Source of the DNA: Agathobacter sp.
Lineage (GTDB): Bacteria > Bacillota > Clostridia > Lachnospirales > Lachnospiraceae
Direction: 5' to 3'
NCBI GenBank assembly: GCA_017623935.1
Contig: JAGAOC010000009.1
Location: 1-60,191, forward strand
Length of the DNA: 60,191 nt
A program made the translations under genes and the position numbers. Shown one piece after another: positions 1 through 60,191 of the stretch. Numbering within the stretch: position 1 is the first letter of the stretch; every line of letters begins with the position of its first letter. The notes beneath the pieces are model-generated. The model saw only the letters and a list, made by a program, of their open reading frames with translations, did no database searches and was not told the DNA's origin.

Positions 1-587
1 AAATAGAAAAAGAAGAGCGTCAGCTTATCAAAGTAGGGATCACGGGAGAGATCTACATCAAATTTTCCAGGATCGGAAATGAGGGTCTGGAAGATTTTTT
101 GCAAAGCCAAGGCTGTGATTACCGCATGGGAGGATTTATCAATTACGTGATTTATCTGGTGGATAGTGAGCGGGAGAATCGCCGTCTGCAGGGAGGATCG
201 GCAGTGGTACTTAAGTTTTTGGACTATTTGATCGGATACTTAGAAGCCTTGCAGGCGGACTTAAACCAAACCCTTACAGAGGCCGGTTTTCAGGCAGATG
301 CTGATTTTCAACGATTAAAAGACTTGGCAAAGCCAGTGATCGCACAGGGCTGTAATGTAGGAGATGGTTGGTTGTTAGCCGGAGAGACTGCAGATCTGAT
401 CCGACAGGGGTATGATCATATTTTACTGGTACATCCTTTTGGATGCCTGGTCAGTCATGTCTGTGGCCGAGGAATATTAAAACAGATCAGAAAGCTTTAC
501 CCGGAGGTTAAGATCCAGACCATTGAATATGACTATGATTCTGCAAAGACATTGCGGGAAAGTCGGATCTTATTAGGAATTTCTTAG
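1..587 (+). CDS. Acyl-CoA dehydratase activase-related protein (C-terminal fragment)
   Basis: The frame is open from the left edge (first complete codon at base 3) to the stop at 587, so the true start lies outside the window; a TTG at 99 is internal. The fragment resembles the C-terminal part of the large proteins fused to, or related to, the ATP-dependent activases of 2-hydroxyacyl-CoA dehydratases (BcrA/HgdC and DUF2229-type). Visible hallmarks are the stretch IKVGITGEIYIKF near the start, LLVHPFGCLVSHVCGRG in the middle and the C-terminal IEYDYDSAKTLRESR. Cysteines in this part of the family are proposed iron-sulfur or metal ligands. Only about 194 residues are visible, so the activase ATPase domain cannot be checked. 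It is followed after 29 bp by the protease gene. Confidence 0.7.
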   Translation, partial: IEKEERQLIKVGITGEIYIKFSRIGNEGLEDFLQSQGCDYRMGGFINYVIYLVDSERENRRLQGGSAVVLKFLDYLIGYLEALQADLNQTLTEAGFQADADFQRLKDLAKPVIAQGCNVGDGWLLAGETADLIRQGYDHILLVHPFGCLVSHVCGRGILKQIRKLYPEVKIQTIEYDYDSAKTLRESRILLGIS

Positions 588-616
588 AGAAATTTATATT
601 TGGAGAGGATAAATAT

Positions 617-3256
617 ATGAAGTTTAGAACAAAAAAATACACTTTATTGCTAGGTGCAATTGTGACGATGGCTTTCATACAAGGCGTGACGGTTAAGGCA
701 GATACGGTAGAAAATGATCCTGCATATCCGGAAGGAGCAGTGTTAAATTATCGCGAAATGGAAGCCTGGGACACCAGTTTTTCAGATGAAGAGCTTGATA
801 CGATCCCTCGGGTATATGGAAGTTTGCCGGAATCCTACAGCAGTTCTTCTAAGATATCAGAGAGTATCAGTCTTACCACCAAAAGGGATTATGTGACCTC
901 TGCAAAATACCAGTCTGGCGGAACCTGCTGGGCTCATGCAGCAACCAGCATTGCAGAGACCAGTTACATTATGAATGAAGGGATCACAGATGAGATCAAT
1001 TCGGATTCTATTAATTTTAACGAATATCATTTAGTTCATTATACATATCATGCTCCTTCAGATGCCCTTGGACTTTTTGGGGGAGATACAGCAGAAAATG
1101 TCTCCGGTTCCTCAGATCTGAATGTGGGTGGAAATGTAGAAGGCTGTCTTTGCAATTATGCGAATTGGATCGGTGCGTCCAGTGATACGGATTTTTCTTC
1201 TAGCGATGTAGGAAGCAGTCCTGAGGCATCTTTTGCCTATGAGGATGCAGCTCACTTAGAAAATGGCTACGTACTCTCTATGCCGGATATGACAAGTAGT
1301 GCATATCAGAATGATATGGATGTGATCAAGCAGATGGTCATGGATCATGGCTCTTTGTCTGTTTCCTATTATTCCGGAGGTTATGATTATTATTCCAAGG
1401 GATATCAGTATTGTGATGAAGATATCGTTACAAACCATGCGGTAACCATCGTGGGCTGGGATGATACCATTTCGGCATCTTCTTTTGTATTGACGCCACC
1501 GGGAGATGGTGCCTGGCTGGTAAAGAATAGCTGGGGCAGCAGTTGGGGATTAAATGGATATTTTTGGATGTCCTATTATGATCTGTCTATTGGAGAAAAT
1601 GCAGTAGCATTGGATTTTACCACCAGTGACAATTATGATAATAATTATCAGTATGATGGAAGTGGAAATGTATGGGGAGCAACTTCCGGCTATATGGATC
1701 AGACTACCGCAGCCAATGCTTTTGTGGCAGATAGTCCAGAGAGTATTGAAGCCGTGGGATTTTATACATATTCCAATAATATGGATTATGAGATTCGCAT
1801 TTACCGTAAATTAGAAGAGGGAGCTCTGCCTCAGACAGGAAAGCTGGTGCTGACTCAGACGGGAAGCGAGGCTTATGCAGGATTTCATACCATAAAACTG
1901 TCTAAATCCATTCCGGTTTTGGAAAAGGAAAGATATGCCATTGTCATCACTTGGAAAAAGCCGGGATCCTATGTCTTTATCCGAGCTGATAAGTCAGTGA
2001 ATTATAGCTGGATCTCATTTACCTCTTATGCGAAAGCGGGAGAAAGCTATTGGGGGTACAGCGTAGAGCGATTGAGAGATCTGAATTCGAATAACACAGA
2101 GTATGCAGAAGGTACAAATGTCAGAATTAAATCCTTTACAAATGAGATAGATGTTGTAAGTACAACAAGTATTTCTTTGAATCAGACTTCAAAGACACTG
2201 ACAAACGGGGAAGAAATCCAGTTGGCTGCTACGACTTTTCCGGCAAATGCCACTTATCAGGATGTGACTTATGCTTCTAGTGATGAAAGTCTGGTGACAG
2301 TAGATGAAAATGGTCTGGTCACTGTTAATTCTAACGGAAAAGTTGGCACTGCCACAATAACTGCCATATCGGAATATGGAAATAAGACGGCCACCTGCAA
2401 GATTACTGTAGTACATGATTGGGAAGACGTATACACCGTTGATAAACAACCGACCTGTACTGTGGCAGGCAGTAAATCCATTCATTGTAAATACTGCAGT
2501 GCTACCAAAGACAGTCAGGTGATCCCGGCAACGGGACATACCGTCGTGATCGACAAAGCAGTAGAGGCTACCTATATTTTCTGTGGTAAGACGGAGGGAA
2601 GCCATTGTACTGTTTGCGAAACCGTTCTGACGGCACAGGAGAGTATTCCTTACCTGACGGGATTTAAAACCTCAGAAAACGGAGTCCGCTATTATTATGA
2701 AGATGGACAGGTAAAGATATCCCTTACCACCTTGGTAAAAGATGGCGGAACTTGGTATTATGTTAAGAATGGTTTTGTCAGCGGTGTCTATACCGGTTTG
2801 GTGAAATATAACGGAATCTGGTACTATATAAAAAATAGTAAGGTGGATTTCAGCTATACCGGTCTGTGCAGATTCAGCGGTCAGTGGTTTTATGTGAAAA
2901 ACGGCGTCCTAGGATGGAACTATACAGGATTATGTAAGTATAATGGAAGCTGGTTTTATGTGAAAAACAGTGTCTTGGATTGGAGTTATACAGGACTATG
3001 TAAGTATAGCGGAAGCTGGTTCTATGTGAAAAATGGCGTCTTGGACTGGAGCTATACAGGACTGTGCAAGAATGGTGGAAGCTGGTTCTATGTGGAAAAA
3101 GGCGTATTGAACTGGAATTATACAGGTCTTTGCAAATATGGAACAAAATGGTATTATATACAGAAAGGCGTCCTGAACTGGAAGTATAGCGGTTACGCTT
3201 ATTATGGCGGTTCTCGTTGGTATGTGAGAAACGGTGTCATGATCCAGAAAGCATAA
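617..3256 (+). CDS. Secreted papain-like (C1) cysteine protease with Ig-like domain and wall-binding repeats
   Basis: 879 residues. An N-terminal signal peptide (basic start, hydrophobic core, cleavage near VKADT) is followed by a C1 peptidase domain: catalytic Cys about 104 in GGTCWAHA, His about 273 in NHAVTIVGW, and Asn about 303 in VKNSWGSSWG. A beta-rich 'lectin-like' part follows (about 350-500), then a BIG2-type bacterial Ig domain (about 520-600), a Cys-containing stretch (about 600-680), and about eight 22-residue repeats with core YTGLCKYxGSWFYVKNG to the C-terminus. These repeats resemble choline/glucan-binding wall-attachment repeats and recur in the pullulanase at 25371. The start is an ATG preceded by GGAGAGGA. 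The likely role is extracellular protein cleavage while non-covalently held at the cell wall; the substrate is unknown. Confidence 0.88.
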   Translation: MKFRTKKYTLLLGAIVTMAFIQGVTVKADTVENDPAYPEGAVLNYREMEAWDTSFSDEELDTIPRVYGSLPESYSSSSKISESISLTTKRDYVTSAKYQSGGTCWAHAATSIAETSYIMNEGITDEINSDSINFNEYHLVHYTYHAPSDALGLFGGDTAENVSGSSDLNVGGNVEGCLCNYANWIGASSDTDFSSSDVGSSPEASFAYEDAAHLENGYVLSMPDMTSSAYQNDMDVIKQMVMDHGSLSVSYYSGGYDYYSKGYQYCDEDIVTNHAVTIVGWDDTISASSFVLTPPGDGAWLVKNSWGSSWGLNGYFWMSYYDLSIGENAVALDFTTSDNYDNNYQYDGSGNVWGATSGYMDQTTAANAFVADSPESIEAVGFYTYSNNMDYEIRIYRKLEEGALPQTGKLVLTQTGSEAYAGFHTIKLSKSIPVLEKERYAIVITWKKPGSYVFIRADKSVNYSWISFTSYAKAGESYWGYSVERLRDLNSNNTEYAEGTNVRIKSFTNEIDVVSTTSISLNQTSKTLTNGEEIQLAATTFPANATYQDVTYASSDESLVTVDENGLVTVNSNGKVGTATITAISEYGNKTATCKITVVHDWEDVYTVDKQPTCTVAGSKSIHCKYCSATKDSQVIPATGHTVVIDKAVEATYIFCGKTEGSHCTVCETVLTAQESIPYLTGFKTSENGVRYYYEDGQVKISLTTLVKDGGTWYYVKNGFVSGVYTGLVKYNGIWYYIKNSKVDFSYTGLCRFSGQWFYVKNGVLGWNYTGLCKYNGSWFYVKNSVLDWSYTGLCKYSGSWFYVKNGVLDWSYTGLCKNGGSWFYVEKGVLNWNYTGLCKYGTKWYYIQKGVLNWKYSGYAYYGGSRWYVRNGVMIQKA
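2761..3246 (+). repeat. 66-bp tandem coding repeats (22-residue wall-binding units) in protease
   Basis: About eight tandem units of 66 bp encode the 22-residue motif with conserved TGL, Trp-Tyr/Phe-Tyr and (mostly) a GLCK cysteine. Several neighbouring units are nearly identical at DNA level, for example TATACAGGACTATGTAAGTA compared with TATACAGGATTATGTAAGTA. The array ends in a divergent cap unit without the cysteine. Confidence 0.8.
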
Positions 3257-3324
3257 TGATTCACAGACGTAATAAGTAAAAGTGTAATATTTATTTTAAG
3301 AAAAATAGACAGGAGAACGAAAAA

Positions 3325-4212
3325 ATGAACAACTATGTAATTACTTGCTGCTCAACAGCAGATCTGACCAAAGAACACTTTGAGGAAAGAAAACTTCCTT
3401 ACATCTGTTTCCACTATGAGTTAGATGGAAAGGCATATCCGGACGATCTGGGACAGACAATGTCTTTTCCAGATTTTTATCAGGCAATGGTAGATGGTGC
3501 TGACACAAAGACATCTCAGATCAATGCAGAAGAGTATGAAGCGTTCTTTGAGCAGTTTTTAAAAGAAGGAAAAGACGTTCTTCATTGTACTTTATCTTCC
3601 GGTATCTCAGGAACTATCAATTCTGCTAAGATCGCTCAGGAAGAATTACAGGAGAAATATCCGGACAGAAAGATTATCGTAATCGATTCTACCCAGGCAT
3701 CTTCCGGTTTCGGTCTTTATATGGATAAACTGGCAGACCTTCGAGATGAAGGAATGGGAATCGAAGAAGTGGCAAAATGGGCAGAAGATCATAAGAATTC
3801 ATTAAATAGCTGGTTCTTCTCAACAGACCTTACTTTCTTCATCAAAGGTGGAAGAGTATCAAAGACAGCAGGATTTATCGGCGGTGTTTTAAATATCTGT
3901 CCAATGATGAATGTTAGTTCAGAGGGTAAATTAGTTGTAAGAAGTAAGATCCGTACCAAAAAGAAAGCCATCAAAGAGATCGTTGATATTATGGAACAGC
4001 AGGCTGAAAATGGATTAGACTATACTGGAAAAGTATATATGTCACATTCTGCTTGTTATGAAGATGCAAAGGCAGTTGCAGAACTGATCGAAAGCCGTTT
4101 CACCAAGATCGATGGTAAAGTAGAGATCAATGATATTGGAACTACTATTGGTAGTCACACTGGTCCGGGAACTGTTGCATTGTTCTTCTGGGGGAAAGAA
4201 AGAACTGTATAG
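3325..4212 (+). CDS. DegV family fatty-acid-binding protein (FakB-like)
   Basis: 295 residues, typical DegV length. FakB/DegV proteins bind a fatty acid and present it to the kinase FakA for phosphorylation. Visible motifs: the N-terminal ITCCSTADL (position of the usual TDST motif), LSSGISGTINSA (the SxxSGT ligand-carboxylate loop), VIDSTQASSGFGLY, and the C-terminal IGSHTGPGTVALFF with the conserved His. The ATG follows AGGAGAACG. The gene stands alone between the protease and a lipoprotein gene; no fakA is nearby. A second, divergent DegV domain occurs fused to a kinase at 17209. Confidence 0.9.
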   Translation: MNNYVITCCSTADLTKEHFEERKLPYICFHYELDGKAYPDDLGQTMSFPDFYQAMVDGADTKTSQINAEEYEAFFEQFLKEGKDVLHCTLSSGISGTINSAKIAQEELQEKYPDRKIIVIDSTQASSGFGLYMDKLADLRDEGMGIEEVAKWAEDHKNSLNSWFFSTDLTFFIKGGRVSKTAGFIGGVLNICPMMNVSSEGKLVVRSKIRTKKKAIKEIVDIMEQQAENGLDYTGKVYMSHSACYEDAKAVAELIESRFTKIDGKVEINDIGTTIGSHTGPGTVALFFWGKERTV

Positions 4213-4261
4213 GATAGGTCAGTGTAAAGATCGAGTATTTCTATAGAGAGAAGGTTTTGGT

Positions 4262-5344
4262 ATGCAAAAGAGAAAAAGTGTAGTTGTAATAGGTGTGTTC
4301 TTGGTATTCTTACTGACTGCGTGTTATGGGCAGAGTAATGGGGAAAACGATCAGAACAAAGAACTCAGTGGAGTTGTTAGTGATACGGAAAGTGAAAGCA
4401 CAGATTCTGAAATACTGGCTAAGAAGGAGTCGGAAGCAGAAAGTGTGGCCGAAAGCGAGTCTCACACAGAAAGTGAGACCGAGAGTCAGTCAGAGGCAGG
4501 AAGTGAGACTAAGAGCCAGTCAGACGCGGAAAGTGAGACCGAGAGTCAGTCAGAGGTAGAAAGCGAGGCGGAGAGTGAGTCAGAAGCGGAAAGTGAGACC
4601 CAGGAACCAGATACGCAGGCACCTGTGATCAAGGGAACAAAGGATATCACCATATATGCGGGAGAATCTGTTTCCTATCGGAAAGGGGTTACAGCTACGG
4701 ATGATGTAGATGGGAAAGTAGACCTGTCCATTGATAGCAGCAAGGTGGATCGAAATACACCGGGAACCTATGTGGTCACTTACTCTGCTGTGGATGAGGC
4801 TGGAAATCAGGCCAAGAAGGAGATCACACTGACCGTTTTAGAGAAAAAAGTCATCAGTGAGGAAGATGTGATCCCTTTAGCGGATAAGGTAATTGCGGAT
4901 GTTGTACCGGAAGGTACATCGAAATATGATACTGCATACAAACTTTTTCGATGGTGCAAAAAGAATCTGACCTATAGCTATAGCGCAGGGGATAGATCCT
5001 CAGTTTGGGCAGGGGCTTATGAAGGGCTTCACGATAAAACAGGAGACTGCTTTGTATATTATGCTACTTATGAGGTACTTCTCACCAGAGCCGGCATTGA
5101 TAACATGAAAGTTGCCCGGGTGGATGGAGAGACGAGTCACTGGTGGAACCTGGTCAATACAGGTGATGGCTGGTATCATTGTGACACAAGTCCAAGAAGT
5201 AAAGATCATCCATATACCTGTTTTATGCAGACAGATGAACAGGTGGCAGCCTATACTGAATCCTATCCGGAGAAGCCAAATTACTACAATTTTGACAGTT
5301 CCCTCTATCCGGAAAGGGCAACTGAGATCATTTATGGCGATTAA
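4262..5344 (+). CDS. Lipoprotein with Ser/Glu-rich stalk, DUF5011-like Ig domain and transglutaminase-like domain
   Basis: 360 residues. A signal peptide ends in the lipobox LTAC, so Cys21 is the predicted lipid anchor. Residues about 40-115 form a low-complexity ESE/SQS stalk. Next is an Ig-like domain opening with DTQAPVIKG and closing with AVDEAGNQA, typical of DUF5011/HYR-like folds. The C-terminal part is transglutaminase-like: Cys in TGDCFVYYATYEV, His in SHWWNLV and Asp in WYHCDTSPR make the Cys-His-Asp triad. Such proteins are membrane-tethered and displayed on the surface; the enzymatic activity (protease or cross-linking) is unknown. The gene is followed directly by the promoter of the chemosensory operon. 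Confidence 0.82.
   Translation: MQKRKSVVVIGVFLVFLLTACYGQSNGENDQNKELSGVVSDTESESTDSEILAKKESEAESVAESESHTESETESQSEAGSETKSQSDAESETESQSEVESEAESESEAESETQEPDTQAPVIKGTKDITIYAGESVSYRKGVTATDDVDGKVDLSIDSSKVDRNTPGTYVVTYSAVDEAGNQAKKEITLTVLEKKVISEEDVIPLADKVIADVVPEGTSKYDTAYKLFRWCKKNLTYSYSAGDRSSVWAGAYEGLHDKTGDCFVYYATYEVLLTRAGIDNMKVARVDGETSHWWNLVNTGDGWYHCDTSPRSKDHPYTCFMQTDEQVAAYTESYPEKPNYYNFDSSLYPERATEIIYGD
4390..4605 (+). repeat. Degenerate Ser-Glu repeat tract in lipoprotein stalk
   Basis: Imperfect units such as GAAAGTGAGACCGAGAGTCA recur and encode SETESQSE-type sequence, an extended acidic spacer between the lipid anchor and the folded domains. The repeated DNA makes it prone to length change. Confidence 0.7.
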
Positions 5345-5368
5345 ATCACAACAAAATAGACATTATGC

Positions 5369-5397
5369 TTGCAAATATAGAACTTTTTCCCTATAAT
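5369..5397 (+). promoter_or_regulatory. SigA-type promoter of the chemosensory operon
   Basis: TTGCAA (5369-5374), a 17-bp spacer and a perfect TATAAT (5392-5397). It lies 25 bp after the upstream gene and 174 bp before the kinase start, leaving a long leader. Confidence 0.7.
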
Positions 5398-5432
5398 TAT
5401 GATAGGTTTATATGTAAAAATCAGGGGTAGAA

Positions 5433-5567
5433 GACTATTTGCACAAAATGAGCAGATTACTGAGCCTGATTGCTTTGTAATCTGCTTTTTTATTGTTTTA
5501 CAATACTGCGCGCAAAGCGCAATCTATTTTGTGTAATGATGTCCTGCCTTTGTAAGTCAGGAGAAGG
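5433..5567 (+). ncRNA. Structured 5' leader with internal terminator-like hairpin (possible riboregulator)
   Basis: Between the promoter and the first gene, bases 5439-5449 (TTGCACAAAAT) can pair with 5526-5536 (ATTTTGTGTAA, one G-U). This closing stem encloses two hairpins. The first is 5451-5460/5477-5486 (AGCAGATTAC / GTAATCTGCT) followed by a T-run, so it looks like an intrinsic terminator. The second is TGCGC-GCAAA-GCGCA (5507-5521). A third small hairpin, TCCTG/CAGGA (5542-5546/5558-5562), abuts the Shine-Dalgarno sequence GGAGAAGG. I could not match it to a known riboswitch class, including c-di-GMP-I. Simple alternative: the terminator only ends the transcript from upstream, and the rest is fortuitous. 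Confidence 0.4.
5451..5490 (+). terminator. Terminator-like hairpin inside the leader
   Basis: A 10-bp stem, AGCAGATTAC with GTAATCTGCT, 16-nt loop, then TTTTT. It lies downstream of the promoter at 5369-5397, so it would act as an attenuator for the operon as well as a terminator for the lipoprotein gene. Confidence 0.65.
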
Positions 5568-5570
5568 TTT

Positions 5571-7016
5571 ATGTATGATGAAACATGGAACCATACACTG
5601 TTAGATTATGCACTTGAAATGGTGATCATATTCAACAGGTACGGATATGTGCATTTTGCCAACAAAGAGGCACGTCAGAAGTTAGAGTATGGAAATGAGA
5701 TGGACCGGGTACATATTTCAGATATTTTCCCTACTTTATTCGAGAAGACGAAAGAATCCTATAGTTGTCATTGTCCAATGGGGGAAGAAGTCCGCAGTGT
5801 CATGGCATATAGGAAGAATACTACTTGTTTTCGTGCAGAAGCGAAGATCATCCATCTTAGTGGAGCGGAAGACGGTATCCTATGTATGATGAGGGATGTT
5901 TCTGGTGTTCATTTCTTAGAGAAGAGAGTACAGCAGGTGGAACAGGAAGCAGAATCAGCCGCCAAAGTGAAGTCGGAATTTGTGGCCAATGTTACCCATG
6001 AACTTAGAACTCCGGTTAACGGGATCTTAGGTAATGTAAGAGAGGTTATGGCAGCAGAAGAGGATCTTAAGAAACTTCGTACTTTGCAGTTAGTGGAGAG
6101 AGGCTGTAATGATATGAACAATATCATTAATAACATTTTGGATTTTTCCAAGTTGGAAGCCGGAAAATTCATTTTGGAGATGCGAAGCTTCAATTTCCGT
6201 AAGATGATCGATTATGTGAAATCCAACCATATTAATAAGATCACAGAGAAGGGATTGGATTTCTTTGTAACGATATCACCAGAGATCCCAGAAGAGATCG
6301 TAGGTGATGAACTGAGGATCGTGCAGATCTTAAATAACCTGCTTTCTAATGCCTGCAAATTCACTCATTTTGGTAAAGTGACCTTAGAGGTGTTAAAGAC
6401 AGCTCAGGAGAATAACCGGGTTGAGTTGTTTTTTATGGTAATGGATACAGGAATCGGTATTGATAATGCGGACAAAGATAAGTTATTTAAGAGTTTTTCC
6501 CAGGTAGATGCCTCTATTTCCAGAAAATACGGAGGAACCGGATTAGGACTTAACATCTCTCAGCAGTTGATCAATCTGATGGGAGGGGCTATCAGAGTAG
6601 AAAGCCAGAAGAACCGGGGAACCACATTTTCATTTTCATTATGGTTTGAAGTTCCGGAAGGAAAGATGGCGGTAGAGAAGAAGACGGAGGCACTTTTTGC
6701 TACGGCAGCCCCATCAGAAGGAGAAGCCCTTACAGATAATATTTGGAGTTATGGTACGAAAGAGAATTATGATGAGATCAAGAAGCAACTTTCTAAGCTG
6801 ATCTTATCAGTTGAGATGGAGAATTGGGAAAAGGCTGAGACTTTTACGGAATCTGTAAAACAGCTTACAGAAGAGGCACCGAAGGATATGAAAACAGCAG
6901 TTCTGAGACTGAAAATGGCAGTTCAGAAGGGAAATTATGACAGAACATGTGCTGCCCATGAGACTTTAGTAAAGCTTATGGATTCAGCGAAGGAGAATAT
7001 GAATGGAACAGATTAG
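5571..7016 (+). CDS. Soluble PAS-domain sensor histidine kinase
   Basis: 481 residues with no transmembrane segment. An N-terminal PAS-like domain (about 1-115) is followed by a short coiled coil, HisKA with the phosphoacceptor His about 143 in NVTHELRTP, and HATPase_c with the N-box NNLLSNACKF, G1 box DTGIGI and G2 box GGTGLGL. About 100 helical residues follow, a tail also present in the kinase at 14489. It autophosphorylates and is expected to pass phosphate to the REC protein that follows: the two genes overlap by 14 bp, which implies translational coupling. First gene of the chemosensory operon; the ATG follows GGAGAAGG. Confidence 0.88.
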   Translation: MYDETWNHTLLDYALEMVIIFNRYGYVHFANKEARQKLEYGNEMDRVHISDIFPTLFEKTKESYSCHCPMGEEVRSVMAYRKNTTCFRAEAKIIHLSGAEDGILCMMRDVSGVHFLEKRVQQVEQEAESAAKVKSEFVANVTHELRTPVNGILGNVREVMAAEEDLKKLRTLQLVERGCNDMNNIINNILDFSKLEAGKFILEMRSFNFRKMIDYVKSNHINKITEKGLDFFVTISPEIPEEIVGDELRIVQILNNLLSNACKFTHFGKVTLEVLKTAQENNRVELFFMVMDTGIGIDNADKDKLFKSFSQVDASISRKYGGTGLGLNISQQLINLMGGAIRVESQKNRGTTFSFSLWFEVPEGKMAVEKKTEALFATAAPSEGEALTDNIWSYGTKENYDEIKKQLSKLILSVEMENWEKAETFTESVKQLTEEAPKDMKTAVLRLKMAVQKGNYDRTCAAHETLVKLMDSAKENMNGTD

Positions 7017-8076
7017 TAAAAAGCAGGAGTCAACCAGGATTCTGATCGTAGATGATGTGGAAACCAATCGTTATGTGTTGAGAAATATCATCGTAGATAT
7101 GGGCTATCAGCCTGTCCTGGCAGAAAACGGACTTCAAGCATTAAAGATCGTACAAAGAGTACCTGTCTCTTTGATCCTTCTGGATATTTCCATGCCGGAG
7201 ATGGATGGATATGAATTATGCAGATTGATCAAAGAAGATCCGGAACATAGGGATATACCGATCATTTTTATATCTGCCTTTGATGATCCGGCAGATATTA
7301 TAGAAGGCTTCTCTATTGGTGGAGAAGATTACATAACAAAACCATTTATTTCGGAAGTGGTAAAAGCCAGAGTTGGTGTTCATTTAAAATTCTCATTGGC
7401 TACCCAGACTTTGCAGGAAGCAAATAGAAGATTACAGATATCAGTCACTGAACAGGTACGTCAGATTGAGGCGGAGAAGAAGAGAGTGCTCTATGTGCTG
7501 GCAAATATTGCCACAGAGAATGCTGCTTATGAGACAGAACATATGGCACGACTTAAGAACAATTGTCGAGTGCTGGCGCAGGCAATGCAGCTTTCTCCAT
7601 TATTTGAACATCTGATTTCTGATACTTTTGTAGACACTATAGAACTGGCTGCACCGCTTTGTGATATTGGAAATATGGGAATCTCTATGGAGATCTTACA
7701 GAAGGATTCCACTCTGACTATAGATGAGACGGATGTTATGCGTCATCATACCACTCTTGGAGCGAAGATCTTAGATAGTATCCATGGAGAGGGCGACTAT
7801 AATGATTTTATCAGAATGTCCTCAGATATTGCCCATTATCATCATGAGAACTGGGATGGTACCGGTTATCCATGCGGACTCAAAGGAGATGAGATCCCAT
7901 TATCGGCTCAGATCGTTTCTATTATGAGTGAGTATTGTGCCTTAACGGAAAAACGTTGCTATCGTGGTTCTTACAATAGAGAAGAGGCATTAGAGATCAT
8001 GGAACAGGAAGCGGGCAAGAGATTTAATAAAGACACTTTCCAGATCTGCCAGAAGATAGCAAGACAGCTTCAGTAA
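7003..8076 (+). CDS. Response regulator with degenerate HD-GYP domain
   Basis: 357 residues. The N-terminal receiver has Asp61 in LLDISMPEMDG and the KPF lysine. A coiled coil (about 130-170) joins it to an HD-GYP-like domain, the fold of c-di-GMP phosphodiesterases. Retained parts are His in YETEHMARL, the HHENWDGTGYP signature (about 280-290) and the GLKGDEIPL loop. Key metal ligands are lost: the HD pair reads CD (Cys220-Asp221, LCDIGN instead of HDIGK), and the ADVYDAL segment reads MSEYCAL, with Ser309 at the metal-ligand Asp and Cys312 at a second conserved Asp. Catalytic hydrolysis is therefore doubtful; a regulatory or binding role is more likely. It starts inside the end of the kinase gene, with AAGGAG before the ATG. 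Confidence 0.85.
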   Translation: MEQISKKQESTRILIVDDVETNRYVLRNIIVDMGYQPVLAENGLQALKIVQRVPVSLILLDISMPEMDGYELCRLIKEDPEHRDIPIIFISAFDDPADIIEGFSIGGEDYITKPFISEVVKARVGVHLKFSLATQTLQEANRRLQISVTEQVRQIEAEKKRVLYVLANIATENAAYETEHMARLKNNCRVLAQAMQLSPLFEHLISDTFVDTIELAAPLCDIGNMGISMEILQKDSTLTIDETDVMRHHTTLGAKILDSIHGEGDYNDFIRMSSDIAHYHHENWDGTGYPCGLKGDEIPLSAQIVSIMSEYCALTEKRCYRGSYNREEALEIMEQEAGKRFNKDTFQICQKIARQLQ

Positions 8077-8101
8077 AGAAAAAGATAAGCTGAGGAACAT
8101 A

Positions 8102-8926
8102 ATGATGATGTCACAGGAAGAATTTTTAAGAGTATCCATCTTTCTGAAAAATAAATATGGCATAGATATGACCAAGAAAAAAGAGATCGTAAGTGGCAGG
8201 TTGGATAACTTTATAAGGAATCACGATTTTGAGAATTATCACGATTTTATGAATTCCTTAGAAGTAGACGATACCGGGGAACTGGAAAAGGAACTGGTGA
8301 ATCTTTTGACCACGAACCACACTTATTTTATGAGGGAACCGGAGCATTTTGAGTTTTTAAGAAAAGAAGTGCTTCCATACCTCAAGAAAAAGGAACAAGG
8401 GAGAAAAGACCTTTGTATCTGGTGCGCTGCCTCATCTACAGGAGAAGAACCTTATACGGTAGCTATGGTATTAATGGATTTTCTGGGACTTGAGCATGAG
8501 AAATGGGATACGAAAGTCTTAGCCACGGATATTTCCACAAATGTCTTACAGCAGGCGGTGAGTGGAGTGTATGGAGCAGAACAGATCAGCAGTCTGCCTG
8601 GAGTTTGGAAGAGACGGTTCTTTCGGCAGGTTTCGGGAGAAGACTCCTATATGGCAACCCAGGAATTGAAGGATCAAGTGATATTCCGTAAGTTCAATCT
8701 GATGGATCGATTTCCCTTCAAGAGGAAAATGCATGTGGTCTTTTTAAGAAATGTCATGATCTATTTTGACGAGAAGACCAAAAATGAATTAATTCGGAAA
8801 GTGTATGATGTAATGGAACCAGGTGGCTATCTTTTTATAGGGCAGACAGAGACCATCAATAGAGAGTATGCACCTTTTCAAATGATACGACCATCTATTT
8901 TCCGAAAAGAAGAGGGGATTAGATAG
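8102..8926 (+). CDS. cheR: CheR, chemotaxis protein glutamate methyltransferase
   Basis: 274 residues, the usual length. CheR uses S-adenosylmethionine to methylate glutamates of MCP receptors. An N-terminal helical domain carries the LTTNHTYFMREPEHF segment typical of CheR; the SAM-binding domain has WCAASSTGEEPYTVAM, VLATDISTNVL and the catalytic-region FLRNVMIYFD, and ends with GYLFIGQTE. It sits 3 bp before cheB, giving a complete adaptation pair in one operon. ATG codons at 8102, 8105 and 8108 are all possible starts behind GAGGAA. Confidence 0.95.
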   Translation: MMMSQEEFLRVSIFLKNKYGIDMTKKKEIVSGRLDNFIRNHDFENYHDFMNSLEVDDTGELEKELVNLLTTNHTYFMREPEHFEFLRKEVLPYLKKKEQGRKDLCIWCAASSTGEEPYTVAMVLMDFLGLEHEKWDTKVLATDISTNVLQQAVSGVYGAEQISSLPGVWKRRFFRQVSGEDSYMATQELKDQVIFRKFNLMDRFPFKRKMHVVFLRNVMIYFDEKTKNELIRKVYDVMEPGGYLFIGQTETINREYAPFQMIRPSIFRKEEGIR

Positions 8927-8929
8927 AAC

Positions 8930-9958
8930 ATGCGGCAGATTAAAGTTTTAGTAGTAGAAGATTCCATGTTCTTTCGAGAGTTTCTGGTAAAGAATCTGAA
9001 TAAAGATCCTGCTTTAAACGTGGTTGCGGCAGTACAGGATCCTTTTGAGGCAAGAGATGCTATTGTGAAATATCGACCGGATGTTATGACTTTAGATATT
9101 GAACTGCCACGAATGGATGGAATCGAATTTTTAAAGAAATTAATGCCACAGTATCCAATGCCTGTGGTAATGATCAGTGCATTACGTAATAGAGCCCAAG
9201 AGGCACTAGAGGCTGGCGCCGTAGATTTTGCGGTGAAGCCGGGAATGTCTGATAAACATAAATTAGAAGAATTTGTACAAAAAGACCTTCCGATCAAGAT
9301 TAAGATCGCATCTACGGCGAAGATCGGAAGATTAAAGAATCATACAGAATTGCAGATTCAGGAAAGTGGGGGCACCAATGACCAAGAGATGGTAGTGGCC
9401 ATCGGAGCTTCTACCGGAGGAACCGAAGCGATCGCTGAGGTGTTGAAAGATTTTGGGACAGATATCCCAGGGGTAGTGATAGTGCAGCATATGCCGGAAG
9501 GATTTACCGGTATGTATGCAGAAAGGCTGAACAACCAGTGTCATGTTCGGGTGAAAGAAGCCAGAAATGAAGACAGAGTATTGCCAGGCCAGGTGCTGAT
9601 CGCGCCGGGAGGGGATGCTCATATGAAGCTGATCAGGGTCAATGGAGCCTATCAGGTAGAGATCAAAAAAGGCGCCAAAGTGAACGGACACAGGCCTTCT
9701 GTGGATGTGCTCTTTCAGTCAGTTGCTCAGGCGGCTGGAGCCAATTCATTAGGAATCATTTTAACTGGTATGGGGGGCGATGGAGCCAGAGGGCTTTTGG
9801 CTATGAGACAGGCAGGTGCCAGAACGATCGGACAGGACGAATCCACCTGCATCGTCTATGGAATGCCAAAAGTAGCCTATGACATCGGTGCAGTGGAATA
9901 CCAAGAGAAACTTTCAGATATAGCAAGAAAGACGTATCAATTAATAAATAGAGTTTAA
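8930..9958 (+). CDS. cheB: CheB, protein-glutamate methylesterase/deamidase
   Basis: 342 residues. The receiver domain has Asp56 in TLDIELPRMDG. The linker is followed by the CheB catalytic domain with Ser in GASTGGTEA, His in VQHMPEGFT and Asp in LTGMGGDGARG. Phosphorylation by CheA is known to activate demethylation of MCPs, balancing CheR. It follows cheR by 3 bp. Confidence 0.95.
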   Translation: MRQIKVLVVEDSMFFREFLVKNLNKDPALNVVAAVQDPFEARDAIVKYRPDVMTLDIELPRMDGIEFLKKLMPQYPMPVVMISALRNRAQEALEAGAVDFAVKPGMSDKHKLEEFVQKDLPIKIKIASTAKIGRLKNHTELQIQESGGTNDQEMVVAIGASTGGTEAIAEVLKDFGTDIPGVVIVQHMPEGFTGMYAERLNNQCHVRVKEARNEDRVLPGQVLIAPGGDAHMKLIRVNGAYQVEIKKGAKVNGHRPSVDVLFQSVAQAAGANSLGIILTGMGGDGARGLLAMRQAGARTIGQDESTCIVYGMPKVAYDIGAVEYQEKLSDIARKTYQLINRV

Positions 9959-9972
9959 AGGAGAGTAACCAT

Positions 9973-10368
9973 ATGAGAATCTTATTAGCAGAAGACGATT
10001 TTGTAACAAGAAAATTTATGACAAACTTTTTATCTAAGTATGGCGAGTGTGATGTAACAGTAGACGGCATGGAAGCAGTAGACGCTTTTATGATGGCAAT
10101 GGAAGATGGAGAACCATATGACCTTGTCTGCCTTGATATCATGATGCCGGTTATGGATGGATATCAGGCATTGGTAGGAATCCGTAACATTGAGAAAGAA
10201 CGGAACATTCCAGAAGAGAAAATGGCGAAAGTCATTATGGCAACAGCTCTTAATGAAGAGAAGAATGTGAAGATGGCATTTGATCTTGGATGTACGATTT
10301 ATTCAGGAAAACCAATTGACCAGGATCGTTTTGAGCAGGCATTAAAGAAACTGGGAATGATCAAATAA
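9973..10368 (+). CDS. CheY-like single-domain response regulator
   Basis: 131 residues, receiver only. Acidic pocket EDD at 7-9, phosphoacceptor Asp55 in LDIMMPVMDG, Thr in ATAL and Lys in GKPI. As the only stand-alone receiver in the operon it is the natural output or phosphate sink for CheA, but no flagellar switch gene lies in the window, so its target is unknown. It lies between cheB and cheA with short gaps and an AAAGGAGAG ribosome binding site. Confidence 0.9.
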   Translation: MRILLAEDDFVTRKFMTNFLSKYGECDVTVDGMEAVDAFMMAMEDGEPYDLVCLDIMMPVMDGYQALVGIRNIEKERNIPEEKMAKVIMATALNEEKNVKMAFDLGCTIYSGKPIDQDRFEQALKKLGMIK

Positions 10369-10403
10369 ATTTAGAGATGACAGACGAAAGAAGGGATTAA
10401 GAA

Positions 10404-12557
10404 ATGGCGGATCAATTTAACACAGACGACATGCTGGATATGTATTTATTTGAAAATACTCAGCTTTTAGAGCGTCTTCAGGAAATTGTTCTGGAACAGA
10501 AGGATGAGGATTATTTCGATGAGGATAGTATCAACGAGATTTTCCGTACCATGCATACCATAAAAGGCTCTTCTGGCATTATGATGTTCGATGATATTAC
10601 AAAGATTGCACATAAACTGGAAGATGTATTCTTTTATTTAAGAGAATCCCATCCGGAAAAAGTTCCTCACGTAGAACTGGTGGAACACGTACTGGATGTT
10701 GCAGACTTTATTATGGGAGAAATGGAAAAACTCCAGAATGGTGAATCAGCAGATGGAAATTCCACCAAAGCAGTAGCAGCAATTGATAAATTTTTAACAA
10801 AGATCAAAGTAGCAAACGGAGATGCAGAGCCGGGAACTGCGGCAAAAGAACCGGAGAAGCCGGCTGAACCACAGCAGTTCTATATTGCACCAATGGCAAC
10901 GAACGCCAGCCACTTTTTCAAGATCTATCTTACCTATAATCCGGAAATGGAACTGGTGAATGTACATGCATATAAGATGGTATATGCATTAAAAGAGATC
11001 GCAGAAGATCTTATGTATTCTCCAGAAGATATCATTTCTGATGATAGAGCTTGTGATGAGATCAAAGAGAATGGCTTTAAGCTCCTTCTACAGACTCAGA
11101 GTACAGAGAAGGAACTGCGGAACATCATCAAACCGGGATATGACATTCAGAAGGTAGATATCTATGAGTGTACTGCTAAGGAATTCCAACAGGGATTTGA
11201 CAGTGTTGGTTCAGAGATCCGCATTGATTTAGAATCCAGCGCAGAAGAGATCGAAGAGAAGGCAAAGAAGGAAGAAGAAGAGAAAGAAAAACAGCAGAAG
11301 AAGCCAATGGCTCCTGGTGATTTCGTTATTCAGTCCAAAGAGCCTGGTAAAGCTAAGAAGCTTGCCAAGGACAAGCCTAAGAAAGCAGAGAAAGCTGCTT
11401 TTATCAGCGTAGATGTGGCAAAGATGGATATGCTCATGGATCTGATCGGAGAGCTGGTTATCTCAGAATCTGTAGTGCTGCAGAATCCGGATCTGAAAGT
11501 ACCGGGATTAAAGTTGGATAACTTTAACAAAGCAGCAGCTCAGATGTCTAAGATCTCTACAGATTTACAGAATGTGATCATGTCCATGCGAATGGTACCA
11601 CTGACCAATACCTTCCAGAAGATGAATCGTATTGTCTTCGATGTGTCCCGTAAGCTGGGAAAAGATATTGAATTTGAGATGGTAGGAGATACAACAGAAG
11701 TAGATAAGAACATTATCGAGCATATTTCCGACCCTCTTATGCATTTGGTACGTAACTCCGTAGACCATGGAATCGAGTCAAAAGAAGAGCGTCTTGCAAA
11801 AGGCAAACCTGCAAAAGGTAAAGTTACCTTATCTGCTAAGACAGAATCCGGTAAAGTATGGATCGGTGTCCAAGATAATGGACAGGGTCTTGATCGAGAT
11901 AAGATCATGGCGAAAGCTAGAAAACAGGGCATTTTAGATCCGACCAGACCAGATAACTCTTATACCGACAAAGAAGTTTATCAATTTATTACCTTGCCAG
12001 GTTTCTCCACCAACGAGAAAGTTACCGAATATTCAGGACGAGGCGTTGGAATGGACGTTGTAGTATCCAATCTGCAGTCCATTGGTGGAACTCTTGAGAT
12101 CGAGAGTACCCCAGGTCAGGGTAGTATCATGAGTCTTAAGATTCCGCTGACCCTTGCCATCATTGATGGTATTGTCATGAAAGTAGGAAGTTCTGCTTTT
12201 GTTATGGAAACAGGCGTTGTAAAAGAATTTGTCAGTGTTACCGAAGACATGATGATCGAGGAGCCAAATGGCAGTGAATTTGTCATGATCCGTGGAGAGG
12301 CTTACCCAGTGATCCGCTTAGGGGACTGGTATCACCTCAGAGATTATAAGAGAAAAGTTGAAGAAGGCATGATGGTCATCCTGGAAGTAGAGGGTGAGAA
12401 GTTCTGTCTCTTTGTGGATACACTCGTAGGAAAACAGGAGATCGTTGTTAAACCGATCCCATCCTATGTGAAGAAAGTAAAAGGACTTTCTGGATGTACC
12501 CAGTTAGGAGATGGAAGTATCGCACTGATCCTGGATGCAGCGGCAATGCTTGAATAA
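10404..12557 (+). CDS. cheA: CheA, chemosensory histidine kinase
   Basis: 717 residues with the canonical order: P1 Hpt domain (His51 in MHTIKGSSG), a P2-like region about 160-275, a charged Lys/Glu linker (about 285-330), P3 dimerisation, P4 ATPase (HLVRNSVDHGIE N-box, DNGQGL G1, SGRGVGMDVV G2) and the P5 CheW-like domain at the C-terminus. It forms arrays with CheW and MCPs and phosphorylates CheB and CheY-type receivers. It lies between the cheY-like gene and cheW. The acidic/basic linker is long but normal for the family. Confidence 0.95.
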   Translation: MADQFNTDDMLDMYLFENTQLLERLQEIVLEQKDEDYFDEDSINEIFRTMHTIKGSSGIMMFDDITKIAHKLEDVFFYLRESHPEKVPHVELVEHVLDVADFIMGEMEKLQNGESADGNSTKAVAAIDKFLTKIKVANGDAEPGTAAKEPEKPAEPQQFYIAPMATNASHFFKIYLTYNPEMELVNVHAYKMVYALKEIAEDLMYSPEDIISDDRACDEIKENGFKLLLQTQSTEKELRNIIKPGYDIQKVDIYECTAKEFQQGFDSVGSEIRIDLESSAEEIEEKAKKEEEEKEKQQKKPMAPGDFVIQSKEPGKAKKLAKDKPKKAEKAAFISVDVAKMDMLMDLIGELVISESVVLQNPDLKVPGLKLDNFNKAAAQMSKISTDLQNVIMSMRMVPLTNTFQKMNRIVFDVSRKLGKDIEFEMVGDTTEVDKNIIEHISDPLMHLVRNSVDHGIESKEERLAKGKPAKGKVTLSAKTESGKVWIGVQDNGQGLDRDKIMAKARKQGILDPTRPDNSYTDKEVYQFITLPGFSTNEKVTEYSGRGVGMDVVVSNLQSIGGTLEIESTPGQGSIMSLKIPLTLAIIDGIVMKVGSSAFVMETGVVKEFVSVTEDMMIEEPNGSEFVMIRGEAYPVIRLGDWYHLRDYKRKVEEGMMVILEVEGEKFCLFVDTLVGKQEIVVKPIPSYVKKVKGLSGCTQLGDGSIALILDAAAMLE

Positions 12558-12578
12558 AATAGAAAGGAAAGGACTTTT

Positions 12579-13127
12579 ATGGAAGAGGCAATTGCGTTAA
12601 ATGAAGCGGTTTCCACTGTAGATGCTTCTGGAGAACAGGAAGAACAAAAAGGGAAATACGTTACTTTTAAATCAGGCAATGAATATTTTGGATTAAAGAT
12701 ACAATATGTCAATGAGATCATTGTATTTCAGGAGATCACAGAGATTCCGGAAAGCGAAGATTACATTAAGGGACTGATCAATCTGCGAGGAAAGATCATT
12801 CCGGTCATTGATGTAAGACTCCGGTTCAAACAGAAACCTTTTGAGTATAATGACAGAACTTGTATTATTGTCATTAATGTGAAGTCTGTAGTAGTAGGAC
12901 TGATCGTTGAGAAGATCGCAGAAGTTGTGGAGATCAAGGAAGAGAATATCTTACCATCACCGACCATTGGACGGGCTGACAAAGCGCAGAACAAATATGT
13001 GTATGCCATTGGTAAAGTTGACGATTCCGTGAAATTACTGTTAGATCCTGACAAGCTTTTAAATGATGAGGAGTTGGCAGGTCTGGAGCAACAGGCAGAA
13101 AATGCAGAGGAAGAAGGAGAGGAATAA
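12579..13127 (+). CDS. cheW: CheW coupling protein
   Basis: 182 residues, slightly longer than usual because of an acidic N-terminal extension (about 20 residues) and acidic C-terminal tail. The core shows the CheW SH3-like fold motifs [28 protein letters not shown] and [12 protein letters not shown]. It couples CheA to the MCP encoded next; the MCP ATG lies one base after this stop codon. Confidence 0.93.
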
Positions 13128-13128
13128 G

Positions 13129-14475
13129 ATGAATAAGAATATGAAATTAACTACAAAGATGACGATCGGTTATTCAATACTGGGTCTGATCATGGTCGTA
13201 CTGTTATATATAGGATATGTATCCGTAAGAGATGTAACTCAGGCTGCAAATCCACAGAGTTATTTAAGAGCATATAGCTATGTGACTGCTGTGATCGCAG
13301 TGATAGCTGTTGTAACAATGTGCTGTGTCAGCATTGCATTGACAAGAGGCTTAAAGCTTGGCCTTAAATCTTTAAATGATGCAGCAGAAGAACTGGCAAA
13401 AGGAAATATTGACGTTGTGTTAGAGAAAAAGAGCAATAATGAATTTGGCCAGGTGATCGAGAAATATCAGAAAGTAGTTGAAAATATCCGTTATCAGGCA
13501 ATGGTAACAGAAGAGATCTCCAAAGGAAATCTCACCATTGATGTAAAGACTGTTTCTGAACACGATACTATGGGATATGCATTACAGAATCTGGTAGAAC
13601 AGAATTCTCATGCGATCTCAAATATCAGCGATGCAGCATATCAGGTTATGACAAGTTCTTCCCAGGTAGCATCTGCCAGCGAAGCTCTGGCACAGGGATC
13701 TACTGAGCAAGCAAGTGCGATTGAAGAGATCACTGCTTCTATCGGAGAGATCGCTCAGAAGACCAAACAGAATGCACAGCAGGCAAATGACGCAGCAGAA
13801 CTGATGGCTCAGGCAATCGTAGATGTAAAACAGGGAAATGTACAGATGCAGGATATGGTTGTTGCTATGGAAGAGATCAATAGTGCTTCTGAGAGCATTT
13901 CCAAGATCATTAAAGTAATTGACGATATTGCATTCCAGACAAATATCTTAGCATTAAATGCAGCTGTTGAAGCTGCAAGAGCAGGGGAAGCTGGAAAAGG
14001 CTTTGCAGTAGTTGCAGAAGAAGTTCGTAATCTGGCAGCAAAGAGTGCTTCCGCAGCTTCTGAAACCGCAGAATTAATTGAGAATTCTATTCAGAAAGTA
14101 AATTCAGGAACAAAGATCGCAGATGATACCGCAAGAGCATTAGAAGCTATTACTCAGGGAGTAGAGAGAAGTGAGATCTTAGTAACAGATATCGCAGAAT
14201 CTTCTAACTATCAGGCAACTGCAGTAGCTCAGATCAATCAGGCAATCGGTCAGGTATCTCAGGTAGTGCAGACTAACTCTGCTACCAGTGAACAGTGTGC
14301 AGCTGCTAGTGAGGAACTCTCCAGTCAGGCAGTCCGCATGAGAGATCTGTTATCTATTTATCGTTTACATGAAACAAAACGTGCTTTTTCCGGAGTAGCT
14401 AAGAAAGAAGCAGTAAGCAATGCAGTAACAAATGAAAATATCATTTCTCTTGGTGAGGGATTTGGCAAATATTAA
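13129..14475 (+). CDS. Methyl-accepting chemotaxis protein with minimal external loop
   Basis: I place the start at ATG 13129 ([10 protein letters not shown]), just after the cheW stop; the open frame further upstream overlaps cheW. 448 residues. Two transmembrane helices (about 12-32 and 45-67) are separated by only about 15 residues, so there is no periplasmic/extracellular sensor domain. A HAMP-like segment, methylation helices and the conserved hairpin tip ([22 protein letters not shown]) follow. Input must come through the membrane, HAMP, or a partner such as the membrane kinases encoded next. Probably methylated by CheR and demethylated by CheB of the same operon. Confidence 0.92.
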
Positions 14476-14488
14476 GGTGGAATAGCCC

Positions 14489-17212
14489 ATGTCAGAATTT
14501 TTGGAAAAAAGTTTAAGAGACCAGAAAGTTGTAGAACGCATTTTATTAGTGATCTTTACCATTTATATTACCGGCTTGTCCTATATTGGAGGAGAAGCCG
14601 GCTGGTGGAGAGGTATTCAGACTATTTATGTAATCGGAATGGTGATCTGCTGGGGAATACATCTGGCACAGTTCAAAGATTATGTATTCCGAGCTAGGAT
14701 CACATCCTTTATGATGGTCAGCGGTGTAGTGATATACTGCGTAAATACAGAAAATATGATGGAATCTGCATCTACATTGGTTGCTCTCGTAATCTTCATG
14801 AGCCTTTATGAGATTCCGGAGTTGATCTATCTTTGTGTGATCGGAACTATTTTTCTGCTTCTGTATCATGGGTTTTATATTAATTCGATCCATTTTTCTA
14901 CACCGGAGCAAAATATTCGGACCATCTTGAAATTTGCTTCTATTTTCCTGGCTGAATTTATCAGTTTTTATCTGGTAAGTAAGCAGAGAGAAAGTAATCA
15001 GAGACAGCGTCAGACCATTGAAGATCTGCGAGAAGCAGAACGTACAAGAGATGATTTCCTGGCAAATGTCAGCCATGAACTCCGTACCCCGATCAATACC
15101 ATCTGTGGTATGACCGAAGTGGCTCTTAGAAAAGACTTAGATCCAGAGATTCAAAGTCATATTACGGATATTCAGATGGCTGGCCGGAACCTTCTGGCAG
15201 TTGTCAGTGATATTTTGGACTTTACAGAGCTGCAGGCAGGAGATCTGGAACTGGTAGAAGAAGCCTATAACATTTCTTCGACCATTCATGATGTCATTAA
15301 TATGTCCTTGGCTCAGAAAAGAGAGAAAAAGATCGAATTCATCGTAGACTGTGATGCGAATCTGCCAAGATCTCTGCTAGGAGACGAGCAGAAGATCCGA
15401 AGAGTTATTATGAACCTGGTAAATAATGCCATTAAATTTACCAACGAAGGTTGTGTTAGTATCCAGATCGGATGCAGACAGGAAAGTTACGGAACCAACC
15501 TGTTTGTGAAGGTGAAAGATACCGGTATCGGTATGAGAGAGGAAAGTCTCGAAAAACTCTTTACTTTTTTCAGTCAGGTAGATACCAGACGTAACCGTCA
15601 GGAAAGCGGATTGGGATTAGGCCTTGCCATTTCCCAGGCCATCGTTGACCGAATGGGCGGTTTTATCACAGTAAAGAGTAAGTATGGCAAGGGAAGTGAG
15701 ATTCAGTTCGTCATTCCGCAGAAGGTACTGAATCCGGAACCGATCGTAACATTACAGAATTTTGAGCATATTAATATTGCGCTTTATATCGATATGGAGC
15801 AGTTTAATATGCCAGAGATCCGAGACGAATATACAGCTAATATTAAGCATATGGTAGAGCAGTTAGGAGCAAGAGTTCATATCTGTAAGAATCTGCCAGA
15901 ATTAAAGAGAAGGATTGAACGGGAGCAGTATACCCATATTATCATTTCCTTAGAGGAATATCGTGGAAATGAAATGTTTTTTGATGAACTGTCTATGCAG
16001 ACCCGGTTGATCTTGATCATTGATATGGAGGATCAGCAGTTCATAAAGAATTCCAGAATCCATATCTTGTTGAAGCCGTTCTTCGTGCTTCCGATTGTAA
16101 ACCTGTTGAAAGAGACCATGGAAGAAGTCCCAGAGGTAAAACAGGATTACAGTCACAAGCGTTTTGTCGCACCAGATGCCCATATTATGGTTGTAGACGA
16201 TAATCTTATGAACCTTAAGGTTATGGAAGGACTGCTTCAGGTATATCAGATTAAAGTTACCACTGCCATCAGTGGTTTTGAATGTATTGAAAAATTAGAA
16301 TCCAAAGACTATGACTTTGTCTTTATGGATCATATGATGCCGGAAATGGATGGTGTTGAGACCTTAGAACATATCCGTAATATTCCGGGACAATATTATA
16401 GAAACGTTCCAATCCTTGCCCTTACTGCTAATGCATTAAGCGGTATGCGAGAAATGTTCTTATCCAAGGGATTTGCAGATTTCGTGGCAAAACCAGTAGA
16501 AGTTTCCGTTTTGGAACGAGTACTTAGAAGAAATCTCCCTCAGAATAAGATCATCGATCTGGAAGATGAGCCAAAAGAGAATGTTTCTGAGGAACAGTAT
16601 GAGGGATTATCCTTTGGAGATCTTAATGTACGTAGAGGAGTCGCTTTTTGTGGTGGCTGGACAAATTACTTGGATGTCCTTAGAATGACTGTTTATGTAA
16701 ATCATAATTTAGAGAAAATTGAAACTTTTTTTGAAGAACAGGATTGGAAAAATTATACCATTCTGGTTCATTCGATTAAGAGTTCTTCTATGAATATAGG
16801 TGCAGAGGCTCTTTCTGAATTGGCCAAGAAATTAGAGGCTGCCGGAAAAAAAGAGGATATTTCTTATATCTTGGAGAATCATGCAGAAATGACTGCGGAA
16901 TATCGCAGAGTAGTGCAGGTGATCAAAGAGGGTCTGCCAAAACCAGAGGAACAGGACGAGGAAGCGGATATGGCAGAGGGTCTTATGGAATTAGGAGAAG
17001 AAGAATTCCAGAATTATGCCACTGCTTTTGAAAATGCCATGTTTGAGTTAGACGGAGATACAATGACAGAGATCTTAGATGAACTGGTAAAATATCAGTA
17101 TCGTGGCATGGTCTTACGGGAGAAACTCGTTTCTATCCGTAAAAAAGTTGAGATGTCTGATTACATGGCAGCGGCTGACAGCCTTATGGAATTAGGGGGA
17201 ATGAATCAGTGA
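14489..17212 (+). CDS. Membrane hybrid histidine kinase: HisKA-HATPase-pseudoREC-REC-Hpt
   Basis: 907 residues. Five or six membrane helices (about 15-170), HisKA with His196 in NVSHELRTP, and HATPase (NLVNNAIKF, DTGIGM, GLGLGLAIS). A degenerate receiver follows (about 410-545), where the phospho-Asp site reads IIISLEEY but a KPF-like LKPFF remains. Next come a true receiver (Asp614 in FMDHMMPEMDG) and an Hpt domain (His761 in VHSIKSSSMN). The C-terminal helical tail resembles that of the kinase at 5571. It can carry a full internal His-Asp-His relay. The last codons overlap the next gene (GTG at 17209), so the two are coupled. Confidence 0.9.
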   Translation: MSEFLEKSLRDQKVVERILLVIFTIYITGLSYIGGEAGWWRGIQTIYVIGMVICWGIHLAQFKDYVFRARITSFMMVSGVVIYCVNTENMMESASTLVALVIFMSLYEIPELIYLCVIGTIFLLLYHGFYINSIHFSTPEQNIRTILKFASIFLAEFISFYLVSKQRESNQRQRQTIEDLREAERTRDDFLANVSHELRTPINTICGMTEVALRKDLDPEIQSHITDIQMAGRNLLAVVSDILDFTELQAGDLELVEEAYNISSTIHDVINMSLAQKREKKIEFIVDCDANLPRSLLGDEQKIRRVIMNLVNNAIKFTNEGCVSIQIGCRQESYGTNLFVKVKDTGIGMREESLEKLFTFFSQVDTRRNRQESGLGLGLAISQAIVDRMGGFITVKSKYGKGSEIQFVIPQKVLNPEPIVTLQNFEHINIALYIDMEQFNMPEIRDEYTANIKHMVEQLGARVHICKNLPELKRRIEREQYTHIIISLEEYRGNEMFFDELSMQTRLILIIDMEDQQFIKNSRIHILLKPFFVLPIVNLLKETMEEVPEVKQDYSHKRFVAPDAHIMVVDDNLMNLKVMEGLLQVYQIKVTTAISGFECIEKLESKDYDFVFMDHMMPEMDGVETLEHIRNIPGQYYRNVPILALTANALSGMREMFLSKGFADFVAKPVEVSVLERVLRRNLPQNKIIDLEDEPKENVSEEQYEGLSFGDLNVRRGVAFCGGWTNYLDVLRMTVYVNHNLEKIETFFEEQDWKNYTILVHSIKSSSMNIGAEALSELAKKLEAAGKKEDISYILENHAEMTAEYRRVVQVIKEGLPKPEEQDEEADMAEGLMELGEEEFQNYATAFENAMFELDGDTMTEILDELVKYQYRGMVLREKLVSIRKKVEMSDYMAAADSLMELGGMNQ

Positions 17213-19878
17213 GAGAGAAGATACGAAGACAATTTTTTGGAAGACAACTGGACTTAAGAGAGAGACTGTTTCGTATTTTTTTGATTGCAGGATCTGTAGT
17301 CTGTACAGTTGCCACTGTAGAAGTGTTTGCATTAGGAGATAAGGGCATTATGCCAATTCCTTTATTGGTTTTGGCAATCTGCTTTTTGGTGGCATTAGTT
17401 GCAACCTTTAAATACCATCAGGTGGCCTTTTCAACGGTTATCATTGGCTTGGCAGTGAATGGTTTTTACCTGCCAATGGCGTTCTTAGCAAACGGAGGAG
17501 TAGACAGTGGTGCATCCGTCTGGTTTGTAATTGGATTTTTCTACATTTTTCTTATGTTTTCAGGAAAATCCTTAGCATTCTTTTTGACCTTTACGATTGT
17601 TATTGATTCGGCCTGTTATTTAGGTGCTTATTATAATCCGGACATATTAGTTTATCTGGATGGAAAGCACCTGGTCTACTTTGATTCCTTTTTCTCAGTC
17701 TTAATGGTAGGAATCTCTACGGGGCTGGTACTGGTATTCCAGAGGAAGGTCTATGAACAGGAGAGAGCAGTTAATGAAGAGCAGAAAGAAGCATTAGAAA
17801 AGGCTGCCAATTCCAAGAATGCATTCTTTGCAAAAATGAGTCATGAGATCCGTACTCCGATCAATACCATCATCGGTTTGAATCAGATGAATCTGCGAGA
17901 AGAGCTTCCGGAAGAAGCAGCAGAAAACTGTATTTCTATCTCTAACGCAGGAGATATGCTTCTTTATCTGGTCAATGACATCTTAGATATGGCCCAGTTA
18001 GAGACCGGAAAAATGAAGATCATACCAGCAGAATATGAGACTAGACAATTCTTTATCAATCTTGTTGATATGTTACAGCTTAGGATCAAAAATAAAGGAT
18101 TGGGTTTTTTCATAGATATAGATAATAAGATACCGTCTGTATTATATGGGGATGAGAAACGTCTGACCCAGGTCATGATCAATATTTTGACTAACGCAGC
18201 AAAATACACCAGTGAAGGAAGCGTTACTTTAACTGCCCGAGGCGAATGGGAAGATAAAGAGAATTTCAAGCTGGTGATCAGCGTAGCTGACACAGGAATG
18301 GGAATCCGAAAAGAAGACTTAGAGGATCTCTTCGATTACTTTACCAGATTGGATGAACGTAAAAATACGAAGGTAGAAGGAAGCGGTTTAGGTCTTTCTA
18401 TTTCCAAACAGCTGTTGGATCTTATGGACGGACAGATCTCAGTAGATAGTATTTATACAAAGGGATCTACGTTTACGATCTCATTAACTCAGAAAGTAGT
18501 AAATGCAGACCCGGTTGGAGATCTGAATTTTAAATCTAAGAAGAGAGTGCAGCTTCAGAATGTGTACAGACAGAGCTTTGAGGCACCAGATGCCCGAGTG
18601 CTCTTGATCGACGATGATTCCATGAATCATGTTGTCATGCAGAAATTACTTAGGGCAACCAAGCTGCAATTAGACTGTGCTTCTGATTGGAAAGAAGCAC
18701 TGGAAATGACCAAGAAGAAGTATTATCATGTACTGCTATTAGATCACATGATGCCTGGCAAGAATGGACTTGAGACTCTTTATGAGATCCGCCATCAGGA
18801 GAATGGACTTTGTCGTGAAGTTCCTGCATTATGTCTGACTGGTAATCTCGTATCCGGCGCGGAAGAGATGTATCGTGATGCCGGTTTCCAGGGCTATTTG
18901 ACAAAACCAGTCCAGGGAGAATTGTTAGAAGCTGAGATTCTACAGTTTTTACCGGAGGAAGTGATTGAATATCAGAGAAATGACTTAAGTGTGTCCCAGT
19001 ATACAGGAGAGATCAAGAACCTTGGAAGAAGAAAACGGAAGGTCTGCATTACCACAGATTGTATCTGTGATCTTTCTGAGGAATATATTGAGAAATTTGG
19101 AATTAAAAAATTATTCCTATACATTGAAACAGAAACTGGGCGATTTAAAGATACCACGGAAATGGATAGTGACAATCTGTTCCAGTATCTGACTAATACG
19201 GATAGCAAAGCAGTGGCAATGACCCCTTCTGTGGAAGAAGTGGAATCCTTCTTTGCAGATGCCCTGACAGAAGCAGAAGATGTTATCTACATCAGTTATG
19301 CAGCAAATGTTGGAAAAGGATATGAACGTGCGGTTGCAGCAGCTAAGTGCTTTGACCATGTTCATGTAGTAGATTCCGGTCATATTTCCGGTGGATTGGG
19401 AACCATGGTTCTTTATGCAGCGAAGATGGCACAGGAAGAACATTCAGTGGATGAGATCGTAAGGGAGATGGAGCAGATCAGAGACCGCATATCCAGCAGT
19501 TTTATTCTGCCAACAGCCAATGTTCTGTACCAGAGATCCTTTGCCTCTAAATTGACCGTAAAGATCTGTGATTTCTTTAATGTACACCCTGTTATTTGCA
19601 CACGACAGAGCAAGATCTGGATCTATGGAGTTTTGACAGGAACCTTGGATAAAGCCAAAAAACGATTCGTGCGAAGGCAGCTCCGTTGGGGCAAACGGAT
19701 TCATGCAGATTATATTATCATTAACCATGCTGCCTGCTCGGTAAAGGAACTGGAAGGAATCAAAAACGAAGTAGAAAAATGTGTTCCATTTACCAGAGTC
19801 ATCATACAAAAGGCTTCTGTTTCCACAGCTTGTTCAGCGGGACTTGGCTCAATCGGTCTGTCCTTTTACAAGAAATAG
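17209..19878 (+). CDS. Membrane histidine kinase-receiver-DegV fusion protein
   Basis: 889 residues. Six membrane helices (about 18-180), HisKA with His212 in KMSHEIRTP, HATPase (NILTNAAKY, DTGMGI, GSGLGLSIS), a receiver with Asp512 in LLDHMMPGKNG and Lys in LTKPV, and then, from about residue 607 to the end, a full-length DegV-like domain (VCITTDCICDL, VVDSGHISGGLG, CSAGLGSIGLSF). DegV/FakB proteins bind fatty acids, so this may couple a lipid ligand to phosphotransfer. The DegV part is divergent: the SxxSGT loop reads YAANVGKGYERA and the C-terminal HxGPG reads CSAGLG. GTG start overlapping the previous stop (GTGA). Last gene of the operon. Confidence 0.88.
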   Translation: MREKIRRQFFGRQLDLRERLFRIFLIAGSVVCTVATVEVFALGDKGIMPIPLLVLAICFLVALVATFKYHQVAFSTVIIGLAVNGFYLPMAFLANGGVDSGASVWFVIGFFYIFLMFSGKSLAFFLTFTIVIDSACYLGAYYNPDILVYLDGKHLVYFDSFFSVLMVGISTGLVLVFQRKVYEQERAVNEEQKEALEKAANSKNAFFAKMSHEIRTPINTIIGLNQMNLREELPEEAAENCISISNAGDMLLYLVNDILDMAQLETGKMKIIPAEYETRQFFINLVDMLQLRIKNKGLGFFIDIDNKIPSVLYGDEKRLTQVMINILTNAAKYTSEGSVTLTARGEWEDKENFKLVISVADTGMGIRKEDLEDLFDYFTRLDERKNTKVEGSGLGLSISKQLLDLMDGQISVDSIYTKGSTFTISLTQKVVNADPVGDLNFKSKKRVQLQNVYRQSFEAPDARVLLIDDDSMNHVVMQKLLRATKLQLDCASDWKEALEMTKKKYYHVLLLDHMMPGKNGLETLYEIRHQENGLCREVPALCLTGNLVSGAEEMYRDAGFQGYLTKPVQGELLEAEILQFLPEEVIEYQRNDLSVSQYTGEIKNLGRRKRKVCITTDCICDLSEEYIEKFGIKKLFLYIETETGRFKDTTEMDSDNLFQYLTNTDSKAVAMTPSVEEVESFFADALTEAEDVIYISYAANVGKGYERAVAAAKCFDHVHVVDSGHISGGLGTMVLYAAKMAQEEHSVDEIVREMEQIRDRISSSFILPTANVLYQRSFASKLTVKICDFFNVHPVICTRQSKIWIYGVLTGTLDKAKKRFVRRQLRWGKRIHADYIIINHAACSVKELEGIKNEVEKCVPFTRVIIQKASVSTACSAGLGSIGLSFYKK

Positions 19879-19971
19879 GACACCTTCTCCCCTTGCAAAA
19901 TAAATCTGGGAGTGTTAGGATAATTGTTACCGCAGAATAGCGGAAAGATTAATGAATAAGGATGGTAGAAA

Positions 19972-20862
19972 ATGGATATTTTTGAAGTAATCAAAGCCTT
20001 TCTGTTCGGAATCATTGAAGGAATCACAGAATGGCTTCCGGTAAGCAGTACCGGTCATATGATCCTGTTAAATGAGTTTCTTCCTCTGCAGGTAGGAGAG
20101 ACACCAGAACAGATCGAGCATTTTTATAGTATGTTTGAAGTTGTGATCCAGTTGGGCGCAATTATGGCAGTTGTTGTATTATTCTGGAATCAGTTGTGGC
20201 CTTTTGGTAAGAAGAACAATAAAATGCCTCTTACCCAGCAAGGGGTAGGAACCTGGGTGAAAAAAGACATCTTTATCATGTGGTTCCATATCTTAGTATC
20301 CTGTATTCCAGCGATCATTGTAGGATTGTTATTTGATGAATGGTTTGAAGCTATGTTCTATAATTACCAGACTGTAGCTATCATGCTGATCCTGGTAGGA
20401 ATCGCTTTTATCGTAGTAGAGAATTATTACAAGGGAAAGACCGCTAAGATCAATTCCATTGCAGAGATCTCTTATCAGACAGCTCTGTATATTGGATTAT
20501 TCCAGTTGATCGCGGCAGTATTTCCAGGAACATCTCGTTCCGGAGCTACCATTATCGGAGCACTTTTACTGGGGGTTTCCAGAACCGTAGCAGCAGAGTA
20601 TACCTTCTTTTTGGCAGTGCCTGTTATGTTCGGAGCCAGCCTTCTTAAATTTGTGAAGTATATCGCAGAATACGGATTAGATTTCTCCGCATTAGGTGTT
20701 ACCTGCCTTTTAGTGGCAACAGTTGTGGCATTTTTAGTTTCTATCGTAGTGATCAAATTTTTACTTGGATATATTAAGAAACACGACTTTAAAGTTTTTG
20801 GATGGTATCGTATCGTATTGGGAATCTTAGTATTAGGATGCGGTATCACAGGATTAATTTAA
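19972..20862 (+). CDS. uppP: Undecaprenyl-diphosphatase UppP (BacA family)
   Basis: 296 residues, polytopic membrane protein. It dephosphorylates undecaprenyl diphosphate to recycle the lipid carrier for peptidoglycan and wall polymers, and confers bacitracin resistance when abundant. Signatures: EGITEWLPVSSTGHM near the N-terminus and PGTSRSGATIIGALLLGVSR in the second motif, with about seven to eight hydrophobic helices. It lies 93 bp after the chemosensory operon; no clear terminator is seen between, so read-through is possible. Confidence 0.96.
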   Translation: MDIFEVIKAFLFGIIEGITEWLPVSSTGHMILLNEFLPLQVGETPEQIEHFYSMFEVVIQLGAIMAVVVLFWNQLWPFGKKNNKMPLTQQGVGTWVKKDIFIMWFHILVSCIPAIIVGLLFDEWFEAMFYNYQTVAIMLILVGIAFIVVENYYKGKTAKINSIAEISYQTALYIGLFQLIAAVFPGTSRSGATIIGALLLGVSRTVAAEYTFFLAVPVMFGASLLKFVKYIAEYGLDFSALGVTCLLVATVVAFLVSIVVIKFLLGYIKKHDFKVFGWYRIVLGILVLGCGITGLI

Positions 20863-20877
20863 GAGAAGGTGAAGAAT

Positions 20878-21669
20878 ATGAAAATTGCAGTAACATATGA
20901 AAATGGTGAAGTATTCCAGCATTTTGGACATACAGAAGAGATGAAATTCTATGAAGTAGAAGATGGAAAAGTATTAACCTCTCAGGTGGTGTCCACCAAC
21001 GGTAGTGGCCATAGTGCATTAGCTGGTTTTCTTGTGGAAAATGGAGTAAATACCCTGATCTGTGGTGGTATTGGCGGCGGTGCAAAAAATGCATTAGCAG
21101 CTGCTGGTATCGAGCTTTATCCAGGTGTAAGCGGGAATGCAGATCAGGCTGTAGAAGCCTTTTTACAGGGAACTTTATCCTATAATCCGGCAGAAGAATG
21201 TGCCCACCATAAAGAATCTCACGGAGAGGATCATCATTGTGGGGAACATGGCTGCGGAAGTCACGGATGTGGCGATGGCTGTGGAAGCCATGGCTGTGGA
21301 AATGAAGAAGTAGAGATGGATTATGAATACCATAATGAGACTGGAGAGGTTCTTGCAATTGACCAGAGCAACTTCCAGAAGGAAGTTTTAAACCATGGTT
21401 ATCTGATCGTAATGGATTTCTGGGCAGAATGGTGTGGTCCATGTAAGATGTTATCCCCTGTTGTGGATGAATTATGTAAAGAGATTCCTGACGTAAAATT
21501 CGTAAAAGTCAATGTAGATCAGAATCAGGAATTAGCTTCTATCTTTGGTATTACCAATATTCCAGCTCTTGTTTTCTTAAAAGCCAATACCATTACCGAT
21601 ATTCTGGTAGGATATCGTCCAAAAGAAGAATTGGCAGAAGCAATTCAGAGAGCAAAAGTAGAGATGTAG
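20878..21669 (+). CDS. NifX/NafY-like cofactor-binding domain fused to thioredoxin via Cys/His-rich linker
   Basis: I choose ATG 20878, 8 bp after AGAAGG, over the GTG at 20869. 263 residues. Residues 1-95 match the dinitrogenase iron-molybdenum cofactor family (NifX/NifB C-terminal/NafY-like): KIAVTYENGEVFQHFGH and CGGIGGGAKNALAAAGI. A linker of about 45 residues rich in His and Cys (repeated HGCGSHGCGD) is a plausible metal-binding tract. A thioredoxin domain follows (about 155-263) with the active site WAEWCGPCKM and cis-Pro NIPA. No nitrogenase genes are nearby; in clostridia the first domain is widespread outside nitrogen fixation. Possible redox-linked metal or Fe-S handling. One base separates it from the next gene. 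Confidence 0.88.
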   Translation: MKIAVTYENGEVFQHFGHTEEMKFYEVEDGKVLTSQVVSTNGSGHSALAGFLVENGVNTLICGGIGGGAKNALAAAGIELYPGVSGNADQAVEAFLQGTLSYNPAEECAHHKESHGEDHHCGEHGCGSHGCGDGCGSHGCGNEEVEMDYEYHNETGEVLAIDQSNFQKEVLNHGYLIVMDFWAEWCGPCKMLSPVVDELCKEIPDVKFVKVNVDQNQELASIFGITNIPALVFLKANTITDILVGYRPKEELAEAIQRAKVEM

Positions 21670-21670
21670 T

Positions 21671-22333
21671 ATGTTAGAAATTTATATGGCAGATATCCGT
21701 TCTTTGGAACAGGAGGAACTGTTTATAGAATTATTAGAACAGGTAAGCAGTCTTAGAAGAGAGAAGGTGCTTGCCTGTAAGAATAAAAAGGACCGCTGTC
21801 GTGCTTTGGCAGCGGGATTTTTGCTTAGAAATGCATTGCAGGCTCATGGGATTGATGAAAAAGAGATCACATATGAGAAAAATCCCCACGGAAAACGGCT
21901 TTTACCAGAGAATCTGGGGCTTTCTTTTAATTTAAGTCATGGGGGAGATTATGCAGTATGTGCCCTTTCTGATGAGAATGTAGGAGTCGATCTGGAATCC
22001 ATGGCAGAACGATTTTCTGGTGAAAAAGGAGAAAAACGCTTTTCTTCCTTATTTAGAAAGACCTTGACAGAAGGGGAGAAAGCTCTTTTTGAAGGGATGG
22101 ACTGGAATGAGAAGATACTGCTCTTTAACAGGATCTGGACAAAAAAAGAGAGTTTTGCCAAAGAAGATGGCAGAGGAATGTTGATCCCTTTTTCAGAGAT
22201 TGATACTCTACAGGCGGTATATAGCGCAGATTTGGAAATCCGGCCAGGTTACTGGCTTTCTGTCTATCAGAAGAAAGTGGAAGAGCCGAAGTATATTTGG
22301 GTAGACCTTTCTGACCCGGAAGCGGTGCAATAA
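21671..22333 (+). CDS. 4'-phosphopantetheinyl transferase (Sfp type)
   Basis: 220 residues. It transfers 4'-phosphopantetheine from coenzyme A to a Ser of carrier proteins. Motifs: NPHGKRLLP, FNLSHGGDYAVCAL, GVDLES (Mg-binding Asp/Glu) and WTKKESFAKEDGRGM. The start ATG is one base after the preceding stop, so it is co-translated. No NRPS/PKS gene is in the window; fatty-acid ACP may be the substrate. Sfp and AcpS types both occur in Lachnospiraceae. Confidence 0.9.
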   Translation: MLEIYMADIRSLEQEELFIELLEQVSSLRREKVLACKNKKDRCRALAAGFLLRNALQAHGIDEKEITYEKNPHGKRLLPENLGLSFNLSHGGDYAVCALSDENVGVDLESMAERFSGEKGEKRFSSLFRKTLTEGEKALFEGMDWNEKILLFNRIWTKKESFAKEDGRGMLIPFSEIDTLQAVYSADLEIRPGYWLSVYQKKVEEPKYIWVDLSDPEAVQ

Positions 22334-22374
22334 AGTGTTGCCAAAAGCAATGCAATAGAAATGGAGTGTTCTTT

Positions 22375-22878
22375 ATGAATTATGAATTAACCGAAAAAGA
22401 TATAAAGAAAATGGAAGAAGAGATCGAGTACCGGAAACTGGTAGTTCGAAAACAAGCTTTAGAGGATGTAAAAGAAGCCAGAGCTCATGGAGATCTCAGC
22501 GAGAATTTTGAATATAAGGCGGCAAAGAAATTTAAAAACGAAAATGAAAGCCGTATCCGCTATTTGGAGAAAATGATCAAGACAGCGGTGATCATCTCCG
22601 AAGATTCTGCAGAAGATGAAGTGGGAATGAATAATACAGTAGATGTATATTTTGAAGAAGATGATGAGATCGAAACTTATAAGATCGTAACTACGGTAAG
22701 AGGGAATTCTCTTAAGAATCTGATCAGTAAGGAATCCCCCTTAGGATCCGCGATCTTTGGACATAAAGTAGGAGACCGCTGTGAAGTAAAGGTCAATGAC
22801 GATTATTCTTATTATGTTGTGATAAAGCGCATTGAAAATACCGTTGATGATGGAAGCGATGCACTTCGCAAATTTTAA
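22375..22878 (+). CDS. greA: GreA/GreB-type transcript cleavage factor
   Basis: I choose ATG 22375 (MNYELTEKDI), preceded by GGAG at 22363-22366, over the in-frame GTG at 22366. 167 residues. An N-terminal antiparallel coiled coil includes the tip motif HGDLSENFEY, whose acidic residues enter the RNA polymerase secondary channel and stimulate cleavage of backtracked RNA. A C-terminal FKBP-like domain contains SPLGSAIFGHKVGD. Length and motifs match GreA; a second copy may exist elsewhere, so the exact paralogue is not certain. Confidence 0.9.
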   Translation: MNYELTEKDIKKMEEEIEYRKLVVRKQALEDVKEARAHGDLSENFEYKAAKKFKNENESRIRYLEKMIKTAVIISEDSAEDEVGMNNTVDVYFEEDDEIETYKIVTTVRGNSLKNLISKESPLGSAIFGHKVGDRCEVKVNDDYSYYVVIKRIENTVDDGSDALRKF

Positions 22879-22958
22879 ATGAACACCACCCAGGAAAAGG
22901 TTTGGAATCCTTCTTTTGGGAGTAAGATAAATGCAACTTGTGTTAGACAGGAGGAACT

Positions 22959-23825
22959 ATGAAAGTATCAGAAATTTTAAAAGAAGACAAAGTAACGATA
23001 TCTTGTGAGATCTTTCCGCCGAAGAAAGGTTCACAGCTGGAGGACTATAAGGGAACAGTAGCCAAGATCGCTGCGTTAAAACCTTCTTATATCAGTTGTA
23101 CATATGGAGCGACCGGTGGAACTTCCGATTATACAGTAGAGATTGCAGACGCTATCAACGCCTGCAATGTTCCAGCTATTGCACACTTAACTTGTGCCTC
23201 TTCTACAAAAGAAAAAGTATTTTCTGTGATCGAAGAATTAAAGGCAAGAAACATCGAAAATATCTTAGCACTGAGAGGGGATATCCCAGAGAACGTGGAT
23301 TTTCCACTGCCAGATCAGTACCATCATGCTACAGAATTGATCGCAGATATTAAGAGTCGTGGAGATTTTTGTATTGGTGGAGCCTGCTATCCGGAAGGAC
23401 ATCCAGAGGCTGCAACCATGGAAGAAGATCTGGTTCATCTGAAAGAGAAAGTGGATGCAGGATGTGATTACCTGACCACTCAGCTGTTCTTTGATAACAA
23501 TATTTATTATAGTTTTATGTATAAGGTCTTAAGAAAGGGAATTAATGTGCCGGTAGTAGCAGGAATCATGCCAATTACCAATGCAAGCCAGATCAAGAGA
23601 AGTATTTCCTTATCCGGCAGCCAGGTTCCAGCCAAGTTCTTAAGAATGGTAGACAGATTTGGAGAAGATCCAGCAGCAATGAAGCAGGCAGGAATTGCTT
23701 ATGCAACGGACCAGATCATGGATCTGATCGCAAACGGTGCAAATCATATTCATATTTATACCATGAATAAACCGGAAGTAGCTGCAGCTATTTTAGACAA
23801 CCTTTCCAGTATTTTTATCAGATAA
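22959..23825 (+). CDS. metF: Methylenetetrahydrofolate reductase (MetF)
   Basis: 288 residues, single-domain bacterial length. It reduces 5,10-methylene-THF to 5-methyl-THF for methionine synthesis or one-carbon metabolism. Motifs: SCEIFPPKKG at the N-terminus with the catalytic Glu, LTCASSTKE, ALRGDIPE and TTQLFFDNNIYY. Strong ribosome binding site AGGAGG. Not adjacent to other methionine or Wood-Ljungdahl genes in the window. Confidence 0.94.
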   Translation: MKVSEILKEDKVTISCEIFPPKKGSQLEDYKGTVAKIAALKPSYISCTYGATGGTSDYTVEIADAINACNVPAIAHLTCASSTKEKVFSVIEELKARNIENILALRGDIPENVDFPLPDQYHHATELIADIKSRGDFCIGGACYPEGHPEAATMEEDLVHLKEKVDAGCDYLTTQLFFDNNIYYSFMYKVLRKGINVPVVAGIMPITNASQIKRSISLSGSQVPAKFLRMVDRFGEDPAAMKQAGIAYATDQIMDLIANGANHIHIYTMNKPEVAAAILDNLSSIFIR

Positions 23826-23849
23826 ACATTAAAAAGACGGGAGAAGACC

Positions 23850-24719
23850 ATGAAAAATAGGGATTTAGACAGAGACTTTGGGGAGATCGCCAAAGAAGAA
23901 GAGCAGGGGACAAAAGCCTCCGAAAAGAAAGCCCCAAAAGGCAAGCGAAGTGTTGTTTCTATGGTATTATGTTTGATCGGAATTGGAATGATGCTTTTTG
24001 CAGGATGGAATCTTTATACCTTTTTTAAGGATTATGCAGATTCCAATGCCTTATACAGTGGGATCGAGCAGGAATATGTTACAAAGAATACCCAGGAAGA
24101 GAATACAGAGAGTACGGAAGAAGTAGAGGTTCCATGGTATGAAATGTATACAGTAGACCTGGAAGGTGTAAAAGACATGAACTCTGATGTTATCGGATGG
24201 ATCGTTCATGAAACAGAAGAGATCAGCTATCCAATCCTTTATTCTGGAGATAACACCACTTATCTTCGTACTGGCATTGACATGAAACACGCAACTGCAG
24301 GATGTATCTTTATGGAAGGCGCGAATTCTCCGGATTTTCAGGATTCCCATACCATTATTTATGGTCATAACATGAGAAACTTAAGTATGTTTGGTAAACT
24401 AAAATATTACCATGAAGAGGGATATTACGAAGAGAATCAGTATTTCCAGATACATACACAAAATACGATTTACCGTTATCAGATCTTTGCTTATGAAGTG
24501 GTAGAACCGGATAGCTTTATCTATTCTGTGCCTTACGCACCTGGAACCCAGTTTGCTGAATTTCTGGATAAGATCTACCGAAAATCAGAAGTGGATACAG
24601 GGGTGGTTGCCACAGATGCGGATAAGATCATAACATTGTCAACCTGCTCTAGCAATGATAAACGATTTGTTGTCTGTGCAGTTCGGGTGGATAGTCATGC
24701 AAGAGAACTTAGTGAATAA
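23850..24719 (+). CDS. srtB: Class B sortase
   Basis: 289 residues. A basic cytoplasmic N-terminus, one transmembrane helix (about 33-55), a linker, and a sortase catalytic domain: His in IIYGHNMRN, Cys266 in TLSTCSSND and Arg in DKRFVVC. The layout DVIGWI...YPILY and IYGHNM is typical for class B (SrtB) enzymes. It would link surface proteins to peptidoglycan. Candidate substrates are the anchored proteins at 28910 and 35186, which have a TGD sequence before a C-terminal helix. Followed after 24 bp by an uncharacterised gene. Confidence 0.92.
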   Translation: MKNRDLDRDFGEIAKEEEQGTKASEKKAPKGKRSVVSMVLCLIGIGMMLFAGWNLYTFFKDYADSNALYSGIEQEYVTKNTQEENTESTEEVEVPWYEMYTVDLEGVKDMNSDVIGWIVHETEEISYPILYSGDNTTYLRTGIDMKHATAGCIFMEGANSPDFQDSHTIIYGHNMRNLSMFGKLKYYHEEGYYEENQYFQIHTQNTIYRYQIFAYEVVEPDSFIYSVPYAPGTQFAEFLDKIYRKSEVDTGVVATDADKIITLSTCSSNDKRFVVCAVRVDSHARELSE

Positions 24720-24743
24720 AGATCATTGATAGGAGGAGAGAAC

Positions 24744-25202
24744 GTGAAGAAACCAGAAGAATTAATAAAAGAAATAACAGAGATGACCAGAGAGACCAAA
24801 GCTGGAAGATTAACCTGGAATATCAAATGTCAGACCACCGAATACAATCCGGAAGAAGAAAAGCCGGTAGTAGAGGATGAGGGGATCAATTGGACTGTAG
24901 ATGAATGTTATGTAGAATATAACTGCCAGTACAAAGGAAAAGAGTTTGTAATGATCACTTATGAGATGATCCATAGCTGTGGAGAGAAGAATAAGACCAC
25001 CAATCTGGTATTTCTTCCACCTCTGGGCATGAGATTTTTCGATATTCATCAGTTGCTTCCATATGCGGTGGAGAATTCTCAGATGTTATCCTATGCCATT
25101 CATGAACTGTGGCTACAGCTTGTGGAGAGCCATAAGGCTGATCCTAAGCAGGTGGTATTGGATGCTACCCCTGGAAAACTGGTGATAGAAGAAGATAACT
25201 AG
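24744..25202 (+). CDS. Uncharacterised small protein
   Basis: GTG start at 24744, 5 bp after AGGAGGAGAG; 152 residues. It is soluble with no signal peptide or membrane helix, moderately acidic, with an N-terminal helix (KPEELIKEITEM) followed by alternating strands (LTWNIKCQTTEY, YVEYNCQYKGKEFVMITYE) and a C-terminal helix. I do not recognise the family. It follows the sortase by 24 bp and may share its transcript. Confidence 0.75.
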   Translation: MKKPEELIKEITEMTRETKAGRLTWNIKCQTTEYNPEEEKPVVEDEGINWTVDECYVEYNCQYKGKEFVMITYEMIHSCGEKNKTTNLVFLPPLGMRFFDIHQLLPYAVENSQMLSYAIHELWLQLVESHKADPKQVVLDATPGKLVIEEDN

Positions 25203-25370
25203 AAGGGGCAAAAAGGAATCGATTTTACAAGTGAGCAAATTGCACAAAAATAAAATGAAAAATTATTAAAAAGGGAGAATTTATCCAATAAAGTTTCATT
25301 TTCATTTATGAAGTGCTATGATGACTTAGTAAATATTTTTTGAAACAAAATATATAAGGAGGAGAAGGAA

Positions 25371-28300
25371 ATGATCAAACGAGTAAAAGCATTTTTACTT
25401 GCACTGGTGATGATGGTATTATCCGTATGCACAGCATTTGGAGACAATACGACCCTTTATGCGGCAGACGGCATCACAGTGAAATTACATTACAACAGAC
25501 CGGACAACGACTATTCCGGTTGGATGGTATGGTTCTGGCCGGAAGGACAGGGCGGTGCTGATTATCAATTTGCAGAAGAAGATGGAGAGCAGGTAGCTAC
25601 TCTTGATGTAGCTGCTGGAACTATGAGTGTTGGATACATCATTAAGACATCTTCATGGGCAAAAGACGTAGACGCAGATCAGTATATTGATATTGCTTCT
25701 GTTATGTCCGGAACTGTACATTATTATGTAGAGTCCGGTGAACCTGGCGGAAAGATTGTCTACGGTGATGATGTTACTTTTGGTACAAGAACAAAATCTG
25801 CAACCTGCGATGGTGCTAAGACCATTACCGTAACCATGACAGGTGAGATTGCAGAAGGAGAGCTGACAGATCTTTTTGCAGTACTGAACAAAGATGGTGA
25901 TAATATTGAGATCGCTTCTATTGTAGAAGGAACCAATGACAATGAATTCATCATTACTTTAGCAGAGAATGTGGAAGAGAATAAGTCTTACTATCTTACT
26001 TATGAAGGTAATAGTTTAGAAATCTCTATGCCAAATCCATATTCTACCGAGAAATTTGAAAACAATTATACTTATGATGGAGATGACTTAGGTGCAAACT
26101 ATACAAAAGAGTCTACCACATTTAAAGTATGGGCTCCAACAGCAGAGTCTGTAACTTTGAATCTGTATACAACCGGTTCTGATGAAGAAGAAGGCGCTGC
26201 AGATCTCGGTGGTTATGTTATGGAAGCTGCTGAGAAAGGTGTATGGATCCTTACTATAGAAGGTGATCTTCTGAATGTCTATTATACCTATACAGTTTGT
26301 ATCGATGGAGAGAACACAGAAGCTTGTGACCCATATGCAAAAGCAACCGGTGTCAATGGTAATCGTGCTATGGTCGTAAATCTGGATTCTACGGATCCGG
26401 AAGGCTGGGAGAATGACTCTAATCCTCATGCAGGAGAGAACATTACTGATGCAATTATCTATGAGATGCATGTAAGAGACGCATCTATCGGTGATGATTC
26501 TGGTGTTTCTGAGGCAAACAAAGGAAAATTCCTTGGATTAACAGAGACAGGAACAACTGTAGATGGAATGGGTGACACTCCTACTGTATTAGATCATATG
26601 AAAGACCTGGGAATCACTCATTTGCATTTACTTCCATTCTATGACTATGGCTCAATAGATGAGAGTAGTTCAGAAGATGCGTATAACTGGGGATATGATC
26701 CAAAGAACTACAATATACCGGAAGGTTCTTATTCTTCTAACCCATATGATGGAAATGTTCGTATCACAGAAGCAAAACAAATGGTACAGGCACTTCATGA
26801 GAATGGTATCAGTGTAGTTATGGACGTGGTTTATAACCATGTATATGATGCAAGCAGTTTCTGCTTTAATCAGATCGTACCAGGATACTTCTCAAGAATC
26901 AATGATGATGGAAGCTATTCTAATGGTTCCGGATGTGGAAATGATACCGCTTCCGAGAGATCTATGGTTAAGAAATATATCGTAGACTCCGTAGTATATT
27001 GGGCAGACGAATACCACATCGATGGATTCCGTTTTGACTTAGTAGGACTTCTTGATACAGAAACCATCAACGCGATCATAGAAGAAGTACATAAGACTCA
27101 TCCAGACGTTATCTTCTATGGTGAAGGCTGGACAATGAGCACAGATGTAACAAAAGACGGTTACACCATGGCAACACAGGTAAATGCAAGTGAAACACCT
27201 GAATTTGCATATTTTAATGATTCTATCCGTGATGCATTAAAGGGTAGTGTATTTGATCAAGGCGCTGGATTTGTTTCCGGTGCAACAGAACGGGAATCTT
27301 TAATTAATTCTGCGTTCTTAGGTGCTTCTGATTGGGGCGGAAATGGTCATGAACCATCCCAGACAGTCAACTATGCATCTTGTCATGATAACAATACTTT
27401 ATATGACAGATTAAAAATTTCCAGACCGGATGCTTCTAGATCAGATATCATCAAGATGAACAATCTGGCAGCTGCGATCTATATGATGTCAGAAGGTATT
27501 CCATTTATGCAGGCAGGAGAAGAAATGCTTCGTTCTAAAGTCAATGCAGACGGAAGCTTCAATGAGAACAGCTATAATGCAGGTGACTCAGTAAATGCGA
27601 TTAATTGGGCTTCTTTAGAGAGTGAAGATACCTCTGCAGTGTATGAATACTACAAGGGACTGATCGCATTCCGTAAAGCTCACGGAGCACTTCGTCTTAT
27701 GACATCAGAAGATGTTGCAAATACTGTAACAGTTATCGATGGTCTTGAGAAGAATGTAGTTGCTTATTCTGTAAAAGGTGGAATCAATGGAGAGACTGCC
27801 GAAGAAATGTATCTGGTATTCAATGCTAACGAAGAAGATGTGACTGTAACACTTCCAGAAGGAGCTTGGGATGTTTATATCAATGGAGAGTTGGCTGGAA
27901 CAGAAGTGATCGAAACTATCAAGGGCGGAGATACAACTGTTTCTGCAATATCTGCATTAGTTCTTGTAAAGAGTGACAAGGATATCAGCGATGGCAGCGA
28001 TAACGGAAACGGCGATACTTATACCGGTCTTTTGAAACAGGGAGATACATGGTATTATGTAGAGAACGGTGTGATCAAATCTGATTATACAGGCTTATGT
28101 AAACGTGAATCTGTTTGGTACTATGTAGAGAAAGGTGCTGTAAACTTCAATTACACAGGACTCTGCAAGCACAACGAAAACTGGTTCTATGTAAAGAACG
28201 GAGCAGTGAAATTCGATTATACAGGACTTTGCAAGCATAACGGAAATTGGTTCTATGTAAAGAATGGTGTTGTAGACTTCATGGTCACAGGCCTTTGCAA

Positions 28301-28685
28301 GTATAATGGAAACTGGTTCTATGTAAAGAATGGTGTTGTAAAATTCGATTACACAGGCCTTTGCAAGTTCAATGGAAACTGGTTCTATGTAAAGAATGGT
28401 GTTGTAAGCTTCACAAGTACAGGACTTTGTAAGTACAACGGAAACTGGTTCTATGTAAAGAATGGTGTTGTAAAATTCGATTACACAGGACTTTGCAAGT
28501 TCAATGGAAACTGGTTCTATGTAAAGAACGGTGTTGTAAAATTCAACTACACAGGCCTTTGCAAGCATAATGGAAGCTGGTTCTATGTAAAGAACGGTGT
28601 TGTAAACTTTAAATATACCGGATATGTAGATCATGCTGGTTCAAAATGGTATGTAAAATCTGGTGTAATGCAGAAAAAAGCATAA
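25371..28685 (+). CDS. Secreted type I pullulanase with CBM41 and ten wall-binding repeats
   Basis: 1104 residues. Signal peptide (cleavage near TLYAAD), CBM41 (about 32-110, with WMVWFWPEG), Ig-like and CBM48 segments (FKVWAPTAESV), then a GH13_14 catalytic barrel. The type I pullulanase signature YNWGYDP is near 437. Catalytic residues are the nucleophile Asp about 555 (DGFRFDL), acid/base Glu about 585 (YGEGW) and Asp about 672 (SCHDN). It cleaves alpha-1,6 branches in pullulan and starch. Residues 882-1104 are ten 22-residue GLCKYNGNWFYVKNG repeats like those of the protease at 617, for non-covalent wall attachment. Strong site AAGGAGGAG before ATG and a strong terminator after the stop. 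Confidence 0.95.
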   Translation: MIKRVKAFLLALVMMVLSVCTAFGDNTTLYAADGITVKLHYNRPDNDYSGWMVWFWPEGQGGADYQFAEEDGEQVATLDVAAGTMSVGYIIKTSSWAKDVDADQYIDIASVMSGTVHYYVESGEPGGKIVYGDDVTFGTRTKSATCDGAKTITVTMTGEIAEGELTDLFAVLNKDGDNIEIASIVEGTNDNEFIITLAENVEENKSYYLTYEGNSLEISMPNPYSTEKFENNYTYDGDDLGANYTKESTTFKVWAPTAESVTLNLYTTGSDEEEGAADLGGYVMEAAEKGVWILTIEGDLLNVYYTYTVCIDGENTEACDPYAKATGVNGNRAMVVNLDSTDPEGWENDSNPHAGENITDAIIYEMHVRDASIGDDSGVSEANKGKFLGLTETGTTVDGMGDTPTVLDHMKDLGITHLHLLPFYDYGSIDESSSEDAYNWGYDPKNYNIPEGSYSSNPYDGNVRITEAKQMVQALHENGISVVMDVVYNHVYDASSFCFNQIVPGYFSRINDDGSYSNGSGCGNDTASERSMVKKYIVDSVVYWADEYHIDGFRFDLVGLLDTETINAIIEEVHKTHPDVIFYGEGWTMSTDVTKDGYTMATQVNASETPEFAYFNDSIRDALKGSVFDQGAGFVSGATERESLINSAFLGASDWGGNGHEPSQTVNYASCHDNNTLYDRLKISRPDASRSDIIKMNNLAAAIYMMSEGIPFMQAGEEMLRSKVNADGSFNENSYNAGDSVNAINWASLESEDTSAVYEYYKGLIAFRKAHGALRLMTSEDVANTVTVIDGLEKNVVAYSVKGGINGETAEEMYLVFNANEEDVTVTLPEGAWDVYINGELAGTEVIETIKGGDTTVSAISALVLVKSDKDISDGSDNGNGDTYTGLLKQGDTWYYVENGVIKSDYTGLCKRESVWYYVEKGAVNFNYTGLCKHNENWFYVKNGAVKFDYTGLCKHNGNWFYVKNGVVDFMVTGLCKYNGNWFYVKNGVVKFDYTGLCKFNGNWFYVKNGVVSFTSTGLCKYNGNWFYVKNGVVKFDYTGLCKFNGNWFYVKNGVVKFNYTGLCKHNGSWFYVKNGVVNFKYTGYVDHAGSKWYVKSGVMQKKA
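28024..28676 (+). repeat. 66-bp tandem coding repeats in pullulanase
   Basis: Ten 66-bp units encode the 22-residue repeat. Units 5-9 are nearly identical and contain a 132-bp higher-order repeat (alternating KYNGN and KFNGN units), which indicates recent unequal exchange. All central units contain one Cys (GLCK). Confidence 0.85.
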
Positions 28686-28698
28686 GATGGTGTATTTT

Positions 28699-28733
28699 GA
28701 TCGCTTCGCAGCAATGCGAAGCGATCTTTTTAT
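28699..28733 (+). terminator. Intrinsic terminator after pullulanase
   Basis: Perfect 12-bp stem GATCGCTTCGCA / TGCGAAGCGATC with a GCAA loop, followed by TTTTTATTT. Confidence 0.93.
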
Positions 28734-28822
28734 TTACTAGGAAATTCCTTTGGAATCCCAGAGAAAATTGTTATGGGAATAATACACAAATTTTTAAATG
28801 AAAAATCTGCCAATATTACTAG

Positions 28823-28851
28823 TTTCCATAAATCAAAACTTGTACTATAAT
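28823..28851 (+). promoter_or_regulatory. Promoter of the amylase gene
   Basis: TTTCCA (28823-28828), 17-bp spacer, TATAAT (28846-28851), 58 bp before the start codon. Upstream is a small palindrome, ATTCC-TTT-GGAAT (28743-28755), a possible operator. Confidence 0.5.
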
Positions 28852-28909
28852 TTAAATAATACGAAAAAGTGCGAAAACGCACAAAAAATATTTAAAAGGA
28901 GAGGAAAGA

Positions 28910-31900
28910 ATGAAAAAGCAATTAATGAAACGTGCCACAAGTATTCTTATGGCGATTGCAATGCTTCTTACGATGGTGGGAGTTTTACCAACTGCCAACG
29001 AAAGCGTAAAAGCAGACACAACCACAACGTTTACCATGCATTTTGATATGGGTGACGCTGATTGGGAAGATGTGTATGTATACCTTTGTGAAGGTAGTAG
29101 CTGGGAGGAAGTATCTGGATATGAATATGCACATACATGGCCAGGTGCTGAAGTTGCAGCAGATGCTGCTAATGATGGATGGTATAGTATTGCCATTGAT
29201 GTAGCAGAAGGCGCTGAGTTAAAGATTATCTTTAACAGCGGTGAAGGTGAGCAGACAGGAAATATTGAGGTGACTGCTGGTACTGATTCAGAATATTGGG
29301 TGACCTATGCTGGACATCAGACAGCTCCAACTACCACTGAGACAGCTCCAACAGGCTGGACTGAGGGTACATATGAAGCACCACTCAAACCTTTCGTAAA
29401 TGTTACTTTGAATGTAAAAGATGCCAATGATTGGGGCACAATGAATGTTTACGCAGCAATTGGTGATTCTTGGGCTGCTCCTGAGGGATATGAAGCTATG
29501 AATAGCTGGCCAGGGGTTGCTATGGAAGAGAACGAAGCTAACGATGGATGGTATACCTATTCATTACAGGTAAGAGCTGGTTCTAAATTAAACTATGTTT
29601 TTAATGGAAATGGTTCTCAGACCTCTGATTTAAATAACGTGATCGGAGATGAAGATACTGAATTATGGTTTGATACTTCAGATAGTGCAACAACATCTTC
29701 CACCACCGAACCAGAAGGATGGGAGACAGAGCCTGTTGCAAAGAGCGTATTTGAAATGCATTTTAATCCAGGAACTACTGCTTGGGATCAGGTATATGCT
29801 TATATCTGTAATAGCAGCTGGGGTGCACTTTCCGGATATGCATATGCAGGAAGTTGGCCAGGTGCTGAAGTAGAAGCAGATCCTGAAAACGATGGATGGT
29901 ACAGCTTTACCCTTACACTTGATCAGGGAACTGGTATGATGATCATCCTTAATAACAATAATGGATCACAGACTGGCGACCTTGCTTTAACAGCCACAAA
30001 TAGTTCAGAAGAATACTGGATGACCTTCGGTGAAGATGATGCACCAACTACAACAGAACCAAGCGGTTGGGTAGATAGTACAAGTAATCCACCGGTTGAT
30101 CCAAATGCAAATAGTACAGTTGTAAGTCCTGTTGTTAATGAAGATGGAACTGTTACTGTATATTTAGAAGATGCTACTGGAAAATATGATTCTGCTGTTT
30201 CTGTTAATTTAATGGGAACATTGAATGGTACAGACTGGGGTACAGGACTGGCTATGACCAAGAATGATGAGGGAGTATACACTGTAACTACTCCAGTTCA
30301 GACACCAGGTGTATATCAGTACAAATTTAAGATCTCTTATGAATCTGGTGATCCTGATTGGATCACAGATCCAATGAATAAAAATGATCTGTTAGATGGA
30401 AATAGCGTAGTAGTTGTTTCCGGTCTTGCAGGAACAACCTTAGATGCGAAGAGAGGTGTTGCAACCGAACTTCCAACCTTAAAATACTATGATGAAGATG
30501 GTAATGCTTCTGATGTATCAGTTACTTATACAGTATCTGACTCTGATCTGGCTGAGGATGTTACAATTGCAGATGGCAAGATCACAGTAGCAGAAGACTC
30601 TACTGTTGATACTGTAGGTTTACAGGCAACTGATGACAATGGAAATACTGCAACAGTAACCGTAAATGTGGTAGATGCAGTATATAACTACACAATTTAC
30701 TATTATGATACCATTGCAGATCACATGGTACCAGAAAATGCAGATGTATATATGTGGAATTTAGATGGTGGAGATTTATCACCAGCAGAATTTACCACTC
30801 TTGAGACTTTATCAGATGGTAAGACATGGATGAAGGCAACCTTCTCAACATCTGCTACAAACTTTGGATTTATTCCACGTTCAAAAGGAGCTTGGACATG
30901 GCAGACAGGAGATCATACCTATAACAATACAGAGAAACAGGAAAATGTAACTCTTTATGTTATCTACGGAGATGATGCTCATACTTATACAGAGCTGCCA
31001 GAGATCTCAGATCAGAGAGAACGTTATGTAATGATCGAATATAATCGTACTAATAACGATTATGACGGATGGAACATCTACACATGGAATAGTGGATTTG
31101 GTTCCGAAGTAACTATCGATCCAGTGAAGATGGATGGAAAATGGTACTATATCATTCCAGTAAAAGATTCTGATCAGGACTTTAATTTAAGCTTCTGTAT
31201 GAGAAGATCTGAAGAAGATAATGCATGGGCAGAGAAAGATGGTGGTGACCATAGTGTTACTGTTCCAGCAGATCAGGTAGTAGTAAAAGCAGTATTTGAT
31301 CAGGGATCAGGTATTACAGAGGTTTATGATTATAATACCGGATATGAGATGAAAGCTGCAGACGATACTATTTCATTCTACTATCGCGATGACAATGCAG
31401 TAGTAAATGGAACTCATGACAACTTCATTGGTAAAGTATATGTTGTAGTAAATGGAACATCTCACCGTATGACATACAATGAAGAGCAGGATCGTTATGA
31501 ATATGATCTTACTGGATGTGAGACCGGTATATACGAATATTATTACAAAGTAAGCGGCGTTAAGAAATTAGATGCTTTCAATGAAGAGACTAATGCAGAC
31601 GAAACAGCTTCCGTATTATACTACAAGAAAGTTGCAGACCTTGGTATTGTAGCAGATGTATATTACGATACTATGGACTATAACGATAACAACGTTGTTA
31701 GTGTTTCTTTACCAGAAGATTCTGCAATCTCTATGGATGAGATCACAAAAGCAACTGTTGATCTTAGTGAATTAGGCCTTGGTACAATGGATATCAATCT
31801 GGAACTTATGGAAGTTACCATTGCAGCAAGCAGTACTGTTTCTGCAGGAGTTAAGACATTACCAGTAGAAGTAACAGATATCTATGGAAATATCTATAGA

Positions 31901-33634
31901 GCAGAAGCAACTGTAACTGTTACAGAAAGAGATGCAGATGACTTTGACTGGGATGAAGCAGTTATTTACATGACCTGTACAGACCGTTTCTTCGATGGAA
32001 GTACCTCTAACAATGATGGAGTAGACACAGATGAAAGCTTAGCTTACCACGGAGGTGACTTTGCTGGATTAGAAGAGAAACTTGATTATCTTGAGTCTCT
32101 TGGTGTTAACACTATCTGGATCACACCAATCGTAGAAAATGAAGATATTTCTTCAACCAATACAGGTTATCATGGATATTGGGCAAGTAGCTTTACTGAA
32201 TTAAATTCTCATCTGGGAACAGAGGAAGAATTAGAATCCTTAATTGAAGCTTTACATGCTCGTGGAATGAAATTAATGGTTGACGTTGTAATCAACCATG
32301 CTGGTTATGGCACAGAGGATTACTTCAATTCTATTCTTGATGAGAATATGATCCGTAGTGCAGAACAGAGTATTGCAGATGATGATATTTATTCTTCATT
32401 ATCTGGACTTCCAGATTTCTTGACAGAAGACGCAGATGTAAGAGCACAGTTAGTTGCATGGCAGGTTGACTGGATGACTAAATTCGATATTGACTTCTAT
32501 CGTATCGATACTGTAAAACACGTAGATACTACAACTTGGTCTATGTTCAAGAATGAATTAACCAAGGCAAATGCTGATTTCAAGATCATTGGAGAGGCTT
32601 ATGGCCATAGTTATAGCAGTGATTATCTGAATTCCGGTACAATGGATTCTGTTCTTGACTTTGATTTCAATGAATTGGCTGGAGATTTCGTAACAGGTAA
32701 ATTAAGCAGTGTAGAGAGCGCTTTAGAAAACAGAAACAGTGCATTAACAAATTCTGCAACGGTAGGTGCATTCTTAAGCAGCCATGACGAAGACAGTTTT
32801 GTAGATAAACTGATCAGTGGTGGATTAACAGAAGATGAAGCTTTAGCTTTAGCAAAAGTAGCGGCTTCTTTACAGATCTCTGCAAAAGGTCAGACCGTGA
32901 TCTATTACGGAGAAGAGATTGGACAGCATGGATTAAATAGTGACTATCCAATTCAGAGCAATCGTAGCGATTTCGATTGGGATGAAGCAGATGAGCAGGC
33001 TGCAGACGATAGTAGTATGTTAGCTCATTACACCAAATTACTGGCAATCCGTTCTGATTTCAAAGAACTCATTGCAAATGGTACTCGTGCAGAAGTATCT
33101 GTATCTGATGAAGATGGCTATGATGTATTCAGCCGTTCTTATGACGGAGAGACATTATACTTTGCATTAAATATCAAAGATACTGCTTCAACTGTTACTT
33201 TCAAAGTTGCAGCAGAGGCTGGAAGTCAGTTGGAAGATCTCTATAGCGGAACTGTTTACACAGTATCTGAGAGTGGAGAAGTAACAGTTACTATCCCAGC
33301 AGCAAGTGATGGAGGAACTGTGGTTCTCTATGTTGCAGAAGATGATGATCAGGATGACGATGATCAGGATGACGATGATCAGGATGATGATCAGAACAAC
33401 AACGGAAACGACAACCAGAACAACAACGGAAACGACAACCAGAACAACACTGGAAACAACAACCTGAACAACAACGGAAACAACAACCAGAACAACAACG
33501 GAAATGGCAACCAGAATGATGTTGACAGTGGCGCTACAGGCGATGTTACATTCCCAATCATGCCGGTTGTAGTATTTGTTGCAGGTGCAGGACTTGCACT
33601 GATCACCATGAAGAAAAAATACACAGTAAAATAG
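28910..33634 (+). CDS. Large cell-surface multi-CBM alpha-amylase (GH13)
   Basis: 1574 residues. Signal peptide (cleavage near VKADT); three CBM26-type starch modules (about 40-150, 165-275, 280-390, each with a W/Y-rich core and NDGWY); an Ig/CBM48-like domain (about 405-500); BIG-like domain; two CBM41-like segments (about 590-680 and 705-800); an E-set domain; then GH13 (about 1010-1410). Catalytic residues: Asp about 1199 (FYRIDTVKH), Glu about 1229 (IGEAYG), Asp about 1292 (SSHDED), with region I DVVINH. The C-terminus has an Asp/Gln/Asn linker, GATGD, a hydrophobic helix and KKK, i.e. a wall-sorting-like end without LPXTG. Architecture is close to E. rectale/Butyrivibrio surface amylases. 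It starts starch degradation outside the cell. Confidence 0.94.
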   Translation: MKKQLMKRATSILMAIAMLLTMVGVLPTANESVKADTTTTFTMHFDMGDADWEDVYVYLCEGSSWEEVSGYEYAHTWPGAEVAADAANDGWYSIAIDVAEGAELKIIFNSGEGEQTGNIEVTAGTDSEYWVTYAGHQTAPTTTETAPTGWTEGTYEAPLKPFVNVTLNVKDANDWGTMNVYAAIGDSWAAPEGYEAMNSWPGVAMEENEANDGWYTYSLQVRAGSKLNYVFNGNGSQTSDLNNVIGDEDTELWFDTSDSATTSSTTEPEGWETEPVAKSVFEMHFNPGTTAWDQVYAYICNSSWGALSGYAYAGSWPGAEVEADPENDGWYSFTLTLDQGTGMMIILNNNNGSQTGDLALTATNSSEEYWMTFGEDDAPTTTEPSGWVDSTSNPPVDPNANSTVVSPVVNEDGTVTVYLEDATGKYDSAVSVNLMGTLNGTDWGTGLAMTKNDEGVYTVTTPVQTPGVYQYKFKISYESGDPDWITDPMNKNDLLDGNSVVVVSGLAGTTLDAKRGVATELPTLKYYDEDGNASDVSVTYTVSDSDLAEDVTIADGKITVAEDSTVDTVGLQATDDNGNTATVTVNVVDAVYNYTIYYYDTIADHMVPENADVYMWNLDGGDLSPAEFTTLETLSDGKTWMKATFSTSATNFGFIPRSKGAWTWQTGDHTYNNTEKQENVTLYVIYGDDAHTYTELPEISDQRERYVMIEYNRTNNDYDGWNIYTWNSGFGSEVTIDPVKMDGKWYYIIPVKDSDQDFNLSFCMRRSEEDNAWAEKDGGDHSVTVPADQVVVKAVFDQGSGITEVYDYNTGYEMKAADDTISFYYRDDNAVVNGTHDNFIGKVYVVVNGTSHRMTYNEEQDRYEYDLTGCETGIYEYYYKVSGVKKLDAFNEETNADETASVLYYKKVADLGIVADVYYDTMDYNDNNVVSVSLPEDSAISMDEITKATVDLSELGLGTMDINLELMEVTIAASSTVSAGVKTLPVEVTDIYGNIYRAEATVTVTERDADDFDWDEAVIYMTCTDRFFDGSTSNNDGVDTDESLAYHGGDFAGLEEKLDYLESLGVNTIWITPIVENEDISSTNTGYHGYWASSFTELNSHLGTEEELESLIEALHARGMKLMVDVVINHAGYGTEDYFNSILDENMIRSAEQSIADDDIYSSLSGLPDFLTEDADVRAQLVAWQVDWMTKFDIDFYRIDTVKHVDTTTWSMFKNELTKANADFKIIGEAYGHSYSSDYLNSGTMDSVLDFDFNELAGDFVTGKLSSVESALENRNSALTNSATVGAFLSSHDEDSFVDKLISGGLTEDEALALAKVAASLQISAKGQTVIYYGEEIGQHGLNSDYPIQSNRSDFDWDEADEQAADDSSMLAHYTKLLAIRSDFKELIANGTRAEVSVSDEDGYDVFSRSYDGETLYFALNIKDTASTVTFKVAAEAGSQLEDLYSGTVYTVSESGEVTVTIPAASDGGTVVLYVAEDDDQDDDDQDDDDQDDDQNNNGNDNQNNNGNDNQNNTGNNNLNNNGNNNQNNNGNGNQNDVDSGATGDVTFPIMPVVVFVAGAGLALITMKKKYTVK
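33341..33516 (+). repeat. Low-complexity Asp/Gln then Asn/Gln/Gly coding repeats
   Basis: Fifteen-base units GATGATCAGGATGAC are followed by 21-base units like AACAACGGAAACGACAACCAG. They encode a DDQDD tract and a QNNNGND tract, a flexible spacer crossing the wall before the membrane anchor. Strong purine bias on the + strand creates spurious reverse-strand frames. Confidence 0.8.
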
Positions 33635-33666
33635 TGTAAAAAGCACATTCTTCTAAAAAATAAGCG

Positions 33667-33700
33667 AAAAGAGTCAGTTTTTACTGGCTCTTTTCTTTTT
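33667..33700 (+). terminator. Intrinsic terminator after amylase
   Basis: AAAAGAGTCAG (33667-33677) pairs with CTGGCTCTTTT (33684-33694, one G-U), followed by CTTTTT. Confidence 0.85.
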
Positions 33701-33757
33701 GGAGTGATATAATGCAACTGTTTTAAATAAAATATACAGGAAAAGAGGAGAAAACAG

Positions 33758-34252
33758 ATGAAGACAGTAAAGAAGATTGGCAACGTGTATTCTATTATCC
33801 TTTTGATCGTGTTGGCAGTAATTGCACTTTGCATGATCATTCCGAAGATATTAGGGTATGATGGATATGCAGTAGCAAAGAAAAATATGGAACCAACCAT
33901 CCAGGCTGGTGCAATGGTATTTGATAAGGAAGTAGACCCTGCAGATCTTAAAGTGGGAGATATTGTTACATATGAGGTCTCTGATGATGAACTTCTGACT
34001 CAAAGAATTACTGTGATCGATGCAGAAGGAAAGAAAGTAACAACCATGGGAGAGGCTGATGAGACACAACAGGTTTCTACCGTCTCTTTTGAAAAGATCC
34101 TGGGAAAATATAAATTTCATATTCCGTTTTTAGGATATTTCTTTATTTTTGCCCAGAGTCCTGTTGGAATTGCAGTGATCTGTGGTCTTATCATCATTTG
34201 GCTTGCCTTAATGATCGCACCAAGTGTCTTAAGTAAAAAAGAAGCAAAATAA
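33758..34252 (+). CDS. SipW-type signal peptidase homologue lacking catalytic Ser and His
   Basis: 164 residues with an N-terminal and a C-terminal transmembrane helix, colinear with the SipW-type peptidase at 43354. In active SipW/ER-type signal peptidases the dyad is Ser in S-M-E-P and His in T-H-R. Here residue 43 is Asn (KKNMEP, codon AAT at 33884) and residue 82 is Gln (LTQRIT, codon CAA at 34001); the paralogue has Ser43 and His82 at the same positions. The frame is intact, with a good promoter (TATAAT 33708-33713) and ribosome binding site, so it is a maintained pseudoenzyme rather than a pseudogene. It could be a chaperone, a decoy or a subunit for TasA-like substrates. Confidence 0.88.
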   Translation: MKTVKKIGNVYSIILLIVLAVIALCMIIPKILGYDGYAVAKKNMEPTIQAGAMVFDKEVDPADLKVGDIVTYEVSDDELLTQRITVIDAEGKKVTTMGEADETQQVSTVSFEKILGKYKFHIPFLGYFFIFAQSPVGIAVICGLIIIWLALMIAPSVLSKKEAK

Positions 34253-34273
34253 GAAAAAGAAGAATTTGTGAAG

Positions 34274-34327
34274 AAAGATTGCGCTGAGGTCGTATTAGAA
34301 AATGACCAAATCTGGCGCAATCTTTTT
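34274..34327 (+). terminator. Intrinsic terminator after SipW-like pseudoenzyme
   Basis: AAAGATTGCGC (34274-34284) pairs with GCGCAATCTTT (34315-34325), followed by TT; an inner GGTC/GACC pairing is possible. Confidence 0.8.
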
Positions 34328-34333
34328 CGTTTG

Positions 34334-34366
34334 TGTGACTTTCGTGTGACTGTTACTTTTTATAAT
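34334..34366 (+). promoter_or_regulatory. Operator-promoter: heptamer direct repeats plus -10 (site 1)
   Basis: TGTGACT (34334-34340), 4 bp, TGTGACT (34345-34351), 9 bp, TATAAT (34361-34366). There is no good -35 box; the repeats occupy its place, as at promoters activated by SARP/OmpR-type regulators. The same spacing occurs at 38579 and 43962. Confidence 0.7.
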
Positions 34367-34434
34367 GCAATTAAATTAATTAGTGTAGATTAGTATAAGT
34401 TAGTATTTATCTCATATAGATGGAGGAGATTCTA

Positions 34435-35166
34435 ATGAAAAAGAAATATTTACTTATGGGAGTCGCTGGTGCGTTGGTTGTTTCAACCATGATCGGTGGA
34501 ACCTTAGCAGCATTAGATACAGTGACAACGGAAGGTGCAAAAGCAGAGATTTCTGTAAAGAGCATTGGAGTTTCTGTTAATCAGGCAAACGGAGCAAAGA
34601 CTGTTGATGGTAGCGTTGAGATTAAAAATGGTGCCGTACCAGGTGGAAATTATGAATGTTCTTATAATGTCAGCAATACAGAAACAGATGGGTACGACAT
34701 TTATGTAAAAGTTGCAATCTATAAATATTGGGAAGATGAAGAGGGAACTCTGGAATCTAAATATGATAGTGTTTACTTTGATTGTGCAGATGGAAGTGAA
34801 ATGGCATATCCTCAGGAATTAGAAGAGAGTTATCTGACAGAGAATGGCTGGCTGGTACAGTATGCAGATGAGGAACAGATCGTTCTGTATTATACCAATC
34901 CTTTAAAAGCCTCAGATGATGTGAAAGAAAACACATCTACTAATTTTATGGATGGAATCAGTTTTGATCCGGCTCTTGGAAATGCTTATGCAAACAAGGA
35001 GTTAAAGATCGATTACGAGATAACAGCGGTTCAGGCCAATAATAGCAAAGCTGCTATGGCAGCTGAATGGGGTATGTTCCCAGTGTTTGATAAAGATGGA
35101 GTACTGCTTGGTGTATATGAGACAGAAGCAGAGGCTTTAGCTGTAGAAGAAGGTCTCGCAGAGTAG
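34435..35166 (+). CDS. TasA/camelysin-like secreted protein
   Basis: I choose ATG 34435 (MKKKYLLMGV), 8 bp after GGAGGAG; an earlier ATG at 34420 overlaps that site. 243 residues. A SipW-dependent type signal peptide ends near GGTLAALDT, where related proteins have GSTLAYLTD. The mature part is beta-rich and Tyr/Asp/Glu-rich, without anchor. TasA proteins form extracellular fibres in Bacillus biofilms; a fibre role here is inferred. First gene behind operator site 1, followed by two anchored surface proteins. Confidence 0.72.
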   Translation: MKKKYLLMGVAGALVVSTMIGGTLAALDTVTTEGAKAEISVKSIGVSVNQANGAKTVDGSVEIKNGAVPGGNYECSYNVSNTETDGYDIYVKVAIYKYWEDEEGTLESKYDSVYFDCADGSEMAYPQELEESYLTENGWLVQYADEEQIVLYYTNPLKASDDVKENTSTNFMDGISFDPALGNAYANKELKIDYEITAVQANNSKAAMAAEWGMFPVFDKDGVLLGVYETEAEALAVEEGLAE

Positions 35167-35185
35167 AGTTAAGTAACGGAAAGGC

Positions 35186-35980
35186 ATGGTAGTGAAAATG
35201 AAGAATAAAACGTTGCTGTTTGGATTGATAATGGTACTTACCATGGAATTTACCACTGTTGTGGCTGCCGAAGAGGCTGATAAGACGGTGGTACTTACAC
35301 AAGAGGATAAGATAGAGTATACGGATGATCAAACAGGCATCAGTAATGCATTTCAGGGAATGGCACCGGGAGATACTAAGACGGTAACGATCCGGGTACA
35401 GAATGATAACAGTCATACCGCAAGCTTCTTTATTTCTCAGGAAACATTAAGTTACTTAGAGGAAAAAGAAACAGCCAGTGGTGGTGCCTACTCTTATGAT
35501 CTTAAGGTAGGGACAGAGAGTGGTTCTGCAGTGTCTTTATTGGATACAGTAGCAGGAGGATATGATTCTTCTTTGGCGGCAGATGATCAGGGTATCAATA
35601 ATATTACAGAATTAGAAGATTATCAGTATTTTGCAGAACTTGGTACTGGAGAATATACATATGTATATCTGACACTTACCATCGATGGTGAAGGCTTTGA
35701 CAGTACTGATCAGGTAAATTATGAAAATGCAGTGGGAGAGTTAGAATTTAACTTTAGAGCATATTATAAAGACAGAGATCCGATCATTATTACAGAGACG
35801 ATCACTGAAAAAGAACCGGATACCATCATTGAAAAAGTAGTTGATCAGGTGGTAAAAGTTGCACAAGAAGTAAAAACCGGTGATTCTATTGTGAAATTAG
35901 TTGTATTTGGTGGCGTTTTAGTAATTGGTATTATTATTGTAGTGATCGCGCTGAAAAAAAGAAAGGCGGAAAGCAAATGA
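35186..35980 (+). CDS. Membrane/wall-anchored surface protein with TGD sorting-like end
   Basis: 264 residues if ATG 35186 is used; GTG 35192 or ATG 35198 fit the GGAAAGG site better. Signal peptide (cleavage near VAAEE). The extracellular part has APGDTKTVTIRVQNDN, like TasA-associated and WxL-type beta domains. A coil-like ITEKEPDTIIEKVV stretch precedes VKTGD (35870-35884), a hydrophobic helix and the basic tail KKRK. This resembles non-canonical sorting signals of clostridial class B sortases. Its stop overlaps the next ATG (ATGA), so the two are coupled. Confidence 0.75.
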   Translation: MVVKMKNKTLLFGLIMVLTMEFTTVVAAEEADKTVVLTQEDKIEYTDDQTGISNAFQGMAPGDTKTVTIRVQNDNSHTASFFISQETLSYLEEKETASGGAYSYDLKVGTESGSAVSLLDTVAGGYDSSLAADDQGINNITELEDYQYFAELGTGEYTYVYLTLTIDGEGFDSTDQVNYENAVGELEFNFRAYYKDRDPIIITETITEKEPDTIIEKVVDQVVKVAQEVKTGDSIVKLVVFGGVLVIGIIIVVIALKKRKAESK

Positions 35981-37044
35981 AAAAGTATGTAAAATTTTTC
36001 ACAGGTATGCTGATGGCATTTACACTGGTAGCAGGAATCCTGCCAAGCACTCAGGTAAAAGCTGAAACAACCAAAAAGACTTATACCGTAACTTTCCGTG
36101 CAGGAAATGTTGGGAATTTTAATTTGAATACCAGCAATATCAGCGGAGAAAATATCGAAGCAACAGAAAATTATATTAAATTTACGGTAGAAAAAGGCGA
36201 AAGCTTAAGCAGTACTTTTGATTTTATCAGTGATGATGCAAGTTTGGATGCATATTTCTTAAATGTAACTTCTTCTGATAATGACGTAGATTATATTGAT
36301 TCCGGATATCGGTTAAAGACAGTCAGCGAATGGGCAGAAAATGCGGCAAATGCAACCGTGAAGAGAAATACAGAGTATGTACTTGATTATGCAAAACTGG
36401 TCAATCCGGTTAAATATACCATCTGTTTTGTAGATGTAGAATCAGGTGAGCAGATCGCACCATCTACGATTGCTTATGGTAATGCAGAGGAAGAGATTCT
36501 TTGTACACCACTTAATGTATCAAATTACAGTACTACAGATAAGGCTGTTACCTTGGTCTTAAGCGAAGAAGACAGTGAAAATGTAGTGACTTTCCAATAT
36601 ACTTACACCGGTGAAGTGGAAACCATCACCAAGACCATCACCAACGTTGAGCCGGGAGAGACTATTACAGAAACCGTGATCAATGAAGTAGAAGTTGTTG
36701 AGCCAGGCGGAGCTACTGTTGTTACACCGGAACCGGCAGACGATAACCAGGCTGACAACCAGGTAAATAATCAGGATAACAACCAGGTAGATATCCAGGA
36801 TGAGCAGGTACCGTTAGCAGATGATCAGAATAATAACGATCAGAACGTTGCAGATCAGGATGACAATTCTGATAACAATGGTCAGACCGTAACCATCGAA
36901 GATGAGGAGACTCCTCTTGCAGATGGAAAAGAGGATCTTCTTGGTTCCTATTGGACACCTATTTTAGGTGGAACTGCATTAGCGATCATTTTAATCTCAA
37001 TTGCTGTTGTAGTGATTAGAAAAAAGAAAATATCTCATAAATAA
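35977..37044 (+). CDS. Anchored surface protein with MucBP-like region and DQN-rich linker
   Basis: 355 residues. Signal peptide (cleavage near VKAET), a beta-rich domain, a MucBP-like segment (YTICFVDVESGEQI), the repeated TITKTITNVEPGETITET stretch, a DNQ-rich linker with two PLAD motifs, then a hydrophobic helix and KKKISHK tail. No LPXTG. It overlaps the previous gene by 4 bp and is followed by a strong terminator, ending the operon 34435-37044. Likely a surface partner or anchor for the TasA-like protein; this is inferred from context. Confidence 0.75.
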   Translation: MKKYVKFFTGMLMAFTLVAGILPSTQVKAETTKKTYTVTFRAGNVGNFNLNTSNISGENIEATENYIKFTVEKGESLSSTFDFISDDASLDAYFLNVTSSDNDVDYIDSGYRLKTVSEWAENAANATVKRNTEYVLDYAKLVNPVKYTICFVDVESGEQIAPSTIAYGNAEEEILCTPLNVSNYSTTDKAVTLVLSEEDSENVVTFQYTYTGEVETITKTITNVEPGETITETVINEVEVVEPGGATVVTPEPADDNQADNQVNNQDNNQVDIQDEQVPLADDQNNNDQNVADQDDNSDNNGQTVTIEDEETPLADGKEDLLGSYWTPILGGTALAIILISIAVVVIRKKKISHK

Positions 37045-37062
37045 TAGATTGCCCCCTTTAAA

Positions 37063-37098
37063 AAACACGCCAGATAGATTGTCTGGTGTGTTTTTTTT
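37063..37098 (+). terminator. Intrinsic terminator
   Basis: AACACGCCAGA (37064-37074) pairs with TCTGGTGTGTT (37082-37092, one G-U), followed by a run of T. Confidence 0.9.
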
Positions 37099-37138
37099 CG
37101 CTTCTTTTTTCGCTTCCTTTTTGCCTTTTTATCATTAT

Positions 37139-37202
37139 TTGCATGAAATTGCGGAAAATTTGCGTGATATTGTTCATTTCATAATACAAAATATGATATA
37201 AT
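37139..37202 (+). promoter_or_regulatory. Putative promoter and TTGC-repeat site before the regulator
   Basis: TATAAT at 37197-37202. About 30 bp upstream are three in-phase elements, TTGCATGA (37139), TTGCGGAA (37149) and TTGCGTGA (37160), 10-11 bp apart. They differ from the TGTGAC heptamers but have the same helical spacing, so autoregulation is possible. Confidence 0.4.
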
Positions 37203-37272
37203 ACAAATGTAAATAGCTTATTTGACGTATTATATATAAGAAAAGCGGTTAAGAAATGAACGGAGAGGTAAT

Positions 37273-38475
37273 ATGTTTTCTGTAAAGACATTGGGAAAGT
37301 TTTCTGTCACAAATGAAGATACTGAGTTGAACGAGGATAGTATCCGGTCACCAATGCTGACAAAACTACTGCTGTTTATGGTCACCCATCGGGGACAGAC
37401 TCTTACAACAGATGAAATTGCAACTGCCATCTGGCAGGAGGAAGAAGTAGATAATCCGGCTGGCGCATTGAAGAATCTGATGTATCGTCTGAGAACGATC
37501 CTTAAGAAGTCTTTTGGGGAGACAGAGTTTATTCAGACCAGCAGAGGCTCTTATTGCTGGAATCCGCAAGTGGAAGTGGTTCTTGATGCGGAGCAATTTG
37601 AAGGTTTGATCAGCAAAGCCCGCAATGAAAAAGAAGATTCAGAACAGGTGATTCAATATTATGAAGCAGCGGTTCGACTTTATCAGGGGGATTTTATGCC
37701 GAAGTTGACGGAAATGCATTGGGTAGTGACGACAAGTACTTATTATCATTCCATGTATCTGTCCGCGATCAAGGCAGTGGCGGAATTATACATAGCAGAA
37801 GAGAAATATGATGAACTGGAAAGTCTTTGTAACGAAGCCTTGGATATTGATAATTTGGATGAACAGATTCATTATTATTTGATCTATGCTAGGATGAAGA
37901 ATCAAAATATGCAGTTGGCCATGCAGTCCTATGAGAAGGCCTGCGAGATACTGCAGAGAGAATTAGGAGTTCGTAATCCGGAGAAGTTAAGAGAGATCCA
38001 CGAAGAGCTTCTTAAGATGAATAAGGGCATTGAGGCTGAGAACATGGAGACGGTGCAGGAGGATATGACAGAAACCCATGCGGAAGGCACATTTTTCTGT
38101 GGTTATCCTGTATTTCGGGAGATTTATCGTTTGGAAGCCCGTAAGATCGCTAGGAGCGGTGGTAACGAATTTGTTCTTTTGCTGACGATCAAGCAGAAGG
38201 ATGGAGCTGGTAGTATGACAGAGCAGATGGAGTCATTTCGAACCAAGAAAGCAATGGAGGATCTTGAAGAAATCCTTAACAAGTCCCTTCGAATTGGGGA
38301 TGTGGCTGCAAAGTATAGTGATTCTCAGTTTATTGTATTGTTACCATCCTGTACATATGAAGGTGGCGTCATGGTTGCAGAACGGATCGTGCAGAATTTC
38401 TATGGCAGAAATTCTAAAATGCAGATAGAATATGATCTGGAAGCAGTGACAGCTACAAGTAAGATCGTTCAATAA
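37273..38475 (+). CDS. SARP-like transcriptional regulator with BTAD and degenerate GGDEF domain
   Basis: 400 residues. An OmpR/PhoB-type winged helix (about 1-98: LLLFMVTHRGQTLTTDEIATAIW, TSRGSYCWNP) is joined to a bacterial transcriptional activation domain (BTAD, TPR-like, about 100-250), the SARP arrangement. After an acidic linker, residues about 270-400 look like a GGDEF fold in which the signature is YSDSQF (residues 348-353) within AAKYSDSQFIVLLP, so diguanylate cyclase activity is not expected. It may bind nucleotide or serve dimerisation. SARPs activate from direct heptamer repeats 11 bp apart, exactly the repeat type found at three promoters around it. Own promoter and terminator. 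Confidence 0.85.
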   Translation: MFSVKTLGKFSVTNEDTELNEDSIRSPMLTKLLLFMVTHRGQTLTTDEIATAIWQEEEVDNPAGALKNLMYRLRTILKKSFGETEFIQTSRGSYCWNPQVEVVLDAEQFEGLISKARNEKEDSEQVIQYYEAAVRLYQGDFMPKLTEMHWVVTTSTYYHSMYLSAIKAVAELYIAEEKYDELESLCNEALDIDNLDEQIHYYLIYARMKNQNMQLAMQSYEKACEILQRELGVRNPEKLREIHEELLKMNKGIEAENMETVQEDMTETHAEGTFFCGYPVFREIYRLEARKIARSGGNEFVLLLTIKQKDGAGSMTEQMESFRTKKAMEDLEEILNKSLRIGDVAAKYSDSQFIVLLPSCTYEGGVMVAERIVQNFYGRNSKMQIEYDLEAVTATSKIVQ

Positions 38476-38524
38476 AGAGGAATGATCGGATAGAATAAGA
38501 TATTGGAAGAGTTTTCTTAAAAAG

Positions 38525-38563
38525 ATTGCTTTGCAATTCCTTAGATTGCGAAGCAATTTTTTT
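38525..38563 (+). terminator. Intrinsic terminator after the regulator
   Basis: ATTGCTTTGCAAT-type left arm (38525-38537) pairs with ATTGCGAAGCAAT (38545-38557), followed by TTTTTT. Confidence 0.85.
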
Positions 38564-38578
38564 GATTTTTAGTAGGTA

Positions 38579-38611
38579 TGTGACCAACGTGTGACTAGGG
38601 ATTGATATATT
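38579..38611 (+). promoter_or_regulatory. Operator-promoter: heptamer direct repeats plus -10 (site 2)
   Basis: TGTGACC (38579-38585), 4 bp, TGTGACT (38590-38596), 9 bp, TATATT (38606-38611). Same geometry as sites 1 and 3; precedes the VWA/fibro-slime operon. Confidence 0.7.
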
Positions 38612-38693
38612 GGTATAAGAAAATGAGAAAGAAGAATAAATTGTATTTTTCGGATAGATATCGAAAGGTTTTATTACTTTAAGGAGGGTTCAC

Positions 38694-41600
38694 ATGAAAA
38701 TCAATAAACTCTGGAAAAAAGTATTGGCATTAGGATTATGTGCTGCACTGGTAGCAGGATGTATCGGGATCTTAGATCTGACCTCAACTTTTGCAGACTA
38801 TTCCAAGTATCTGATCGGTCTGAAAGGCAGTGCAGATAATGAAAATGCCATCGTAAAGGATAATGAATATGCAGAGGTTATTTCCATGACCAACAGTCCT
38901 GAAAATGTGGATGGAAATTACAGCTATTATATGGGAAGTGAGACAGATACAGAGTTATATTATGTAAATGTTGTCCTTGAATATAATGGTGAAGTAGTTG
39001 GAAGAACACCGGAGAGTAATAATGCATATGCATATTTAGCTTATGCAAATGAAAGCCAGTCTTTCAAGATCAACCCAGCAGATGGATATCAGGTTTCTGA
39101 AGCCTCACTCACAGTTACCAAAGAAAATATTGGAATCCTTTCCACTGAGACAAGAGAGGTTTCTATAAATGAGAATGGAATCTGTGAAGTATCTTTAAAT
39201 AAGAGAAACAGTAATGACTGGACAGAAGATAAATTCTATAGCGAATTAAAGATCGTTTTAACAGAAAGAGAAGAAAATGCTCAGTATGTAAACTTCTCAG
39301 CAAACTTATTTAAGTATAATCAGTATGCAATGAATACTGCTACCAAGAAACTGGATTCATCCAAATACTTAAATATCGGTGTTGCTACCGAAATCGGTGA
39401 GTGGAACGTTTGTAACTATGACGGTGCTTATCAGGGACTGGCAGATATGACACTGACAAACGGGCTGATCTCTTTTTCAGAGTATGCAGCCGCTGATTTC
39501 TTCACATCAGCAGATAGAAATGATTCAAAAACAGGTTATTATACAACAACAGAAAATGAAAAAACATCTTATTACAATGTACAGTTCCCATTTGAAAAAC
39601 AGGGTGATTCTTATGTGTATGACAGCAGCAAACAGTCAGCTCTGTTAAATACAGACAATGGAGTGGTCAGCATTGGAGATGTCAACACAGGCTTCTGGCC
39701 ATTTGGTGAAAATAATTATTACTTCGGAATGAACTTTGTTACCGATTTTTATATGACAAATAACGGCAAGATCAATGGAGAAGATATCGTATTTGAATTC
39801 TCTGGTGATGATGATGTTTGGGTATATATTGATGGTAATTTAGTACTTGACCTGGGTGGTATCCATGGTGCAGTAGCCGGATCCATCAACTTTAGTTCCG
39901 GAGAAGTAAGTTTCTATAGCGCTGGTGTAAACAGTGCACAGAAAGGTGTGATCAAAACAAGCTCAAAGGCAAGTTACATCACATCTACAAGTACAAAAGA
40001 TAATAAGATCGTTTCTGCATCTTATAATTTCTATGATTCAAGTGCAAACAGCCTTACAAAAGCAAACCTCTTAGATGGAGATTCCCATGAATTACAGGTT
40101 TACTACATGGAACGAGGTGCAGGTGCTTCTAACTGTAAGATTAAATTTAATCTTCCACAGACACCACAGCAGAACACATTAAAAGTTACCAATACAGTTA
40201 AGAGCACTGTTAACGGTGAAAAAATAGAAGATAACACAGCATTTTCTTATATTGTAAAAAAAGATGGAACAGCATTAGCAAATGCATTCTTTACATTAAA
40301 GACAGCAGATGGTTCTACAACAACTATGACAACAACTGCAGAAGGTAAGTTCACATTGAAAGATGGAGAGTCTGCATTGTTCCAGGAACCGGAAGCAGGA
40401 ACTTATGCTGTTACAGAAATCTTAGAGTCAGGTTATGAAACAACATATATAGCAAAGAAAAATGATTCCCAGACTTCTGCTGCCGGACCGGTAGTAAAAT
40501 CATCTTCCCTGACAACATTACAGGCAGAACATTCAATTGAGACAAAGGTAAATCAGGCAAATGATTTCTATCAGATTGATTTCTTAAATGTAAAATCAAA
40601 AGAAGAAAAAACTTTTGAGGCAGATAAGACAACAAAATTGGTTGATTGGGATGAAAGAACTTACGAGATCACACTTTCAGCAAGTTCAACTACCAGTTAT
40701 ACAACAGGCGGGGATTCCGTTGTAACAACTGTAAAACCAGCAGTAGATGTCATCTTAGTATTAGATATGTCAAGTTCCATGAACGGAACACCAACTACTG
40801 ACTTAAAAGCAGCAGCTACAGGTTTTGTAACAAACTTAAGTCAGAATGCGGCTGATGGAAGTCAGATCGCAGTGATTAAGTATAACTCAAAAGCAGAAGT
40901 GCTTCAGGAGCTTACTACTTTAACAACAGATAATGTTACAGAAATTAATTCTGCAATTAATAATATGAAAAATTCCCAGGGAACCTATACGAGCCAGGGA
41001 TTAGAATATGCTCAGGACATTCTTGCAGATTGTACCAATCCAAATAAATACGTTGTCTTATTCTCTGATGGCGAGCCATATTTATCAGGATTGAATCAGA
41101 ATACGATCGCAGATGACTCATATGATTGTGCAACAGAAATGAAAGAAGATGCTACGATCTACACAGTTCGTTTAGGTAGCAAAAATGGTGGAACCTTAGC
41201 TTATGGAGATGACACCAATCAGTATACCAACCGCAGCTATGTACAGTGGCTTGTGGATCTGGCAACAGATGAGGATCATGCTCTTGGTACAGATACATCC
41301 GGTCAGTTATCTACTATCTTTGAAGAGATTCAAACTGAGATCACAACTCCGATCGTGACCACCGCAGTGGCTTTAACAAATGCAACTATCGTTGATACTA
41401 TTGATGCAAGATTTGAGTTAGCAGCTGGTGAGATCGAAAGATTACAGAGTGAAGGTGCTTCCGTGATCATTTATCCTGATGGAACTACCAAGATCACTTG
41501 GACTAATCAGACATTAAATCCTGCTACAGAGACAGATGGAGTGATCACTTCTGGCTGGACCAAAGTTCTTAGCATAAAAGCAAAAGATGATTATATCGGT

Positions 41601-42656
41601 GGAAATAATGTTGCTACTAACGTTAATCCAAAATCTTATATTGAGATAAGCGGAGAGACACCGGTAGAATTCGAACAGCCAAAAGTAAATGTTAAGATCG
41701 AAAATGAGTTAAAAGACGCATTAGATACCATTTTCCTTGGAGAAGATCTTACACAGTACTTTACAGAAGATACCATCAATGAAATGCTTGGTAAGTTAAG
41801 CCAGATGGAAACTTATGATGATTCTGAGATCTCTGTAAAATGGCTGGACGCAGACGGAAGAGAACTTACAGAAGAAGAGATCAGAGAAGCATCTCCAGAA
41901 GAAAAGACCACTTATACTTTAAAAGTTGTGGTAACTCCAAAGACTGCTTCCGATAGCGATGAAGCAAAAGCAGCAGCAGAATCTATGAAGAATTCTGATG
42001 GAAAAGTATATGTAGCAGAATCCTATAAAGAAGAAGCTACTTATGAAGTAGAAGTGATAACAGGTTCTATTACTATTACTAAGAAGATCAATCAGAAGTC
42101 TTACAATGAAAATGATGGAGATCCAATCTTCACATATAAAGTTACCAACCTGTTAGATGGTAAGGTATATTTTAGAACAGTTCGTTTTGATGTAAATCAG
42201 GATGACACTTATGTAACAGAAGATCAGGTGGAAGAAGAAAACCACTTATTCTCCTCTGATTATTATGTATGTTCCGCAAAGATCACAGATCTTCCACAGG
42301 GATTATATCAGGTAGAAGAGTTAGATACCATGGGATTTTCTTTGGATAAAGTCGGAACAAATACCAAAAAGACAACTGCTTTATCTTATGATGATGATAC
42401 CTATACCGTATATGCAATCGGTTATGATCTTTCAGGGGAAACAACAGTTGGCGATGTTTTAGAAGCAGAGAATTATAGTGGCCTGATTTCCGGACCGGAA
42501 GATAAACATCTGGATCACAAAGTTGCAAATGTGATCTTTGTAAATAAAAAAGTTCGTACTCCGGGAAAAGAAACAGATACAGATGTTGTAAAGAACAGCC
42601 TTGTAATTGATCAGACTTACACAGGAAATTATCAGGCAGATAATACAGAGCAATAA
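38694..42656 (+). CDS. Giant secreted adhesin: fibro-slime, SpaA/CnaB-like and VWA domains
   Basis: 1320 residues. Signal peptide, either SPase I type (near TFADY) or lipoprotein type (LVAGC). A fibro-slime/PA14-like domain (about 230-480) has FSGDDDVWVYIDG and LVLDLGGIHG. A CnaB/SpaA-like domain (about 500-600) is followed by a von Willebrand A domain with MIDAS DMSSS (Asp691, Ser693, Ser695) from about 685 to 890, and at the C-terminus a second pilin-type beta domain (GSITITKKINQK). No LPXTG motif or C-terminal helix is present, unlike most VWA pilin-tip proteins. Followed by a TasA-like gene and an active SipW, it may be carried by the TasA-like fibre. Behind operator site 2. Confidence 0.82.
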   Translation: MKINKLWKKVLALGLCAALVAGCIGILDLTSTFADYSKYLIGLKGSADNENAIVKDNEYAEVISMTNSPENVDGNYSYYMGSETDTELYYVNVVLEYNGEVVGRTPESNNAYAYLAYANESQSFKINPADGYQVSEASLTVTKENIGILSTETREVSINENGICEVSLNKRNSNDWTEDKFYSELKIVLTEREENAQYVNFSANLFKYNQYAMNTATKKLDSSKYLNIGVATEIGEWNVCNYDGAYQGLADMTLTNGLISFSEYAAADFFTSADRNDSKTGYYTTTENEKTSYYNVQFPFEKQGDSYVYDSSKQSALLNTDNGVVSIGDVNTGFWPFGENNYYFGMNFVTDFYMTNNGKINGEDIVFEFSGDDDVWVYIDGNLVLDLGGIHGAVAGSINFSSGEVSFYSAGVNSAQKGVIKTSSKASYITSTSTKDNKIVSASYNFYDSSANSLTKANLLDGDSHELQVYYMERGAGASNCKIKFNLPQTPQQNTLKVTNTVKSTVNGEKIEDNTAFSYIVKKDGTALANAFFTLKTADGSTTTMTTTAEGKFTLKDGESALFQEPEAGTYAVTEILESGYETTYIAKKNDSQTSAAGPVVKSSSLTTLQAEHSIETKVNQANDFYQIDFLNVKSKEEKTFEADKTTKLVDWDERTYEITLSASSTTSYTTGGDSVVTTVKPAVDVILVLDMSSSMNGTPTTDLKAAATGFVTNLSQNAADGSQIAVIKYNSKAEVLQELTTLTTDNVTEINSAINNMKNSQGTYTSQGLEYAQDILADCTNPNKYVVLFSDGEPYLSGLNQNTIADDSYDCATEMKEDATIYTVRLGSKNGGTLAYGDDTNQYTNRSYVQWLVDLATDEDHALGTDTSGQLSTIFEEIQTEITTPIVTTAVALTNATIVDTIDARFELAAGEIERLQSEGASVIIYPDGTTKITWTNQTLNPATETDGVITSGWTKVLSIKAKDDYIGGNNVATNVNPKSYIEISGETPVEFEQPKVNVKIENELKDALDTIFLGEDLTQYFTEDTINEMLGKLSQMETYDDSEISVKWLDADGRELTEEEIREASPEEKTTYTLKVVVTPKTASDSDEAKAAAESMKNSDGKVYVAESYKEEATYEVEVITGSITITKKINQKSYNENDGDPIFTYKVTNLLDGKVYFRTVRFDVNQDDTYVTEDQVEEENHLFSSDYYVCSAKITDLPQGLYQVEELDTMGFSLDKVGTNTKKTTALSYDDDTYTVYAIGYDLSGETTVGDVLEAENYSGLISGPEDKHLDHKVANVIFVNKKVRTPGKETDTDVVKNSLVIDQTYTGNYQADNTEQ

Positions 42657-42677
42657 GAGAGTTGGAGGCGAGAGAAC

Positions 42678-43295
42678 ATGAAAGGATTTTTAAAAATCAA
42701 GAAATTTTTAAAAAATAAAAAAGTATTTGTTATAACCTTCGCTCTGGCGCTTGGGATTGCTGCAACAGCTGTTACTACAGCCACTATGACGGATGTTTCA
42801 GGAAGAGTAATCAACTTTTTTGATCCGGCGGATGTGAATACCCACATAGACGAAGAAGTTGATGATCAGGTAATCAGACCGAATACTATTATTCTGAAAG
42901 CTCCAGTGGTAGTAAATGATGGACCAAGTAATGCTTTTATCCGCGCTAGGATCACAATTTCCCCTTCTACGTCAGGAGTGAAGTTACTGGCAGGTAAGTG
43001 GTCGGCATATACCGGAGCGGATAAAATATTTACCCAGAAAAGCGAAGTGTTCAATGGAACAGATTTTGCAGATAATGGAAACTGGATCTATTGCGAAGAA
43101 GATGGTTTTTATTACTATAATCTTCCGGTAGAAGTAGATGATCATACAGCTTCGATCTTTGATGCAGTTGTATTAAAGGAGAGTGCAGACGTTACTGTGT
43201 ATCAGGAAGCAGTTCTTGCAACTGAAAATTTTGAGTTAGGTGTAACAGTAGACATCAGTACCATTCAGAGTTTATTTGATAAAGTAAACGAATAA
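42678..43295 (+). CDS. TasA/camelysin-like secreted protein
   Basis: 205 residues. A basic N-terminus (KIKKFLKNKK), hydrophobic core, then ATAVTTATMTDVSG at the likely SipW-dependent cleavage region. The mature part has the camelysin-type pattern: NTIILKAPVVVNDGPSNAFIRARITI, and GFYYYNLPVEV. No anchor. It lies 21 bp after the adhesin gene and 58 bp before the SipW gene, the order adhesin-TasA-SipW resembling tapA-sipW-tasA in Bacillus (analogy, not homology for each gene). Confidence 0.75.
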   Translation: MKGFLKIKKFLKNKKVFVITFALALGIAATAVTTATMTDVSGRVINFFDPADVNTHIDEEVDDQVIRPNTIILKAPVVVNDGPSNAFIRARITISPSTSGVKLLAGKWSAYTGADKIFTQKSEVFNGTDFADNGNWIYCEEDGFYYYNLPVEVDDHTASIFDAVVLKESADVTVYQEAVLATENFELGVTVDISTIQSLFDKVNE

Positions 43296-43353
43296 TTAAG
43301 TGAATCATCCAACAAATCATTCAACGAAAAATTAAAAAAAGAGGTTAAGACAA

Positions 43354-43920
43354 ATGAAGATTGTTAAGAAAATCTGTAACGCATTGTCTATGATCTTATT
43401 GATCGCGCTGCTGCTTATTGCAGCAGCGTTGATCGTTCCTAAGATCATAGGATATGATCAATATGCAGTATTAAGTGGAAGTATGGAGCCAAATATTCAT
43501 GTTAGTGCCATTGCTTTTGATAAAGAAGTAGATCCTAAGGAGCTTCAGGTAGAAGATGTGGTTACATATCAGCTTTCTGACGGAACTTTGGTAACTCACA
43601 GGATCATAGCCATTGATAACGAGGCAAAAACAGTAACTACCCAGGGAGATGCCAATGAAGCAGAGGATGCTTTACCGGTAGCGTTTGAAAACATTGTTGG
43701 AAAATGTGAATTTAGTATTCCATATTTGGGATATATTTCAATTTATGCTAAAACACCATTAGGAATCGCAGTGATCTGCGGCGTTTTATTGGTTATGATC
43801 ATATTGAATTTTTTACCTGATGCATTAAGCGATGATAAAGATGGTGCAGATGGCAAAAAAGATAACAAAAAAGACGAAAAAACAAGCGAAAAAAAAGAAG
43901 ATAAATCTGATGAAAAATAA
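43354..43920 (+). CDS. sipW: SipW-type signal peptidase I (active-site residues present)
   Basis: 188 residues. N-terminal transmembrane helix, Ser43 in LSGSMEPN, His82 in LVTHRI, the GDANEAED motif, then a second membrane helix (about 130-150) and a Lys/Asp/Glu-rich cytoplasmic tail. The Ser-His dyad and short length are typical of SipW/archaeal-ER type peptidases, which process TasA-like proteins. Colinear with the inactive paralogue at 33758. Probable substrates are the four TasA-like proteins of the island. Confidence 0.9.
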   Translation: MKIVKKICNALSMILLIALLLIAAALIVPKIIGYDQYAVLSGSMEPNIHVSAIAFDKEVDPKELQVEDVVTYQLSDGTLVTHRIIAIDNEAKTVTTQGDANEAEDALPVAFENIVGKCEFSIPYLGYISIYAKTPLGIAVICGVLLVMIILNFLPDALSDDKDGADGKKDNKKDEKTSEKKEDKSDEK

Positions 43921-43961
43921 AACCAAAAATACTGTAAAAAACTGGTAAAAAATAGTTGTCG

Positions 43962-43994
43962 TATGACCATTATGTGACCAAAAGACATTACAAT
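43962..43994 (+). promoter_or_regulatory. Operator-promoter: heptamer direct repeats plus -10 (site 3)
   Basis: TATGACC (43962-43968), 4 bp, TGTGACC (43973-43979), 9 bp, TACAAT (43989-43994). Same geometry as sites 1 and 2; precedes two TasA-like genes and a SipW gene. Confidence 0.68.
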
Positions 43995-44056
43995 AATTAA
44001 TGTAAGATAGATAGTAACAAAAAAACAAAGATACATCAAAAAAGGAGATCAAAAAA

Positions 44057-44671
44057 ATGAAAAACAAAAAATTAGTAACAACACTTGGAGCAGTAGCATT
44101 ACTTGGAGCAATCGGAGTAGGAAGCACATTAGCTTACTTAACTGATACAACTGGAACAGTAACAAATACCTTTACTGTTGGTAATGTAACTTTCGATGAT
44201 GATAACGAAGTTGGATCTGGTTTAAGAGAGTCAGATGTAATTCGTGATAAAGATGGAAACTATGTTGATAACGACGGAGATAATACCTGGACTGTAATCA
44301 CAAATGATTATACAAGCTTAGTAGCTGGTGAGACTGTATACAAAGATCCTACAGTTGTTATGGGTTCTGATTCAGAAGTAGCTTGGGTATTCGCTCAGAT
44401 CACAAATACAAATGATGCTGCATTTGCAAATATTGCTTGGAGCGAGGATTGGGTAAAAGTTGACAGCCTTTCTACAGATGCTGCAGTTGTATACGCTAAG
44501 AAAACAACAATCGCTGCTAGCGAATCTTCTACAATCTTTACAAGCGTTACACTTTCCAAAGATATCACTGGTGAGACTGTAATCCCACAGATCGAAGTAA
44601 AGGCATTCGCTATCCAGGCTGCTGGTTTCGATTCTTATACAGATGCACTTGATCAGGTTAAATTCAACTAA
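44057..44671 (+). CDS. TasA/camelysin-like secreted protein
   Basis: 204 residues. The signal region LGAVALLGAIGVGSTLAYLTD is a textbook SipW-dependent signal, with the mature protein likely starting near YLTDTTG. The mature part is acidic and beta-rich with VTNTFTVGNVTF and DPTVVMGSDSEVAWVFAQIT, the camelysin/TasA pattern. No anchor. First gene behind operator site 3, with AAGGAG before ATG. Confidence 0.85.
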   Translation: MKNKKLVTTLGAVALLGAIGVGSTLAYLTDTTGTVTNTFTVGNVTFDDDNEVGSGLRESDVIRDKDGNYVDNDGDNTWTVITNDYTSLVAGETVYKDPTVVMGSDSEVAWVFAQITNTNDAAFANIAWSEDWVKVDSLSTDAAVVYAKKTTIAASESSTIFTSVTLSKDITGETVIPQIEVKAFAIQAAGFDSYTDALDQVKFN

Positions 44672-44730
44672 TTTTATTTGTTTTCAATAGATTGATTAGT
44701 ATATAACCGGAATGTTCGGAGGGAAATATT

Positions 44731-45318
44731 ATGAATAAGAAAAAACTTATCCCATTACTTTCAGCAGTTGCTTTAGTTGCTGCTATTGGAGTAGGTTCTA
44801 CATTAGCATACTTTACAGATAATGACGCTGCAAACAACGTTGTTACTATGGGTCATGTAAACATCGAATTAGATGAGCCTGAATTTAGCGCAGAAAACGA
44901 AAATAATACTATCAAAAACGTTGTACCAAATCAGACTATTACAAAAGATCCTACTATCACTGTTGTAGCTGGTTCTGAAAGCTGTTATTTAAGAGCTAAG
45001 ATTGAGATCACAGAATTAAATGCTGAGCAGATCGCAGACCTGTTAGAGAACACTAACATTGGCGAAGACTGGGTTTTAGCAGAAGATGGATACTACTATT
45101 ATCAGAATTCTGTTTCTAAATCTAACGAGGATCAGACAGTAGATTTATTTGATACTGTTGTAATCCCAGCAGAGTGGGGCAACGAAGTTGCTGATATGAC
45201 ATTTGAGATCAATGTAACAGCAGAAGCAATTCAGGCTGATAATTTCACACCTGAAACAGATGAAGCTGGTGTGATCAATGGATGGAATGATATTACCGCT
45301 GAAACATACGAAGGTTAA
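44731..45318 (+). CDS. TasA/camelysin-like secreted protein
   Basis: 195 residues. Signal region LSAVALVAAIGVGSTLAYFTD, then NNVVTMGHVNIELDEPEF and DPTITVVAGSESCYLRAKIEI, the camelysin pattern. Its signal is nearly the same as that of the preceding gene, 59 bp upstream, so the pair looks like a duplication with divergence of the mature part. No terminator is seen between them. Confidence 0.85.
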   Translation: MNKKKLIPLLSAVALVAAIGVGSTLAYFTDNDAANNVVTMGHVNIELDEPEFSAENENNTIKNVVPNQTITKDPTITVVAGSESCYLRAKIEITELNAEQIADLLENTNIGEDWVLAEDGYYYYQNSVSKSNEDQTVDLFDTVVIPAEWGNEVADMTFEINVTAEAIQADNFTPETDEAGVINGWNDITAETYEG

Positions 45319-45359
45319 TTGTATTGCTTGATTTGGAAGCAGAAACATAGAGGATTTTG

Positions 45360-45872
45360 ATGAAAAAAGTAATAGGCCGTATTCTAAGCGTTACAGGTGC
45401 TATCATAATGGTTTTGTTAATACTGGTATGTCTTCCCTTTACACTTCCAAAACTTTTTGGAATACAGTTGTATGAGGTGAAGACAGAGAGTATGGAACCG
45501 GAATATCCGGTGGGAAGTGTTGTATATGTAAGATCAGCATCCTTTGATGAGATATCAGTTGGAGATGTTGTTACTTATAGCCTTGGCACGGACACAGATC
45601 TTGTGATGACTCATAGAGTGATCGAGATAGATCAGGAAAAGCAGTGTTTTATCACAAAAGGAGATGCAAACGCAGTAGAAGATGCAGATCCGGTCAGCTT
45701 TTCCCGAGTGATCGGGAAGCCTGTATGCTGTATAGAAAAGATCGCAGTCATTTCTAATTTCATAAATTCTGCTTTCGGTATCAAAGTGATCGTGAGTATC
45801 TTTGTTTTGGTACTGGCAATGTGGCTGATCGCAGATCAGTTGAAAAAAACAGGTCATAAAAAGAATACATAG
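45360..45872 (+). CDS. SipW-type signal peptidase I (active-site residues present)
   Basis: I choose ATG 45360, 5 bp after AGAGGA; a TTG at 45357 precedes it. 170 residues. N-terminal membrane helix, Ser44 in TESMEPE, His85 in VMTHRV, KGDANAVEDADP motif, and a C-terminal membrane helix with a Lys-rich tail. More divergent from the copies at 33758 and 43354 than these are from each other. Last gene behind operator site 3, so it probably serves the two TasA-like proteins upstream. Confidence 0.88.
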   Translation: MKKVIGRILSVTGAIIMVLLILVCLPFTLPKLFGIQLYEVKTESMEPEYPVGSVVYVRSASFDEISVGDVVTYSLGTDTDLVMTHRVIEIDQEKQCFITKGDANAVEDADPVSFSRVIGKPVCCIEKIAVISNFINSAFGIKVIVSIFVLVLAMWLIADQLKKTGHKKNT

Positions 45873-45875
45873 ATC

Positions 45876-45902
45876 AAAAAAAGAGCGTTAAGCTCTTTTT
45901 TT
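45876..45902 (+). terminator. Intrinsic terminator
   Basis: AAAAAAGAGC and GCTCTTTTTT around a GTTAA loop, then T-rich DNA; ends the SipW operon. Confidence 0.8.
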
Positions 45903-45914
45903 GTTGCCAATTAT

Positions 45915-45998
45915 GGTATAATGTCGCTAGACATTATACCGCGCCGAAGTGCGCATAGGAAGCCATGCGATAGCATGTGCGAAGCACATGCTATAATG
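45915..45998 (+). repeat. Cluster of short perfect inverted repeats overlapping TATAAT boxes
   Basis: GGTATAATGTC-GCTA-GACATTATACC (45915-45940), GCGC-CGAAGT-GCGC (45941-45954) and TAGCATGTGC-GAA-GCACATGCTA (45971-45993). The first and last run into TATAATG sequences, so they may be operators of the dehydrogenase promoter or an extragenic palindromic element. Confidence 0.55.
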
Positions 45999-46022
45999 AA
46001 ACAAGGATTATGGAGGGCAAAT

Positions 46023-46820
46023 ATGGACACTAAGAATATGAATACGAAAGCAAAGAAACACTATGCCGTGATCACAGGAGCAAGTTCCGGAATTGGAAAA
46101 GAATTTGCAAAGAAGCTATCTGAAGAAGGTTATCGGCTGGTTTTAGTAGCTAGGAGACGGGAACGATTAGAGGAACTGGCTTCTTCCCTTAAGACAGAAT
46201 GTAAGATCATAACAGCGGATCTGGGGCGTCTGGAGGAATGTGAGAAGCTCTGTAAAGAGTTAGAAGGGCTTTCTGTTGGAATCTTTATCAATAATGCCGG
46301 ATTTGGCGATTGCAGTTATTTTTTAGAGGGGGATGAAGCAAAAGAAATGGAAATGATCGATGTGAACGTGAAGGCAGTTCATTTCCTTACCAAGCGGATC
46401 CTACAGAAAATGACGGCTCAGGGTGGTGGCTATCTCCTTAACGTGGCATCTTCTGCAGGGCTTATGCCGGCAGGTCCTTACATGGCGACCTATTATGCTA
46501 CAAAGTCTTATGTGGCCAGTCTGACCAGAGCCATTGCACAGGAATTAAAAGAAAAGAAAAATCCGGTATATATCGGAGCTTTGTGTCCGGGACCTGTGGA
46601 TACAGAATTTAATCAGGTAGCAAACGCAAGTTTTGCACTGCCGGGGATCAGTCCTAAAGATTGTGTAGATTATGCGTTAAAAGAAATGAAAAAGAAGAAG
46701 GTCATCATCGTTCCTTCTTTGGCGATAAAAGGAGCAGCGGCTGGGGCAAAAATCTTTCCAACAGATTTGGTGGTAAAGCTGGCTTCTTATCAGCAGAAAA
46801 AGAAAAGACAAGATTTATAA
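46023..46820 (+). CDS. Short-chain dehydrogenase/reductase (SDR family)
   Basis: I choose ATG 46023 (MDTKNMNTKA), 6 bp after GGAGGG; the frame extends upstream through the palindromic region but has no good start there. 265 residues, the classical SDR length. NAD(P) site TGASSGIG (about 17-24), NNAG, catalytic Ser in VASSAG and Tyr/Lys in YYATKSY. Similar to DltE/YqjQ-type oxidoreductases; the substrate is unknown. The C-terminus is Lys-rich. Stands alone between terminator and the pullulanase promoter. Confidence 0.9.
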   Translation: MDTKNMNTKAKKHYAVITGASSGIGKEFAKKLSEEGYRLVLVARRRERLEELASSLKTECKIITADLGRLEECEKLCKELEGLSVGIFINNAGFGDCSYFLEGDEAKEMEMIDVNVKAVHFLTKRILQKMTAQGGGYLLNVASSAGLMPAGPYMATYYATKSYVASLTRAIAQELKEKKNPVYIGALCPGPVDTEFNQVANASFALPGISPKDCVDYALKEMKKKKVIIVPSLAIKGAAAGAKIFPTDLVVKLASYQQKKKRQDL

Positions 46821-46829
46821 AAATTATGG

Positions 46830-46858
46830 TTTACATTCCTTGTTTTATAAAATATAAT
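46830..46858 (+). promoter_or_regulatory. Promoter of intracellular pullulanase gene
   Basis: TTTACA (46830-46835), 17-bp spacer, TATAAT (46853-46858); 76 bp before the start codon. Confidence 0.6.
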
Positions 46859-46934
46859 AAAGTTACGAAAAAAAACGAAAATTTTTAAGCTGGGATGATA
46901 GATCCGGTTTTCGGGGATAAGAAAGGAGAAGAAA

Positions 46935-48857
46935 ATGTCTGATCGTTATACACCTTATTTAGGGAATGATCTGGGATGTGTTTACACAGAAAAGAAAACT
47001 ACATTTCGCCTTTGGGCGCCTACTGCTGAGAAGGTAGAGATCTGTTTTTACAAGAATGGAGATGGAGACTGTCTTTTAGAGACCGTACCAATGGAAAAGG
47101 ATGTGGAAGGAACCTGGTTTTTAGAGAAGTCAGGAGATAACGCAAGATTATATTATACCTATCTGGTGACTCAAGAAGGAATCACAAAAGAAACCCAGGA
47201 TCCATATGGAAAGGCTTGTGGCGTGAATGGGGTTCGTTCCATGGTGGTTTCCTTAAGAAGTACGGATCCAAAAGGGTTTGACAAAGACTGTGGACCAAAA
47301 TTATACAGTCCAACAGACGCTGTTGTCTGCGAGATATCTGTTCGTGATATGACTGCGGATGTTTCCTCCGGAGTTCGTTTCAAAGGGAAATATTTAGGAC
47401 TTACGGAAAAGGGCGCTATGAATATTAACGGAGTGCCAACCGGATTAGATTATATCAAGAGTCTGGGAGTTACCCATGTACAGCTGATGCCTTCTTATGA
47501 TTTTGGAAGTATAGATGAGTCTCGTCCAGAAGCGAATCAGTATAACTGGGGATATGATCCTGTGAATTACAACATTCCGGAAGGATCTTATTCTACAGAT
47601 CCATTTCATGGAGAAGTAAGGATCAAAGAATTCAAGCAGATGGTGCAGGCTTTCCACAATGAAGGAATCGGTGTTATTATGGATGTGGTATACAATCACA
47701 CCTATGACATTGACAACAGCTGTTTCCAGAAGACCGTAAAAGACTATTATTACCGCATGGATGGCAAGAAATATTCCGATGCTTCTGCCTGCGGAAATGA
47801 AGTGGCTTCTGATCAGCCAATGATGAGAAAATATATTATTGATTCTGTAAAATACTGGGCAGAAGAATATCACATTGACGGTTTCCGTTTCGATCTTATG
47901 GGAGTCCTTGACTTAGAGACTATGAGACAGATCCGGGCAGAATTAGAGAAGATCAATCCATATATTTTAGTCTATGGAGAAGGATGGGCAGGAGGTCCAT
48001 CTGTACTTCCAGAAGAAGAGCGGGCTTTAAAGGTAAATGTAAGCCAGTTACAGGGAATTGGAATGTTCTCTGATGATATGAGAGATGGGATCAAAGGTCA
48101 TGTATTTACAGAAGATGCTCTTGGATTTGTAAATGGTGGTCAGGATATGGAAAATGATATTCGTTTTTCCGTAGTCGGTGCTATCGAACATCCTCAGGTC
48201 GATTATGAGAAATACGAGTATACCCCAGAAGGAGCTTGGGCAAAGGATCCGAGGGATGTCGTAAATTATGCTTCTTGTCATGATAATCTGACTCTTTGGG
48301 ATAAACTTCTCTTAACTTGTCCAAAGGCTTCCAGAGCGGAATTGTTAGCTATGAATCGTCTTTCTGCAGCTATCATCTTTACATCCCAGGGAATGCCATT
48401 TTTCCTGTCAGGAGAGGAATTTGCTAGAAGTAAGCCATATAAGAACAGTTATTCAGAGAATAGCTATAATCTTCCGGTAGAAGTGAATAGCTTAAAATAC
48501 GATCGTTTAAGTGACTTTAAGGAACTTTGTGATTATTACAGAGGTCTGATCGCTTTCCGTAAAGAGCATATTGGGCTTCGTATGAATACAAAGACAGAGG
48601 TAGTAGAGAATCTAAGATTTTTACCACAAGAGCAGAAGAATGTGGTTGCTTTTGTGATCAAAGAGCGTCAGGAAGAGATCTTTGTTGTATATAACGCAAA
48701 TCCGGAACAGGTAACCGTATCACTTCCAGATGACAACACCTGGCAGGTTTATGCAGAAGGAAGTAAAGCTGGTACAACCGTTTTAGGAGAAATAAAAAAT
48801 CAGACAGAACTGATGAAAGTGTCCTGTCTGATCGCCTGCAGAGTTGTTACACAGTAG
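46935..48857 (+). CDS. pulA: Intracellular type I pullulanase (GH13)
   Basis: 640 residues without signal peptide. N-terminal CBM48 (FRLWAPTAEKVEI) and a GH13_14 barrel: the YNWGYDP signature near 200, nucleophile Asp about 318 (DGFRFDL), acid/base Glu about 348 (YGEGW) and Asp about 448 (SCHDN). It debranches imported maltodextrins or glycogen limit dextrins in the cytoplasm. The catalytic part is clearly similar to the secreted pullulanase at 25371, but without CBM41 and wall repeats. Its 3' end overlaps the convergent CLC gene by 11 bp. Acts with MalQ (50317). Confidence 0.95.
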   Translation: MSDRYTPYLGNDLGCVYTEKKTTFRLWAPTAEKVEICFYKNGDGDCLLETVPMEKDVEGTWFLEKSGDNARLYYTYLVTQEGITKETQDPYGKACGVNGVRSMVVSLRSTDPKGFDKDCGPKLYSPTDAVVCEISVRDMTADVSSGVRFKGKYLGLTEKGAMNINGVPTGLDYIKSLGVTHVQLMPSYDFGSIDESRPEANQYNWGYDPVNYNIPEGSYSTDPFHGEVRIKEFKQMVQAFHNEGIGVIMDVVYNHTYDIDNSCFQKTVKDYYYRMDGKKYSDASACGNEVASDQPMMRKYIIDSVKYWAEEYHIDGFRFDLMGVLDLETMRQIRAELEKINPYILVYGEGWAGGPSVLPEEERALKVNVSQLQGIGMFSDDMRDGIKGHVFTEDALGFVNGGQDMENDIRFSVVGAIEHPQVDYEKYEYTPEGAWAKDPRDVVNYASCHDNLTLWDKLLLTCPKASRAELLAMNRLSAAIIFTSQGMPFFLSGEEFARSKPYKNSYSENSYNLPVEVNSLKYDRLSDFKELCDYYRGLIAFRKEHIGLRMNTKTEVVENLRFLPQEQKNVVAFVIKERQEEIFVVYNANPEQVTVSLPDDNTWQVYAEGSKAGTTVLGEIKNQTELMKVSCLIACRVVTQ

Positions 48858-50106
48858 TTTTATTAATATAATTGGTCTTGTATTTGGAATACACGATATG
48901 TTGTGCATTATACAGACCGAAATAGCCGGACAACATATAACTAAAAGCTACAGCAAGAAGATAGTAAGGCATGCCTTCATAGCCGAATAATTCAAAGCTG
49001 ATCAGTAGGGATGAAATCGGGCAGTTGGTAACCCCACAGAATACCGAGGTCATCCCTACTGCTGTACATAGGGATGGGGAGAGTCCTACCAAGTTGCCGA
49101 AGAGACATCCAAAAGCCGCTCCAGTACAGAAGGAAGGCACGATCTCGCCTCCTTTAAAGCCACAACCAATGGTAAGAGCGGTAAAGATGATCTTTAATAA
49201 AAAAGCCTCCGGTCTGACCTGACCTTCCATGCATTTTTCGATAATGTTCATACCGGAACCGTTGTATTCAAAAGAACCAATCATGAGGGTCAGGATCACT
49301 ACCAGGCAACCACCTACAAATACCCGGATATAAGGGTTTTTGAAGAGCTTTTTATATAAATGTTCTGTCTGGTGTAAGACAACGCAGAGCAGGATGCTTA
49401 ACAGGGCGCATAAAATGGCCAGAATAGATACCATAATGGCATTTTGGATTCCAAAAGAAGGAATCTGCTGCAATGGAAAAGCATCTGCGGTAATGCCGAA
49501 GGAATAGGCAATTCCGTGAGCGATCAGAGAACTGATCACACAAGGGACTAAAGCAGTGTAGTACATGACACCGACGCTTATCATTTCCATGGAAAAGATA
49601 GCGGCTGCCATAGGCGTTCCAAATAGGGCAGAAAAGGCGGCACTCATACCGCACATGATCATAACGTGCTTGTCCTTTTCATCGAAGCGGAAGATCTTGC
49701 CAATGGCGCTTCCAAGGCTGCCGCCCATTTGCAGGGCAGCTCCTTCTCGACCGGCGGATCCACCTAGTAAATGAGTGATCAGAGTTGAGAGAAAGATCAA
49801 AGGTGCCATAACGAAAGGGAGTTTATCTCCGGAATGAATGGCAGAGATCACCAGGTTTGTGCCTGTGTCTTTTTCATCGTGGAGAAGATGATATAATCCC
49901 ACAATGGCAAGACCTCCAACTGGAAGTAAGAAGATCAGCCAAAAGTTCTGCTCTCGGACTACTGTTACAAAAGAAAGACCAAAGTAAAAGGCGGTTCCGC
50001 AGAGCCCTACAACAGAGCCTACCAGGATCGCAAAAATGACCCATTTTACAGAAGTCTTTGCTCGTTCAAGATTGTGTTTAATTTTGTGTTTTATAACTTC
50101 ATTCAT
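48847..50106 (-). CDS. CLC-family chloride channel / H+-Cl- antiporter
   Basis: 419 residues, about ten hydrophobic helices. Family motif GSAGREGAALQMGGSLG contains the gating Glu of the GREGP motif (here GREGA). GCGFKGGEIVPSFCTGAAFG corresponds to the GxFxP selectivity region. The usual GSGIP motif near the N-terminus is not recognisable. No CBS or TrkA domain. Could transport chloride or, as some clostridial CLCs, fluoride; the fluoride-type (CLC-F) signature is not clear. Convergent with the pullulanase gene and divergent from malQ. Confidence 0.9.
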   Translation of the reverse strand: MNEVIKHKIKHNLERAKTSVKWVIFAILVGSVVGLCGTAFYFGLSFVTVVREQNFWLIFLLPVGGLAIVGLYHLLHDEKDTGTNLVISAIHSGDKLPFVMAPLIFLSTLITHLLGGSAGREGAALQMGGSLGSAIGKIFRFDEKDKHVMIMCGMSAAFSALFGTPMAAAIFSMEMISVGVMYYTALVPCVISSLIAHGIAYSFGITADAFPLQQIPSFGIQNAIMVSILAILCALLSILLCVVLHQTEHLYKKLFKNPYIRVFVGGCLVVILTLMIGSFEYNGSGMNIIEKCMEGQVRPEAFLLKIIFTALTIGCGFKGGEIVPSFCTGAAFGCLFGNLVGLSPSLCTAVGMTSVFCGVTNCPISSLLISFELFGYEGMPYYLLAVAFSYMLSGYFGLYNAQHIVYSKYKTNYINKTTV

Positions 50107-50173
50107 AACTGTTACCTCAAATATGTAAAATCACTTAAGAGATTTTTGTAAGATTCCTTAAGTTTTCAGTTTT

Positions 50174-50202
50174 ATAGTAGCATTGGAAACAGGAATTTAC
50201 AA
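50174..50202 (-). promoter_or_regulatory. Promoter of the CLC gene
   Basis: On the minus strand, TTGTAA (50202-50197), 17-bp spacer, TACTAT (50179-50174), 68 bp before the start codon. Confidence 0.5.
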
Positions 50203-50223
50203 GAAAAAAGTAGAAATGCTATA

Positions 50224-50252
50224 TTGCAGGTTTGGCAAAAGAATGGTATGAT
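50224..50252 (+). promoter_or_regulatory. Promoter of malQ
   Basis: TTGCAG (50224-50229), 17-bp spacer, TATGAT (50247-50252), 65 bp before the start codon. Confidence 0.5.
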
Positions 50253-50316
50253 ATCAAAAGGAAAATTATATTTATATGAAATATGATATATATTTAAAAT
50301 CGGGAGGAAAAGTTCA

Positions 50317-51858
50317 ATGAGAACAAGTGGTGTATTAATGCCAATATCTTCCTTACCTTCACCATATGGAATTGGAACAATGGGTAAGGCAGCGGTGAAA
50401 TTTGTAGATTTTTTGGAGAAGGCAGGTCAGAAGTATTGGCAGATTCTTCCTATCTGTCCAACTAGTTATGGAGATTCTCCATACCAGTCTTTCAGCAGCT
50501 TTGCTGGCAATCCTTATTTTATAGATTTAGAGTATCTTTGCAAAGACAAGCTCTTAACTAAGAAAGAATGTGAATCCTTCGATTGGGGTGGAAGTGTATC
50601 TTACGTAGATTATGGTACTATGTACGTTTCCCGTTATGCATTACTGAAGAAGGCATTTGCTCGTTTTATGAAGAATATTCCTGCCGATTATGAGAAGTTC
50701 TGCCAGGACAAGAAAGAATGGTTAGATGATTATGCTTTATTCATGGCATTAAAAGATGCAAATGATGGCAATGCATGGTTAGAGTGGGATGCGGATTTAA
50801 AAGCCCGCAAAGAATCTGCTCTTGCAGAAGCTAAGAAGACTTATGCAGATAGCGTAGAATTTTACAAGATGCTTCAGTATTTCTTCTTCAAACAGTGGGG
50901 AGAACTGAAAGCATATGCTAATAGCAAGAATATTGAGATCATTGGTGATGTTCCAATCTATGTAGCATTAGACAGTGCTGACGTATGGGCAAATCCATCT
51001 CAGTTCTATCTGGATGAAGATTTAACACCAATTGATGTAGCTGGATGTCCTCCAGATGCTTTCTCAGAAGATGGACAGTTATGGGGCAATCCACTGTTCC
51101 GTTGGGATGTAATGAAGAAAGATCAGTATAGCTGGTGGGTTAAGAGAATCTCTGCTATGTCAGAACTTTATGATGTGATCCGTATCGATCATTTCCGTGG
51201 ATTTGATTCTTACTATGCAATCCCTGGAAAAGATACCACTGCTAAGAATGGTGAGTGGAGAGAAGGCCCAGGAATGGATCTGTTCAACTGCTTGGAAGAG
51301 AAACTTGGTAAGCTTCCGATCATTGCAGAAGATTTAGGATTATTAACTCCATCTGTATACAAATTATTAAAAGATTCCGGATTCCCAGGAATGAAAGTTT
51401 TACAGTTTGCATTTGGTGATAAAGTACAGGATAGCGAATATCTTCCACACAACTATCCACAGAACTGTGTTGTTTATACAGGAACTCATGATAATGACAC
51501 TACTATGGGATGGTTCAAGTCCGCTTCCAAAGGAACTGTTAAATTCGCTAAGAAATATTTCTGCATGACCAAAGAAGAAGGATATAACTGGGGCATGATG
51601 AGAGGTGCTTGGGCTTCTGCAGCAAACATGGCTATCGTTCCAATGCAGGATCTCTTAGGTCTTGGATCAGCAGCTAGAATGAATACACCTTCTACTTTAG
51701 GTGATAACTGGAAATGGCGTGCTACAGCAGATCAGATTGACAACAAGCTGGCTAAGAAGATGCGTGAATACATGGTAATGTACTCTCGTTTGAATCAGGC
51801 TCCTGTTGTAGAAGAGAAGGAAGAGACAGAAGAAGCAGAGAAAGAAACTGCAAAATAA
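50317..51858 (+). CDS. malQ: 4-alpha-glucanotransferase (amylomaltase, GH77)
   Basis: 513 residues. It transfers alpha-1,4-glucan segments between maltodextrins, releasing glucose. The N-terminus has the GH77 opening RTSGVLMPISSLPSPYGIG and PICPTSYGDSPYQS. Catalytic residues: nucleophile Asp in RIDHFRGF, acid/base Glu in IAEDLG and Asp in TGTHDNDT. An acidic Glu/Lys tail of about 18 residues extends the C-terminus. Works with the intracellular pullulanase at 46935. Transcription probably ends at the hairpin 51896-51946. Confidence 0.97.
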   Translation: MRTSGVLMPISSLPSPYGIGTMGKAAVKFVDFLEKAGQKYWQILPICPTSYGDSPYQSFSSFAGNPYFIDLEYLCKDKLLTKKECESFDWGGSVSYVDYGTMYVSRYALLKKAFARFMKNIPADYEKFCQDKKEWLDDYALFMALKDANDGNAWLEWDADLKARKESALAEAKKTYADSVEFYKMLQYFFFKQWGELKAYANSKNIEIIGDVPIYVALDSADVWANPSQFYLDEDLTPIDVAGCPPDAFSEDGQLWGNPLFRWDVMKKDQYSWWVKRISAMSELYDVIRIDHFRGFDSYYAIPGKDTTAKNGEWREGPGMDLFNCLEEKLGKLPIIAEDLGLLTPSVYKLLKDSGFPGMKVLQFAFGDKVQDSEYLPHNYPQNCVVYTGTHDNDTTMGWFKSASKGTVKFAKKYFCMTKEEGYNWGMMRGAWASAANMAIVPMQDLLGLGSAARMNTPSTLGDNWKWRATADQIDNKLAKKMREYMVMYSRLNQAPVVEEKEETEEAEKETAK

Positions 51859-51886
51859 TTCTGTGATACATAGGATTTATAAATAA

Positions 51887-51915
51887 GTCATATTTTTCCC
51901 CTTTACCCATATATT
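51887..51915 (+). promoter_or_regulatory. SigE-type sporulation promoter of spoIVA
   Basis: GTCATATT (51887-51894), 13-bp spacer, CATATATT (51908-51915), close to the Bacillus SigE consensus (GKCATATT, CATACAMT). Transcription would start near 51921-51923. spoIVA belongs to the SigE regulon in Bacillus subtilis, which supports the call. Confidence 0.65.
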
Positions 51916-51946
51916 TAGTAATATATATGAGTAAAGGGGAATTTTT
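51896..51946 (+). terminator. Hairpin terminating malQ and containing the spoIVA Shine-Dalgarno
   Basis: Arms 51896-51916 and 51921-51941 pair with two mismatches (core TTCCCCTTTAC with GTAAAGGGGAA), followed by TTTTT. The 3' arm holds AAAGGGGA, the only plausible ribosome binding site for spoIVA, 8 bp before its ATG. The 5' arm overlaps the SigE -10 box. Confidence 0.8.
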
Positions 51947-51948
51947 GT

Positions 51949-53451
51949 ATGGATGACAAGGAAATTCAAGAGTTTCGTCTCTATAAAGATATTCAGGGAC
52001 GCACAGGTGGAGAGATCTATATTGGTGTAGTGGGTCCGGTACGAACCGGTAAATCTACTTTTATTAAACGCTTCATGGATATGTGTGTTCTGCCATTTAT
52101 GGAAGAAGGGGCGGAAAAAGAAAGAACCATTGATGAGCTGCCTCAGTCAGCTCAGGGAAAGATGGTCATGACCACAGAACCGAAATTTATTCCGAAGAAA
52201 GCAGCGTCACTTGCCTTGAAAGATAACAGCCAGGTAAATGTACGTTTGATTGATTGTGTTGGTTTTATGGTAGATGGGGCAGAAGGCTTTTTGGAAGGAC
52301 AGGAAAGCCGTATGGTCAAGACTCCGTGGAGCAATCAGGAAATCCCTTTTGAGGAAGCTGCCAAGATCGGAACTCAGAAGGTAATCAACGATCATTCTAC
52401 GATTGGAATAGTTGTGACTACAGATGGCTCAATCGGAGATATCCCAAGGGACTCTTATGTAGAAGCGGAAGAAAAAACGGTTTCAGAATTGAAACGGATC
52501 GGAAAACCTTTTGTGATCCTTTTAAATTGTCAGAAACCAAACGGAGAAGAAGCAAGAGCTATGGCGGAGCGGCTGCAGAACAAATATGAAGTCTGCGTTA
52601 TGCCAGTGAATGTGAAGCAGATGCATCAGGAAGAAATCTATGAGATCATTGAAAAAATGCTGATGGAATTTCCTGTGATCAGAATTCATTTTCATATTCC
52701 AAAATGGGCAGAAATGCTTCCAACAGATCATAGAATGAAACGATCTTTATTGACCATGGCTTCCAATGTCTTAGGCAGAATGAATCGCATGAAAGATACT
52801 AGGGAAGACTGGATGGCATTAGGCAGTGAAGGATTAGAAGAAAATTTTGTCAGCAGGGTAAAAGTATCTGACCGCAATCTTTGCGATGGTACAGTATCTA
52901 TGCAGTTTGATATGGATGATAAATATTATTACGAGAATATCAGTGAAATGGCGGGAGTAGAGATTACCGGAGAATATCAGATGATCTCTTTGATCCGAGA
53001 ACTGTCTCGGCTTCGGGAAGAATATGAGAGTGTGCGAGATGCAATGGAAGCCGTGGAACAGAAAGGCTATGGAGTAGTCATGCCGAAATTATCCGAGATC
53101 TCTATGGAGAATCCGGTATTGATCCAGCATGGTGGAAAATATGGTGTCAAAATGAAAGCCATTTCTCCTTCCATTCATTTTATCCGGGCAAATATTGAAA
53201 CGGAAATTGCTCCCATCGTAGGAAGCAAAGAGCAGGCCGAGGATCTGATCGCTTACATAAAAGAAGGAGAAGAAAGTAACGAAGGTATCTGGACCACAAA
53301 TATTTTTGGCAAATCTGTGGGAGAATTAATGGAGGATGGAATCCGCAGCAAGATCAGCAAAATGGATGATGAATGTCAGATGAAACTCCAGGATACCATG
53401 CAGAAGATCGTCAATGAAAGCAATGGAGGATTGATCTGCCTGATCATCTAG
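51949..53451 (+). CDS. spoIVA: Stage IV sporulation protein A (spore coat base, ATPase)
   Basis: 500 residues, near the family length. SpoIVA is the ATP-hydrolysing, polymerising protein on the forespore surface that anchors the coat and is needed for cortex formation. The N-terminus IYKDI-like (RLYKDIQGRTGGEIYIGVVGP) leads to the Walker A GPVRTGKST (about 29-37), then RLIDCVGFMVDGAEG and TDGSIGDIPRDSY. The conserved C-terminus ends SNGGLICLII. Its presence shows that the organism is, or descends from, an endospore former. Ribosome binding site lies in the hairpin arm just upstream. Confidence 0.97.
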   Translation: MDDKEIQEFRLYKDIQGRTGGEIYIGVVGPVRTGKSTFIKRFMDMCVLPFMEEGAEKERTIDELPQSAQGKMVMTTEPKFIPKKAASLALKDNSQVNVRLIDCVGFMVDGAEGFLEGQESRMVKTPWSNQEIPFEEAAKIGTQKVINDHSTIGIVVTTDGSIGDIPRDSYVEAEEKTVSELKRIGKPFVILLNCQKPNGEEARAMAERLQNKYEVCVMPVNVKQMHQEEIYEIIEKMLMEFPVIRIHFHIPKWAEMLPTDHRMKRSLLTMASNVLGRMNRMKDTREDWMALGSEGLEENFVSRVKVSDRNLCDGTVSMQFDMDDKYYYENISEMAGVEITGEYQMISLIRELSRLREEYESVRDAMEAVEQKGYGVVMPKLSEISMENPVLIQHGGKYGVKMKAISPSIHFIRANIETEIAPIVGSKEQAEDLIAYIKEGEESNEGIWTTNIFGKSVGELMEDGIRSKISKMDDECQMKLQDTMQKIVNESNGGLICLII

Positions 53452-53461
53452 TCTCAGTTGA

Positions 53462-53490
53462 TTGTATTTATCTTTCATTTATGTTAGAAT
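53462..53490 (+). promoter_or_regulatory. Putative promoter downstream of spoIVA
   Basis: TTGTAT (53462-53467), 17-bp spacer, TAGAAT (53485-53490). It would give a transcript running into the structured region and the PNP gene. Confidence 0.35.
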
Positions 53491-53524
53491 ATAACATTAA
53501 GTTGTATATGAATATTTAAATTGC

Positions 53525-53576
53525 AAAGGATGTCTGTGGATTGCCGGAAGATTTGCAGACTCCTTTACAATTTTTT
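53525..53576 (+). terminator. Probable terminator of spoIVA
   Basis: AAAGGA-T-GTCTG (53525-53536) pairs with CAGACTCCTTT (53556-53566) with one bulge and a 19-nt loop; TTTTTT follows at 53571-53576, four bases after the stem. Confidence 0.6.
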
Positions 53577-53578
53577 GC

Positions 53579-53778
53579 AATTAGTAATAGGAATTTGGAA
53601 TCAGAAGGGCTATTTAGTAAAAGCTCATGTCAATTTTCACAAACACATTATGCATTTGCCTATTTGGGAGGAAATTAGAACTTTCTTATTTCCGGACAAC
53701 GGGCAAAAAGTAATGGAGTTGTGAAAATTGACAGAGGGTTAATAAAGCACCTGCCTTCTGATTCCAAATCCAATTATC
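53579..53778 (+). ncRNA. 6S-RNA-like long hairpin with large central bubble
   Basis: This is the only gap over 300 bp (53452-53803) and it is not empty. A 22-bp outer stem (53585-53608 with 53754-53776; core TTTGGAATCAGAAGG/CCTTCTGATTCCAAA), a 19 x 20 nt bubble (53609-53627, 53734-53753), a perfect 15-bp stem (53628-53642 with 53719-53733), smaller stems ATTA/TAAT and TTTGCC/GGCAAA, and an apical GGAAAT/ATTTCC hairpin make a rod of about 195 nt. Length and bubble position match 6S RNA, which mimics an open promoter and binds RNA polymerase. A possible -10, TACAAT, lies at 53566-53571. No terminator follows, so 3' processing before the PNP gene would be needed. Alternative: a long palindromic element. 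Confidence 0.45.
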
Positions 53779-53803
53779 CAAATTCAGGAGAAGGGAGAAA
53801 CAT

Positions 53804-54637
53804 ATGAATCAGGTCTATGAGAAGTTATGTAAATGTTTAGAGAGTGTCCGTCAGAAAACGGACTTTATCCCAAAAGTGGCACTGGTATTAGGTTCTGGAC
53901 TGGGAAATTACGGAGAGAAGATAAAGGTAGAGTCTACGGTAGATTATAGTGAGATAGAAGGATTTCCGGTATCTACGGTGCCGGGACATAAAGGAAGATT
54001 TATCTTTGGTTACGTGGAGGACGTGCCTGTAGTCTGTATGCAGGGCAGAGTGCATTATTATGAAGGATATTCTATGACCGATGTGGTACTTCCGATCCGT
54101 CTTATGAAAATGATGGGAGCAGAGATCTTGTTTTTGACCAATGCGGCAGGCGGGATCAAGCAGGGCATGAAGGCCGGAGATCTTATGCTGATCACAGGGC
54201 AGATCTCCAGTTTTGTACCATCTCCTCTGATTGGAGCTAATATTGAAGAACTGGGAGTGAGGTTCCCGGATATGAGTGAGATCTACTCTAAGGAGTTGTC
54301 ACAGATCGCTAGAAAAGCGGCAGCGTCTTTAGATATTGAATTACAGGAGGGCACCTATCTTCAGTTTACAGGACCTCAGTATGAAAGTCCTCAGGAGATC
54401 ACCATGAGCAGAACCTTAGGAGCAGACGCGGTAGGTATGAGTACCGCCTGTGAAGCAGTTGCCGCAAAGCATATGGGCATGAAGATCATAGGGGTTTCCT
54501 GTATTTCCAATCTGGCGGCAGGGATCAGCCCACAGCCTTTAAGCCATGAGGAAGTAGGGGCGGCTGCAAACCAGATCGCAGCGAAATTTGAGGGTCTGGT
54601 CACAGAGATCATAACCCAGATAGGAAGTAGATTCTAG
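53804..54637 (+). CDS. punA: Purine nucleoside phosphorylase (PNP, trimeric type)
   Basis: 277 residues, the usual length for trimeric PNP. It splits inosine and guanosine with phosphate for purine salvage. Motifs: LVLGSGLGNYG, VPGHKGRF, MQGRVHYYEGYS, FLTNAAGG, and the base-binding region GTYLQFTGPQYESPQE with MSTACEAVAAKHMG. AGGAGAAGGGAG precedes the ATG. The start lies about 25 bp after the 3' arm of the 6S-like structure. Confidence 0.95.
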   Translation: MNQVYEKLCKCLESVRQKTDFIPKVALVLGSGLGNYGEKIKVESTVDYSEIEGFPVSTVPGHKGRFIFGYVEDVPVVCMQGRVHYYEGYSMTDVVLPIRLMKMMGAEILFLTNAAGGIKQGMKAGDLMLITGQISSFVPSPLIGANIEELGVRFPDMSEIYSKELSQIARKAAASLDIELQEGTYLQFTGPQYESPQEITMSRTLGADAVGMSTACEAVAAKHMGMKIIGVSCISNLAAGISPQPLSHEEVGAAANQIAAKFEGLVTEIITQIGSRF

Positions 54638-54726
54638 GGACAAGCCCTTTGGCGTGAATGGACAATGGGTTAGTAGAATACGCGCTTTAGACACATGAAA
54701 CTTAGTAAACTTACGGAGGAGAAAAC

Positions 54727-55485
54727 GTGCAGGTTATATTTATACATCACAGTTGTTTTTTAGTGGAGATCGATGAAAAAGTCCTGATCTTTGATTATTT
54801 TGATGGAAATAAGGTAAATGGCTATCATTTTACAGGGAAGATCCCTCAGTATGAGCCGGATACGCCGATCTATATGTTTGCCAGCCACAGTCATCACGAT
54901 CATTATGATATGGATATTCTGCGGTGGAGTGAACATTATAACAATATCAAATATATCTTTTCCAAGGATATTAAGATCAGTCCGAATTTTCTTACAAAGC
55001 ATGGCATTGATCCTGCAGTCCGGGAAAAAGTGACTTTCGTGGGAGTGGATAAGAAATATGAGGTGGACGACCTTAAGATCGAGACCTTCCGTTCTACAGA
55101 TGCCGGTGTAGCCTTCTATGTGGACGTAAGAGGCGTTTCTTTGTTCCACGCTGGAGATCTGAATAACTGGAATTGGGAAGGGGCAGGAGGCCTGGTAAAC
55201 GGCAAAATAGAGAGGGAATTTAATTTCCAGATCAGAAAACTTGCCAAACGCCCACTGAATCTTGCTTTTGTGGTGTTAGATCCTAGACTTGAGAAAAATC
55301 AGTACGATGGGATTGATTATTTCCTTCGTACCACAGATGCAGAATATGTATTCCCAATGCATATGTGGCAGGATTATTCCAGTATCGGGGCTTATAAGAA
55401 GCGCATTACGAATAAAGAGATGAGAGAGCGGATCGTAGATATTTCCAGAGAAAATCAGGTGTTTTTCTTTGGAGAAAATACATGA
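54727..55485 (+). CDS. MBL-fold metal-dependent hydrolase (UlaG-like)
   Basis: 252 residues, GTG start behind GGAGGAG. Metallo-beta-lactamase fold: FIHHSCFLVEI, the zinc motif SHSHHDHYD (HxHxDH), FHAGDLNNW, and the C-terminal FPMHMW His. Related to the UlaG/YtnP-like subgroup of the superfamily, which includes lactonases and phosphodiesterases; the substrate is unknown. Confidence 0.88.
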   Translation: MQVIFIHHSCFLVEIDEKVLIFDYFDGNKVNGYHFTGKIPQYEPDTPIYMFASHSHHDHYDMDILRWSEHYNNIKYIFSKDIKISPNFLTKHGIDPAVREKVTFVGVDKKYEVDDLKIETFRSTDAGVAFYVDVRGVSLFHAGDLNNWNWEGAGGLVNGKIEREFNFQIRKLAKRPLNLAFVVLDPRLEKNQYDGIDYFLRTTDAEYVFPMHMWQDYSSIGAYKKRITNKEMRERIVDISRENQVFFFGENT

Positions 55486-55496
55486 TAGCGAAACTC

Positions 55497-55525
55497 TTGA
55501 ATTCTTGGGATGTTTTCGTTATAAT
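55497..55525 (+). promoter_or_regulatory. Promoter upstream of small membrane protein and alaS
   Basis: TTGAAT (55497-55502), 17-bp spacer, TATAAT (55520-55525), 70 bp before the small gene. Confidence 0.6.
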
Positions 55526-55594
55526 GAACTAAGTTGTGGACAAAAGATTGTAGCTTGAAGAGGACAATCTTATAAACAGTCAGGAGGAAATGCT

Positions 55595-55747
55595 ATGGAA
55601 TTTCTTTTATGTGTTGCACAGTATCTTTTGATCATGTTGGTGATCGTAGCAGTAGGTGCTCTGGGAGCATTTATCGGGATTACCCTTAGAAAACGCAAAA
55701 ATGCAAAAGAACTGACCAAAGACGCAGAGATTCAAGACCGCAATTAG
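55595..55747 (+). CDS. Small single-pass membrane protein (50 residues)
   Basis: ATG 55595 behind AGGAGGA (55582-55588). The peptide starts MEFLLCVAQYL, has one hydrophobic helix (about 8-31) and a charged, basic then mixed tail (RKRKNAKELTKDAEIQDRN), so it is inside-facing at the C-terminus. I do not recognise a function. It lies between a good promoter and alaS, whose ATG is 24 bp downstream, and is probably co-transcribed with it. Confidence 0.75.
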   Translation: MEFLLCVAQYLLIMLVIVAVGALGAFIGITLRKRKNAKELTKDAEIQDRN

Positions 55748-55771
55748 ATAAATTTTTTGGAGGAACTGGTA

Positions 55772-58432
55772 ATGAAAAAGAGTTATGGCGTAAATGAACT
55801 GCGCCGGATGTATCTGGAATTTTTTGAGAGCAAAGATCATTTGGCAATGAAGAGCTTTTCATTAGTACCACATAATGATAACAGCTTATTATTGATCAAC
55901 GCAGGTATGGCTCCATTAAAGCCATATTTTACAGGACAGGAGATTCCACCTCGTAAGAGAGTGACTACCTGCCAGAAATGTGTTCGTACAGGGGATATTG
56001 ATAATGTAGGTAAGACTGCCCGTCATCTTACTTTCTTTGAGATGCTTGGAAACTTCTCCTTTGGTGATTATTTCAAAGAAGAAGCAATTTCCTGGAGCTG
56101 GGAATTTTTAACTAAAGTATTAGGTTTAGAAGAAGATCGTCTCTATCCATCTATTTATGGAGAAGATGATGAGGCTTTTGAGATCTGGAATAAGAAGATC
56201 GGAATCCCAGCAGAGAAGATCACTCGTTTCTACAGAGATCCGGAAACAGGAGAATGTGATAACTTCTGGGAGCATGGTGCAGGACCTTGCGGACCATGTT
56301 CTGAGATCTATTATGATAGAGGGATCAAATATGGTTGCGGCAAGCCAGATTGTAAAGTAGGCTGTGAATGTGACCGTTTCATGGAAGTATGGAATAACGT
56401 ATTTACTCAGTTCGAGGGAGATGGAAAAGGCAATTATGAAGAACTTTCCCAGAAGAACATCGATACTGGTATGGGATTAGAGCGTCTTGCTGTTGTTATG
56501 CAGGATGTAGATTCCGTTTTTGATATTGATACCATGAAGGCAATTCGTGATAAGATCTGCGAAATGTCTGGTAAGACCTATCAGACAGATGCTACAGATG
56601 ATATTTCCATCCGTCTTATCACAGATCATATCCGTTCTTCCACATTCCTTGTATCTGATGGTGTTATGCCATCTAACGAAGGAAGAGGATATGTACTTCG
56701 TCGTCTGATCCGTCGTGCAGCCCGCCACGGAAGAATGTTAGGAATCAAAGGCACTTTCCTGGCAAAACTTTCTGAGACTGTTATTAACAAGAGTAAAGAC
56801 GGATATCAGGAATTAGAAGATAAGAAAGCATTTATCTTTAAGGTATTGACCCAGGAAGAAGAGAAGTTCAACAAGACTATCGATCAGGGACTTTCTATCT
56901 TAAATGATATGATGGCTGATATGGAAGTAAAAGGAAGCAAGGAGTTATCCGGTGAGGATACCTTTAAGCTTTATGATACTTATGGATTCCCAGTAGACCT
57001 TACCAAAGAGATCTTAGAGGAAAAAGGATTTACTTATGATGAAGCTGGCTTTAAGGCAGCTATGGAAGAGCAGAGAACAAAAGCTCGTAATGCTCGTAAA
57101 GTAACAAACTATATGGGAGCAGACGCTACTGTATACGAATCCATTGATCCATCCATTACTTCTGAATTTGTAGGTTATGACAGACTGACTCATACTTCAA
57201 AAGTATCGGTACTTACCACAGAGACAGAGATCGTGGAAGCTTTATCCGATGGAGATAATGGAACTATCATCGTTGATGAGACTCCTTTCTATGCTACCAT
57301 GGGTGGACAGCAGGGAGATAAGGGTGTGATCCGTACTGCAACAGGAGAGTTCCAGGTAGAAGATACTGTGAAGCTCTTAGGCGGTAAAGTTGGTCACATT
57401 GGACATATGACAAAAGGAATGATCGCAGCAGGAGAAGAAGTAGAACTTGTTGTAGATACTAAGACCCGTCGTCAGACCTGTCAGAACCATTCCGCTACCC
57501 ACTTATTACAGAAAGCTTTAAGAGAAGTATTAGGAACTCATGTAGAGCAGGCTGGATCTTTCCAGGATAGTGAAAGAACCCGTTTTGACTTCTCTCATTT
57601 CGCAGCTATGACTCCGGAAGAACTGGCTAAGGTAGAAGAATTAGTGAACGCTAAGATCGCAGAGAGTATTCCAGTTGTAACAGATGTAATGAGCGTAGAT
57701 GAAGCAAAAAAATCCGGTGCTATGGCATTATTCGGAGAGAAATACGGAGAATCTGTACGAGTTGTAAGCATGGGAGATTTCTCTAAAGAACTTTGTGGTG
57801 GTACTCATGTAGGAAATACCGCAGAGATCACAGCCTTCAAGATCGTTTCTGAAAGCGGTGTAGCTGCCGGTGTTCGTCGTATTGAAGCTTTAACTGGTGA
57901 TAATGTATTTGCATATTATAAGAATCTGGAAGATCAGCTGGCTGCAGCTGCCAAAGTTGTAAAAGCAACACCAGCAAATCTGGTAGAGCGTTTAGAGCAT
58001 TTAATGGCTGAGATGAAAGCTCTTTCCAGTGAAAATGAATCCTTAAAGAGCAAAGCCGCTAAGGATGCTTTAGGGGATGTTATGGATCAGGTAGTTACTG
58101 TAAAAGACGTAAAACTCTTAGCAGCTAGTGTAGATGGTGTAGATATGAACGGTCTTCGTGACTTAGGAGACCAGTTAAAAGAGAAACTGGGCGAGGGTGT
58201 TGTTGTGATCGCTTCTTCCTGCGATGGAAAAGTAAATCTGATCGCTATGGCAACAGATGAAGCTATGGCAAAAGGCGCTCATGCAGGTAATCTGATCAAA
58301 GCTATTGCCGCAAAAGTTGGCGGCGGCGGCGGTGGACGTCCAAACATGGCTCAAGCTGGTGGAAAGAATCCGGCAGGAATCCCAGATGCTATTGCAGAAG
58401 TTAAGACTGCATTAGAAGGAATGTTAAAGTAA
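55772..58432 (+). CDS. alaS: Alanyl-tRNA synthetase
   Basis: I choose ATG 55772 (MKKSYGVNEL), 7 bp after GGAGGA, rather than the TTG at 55757. 886 residues, full length. Class II catalytic core with TCQKCVRTGDIDNVG, EMLGNFSFGDYF; editing domain with HSATHLL and CGGTHV zinc ligands; and a C-terminal C-Ala domain with the Gly-rich GGGGGGRPNMAQAGG loop. An insertion with several Cys (GCGKPDCKVGCECD) may bind zinc. No T-box leader is seen upstream. Confidence 0.97.
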   Translation: MKKSYGVNELRRMYLEFFESKDHLAMKSFSLVPHNDNSLLLINAGMAPLKPYFTGQEIPPRKRVTTCQKCVRTGDIDNVGKTARHLTFFEMLGNFSFGDYFKEEAISWSWEFLTKVLGLEEDRLYPSIYGEDDEAFEIWNKKIGIPAEKITRFYRDPETGECDNFWEHGAGPCGPCSEIYYDRGIKYGCGKPDCKVGCECDRFMEVWNNVFTQFEGDGKGNYEELSQKNIDTGMGLERLAVVMQDVDSVFDIDTMKAIRDKICEMSGKTYQTDATDDISIRLITDHIRSSTFLVSDGVMPSNEGRGYVLRRLIRRAARHGRMLGIKGTFLAKLSETVINKSKDGYQELEDKKAFIFKVLTQEEEKFNKTIDQGLSILNDMMADMEVKGSKELSGEDTFKLYDTYGFPVDLTKEILEEKGFTYDEAGFKAAMEEQRTKARNARKVTNYMGADATVYESIDPSITSEFVGYDRLTHTSKVSVLTTETEIVEALSDGDNGTIIVDETPFYATMGGQQGDKGVIRTATGEFQVEDTVKLLGGKVGHIGHMTKGMIAAGEEVELVVDTKTRRQTCQNHSATHLLQKALREVLGTHVEQAGSFQDSERTRFDFSHFAAMTPEELAKVEELVNAKIAESIPVVTDVMSVDEAKKSGAMALFGEKYGESVRVVSMGDFSKELCGGTHVGNTAEITAFKIVSESGVAAGVRRIEALTGDNVFAYYKNLEDQLAAAAKVVKATPANLVERLEHLMAEMKALSSENESLKSKAAKDALGDVMDQVVTVKDVKLLAASVDGVDMNGLRDLGDQLKEKLGEGVVVIASSCDGKVNLIAMATDEAMAKGAHAGNLIKAIAAKVGGGGGGRPNMAQAGGKNPAGIPDAIAEVKTALEGMLK

Positions 58433-58499
58433 TTTCTAGAGGGCAGAAGAGGCACCTTATATTTTCGTAAAATTTCTTTTGGAAAAAACGAAAAATATA

Positions 58500-58527
58500 T
58501 TGACAAAAAAAGATTTTTTGCTATAAT
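58500..58527 (+). promoter_or_regulatory. Promoter of rpsU
   Basis: Consensus TTGACA (58500-58505), 16-bp spacer, consensus TATAAT (58522-58527). The leader of about 68 nt has a CAGTTG/CAACTG hairpin (58556-58579) just before the GGAGG site. Confidence 0.85.
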
Positions 58528-58601
58528 ACTTATTAGTGCAATTAAGATTACCTTACAGTTGATGCACAATCCGCAACTGGAGGGAGGTTAGGTGTGAGAT
58601 A

Positions 58602-58778
58602 ATGTCTAGTGTAATAGTAAAAGAAAACGAGACTTTAGATAGCGCTTTACGCAGATTTAAGAGAAACTGTGCAAAAGCAGGTATCCAGCAGGAAATTCGT
58701 AAGAGAGAACATTACGAGAAACCAAGCGTAAAACGTAAGAAAAAATCTGAAGCAGCAAGAAAAAGAAAATACAACTAA
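58602..58778 (+). CDS. rpsU: 30S ribosomal protein S21
   Basis: 58 residues starting [21 protein letters not shown], the standard S21 sequence, with a highly basic C-terminal tail ([15 protein letters not shown]). The best Shine-Dalgarno, GGAGGGAGG, is unusually far (14 bp) from the ATG; a nearer AGGTG is weak. Single-gene transcript between its own strong promoter and terminator. Confidence 0.97.
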
Positions 58779-58785
58779 TGCACGA

Positions 58786-58814
58786 AGAGCTACCAGAAAT
58801 GGTAGCTCTTTTTT
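58786..58814 (+). terminator. Intrinsic terminator after rpsU
   Basis: Perfect 10-bp stem AGAGCTACCA / TGGTAGCTCT with GAAA loop, followed by TTTTT. Confidence 0.95.
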
Positions 58815-58854
58815 CCAGTAGTAAAATTATATTGCAGCAGGGAGAACTAGAATA

Positions 58855-60191
58855 ATGAAGAAAAATTTGAAGAAAATGATAGGGTACTATCGACCTTATT
58901 TAAAGACCTTCTGGGCAGATATGTTCTTTGCTATGGTCTCAGCCCTGGTGGCACTCACGATTCCGCTGGTGGTAAGATATGTGACTTCTACACTTATTTA
59001 TCTGCCAAAAGAAGATATCTTAAACCAGATCCTTTGGATCGCATTAGGGCTTGTGCTACTTCTTTTGATCGACGCATACAGCCGTTTTTTCATTGGAAAT
59101 TACGGTCACGTTATGGGAGCGAAAATTGAATATGATATGAGGGCGGAAGTTTTTGATCATATGCAGAAGCTGTCTTTTTCTTTTTTCGACGATCAAAAAG
59201 TAGGGCAGTTAATGACCAGAATCACTACAGATCTTTTTGATATTACCGAACTTCTTCATCATGGACCAGAAAATATCATCCTTTCTGTGTTAAAGATCAC
59301 AGGTTCCCTTATCATTCTTTTAGGGATCAATCCATGGCTTTGTTTGGCAGCCTTTTTAGTGCTTCCCATCATGTTTGCTTTTGCTTTTTTCCTGAACCGC
59401 AAAATGCGAAAGGCTTTTCGTAATAACCGAAAGAAGATCGCGGATATCAATGCCCAGATCGAGGACAATCTGTCAGGGATCCGGGTGGTAAAATCTTTTG
59501 CAAACGAAGAGATTGAAAATGAGAAATTCAAGGTCGGAAACAATGGATTTTTAGCGGCGAAAAAGAACAGTTATCATTATATGGGAGCTTTTCAGTCGGG
59601 AGTAGGAGTTTTTACGACGCTGATCCAGGTAAATGTTATTGTTTTTGGTGGAATACTGATCGCTTTTGGACAGGTGGATGTGACAGATCTGATCACGTTC
59701 CTTTTGTATATCAATGTTTTTACGGATCCTATTAAGACACTGGTAGATTTTACAGAGCAGTTCCAGAACGGATACACTGGTTTTGAGCGTTTCCGAGAGA
59801 TCATGGATACACAGCCGGATATTGAAGATGAAAAAGACGCCATCGAATTACCAAAAGTGAAAGGAAATATCTCTTTTCAGGATGTTTCTTTCCGATATAA
59901 CGATAATTCTCAGGAAGTTTTAAACAATGTGAACTTAGAGGTGCCAGCGGGTTCTTATATGGCACTTGTGGGCTCTTCTGGGGCAGGAAAGACCACTCTT
60001 TGTTCCCTGATCCCAAGATTTTATGATGTAACGGCAGGAAGCATTTATATCGACGGATACGACATCAGAAAGGTCACTCAGAAAAGTCTGAGAAATCAGA
60101 TTGGAATGGTTCAGCAGGATGTGTATTTATTTGCAGGAACCATTTATGAAAATATCCTTTATGGAAAGCCGGATGCCACTAGAGAAGAGGT
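58855..60191 (+). CDS. ABC exporter, fused permease and ATPase (truncated at window edge)
   Basis: The frame opens at ATG 58855 and runs off the right end (445 residues seen). An MsbA/LmrA-type permease domain with about six helices (1-310) is followed by the nucleotide-binding domain: Walker A GSSGAGKTT (about 380-388) and the Q-loop GMVQQDVYLFAGTIYENI. The signature and Walker B motifs lie beyond the window. Such half-exporters act as homo- or heterodimers for drugs, lipids or peptides; a partner gene may follow. Confidence 0.93.
   Translation, partial: MKKNLKKMIGYYRPYLKTFWADMFFAMVSALVALTIPLVVRYVTSTLIYLPKEDILNQILWIALGLVLLLLIDAYSRFFIGNYGHVMGAKIEYDMRAEVFDHMQKLSFSFFDDQKVGQLMTRITTDLFDITELLHHGPENIILSVLKITGSLIILLGINPWLCLAAFLVLPIMFAFAFFLNRKMRKAFRNNRKKIADINAQIEDNLSGIRVVKSFANEEIENEKFKVGNNGFLAAKKNSYHYMGAFQSGVGVFTTLIQVNVIVFGGILIAFGQVDVTDLITFLLYINVFTDPIKTLVDFTEQFQNGYTGFERFREIMDTQPDIEDEKDAIELPKVKGNISFQDVSFRYNDNSQEVLNNVNLEVPAGSYMALVGSSGAGKTTLCSLIPRFYDVTAGSIYIDGYDIRKVTQKSLRNQIGMVQQDVYLFAGTIYENILYGKPDATREE

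Follow-up and report, generated by a model that had tools for sequence, protein, structure and literature searches.

A SARP-type regulator with a degenerate GGDEF domain as the probable activator of surface-fibre promoters in an Agathobacter island

Three promoters in a surface-protein island of Agathobacter sp., a relative of bacteria from gut and rumen (contig JAGAOC010000009.1; the window is the whole stretch analysed, 60,191 nucleotides) share a direct-repeat operator and are very probably activated by the SARP-type regulator encoded beside them, the surface operons being switched together and the degenerate GGDEF domain of the regulator probably binding c-di-GMP. This reading builds on features that were directly observed, namely the sites, their geometry, their conservation, their co-occurrence with the regulator and the co-variation between operator and regulator helix, and comparison with relatives points to this regulator (37273) as the protein that uses the sites.

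Three operator-promoters in the surface island

The sites originally predicted at 34334, 38579 and 43962 were all retrieved, on the plus strand, by a pattern scan of the window. Operator-promoter 1 (34334..34366, + strand; TGTGACT-N4-TGTGACT-N9-TATAAT) lies ahead of a TasA-like gene at 34420 and two genes for anchored proteins, operator-promoter 2 (38579..38611, +; TGTGACC-N4-TGTGACT-N9-TATATT) ahead of an adhesin, a BsaA-like protein and a SipW gene, and operator-promoter 3 (43962..43994, +; TATGACC-N4-TGTGACC-N9-TACAAT) ahead of two TasA-like genes and a second SipW gene; each occupies an equivalent position in relatives. At all three, repeats with an 11-bp period stand directly before the -10 element in the place of a -35 hexamer, as at promoters of SARP activators, and the predicted lack of a normal -35 holds for a sigma70-like scan, in which none of the 35 matches listed fell on the sites. 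The predicted start places the box where that of AfsR lies, within one base: its centre is at -28.5 to -29.5 from the predicted start, depending on register, and the excerpt of PMC10936776 gives -29.5 for the AfsR box in afsS, with repeats 8 bp from the -10.

That the sites are chance repeats is scarcely conceivable. No observation was seen to favour it, and it was rejected on the shuffle and reversed-control counts: the pattern had no match in any of 100 dinucleotide shuffles of the window, and reversed controls gave 0 sites against 34 in the genus (15 of 62 genomes) and 2 against 30 in the family (18 of 250 genomes). Within the whole assembly, exact copies of TRTGACY-N4-TGTGACY-N9-TANANT are confined to the three window sites, and the looser TRTGACY-N4-TRTGACY-N9-TANNNT likewise yields the three island sites only, in an assembly of 2.08 Mb in 101 contigs that is about 80% complete and whose missing part could hold further sites. 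Allowing two mismatches gave 5 matches in this genome versus 7 in the reversed control, so that only the exact sites exceed background; since degenerate sites are no commoner than in the control, no additional regulon members are claimed. A hairpin and promoter scan detected a terminator-like hairpin 5' of site 2, and a long-loop hairpin 5' of site 1, absent from the scan's own list, was read by eye. No terminator-like hairpin was seen in the gap 5' of site 3, which may be an internal promoter. A riboswitch search of the window gave no Rfam match at gathering score.

The genes described here all lie on the plus strand. The SipW homologue 5' of site 1 (33758..34252) lacks the catalytic Ser and His, which in the alignment are replaced by Asn and Gln relative to 43354 and 45357, and falls outside the regulon by position. 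The first gene after site 1 (34420..35166) encodes a small secreted protein of 248 aa, called TasA-like on visual inspection of its signal sequence and on its conserved place, with no Pfam or NCBIfam match; it is followed by anchored surface proteins of 264 aa (35186..35980; weak EF0750_LPXTG match, below cut-off) and 355 aa (35977..37044; no Pfam or NCBIfam family match, C-terminal membrane anchor read by eye from the sequence). Site 2 precedes a large adhesin of 1320 aa with VWA, PA14 and fibro-slime domains (38694..42656), a BsaA-type SipW-dependent protein (42678..43295; TIGR04090, below cut-off) and a SipW-type signal peptidase (43354..43920), and site 3 precedes two SipW-dependent TasA-like proteins (44057..44671, TIGR04088; 44731..45318, TIGR04088 and Pfam camelysin M73) and a second SipW-type signal peptidase (45357..45872). 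Both of these peptidases retain Ser and His in the alignment, and matches to TIGR02228 and TIGR04088 exceed cut-off in the island, which thus pairs Ser/His-bearing SipW-type peptidases with proteins carrying SipW-type signal peptides, as SipW/TasA (BsaA) systems do. By position, the sites would command the TasA-like, active SipW, adhesin and anchored-protein genes and exclude the inactive SipW, as had been proposed.

The neighbouring regulator and its operator in relatives

The regulator (400 aa; 37273..38475, +) consists of a winged helix (Trans_reg_C, PF00486, 4.5e-09) and a BTAD domain (PF03704, 1.7e-20), both over cut-off, followed by a degenerate GGDEF domain. An OmpR-type winged helix followed by BTAD is the arrangement of SARP activators; the protein also matches AfsR chains in a PDB search, and the own-genome scan found no other BTAD match in the assembly. 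The SARP-like regulator placed here by the original prediction thus stands on its winged-helix and BTAD matches, and is refined by the additional GGDEF-like domain, which had gone unmentioned. Judging from the winged-helix fold and alignments, residues 61-74 (NPAGALKNLMYRLR; 37453..37494, +) would form the recognition helix, with Asn at residue 68.

Homologues of the regulator appear in many Lachnospiraceae and Eubacterium relatives, including Roseburia inulinivorans and Lachnobacterium bovis, and the island keeps the order site-TasA-anchored-anchored-regulator-site-adhesin-BsaA-SipW-site-TasA-TasA, with the site recurring at the same positions as far as Eubacterium callanderi. TRTGAC-N5-TRTGAC-N9/10-TANNNT is present in 33 of 47 named regulator loci, the reversed control of which gave no weight-matrix match above 13 bits. 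In 67 loci selected by their regulator, TRTGAC pairs are spaced by 5 bp in 69 cases versus 7 at fifteen other gaps, and TANANT follows at gap 10 in 54 versus 2 elsewhere. The expectation that matches in related genomes would lie mainly before island-type genes was borne out, relatives of island genes making up 57 of 65 first genes 3' of a site (46 named loci, L229 being left out); the sites neither fell at random positions nor lacked conservation in orthologous loci. There are relatives in which the site additionally stands ahead of genes for other surface proteins and of certain unrelated genes: the idea of a dedicated regulon survives in that the genes downstream are mostly relatives of island genes, but the regulon is not in every case restricted to TasA/SipW operons.

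Site and regulator also co-occur, as predicted. Among the 62 genus genomes, the site is found in 13 of 17 with a homologue (E<=1e-20) versus 2 of 45 without (p 3e-8), and in 13/13 versus 2/49 under a stricter cut-off chosen after the tables were seen. In the family, the figures are 15/66 with and 3/184 without a homologue, absence here not being proof as the protein search scored at most seven candidates per genome; the ten genomes with the best homologues, a cut likewise chosen after the table was seen, all have the site (10/10 versus 8/240 others). Exceptions exist. One genome (G037, 96% complete) holds five sites and no full-length regulator homologue found by profile or winged-helix-part searches, and no close regulator was found in G241, G245, G281 and G288, with one or two sites each. 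The regulator search was repeated with profile A1 in these five genomes, G153 and G006, and the winged-helix part alone was searched in G037, G241, G245 and G288, returning only weak winged-helix matches, in G037, G245 and G288. In these last three the GGDEF-like module sits in other proteins, while G153 carries a full-length regulator homologue with a different helix type.

The strongest evidence that the regulator uses the site comes, at the level of sequence, from the co-variation of its helix with the operator. After de-duplication, TGTGAC operators accompany Asn68 regulators in 32 of 51 loci and TGTAAC in none, whereas with Thr68 regulators the same geometry carries TGTAAC in 5 of 14 loci and TGTGAC in 0 of 14; five loci with other helices have neither operator. 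(The de-duplicated set excluded L134 and L135, with no usable helix, L136, with no regulator, the duplicates L218, L244, L245 and L246, and the short L227 and L229.) A search for exact direct repeats of this geometry around Thr68-type regulators returned TGTAAC as the top word, with 9 sites spread over 5 of 14 loci, the group searched (KTL, L230-L243) including one locus, L236, that is in fact of the Asn type. Two of the five Thr68 loci have the TGTAAC operator before SipW genes. Across the family, this operator has 15 sites in 6 of 250 genomes (1 in the control), and all six carry a Thr68 regulator. Both pairs occur in one genome, G101, where the Asn68 regulator has TGTGAC next to it and the Thr68 regulator has TGTAAC. 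The correspondence has its limits: the exact site is absent from the stretch read in 19/51 Asn68 and 9/14 Thr68 loci, at least six family genomes have a Thr68 regulator without the TGTAAC operator (L234, L235, L240-L243), phasing is looser for TRTAAC pairs (10 at gap 5 versus 9 at other gaps) than for TRTGAC pairs, and few evolutionary events underlie the co-variation, a quick tree whose deep branches are weak giving at least two operator and at least four helix changes. Because Thr68 proteins differ at neighbouring helix residues too, naming residue 68 itself as the determinant of the operator word is only a guess.

This co-variation bears on two other explanations. OmpR/PhoB-type regulators also use 11-bp direct repeats, and PhoB-type boxes share the general plan, so that another winged-helix protein, such as a response regulator of this type, might read the operator with the SARP as a mere neighbour; the five sites of G037, where such a SARP was not found, would fit. 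We consider this unlikely, as the operator base tracks the helix type of the SARP itself, both helix/operator pairs coexist in G101, and the closest homologues of the window protein are always accompanied by the site in two genome sets, albeit under post-hoc cuts. The Pfam matches of 37273, for their part, include no receiver domain, which sets it apart from OmpR/PhoB response regulators. The fixed distance to the -10 and the absent -35 could also mean that an alternative sigma factor recognises the motif as its own class of promoter, with no activator site. This is highly improbable, since the motif has a pair of equal hexamers spaced by one helical turn and a -10 resembling TATAAT, and since the operator co-varies with the SARP helix, the ground on which the reading was rejected.

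The degenerate GGDEF domain

In the regulator, SDSQF stands in place of the catalytic GGDEF motif, and an I-site-like R340-x-x-D343 with R371 (38290..38385, +) is retained; we take these residues to correspond to R359, D362 and R390 in PleD numbering. The alignment of 85 rows, from which those starting after residue 60 or ending before residue 360 were excluded beforehand, and in which the window protein appears twice and a truncated L141 is present, has R340 and D343 in 85/85 and R371 in 83/85; the GGDEF motif is lost across it, with Ser at 349 in 76/85 and Gln at 352 in 83/85. A lost catalytic motif with RxxD and the second Arg kept is the signature of degenerate-GGDEF c-di-GMP receptors of the PelD type, which 37273 resembles in both respects; here the module follows a SARP-type DNA-binding part in the same polypeptide, and its c-di-GMP binding is putative. 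The assembly also encodes intact GGDEF and EAL domains.

On these sequence grounds, we give even chances to the domain being a c-di-GMP receptor acting through its kept I-site. It is quite possible, if on balance doubtful, that the SARP binds the sites while its degenerate GGDEF serves only for dimerisation or contacts with proteins, or else senses a different ligand: the conserved S-x-x-Q that replaces the catalytic motif could mark a new function, and RxxD with a later Arg also occurs in ordinary GGDEF domains. Against this, R340 and D343 are invariant, and in the regulator's own assembly RxxD is found in both S-x-x-Q-type domains but in only 1 of 6 intact GGDE(F/M) and 0 of 3 other degenerate domains (L283 scored by script; L284, L285 and the intact GGDEM domain by eye). 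The same S-x-x-Q module moreover terminates proteins that resemble, by eye, intact GGDEF or HD-GYP enzymes.

A proposed mechanism and its relation to known systems

We propose that a pair of 37273 molecules occupies both halves of the direct repeat TGTGAC-N5-TGTGAC, adjacent to each other and on a single face of the helix. There the pair would take the usual place of the -35 and offer sigma a substitute docking surface, by analogy with AfsR in Streptomyces. Binding would jointly activate the operons for the SipW/TasA fibre, the adhesin and the anchored proteins, activation being favoured over repression. The C-terminal domain cannot act as an ordinary cyclase; it probably binds c-di-GMP through the kept I-site, which would couple surface-fibre production to the second messenger.

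According to the excerpt of PMC10936776, AfsR and other Streptomyces SARPs likewise combine a winged helix and BTAD with one-turn direct repeats before the -10 and no good -35; the present system differs in belonging to Bacillota, in its TGTGAC/TGTAAC repeats at 9 rather than 8 bp from the -10 (by the heptamer given), in the degenerate GGDEF in place of NOD/TPR, and in targeting surface-fibre rather than antibiotic genes. The sipW-bsaA locus of C. perfringens, in the portion of PMC7395162 available, also joins a SipW peptidase and a BsaA-type fibre protein to a dedicated local regulator, there the BsaR/BsaS two-component system, here a SARP-type protein with at least three promoters. BldD of Streptomyces is, in the excerpt of PMC4151990, a transcription factor governed by c-di-GMP, a link that is putative for 37273. 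Among the matches listed, open PMC titles and abstract beginnings included none on SARP control of TasA/SipW or on a SARP with GGDEF.

SARPs have been studied as antibiotic activators of actinomycetes. BldD, which represses sporulation genes, does not belong to the SARPs and is not known to contain a GGDEF domain. With a little less than even confidence, we further suggest that this SARP branch of gut and rumen Clostridia may be a c-di-GMP receptor in which the dead GGDEF gates side-by-side binding, c-di-GMP directly turning on SipW/TasA-type fibres and adhesins, and whose own DNA code (Asn68 reading TGTGAC, Thr68 reading TGTAAC) would keep parallel regulons apart, even within one genome. The two kinds of helix/operator pair are natural and directly testable. 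In many Lachnospiraceae and in relatives of Eubacterium, genes for fibres and adhesins appear to be run by a SARP-type regulator to which a degenerate GGDEF is fused. The operator is defined exactly, and with it come the regulator and a candidate signal through which such bacteria might control their surface.

Three operator-promoters in the surface island

The three predicted sites were found in the window exactly as described, at 34334..34366 (site 1), 38579..38611 (site 2) and 43962..43994 (site 3) on the forward strand, and no sigma70-type match listed by a promoter scan falls on any of them, in agreement with the claimed lack of a normal -35 box. Downstream of site 1 come a TasA-like protein, which matched no family and was recognised by eye, and then two anchored proteins. 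Site 2 stands before a VWA/PA14/fibro-slime adhesin, a BsaA-type protein and a SipW, and site 3 before a pair of TasA-like proteins and another SipW. In the alignment, the SipW homologue ahead of site 1 (33758-34252) carries Asn where the catalytic Ser would be and Gln in place of the catalytic His, and the other two SipW of the island retain both residues. Starch genes lie next to the surface island; a pullulanase-like enzyme at 25371-28685, with nine Choline_bind_4 repeat matches, adjoins a CBM26-bearing amylase at 28910.

A whole-assembly scan for TRTGACY-N4-TRTGACY-N9-TANNNT returned the three island sites only, in an assembly of 101 contigs that is about 80% complete, so that further sites could be missing. 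With two mismatches permitted, the assembly gave 5 matches versus 7 in the reversed control, and therefore exact sites alone are meaningful. A terminator-like hairpin was computed 3' of the regulator gene (37273..38475, forward strand), directly ahead of site 2; a long-loop hairpin between 33758 and site 1 was seen by eye and is absent from the computed list. No terminator was seen in the gap ahead of site 3, and this site might boost a transcript already under way. The regulator itself combines Trans_reg_C, BTAD and a GGDEF-like C-terminal end (Pfam), and is the sole BTAD match of its own assembly.

Operator geometry and association with the regulator

The identical spacing proved strict in relatives as well: when gaps of 0 to 15 were compared across 67 regulator-selected loci (L183-L249), 69 distinct TRTGAC pairs occurred at gap 5 versus 7 across the other fifteen gaps, and TANANT followed such pairs at gap 10 in 54 cases and at other gaps in 2. 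Alignment of 55 distinct sites (one of them, in locus L083, weak), with pattern-fixed positions disregarded, revealed that positions -12 to -8 form an A/T tract, that G is preferred immediately 5' of each hexamer (30/55 and 34/55), that the -10 consensus is TAtaaT and that an A lies 7 nt downstream of the -10 in 36 of the 55 sites. If that A marks the transcription start, both 11-bp repeats centre at -28.5 or -29.5, depending on register. According to PMC10936776, the afs box of AfsR is centred at -29.5, the distance between SARP repeats is 11 or 22 bp, and that from the 3' repeat to the -10 is 8 bp, whereas this last distance is 9 bp here by the heptamer used.

Within the genus the pattern matched 34 times in 15 of 62 genomes (reversed control, 0) and within the family 30 times in 18 of 250 sampled genomes (control, 2), the own genome being included in both sets; many matches in relatives lie in the same island. 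Co-occurrence with the regulator, which the original prediction expected, was borne out at a homologue cut of E<=1e-20: the site is present in 13/17 genus genomes with a homologue versus 2/45 without, and in 15/66 versus 3/184 across the family. Closer cuts, chosen after the tables had been seen, gave 13/13 versus 2/49 in the genus (at least 43% identity over the matched part; p 1e-11) and 10/10 versus 8/240 in the family (ten best homologues). There are exceptions: no full-length regulator homologue was found in genome G037 (96% complete), which carries five exact TGTGAC operators (loci L068, L069, L070 and L097), nor was a close regulator found in G241, G245, G281 and G288, with one or two sites each. 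Two loci, L218 (a Roseburia inulinivorans DSM 16841 contig, identical to L082) and L228 (identical to L092), have a regulator broken into two reading frames, with operators still nearby; the break could reflect draft errors or decay.

Among 47 named regulator loci collected with profile A2, 33 possess the site (seventh base free), including those of Roseburia inulinivorans, Lachnobacterium bovis, Acetitomaculum ruminis, Lactonifactor and Robinsoniella, as well as Eubacterium callanderi, barkeri and aggregans. With L229 set aside, the remaining 46 loci contain 66 sites, 13 of which overlap an ORF model and 65 of which have a downstream gene. For the first such gene, BLAST gave as best match the TasA at 34420 in 21 cases, the adhesin in 20 and another TasA-like protein in 11; in 5 cases it was some other island gene, and 8 had no match. 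The expectation that sites stand mainly before TasA/SipW-type operons is upheld, with relatives of island genes in 57/65; in some genomes, other genes follow as well, either surface genes (a 1727-aa Ig-like protein, SpaA/collagen-binding, VWA/SpaA and CAP proteins) or others (a penicillin-binding protein and some of unrelated kind). No Pfam match was obtained for 11 of 26 scanned proteins. Tandem operators 82 bp apart lie upstream of a single adhesin gene at L077:9492-9606 (same genome as L185), and loci L205 and L215 hold tandem regulator paralogues with a site in between, followed by an ORF of >3100 aa. Among the matches listed from open PMC text, we found nothing on SARP control of TasA/SipW genes or on a SARP with a GGDEF domain.

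Recognition helix and operator variants

In part of the regulator homologues, Thr replaces Asn68 of the putative recognition helix. When the surroundings of Thr68 regulators were searched for exact hexamer repeats of any sequence in this geometry, TGTAAC ranked first, with 9 sites spread over 5 of 14 loci (one of the 14 being the Asn-type locus L236). In a de-duplicated set of regulator-selected loci, TGTGAC accompanies 32 of 51 Asn68 and none of 14 Thr68 regulators, TGTAAC accompanies none and 5, respectively, and five loci with other helix types have neither; the reversed control contained 0 of each in 1.39 Mb. Across the family, 15 TGTAAC sites occur in 6/250 genomes (control, 1), all six of which encode a Thr68 regulator (loci L230-L233 and L237-L239), and the operator is missing from at least 6 other Thr68 genomes of this set. 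Genome G101 holds both pairs, an Asn68 regulator by TGTGAC and a Thr68 regulator by TGTAAC. Phasing of TRTAAC is weaker than that of TRTGAC, with 10 pairs at gap 5 versus 9 at other gaps, and TANANT at gap 10 in 7 cases and elsewhere in 2 (67 loci).

SipW and SipW-dependent proteins recur in two of the five site-bearing Thr68 loci, L230 and L238; in the other three, L231, L232 and L237, SipW is not apparent from the ORF listing alone. Two further TGTAAC sites in genome G149 lie upstream of SipW-dependent proteins. At L230, L238, L254 and L264, a putative second regulon, marked by TGTAAC and Thr68 regulators, likewise lies upstream of SipW and SipW-dependent genes. Helix and operator co-vary, though through few events, since a quick tree of 69 regulators needs 4 changes of helix label and 2 of operator, and its deep branches are weak; L221 (Asn68, TGTGAC) is placed among the Thr68 rows of this tree. 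Residues neighbouring position 68 also differ between the types.

The degenerate GGDEF end and a possible c-di-GMP signal

The regulator C-terminus can be aligned to GGDEF domains of solved structures, with SxxQ(F/Y) standing in place of the GGDEF motif. An I-site-like R340-x-x-D343 is invariant (85/85 rows) and R371 is present in 83/85, the exceptions being one gap in a cut copy and one Asn; these rows count the window protein twice and exclude those short of residue 360. The spacing of R340, D343 and R371 equals that of R359, D362 and R390 in PleD. In the own assembly, RxxD occurs in both domains of the S-x-x-Q type; of six intact GGDE(F/M) domains one has it, and of three other degenerate domains none does, the GGDEM domain, L284 and L285 having been judged by eye. 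The degenerate module is also C-terminal in other proteins (loci L168, L169 and L171, and C85:17071-17274 of the own genome), which by eye hold intact GGDEF or HD-GYP parts, and c-di-GMP proteins therefore seem to reuse it as a module. Because the own assembly has 11 GGDEF and 7 EAL matches, c-di-GMP is very probably made by this organism, and the degenerate GGDEF domain of the regulator has, in our judgement, about an even chance of binding it.
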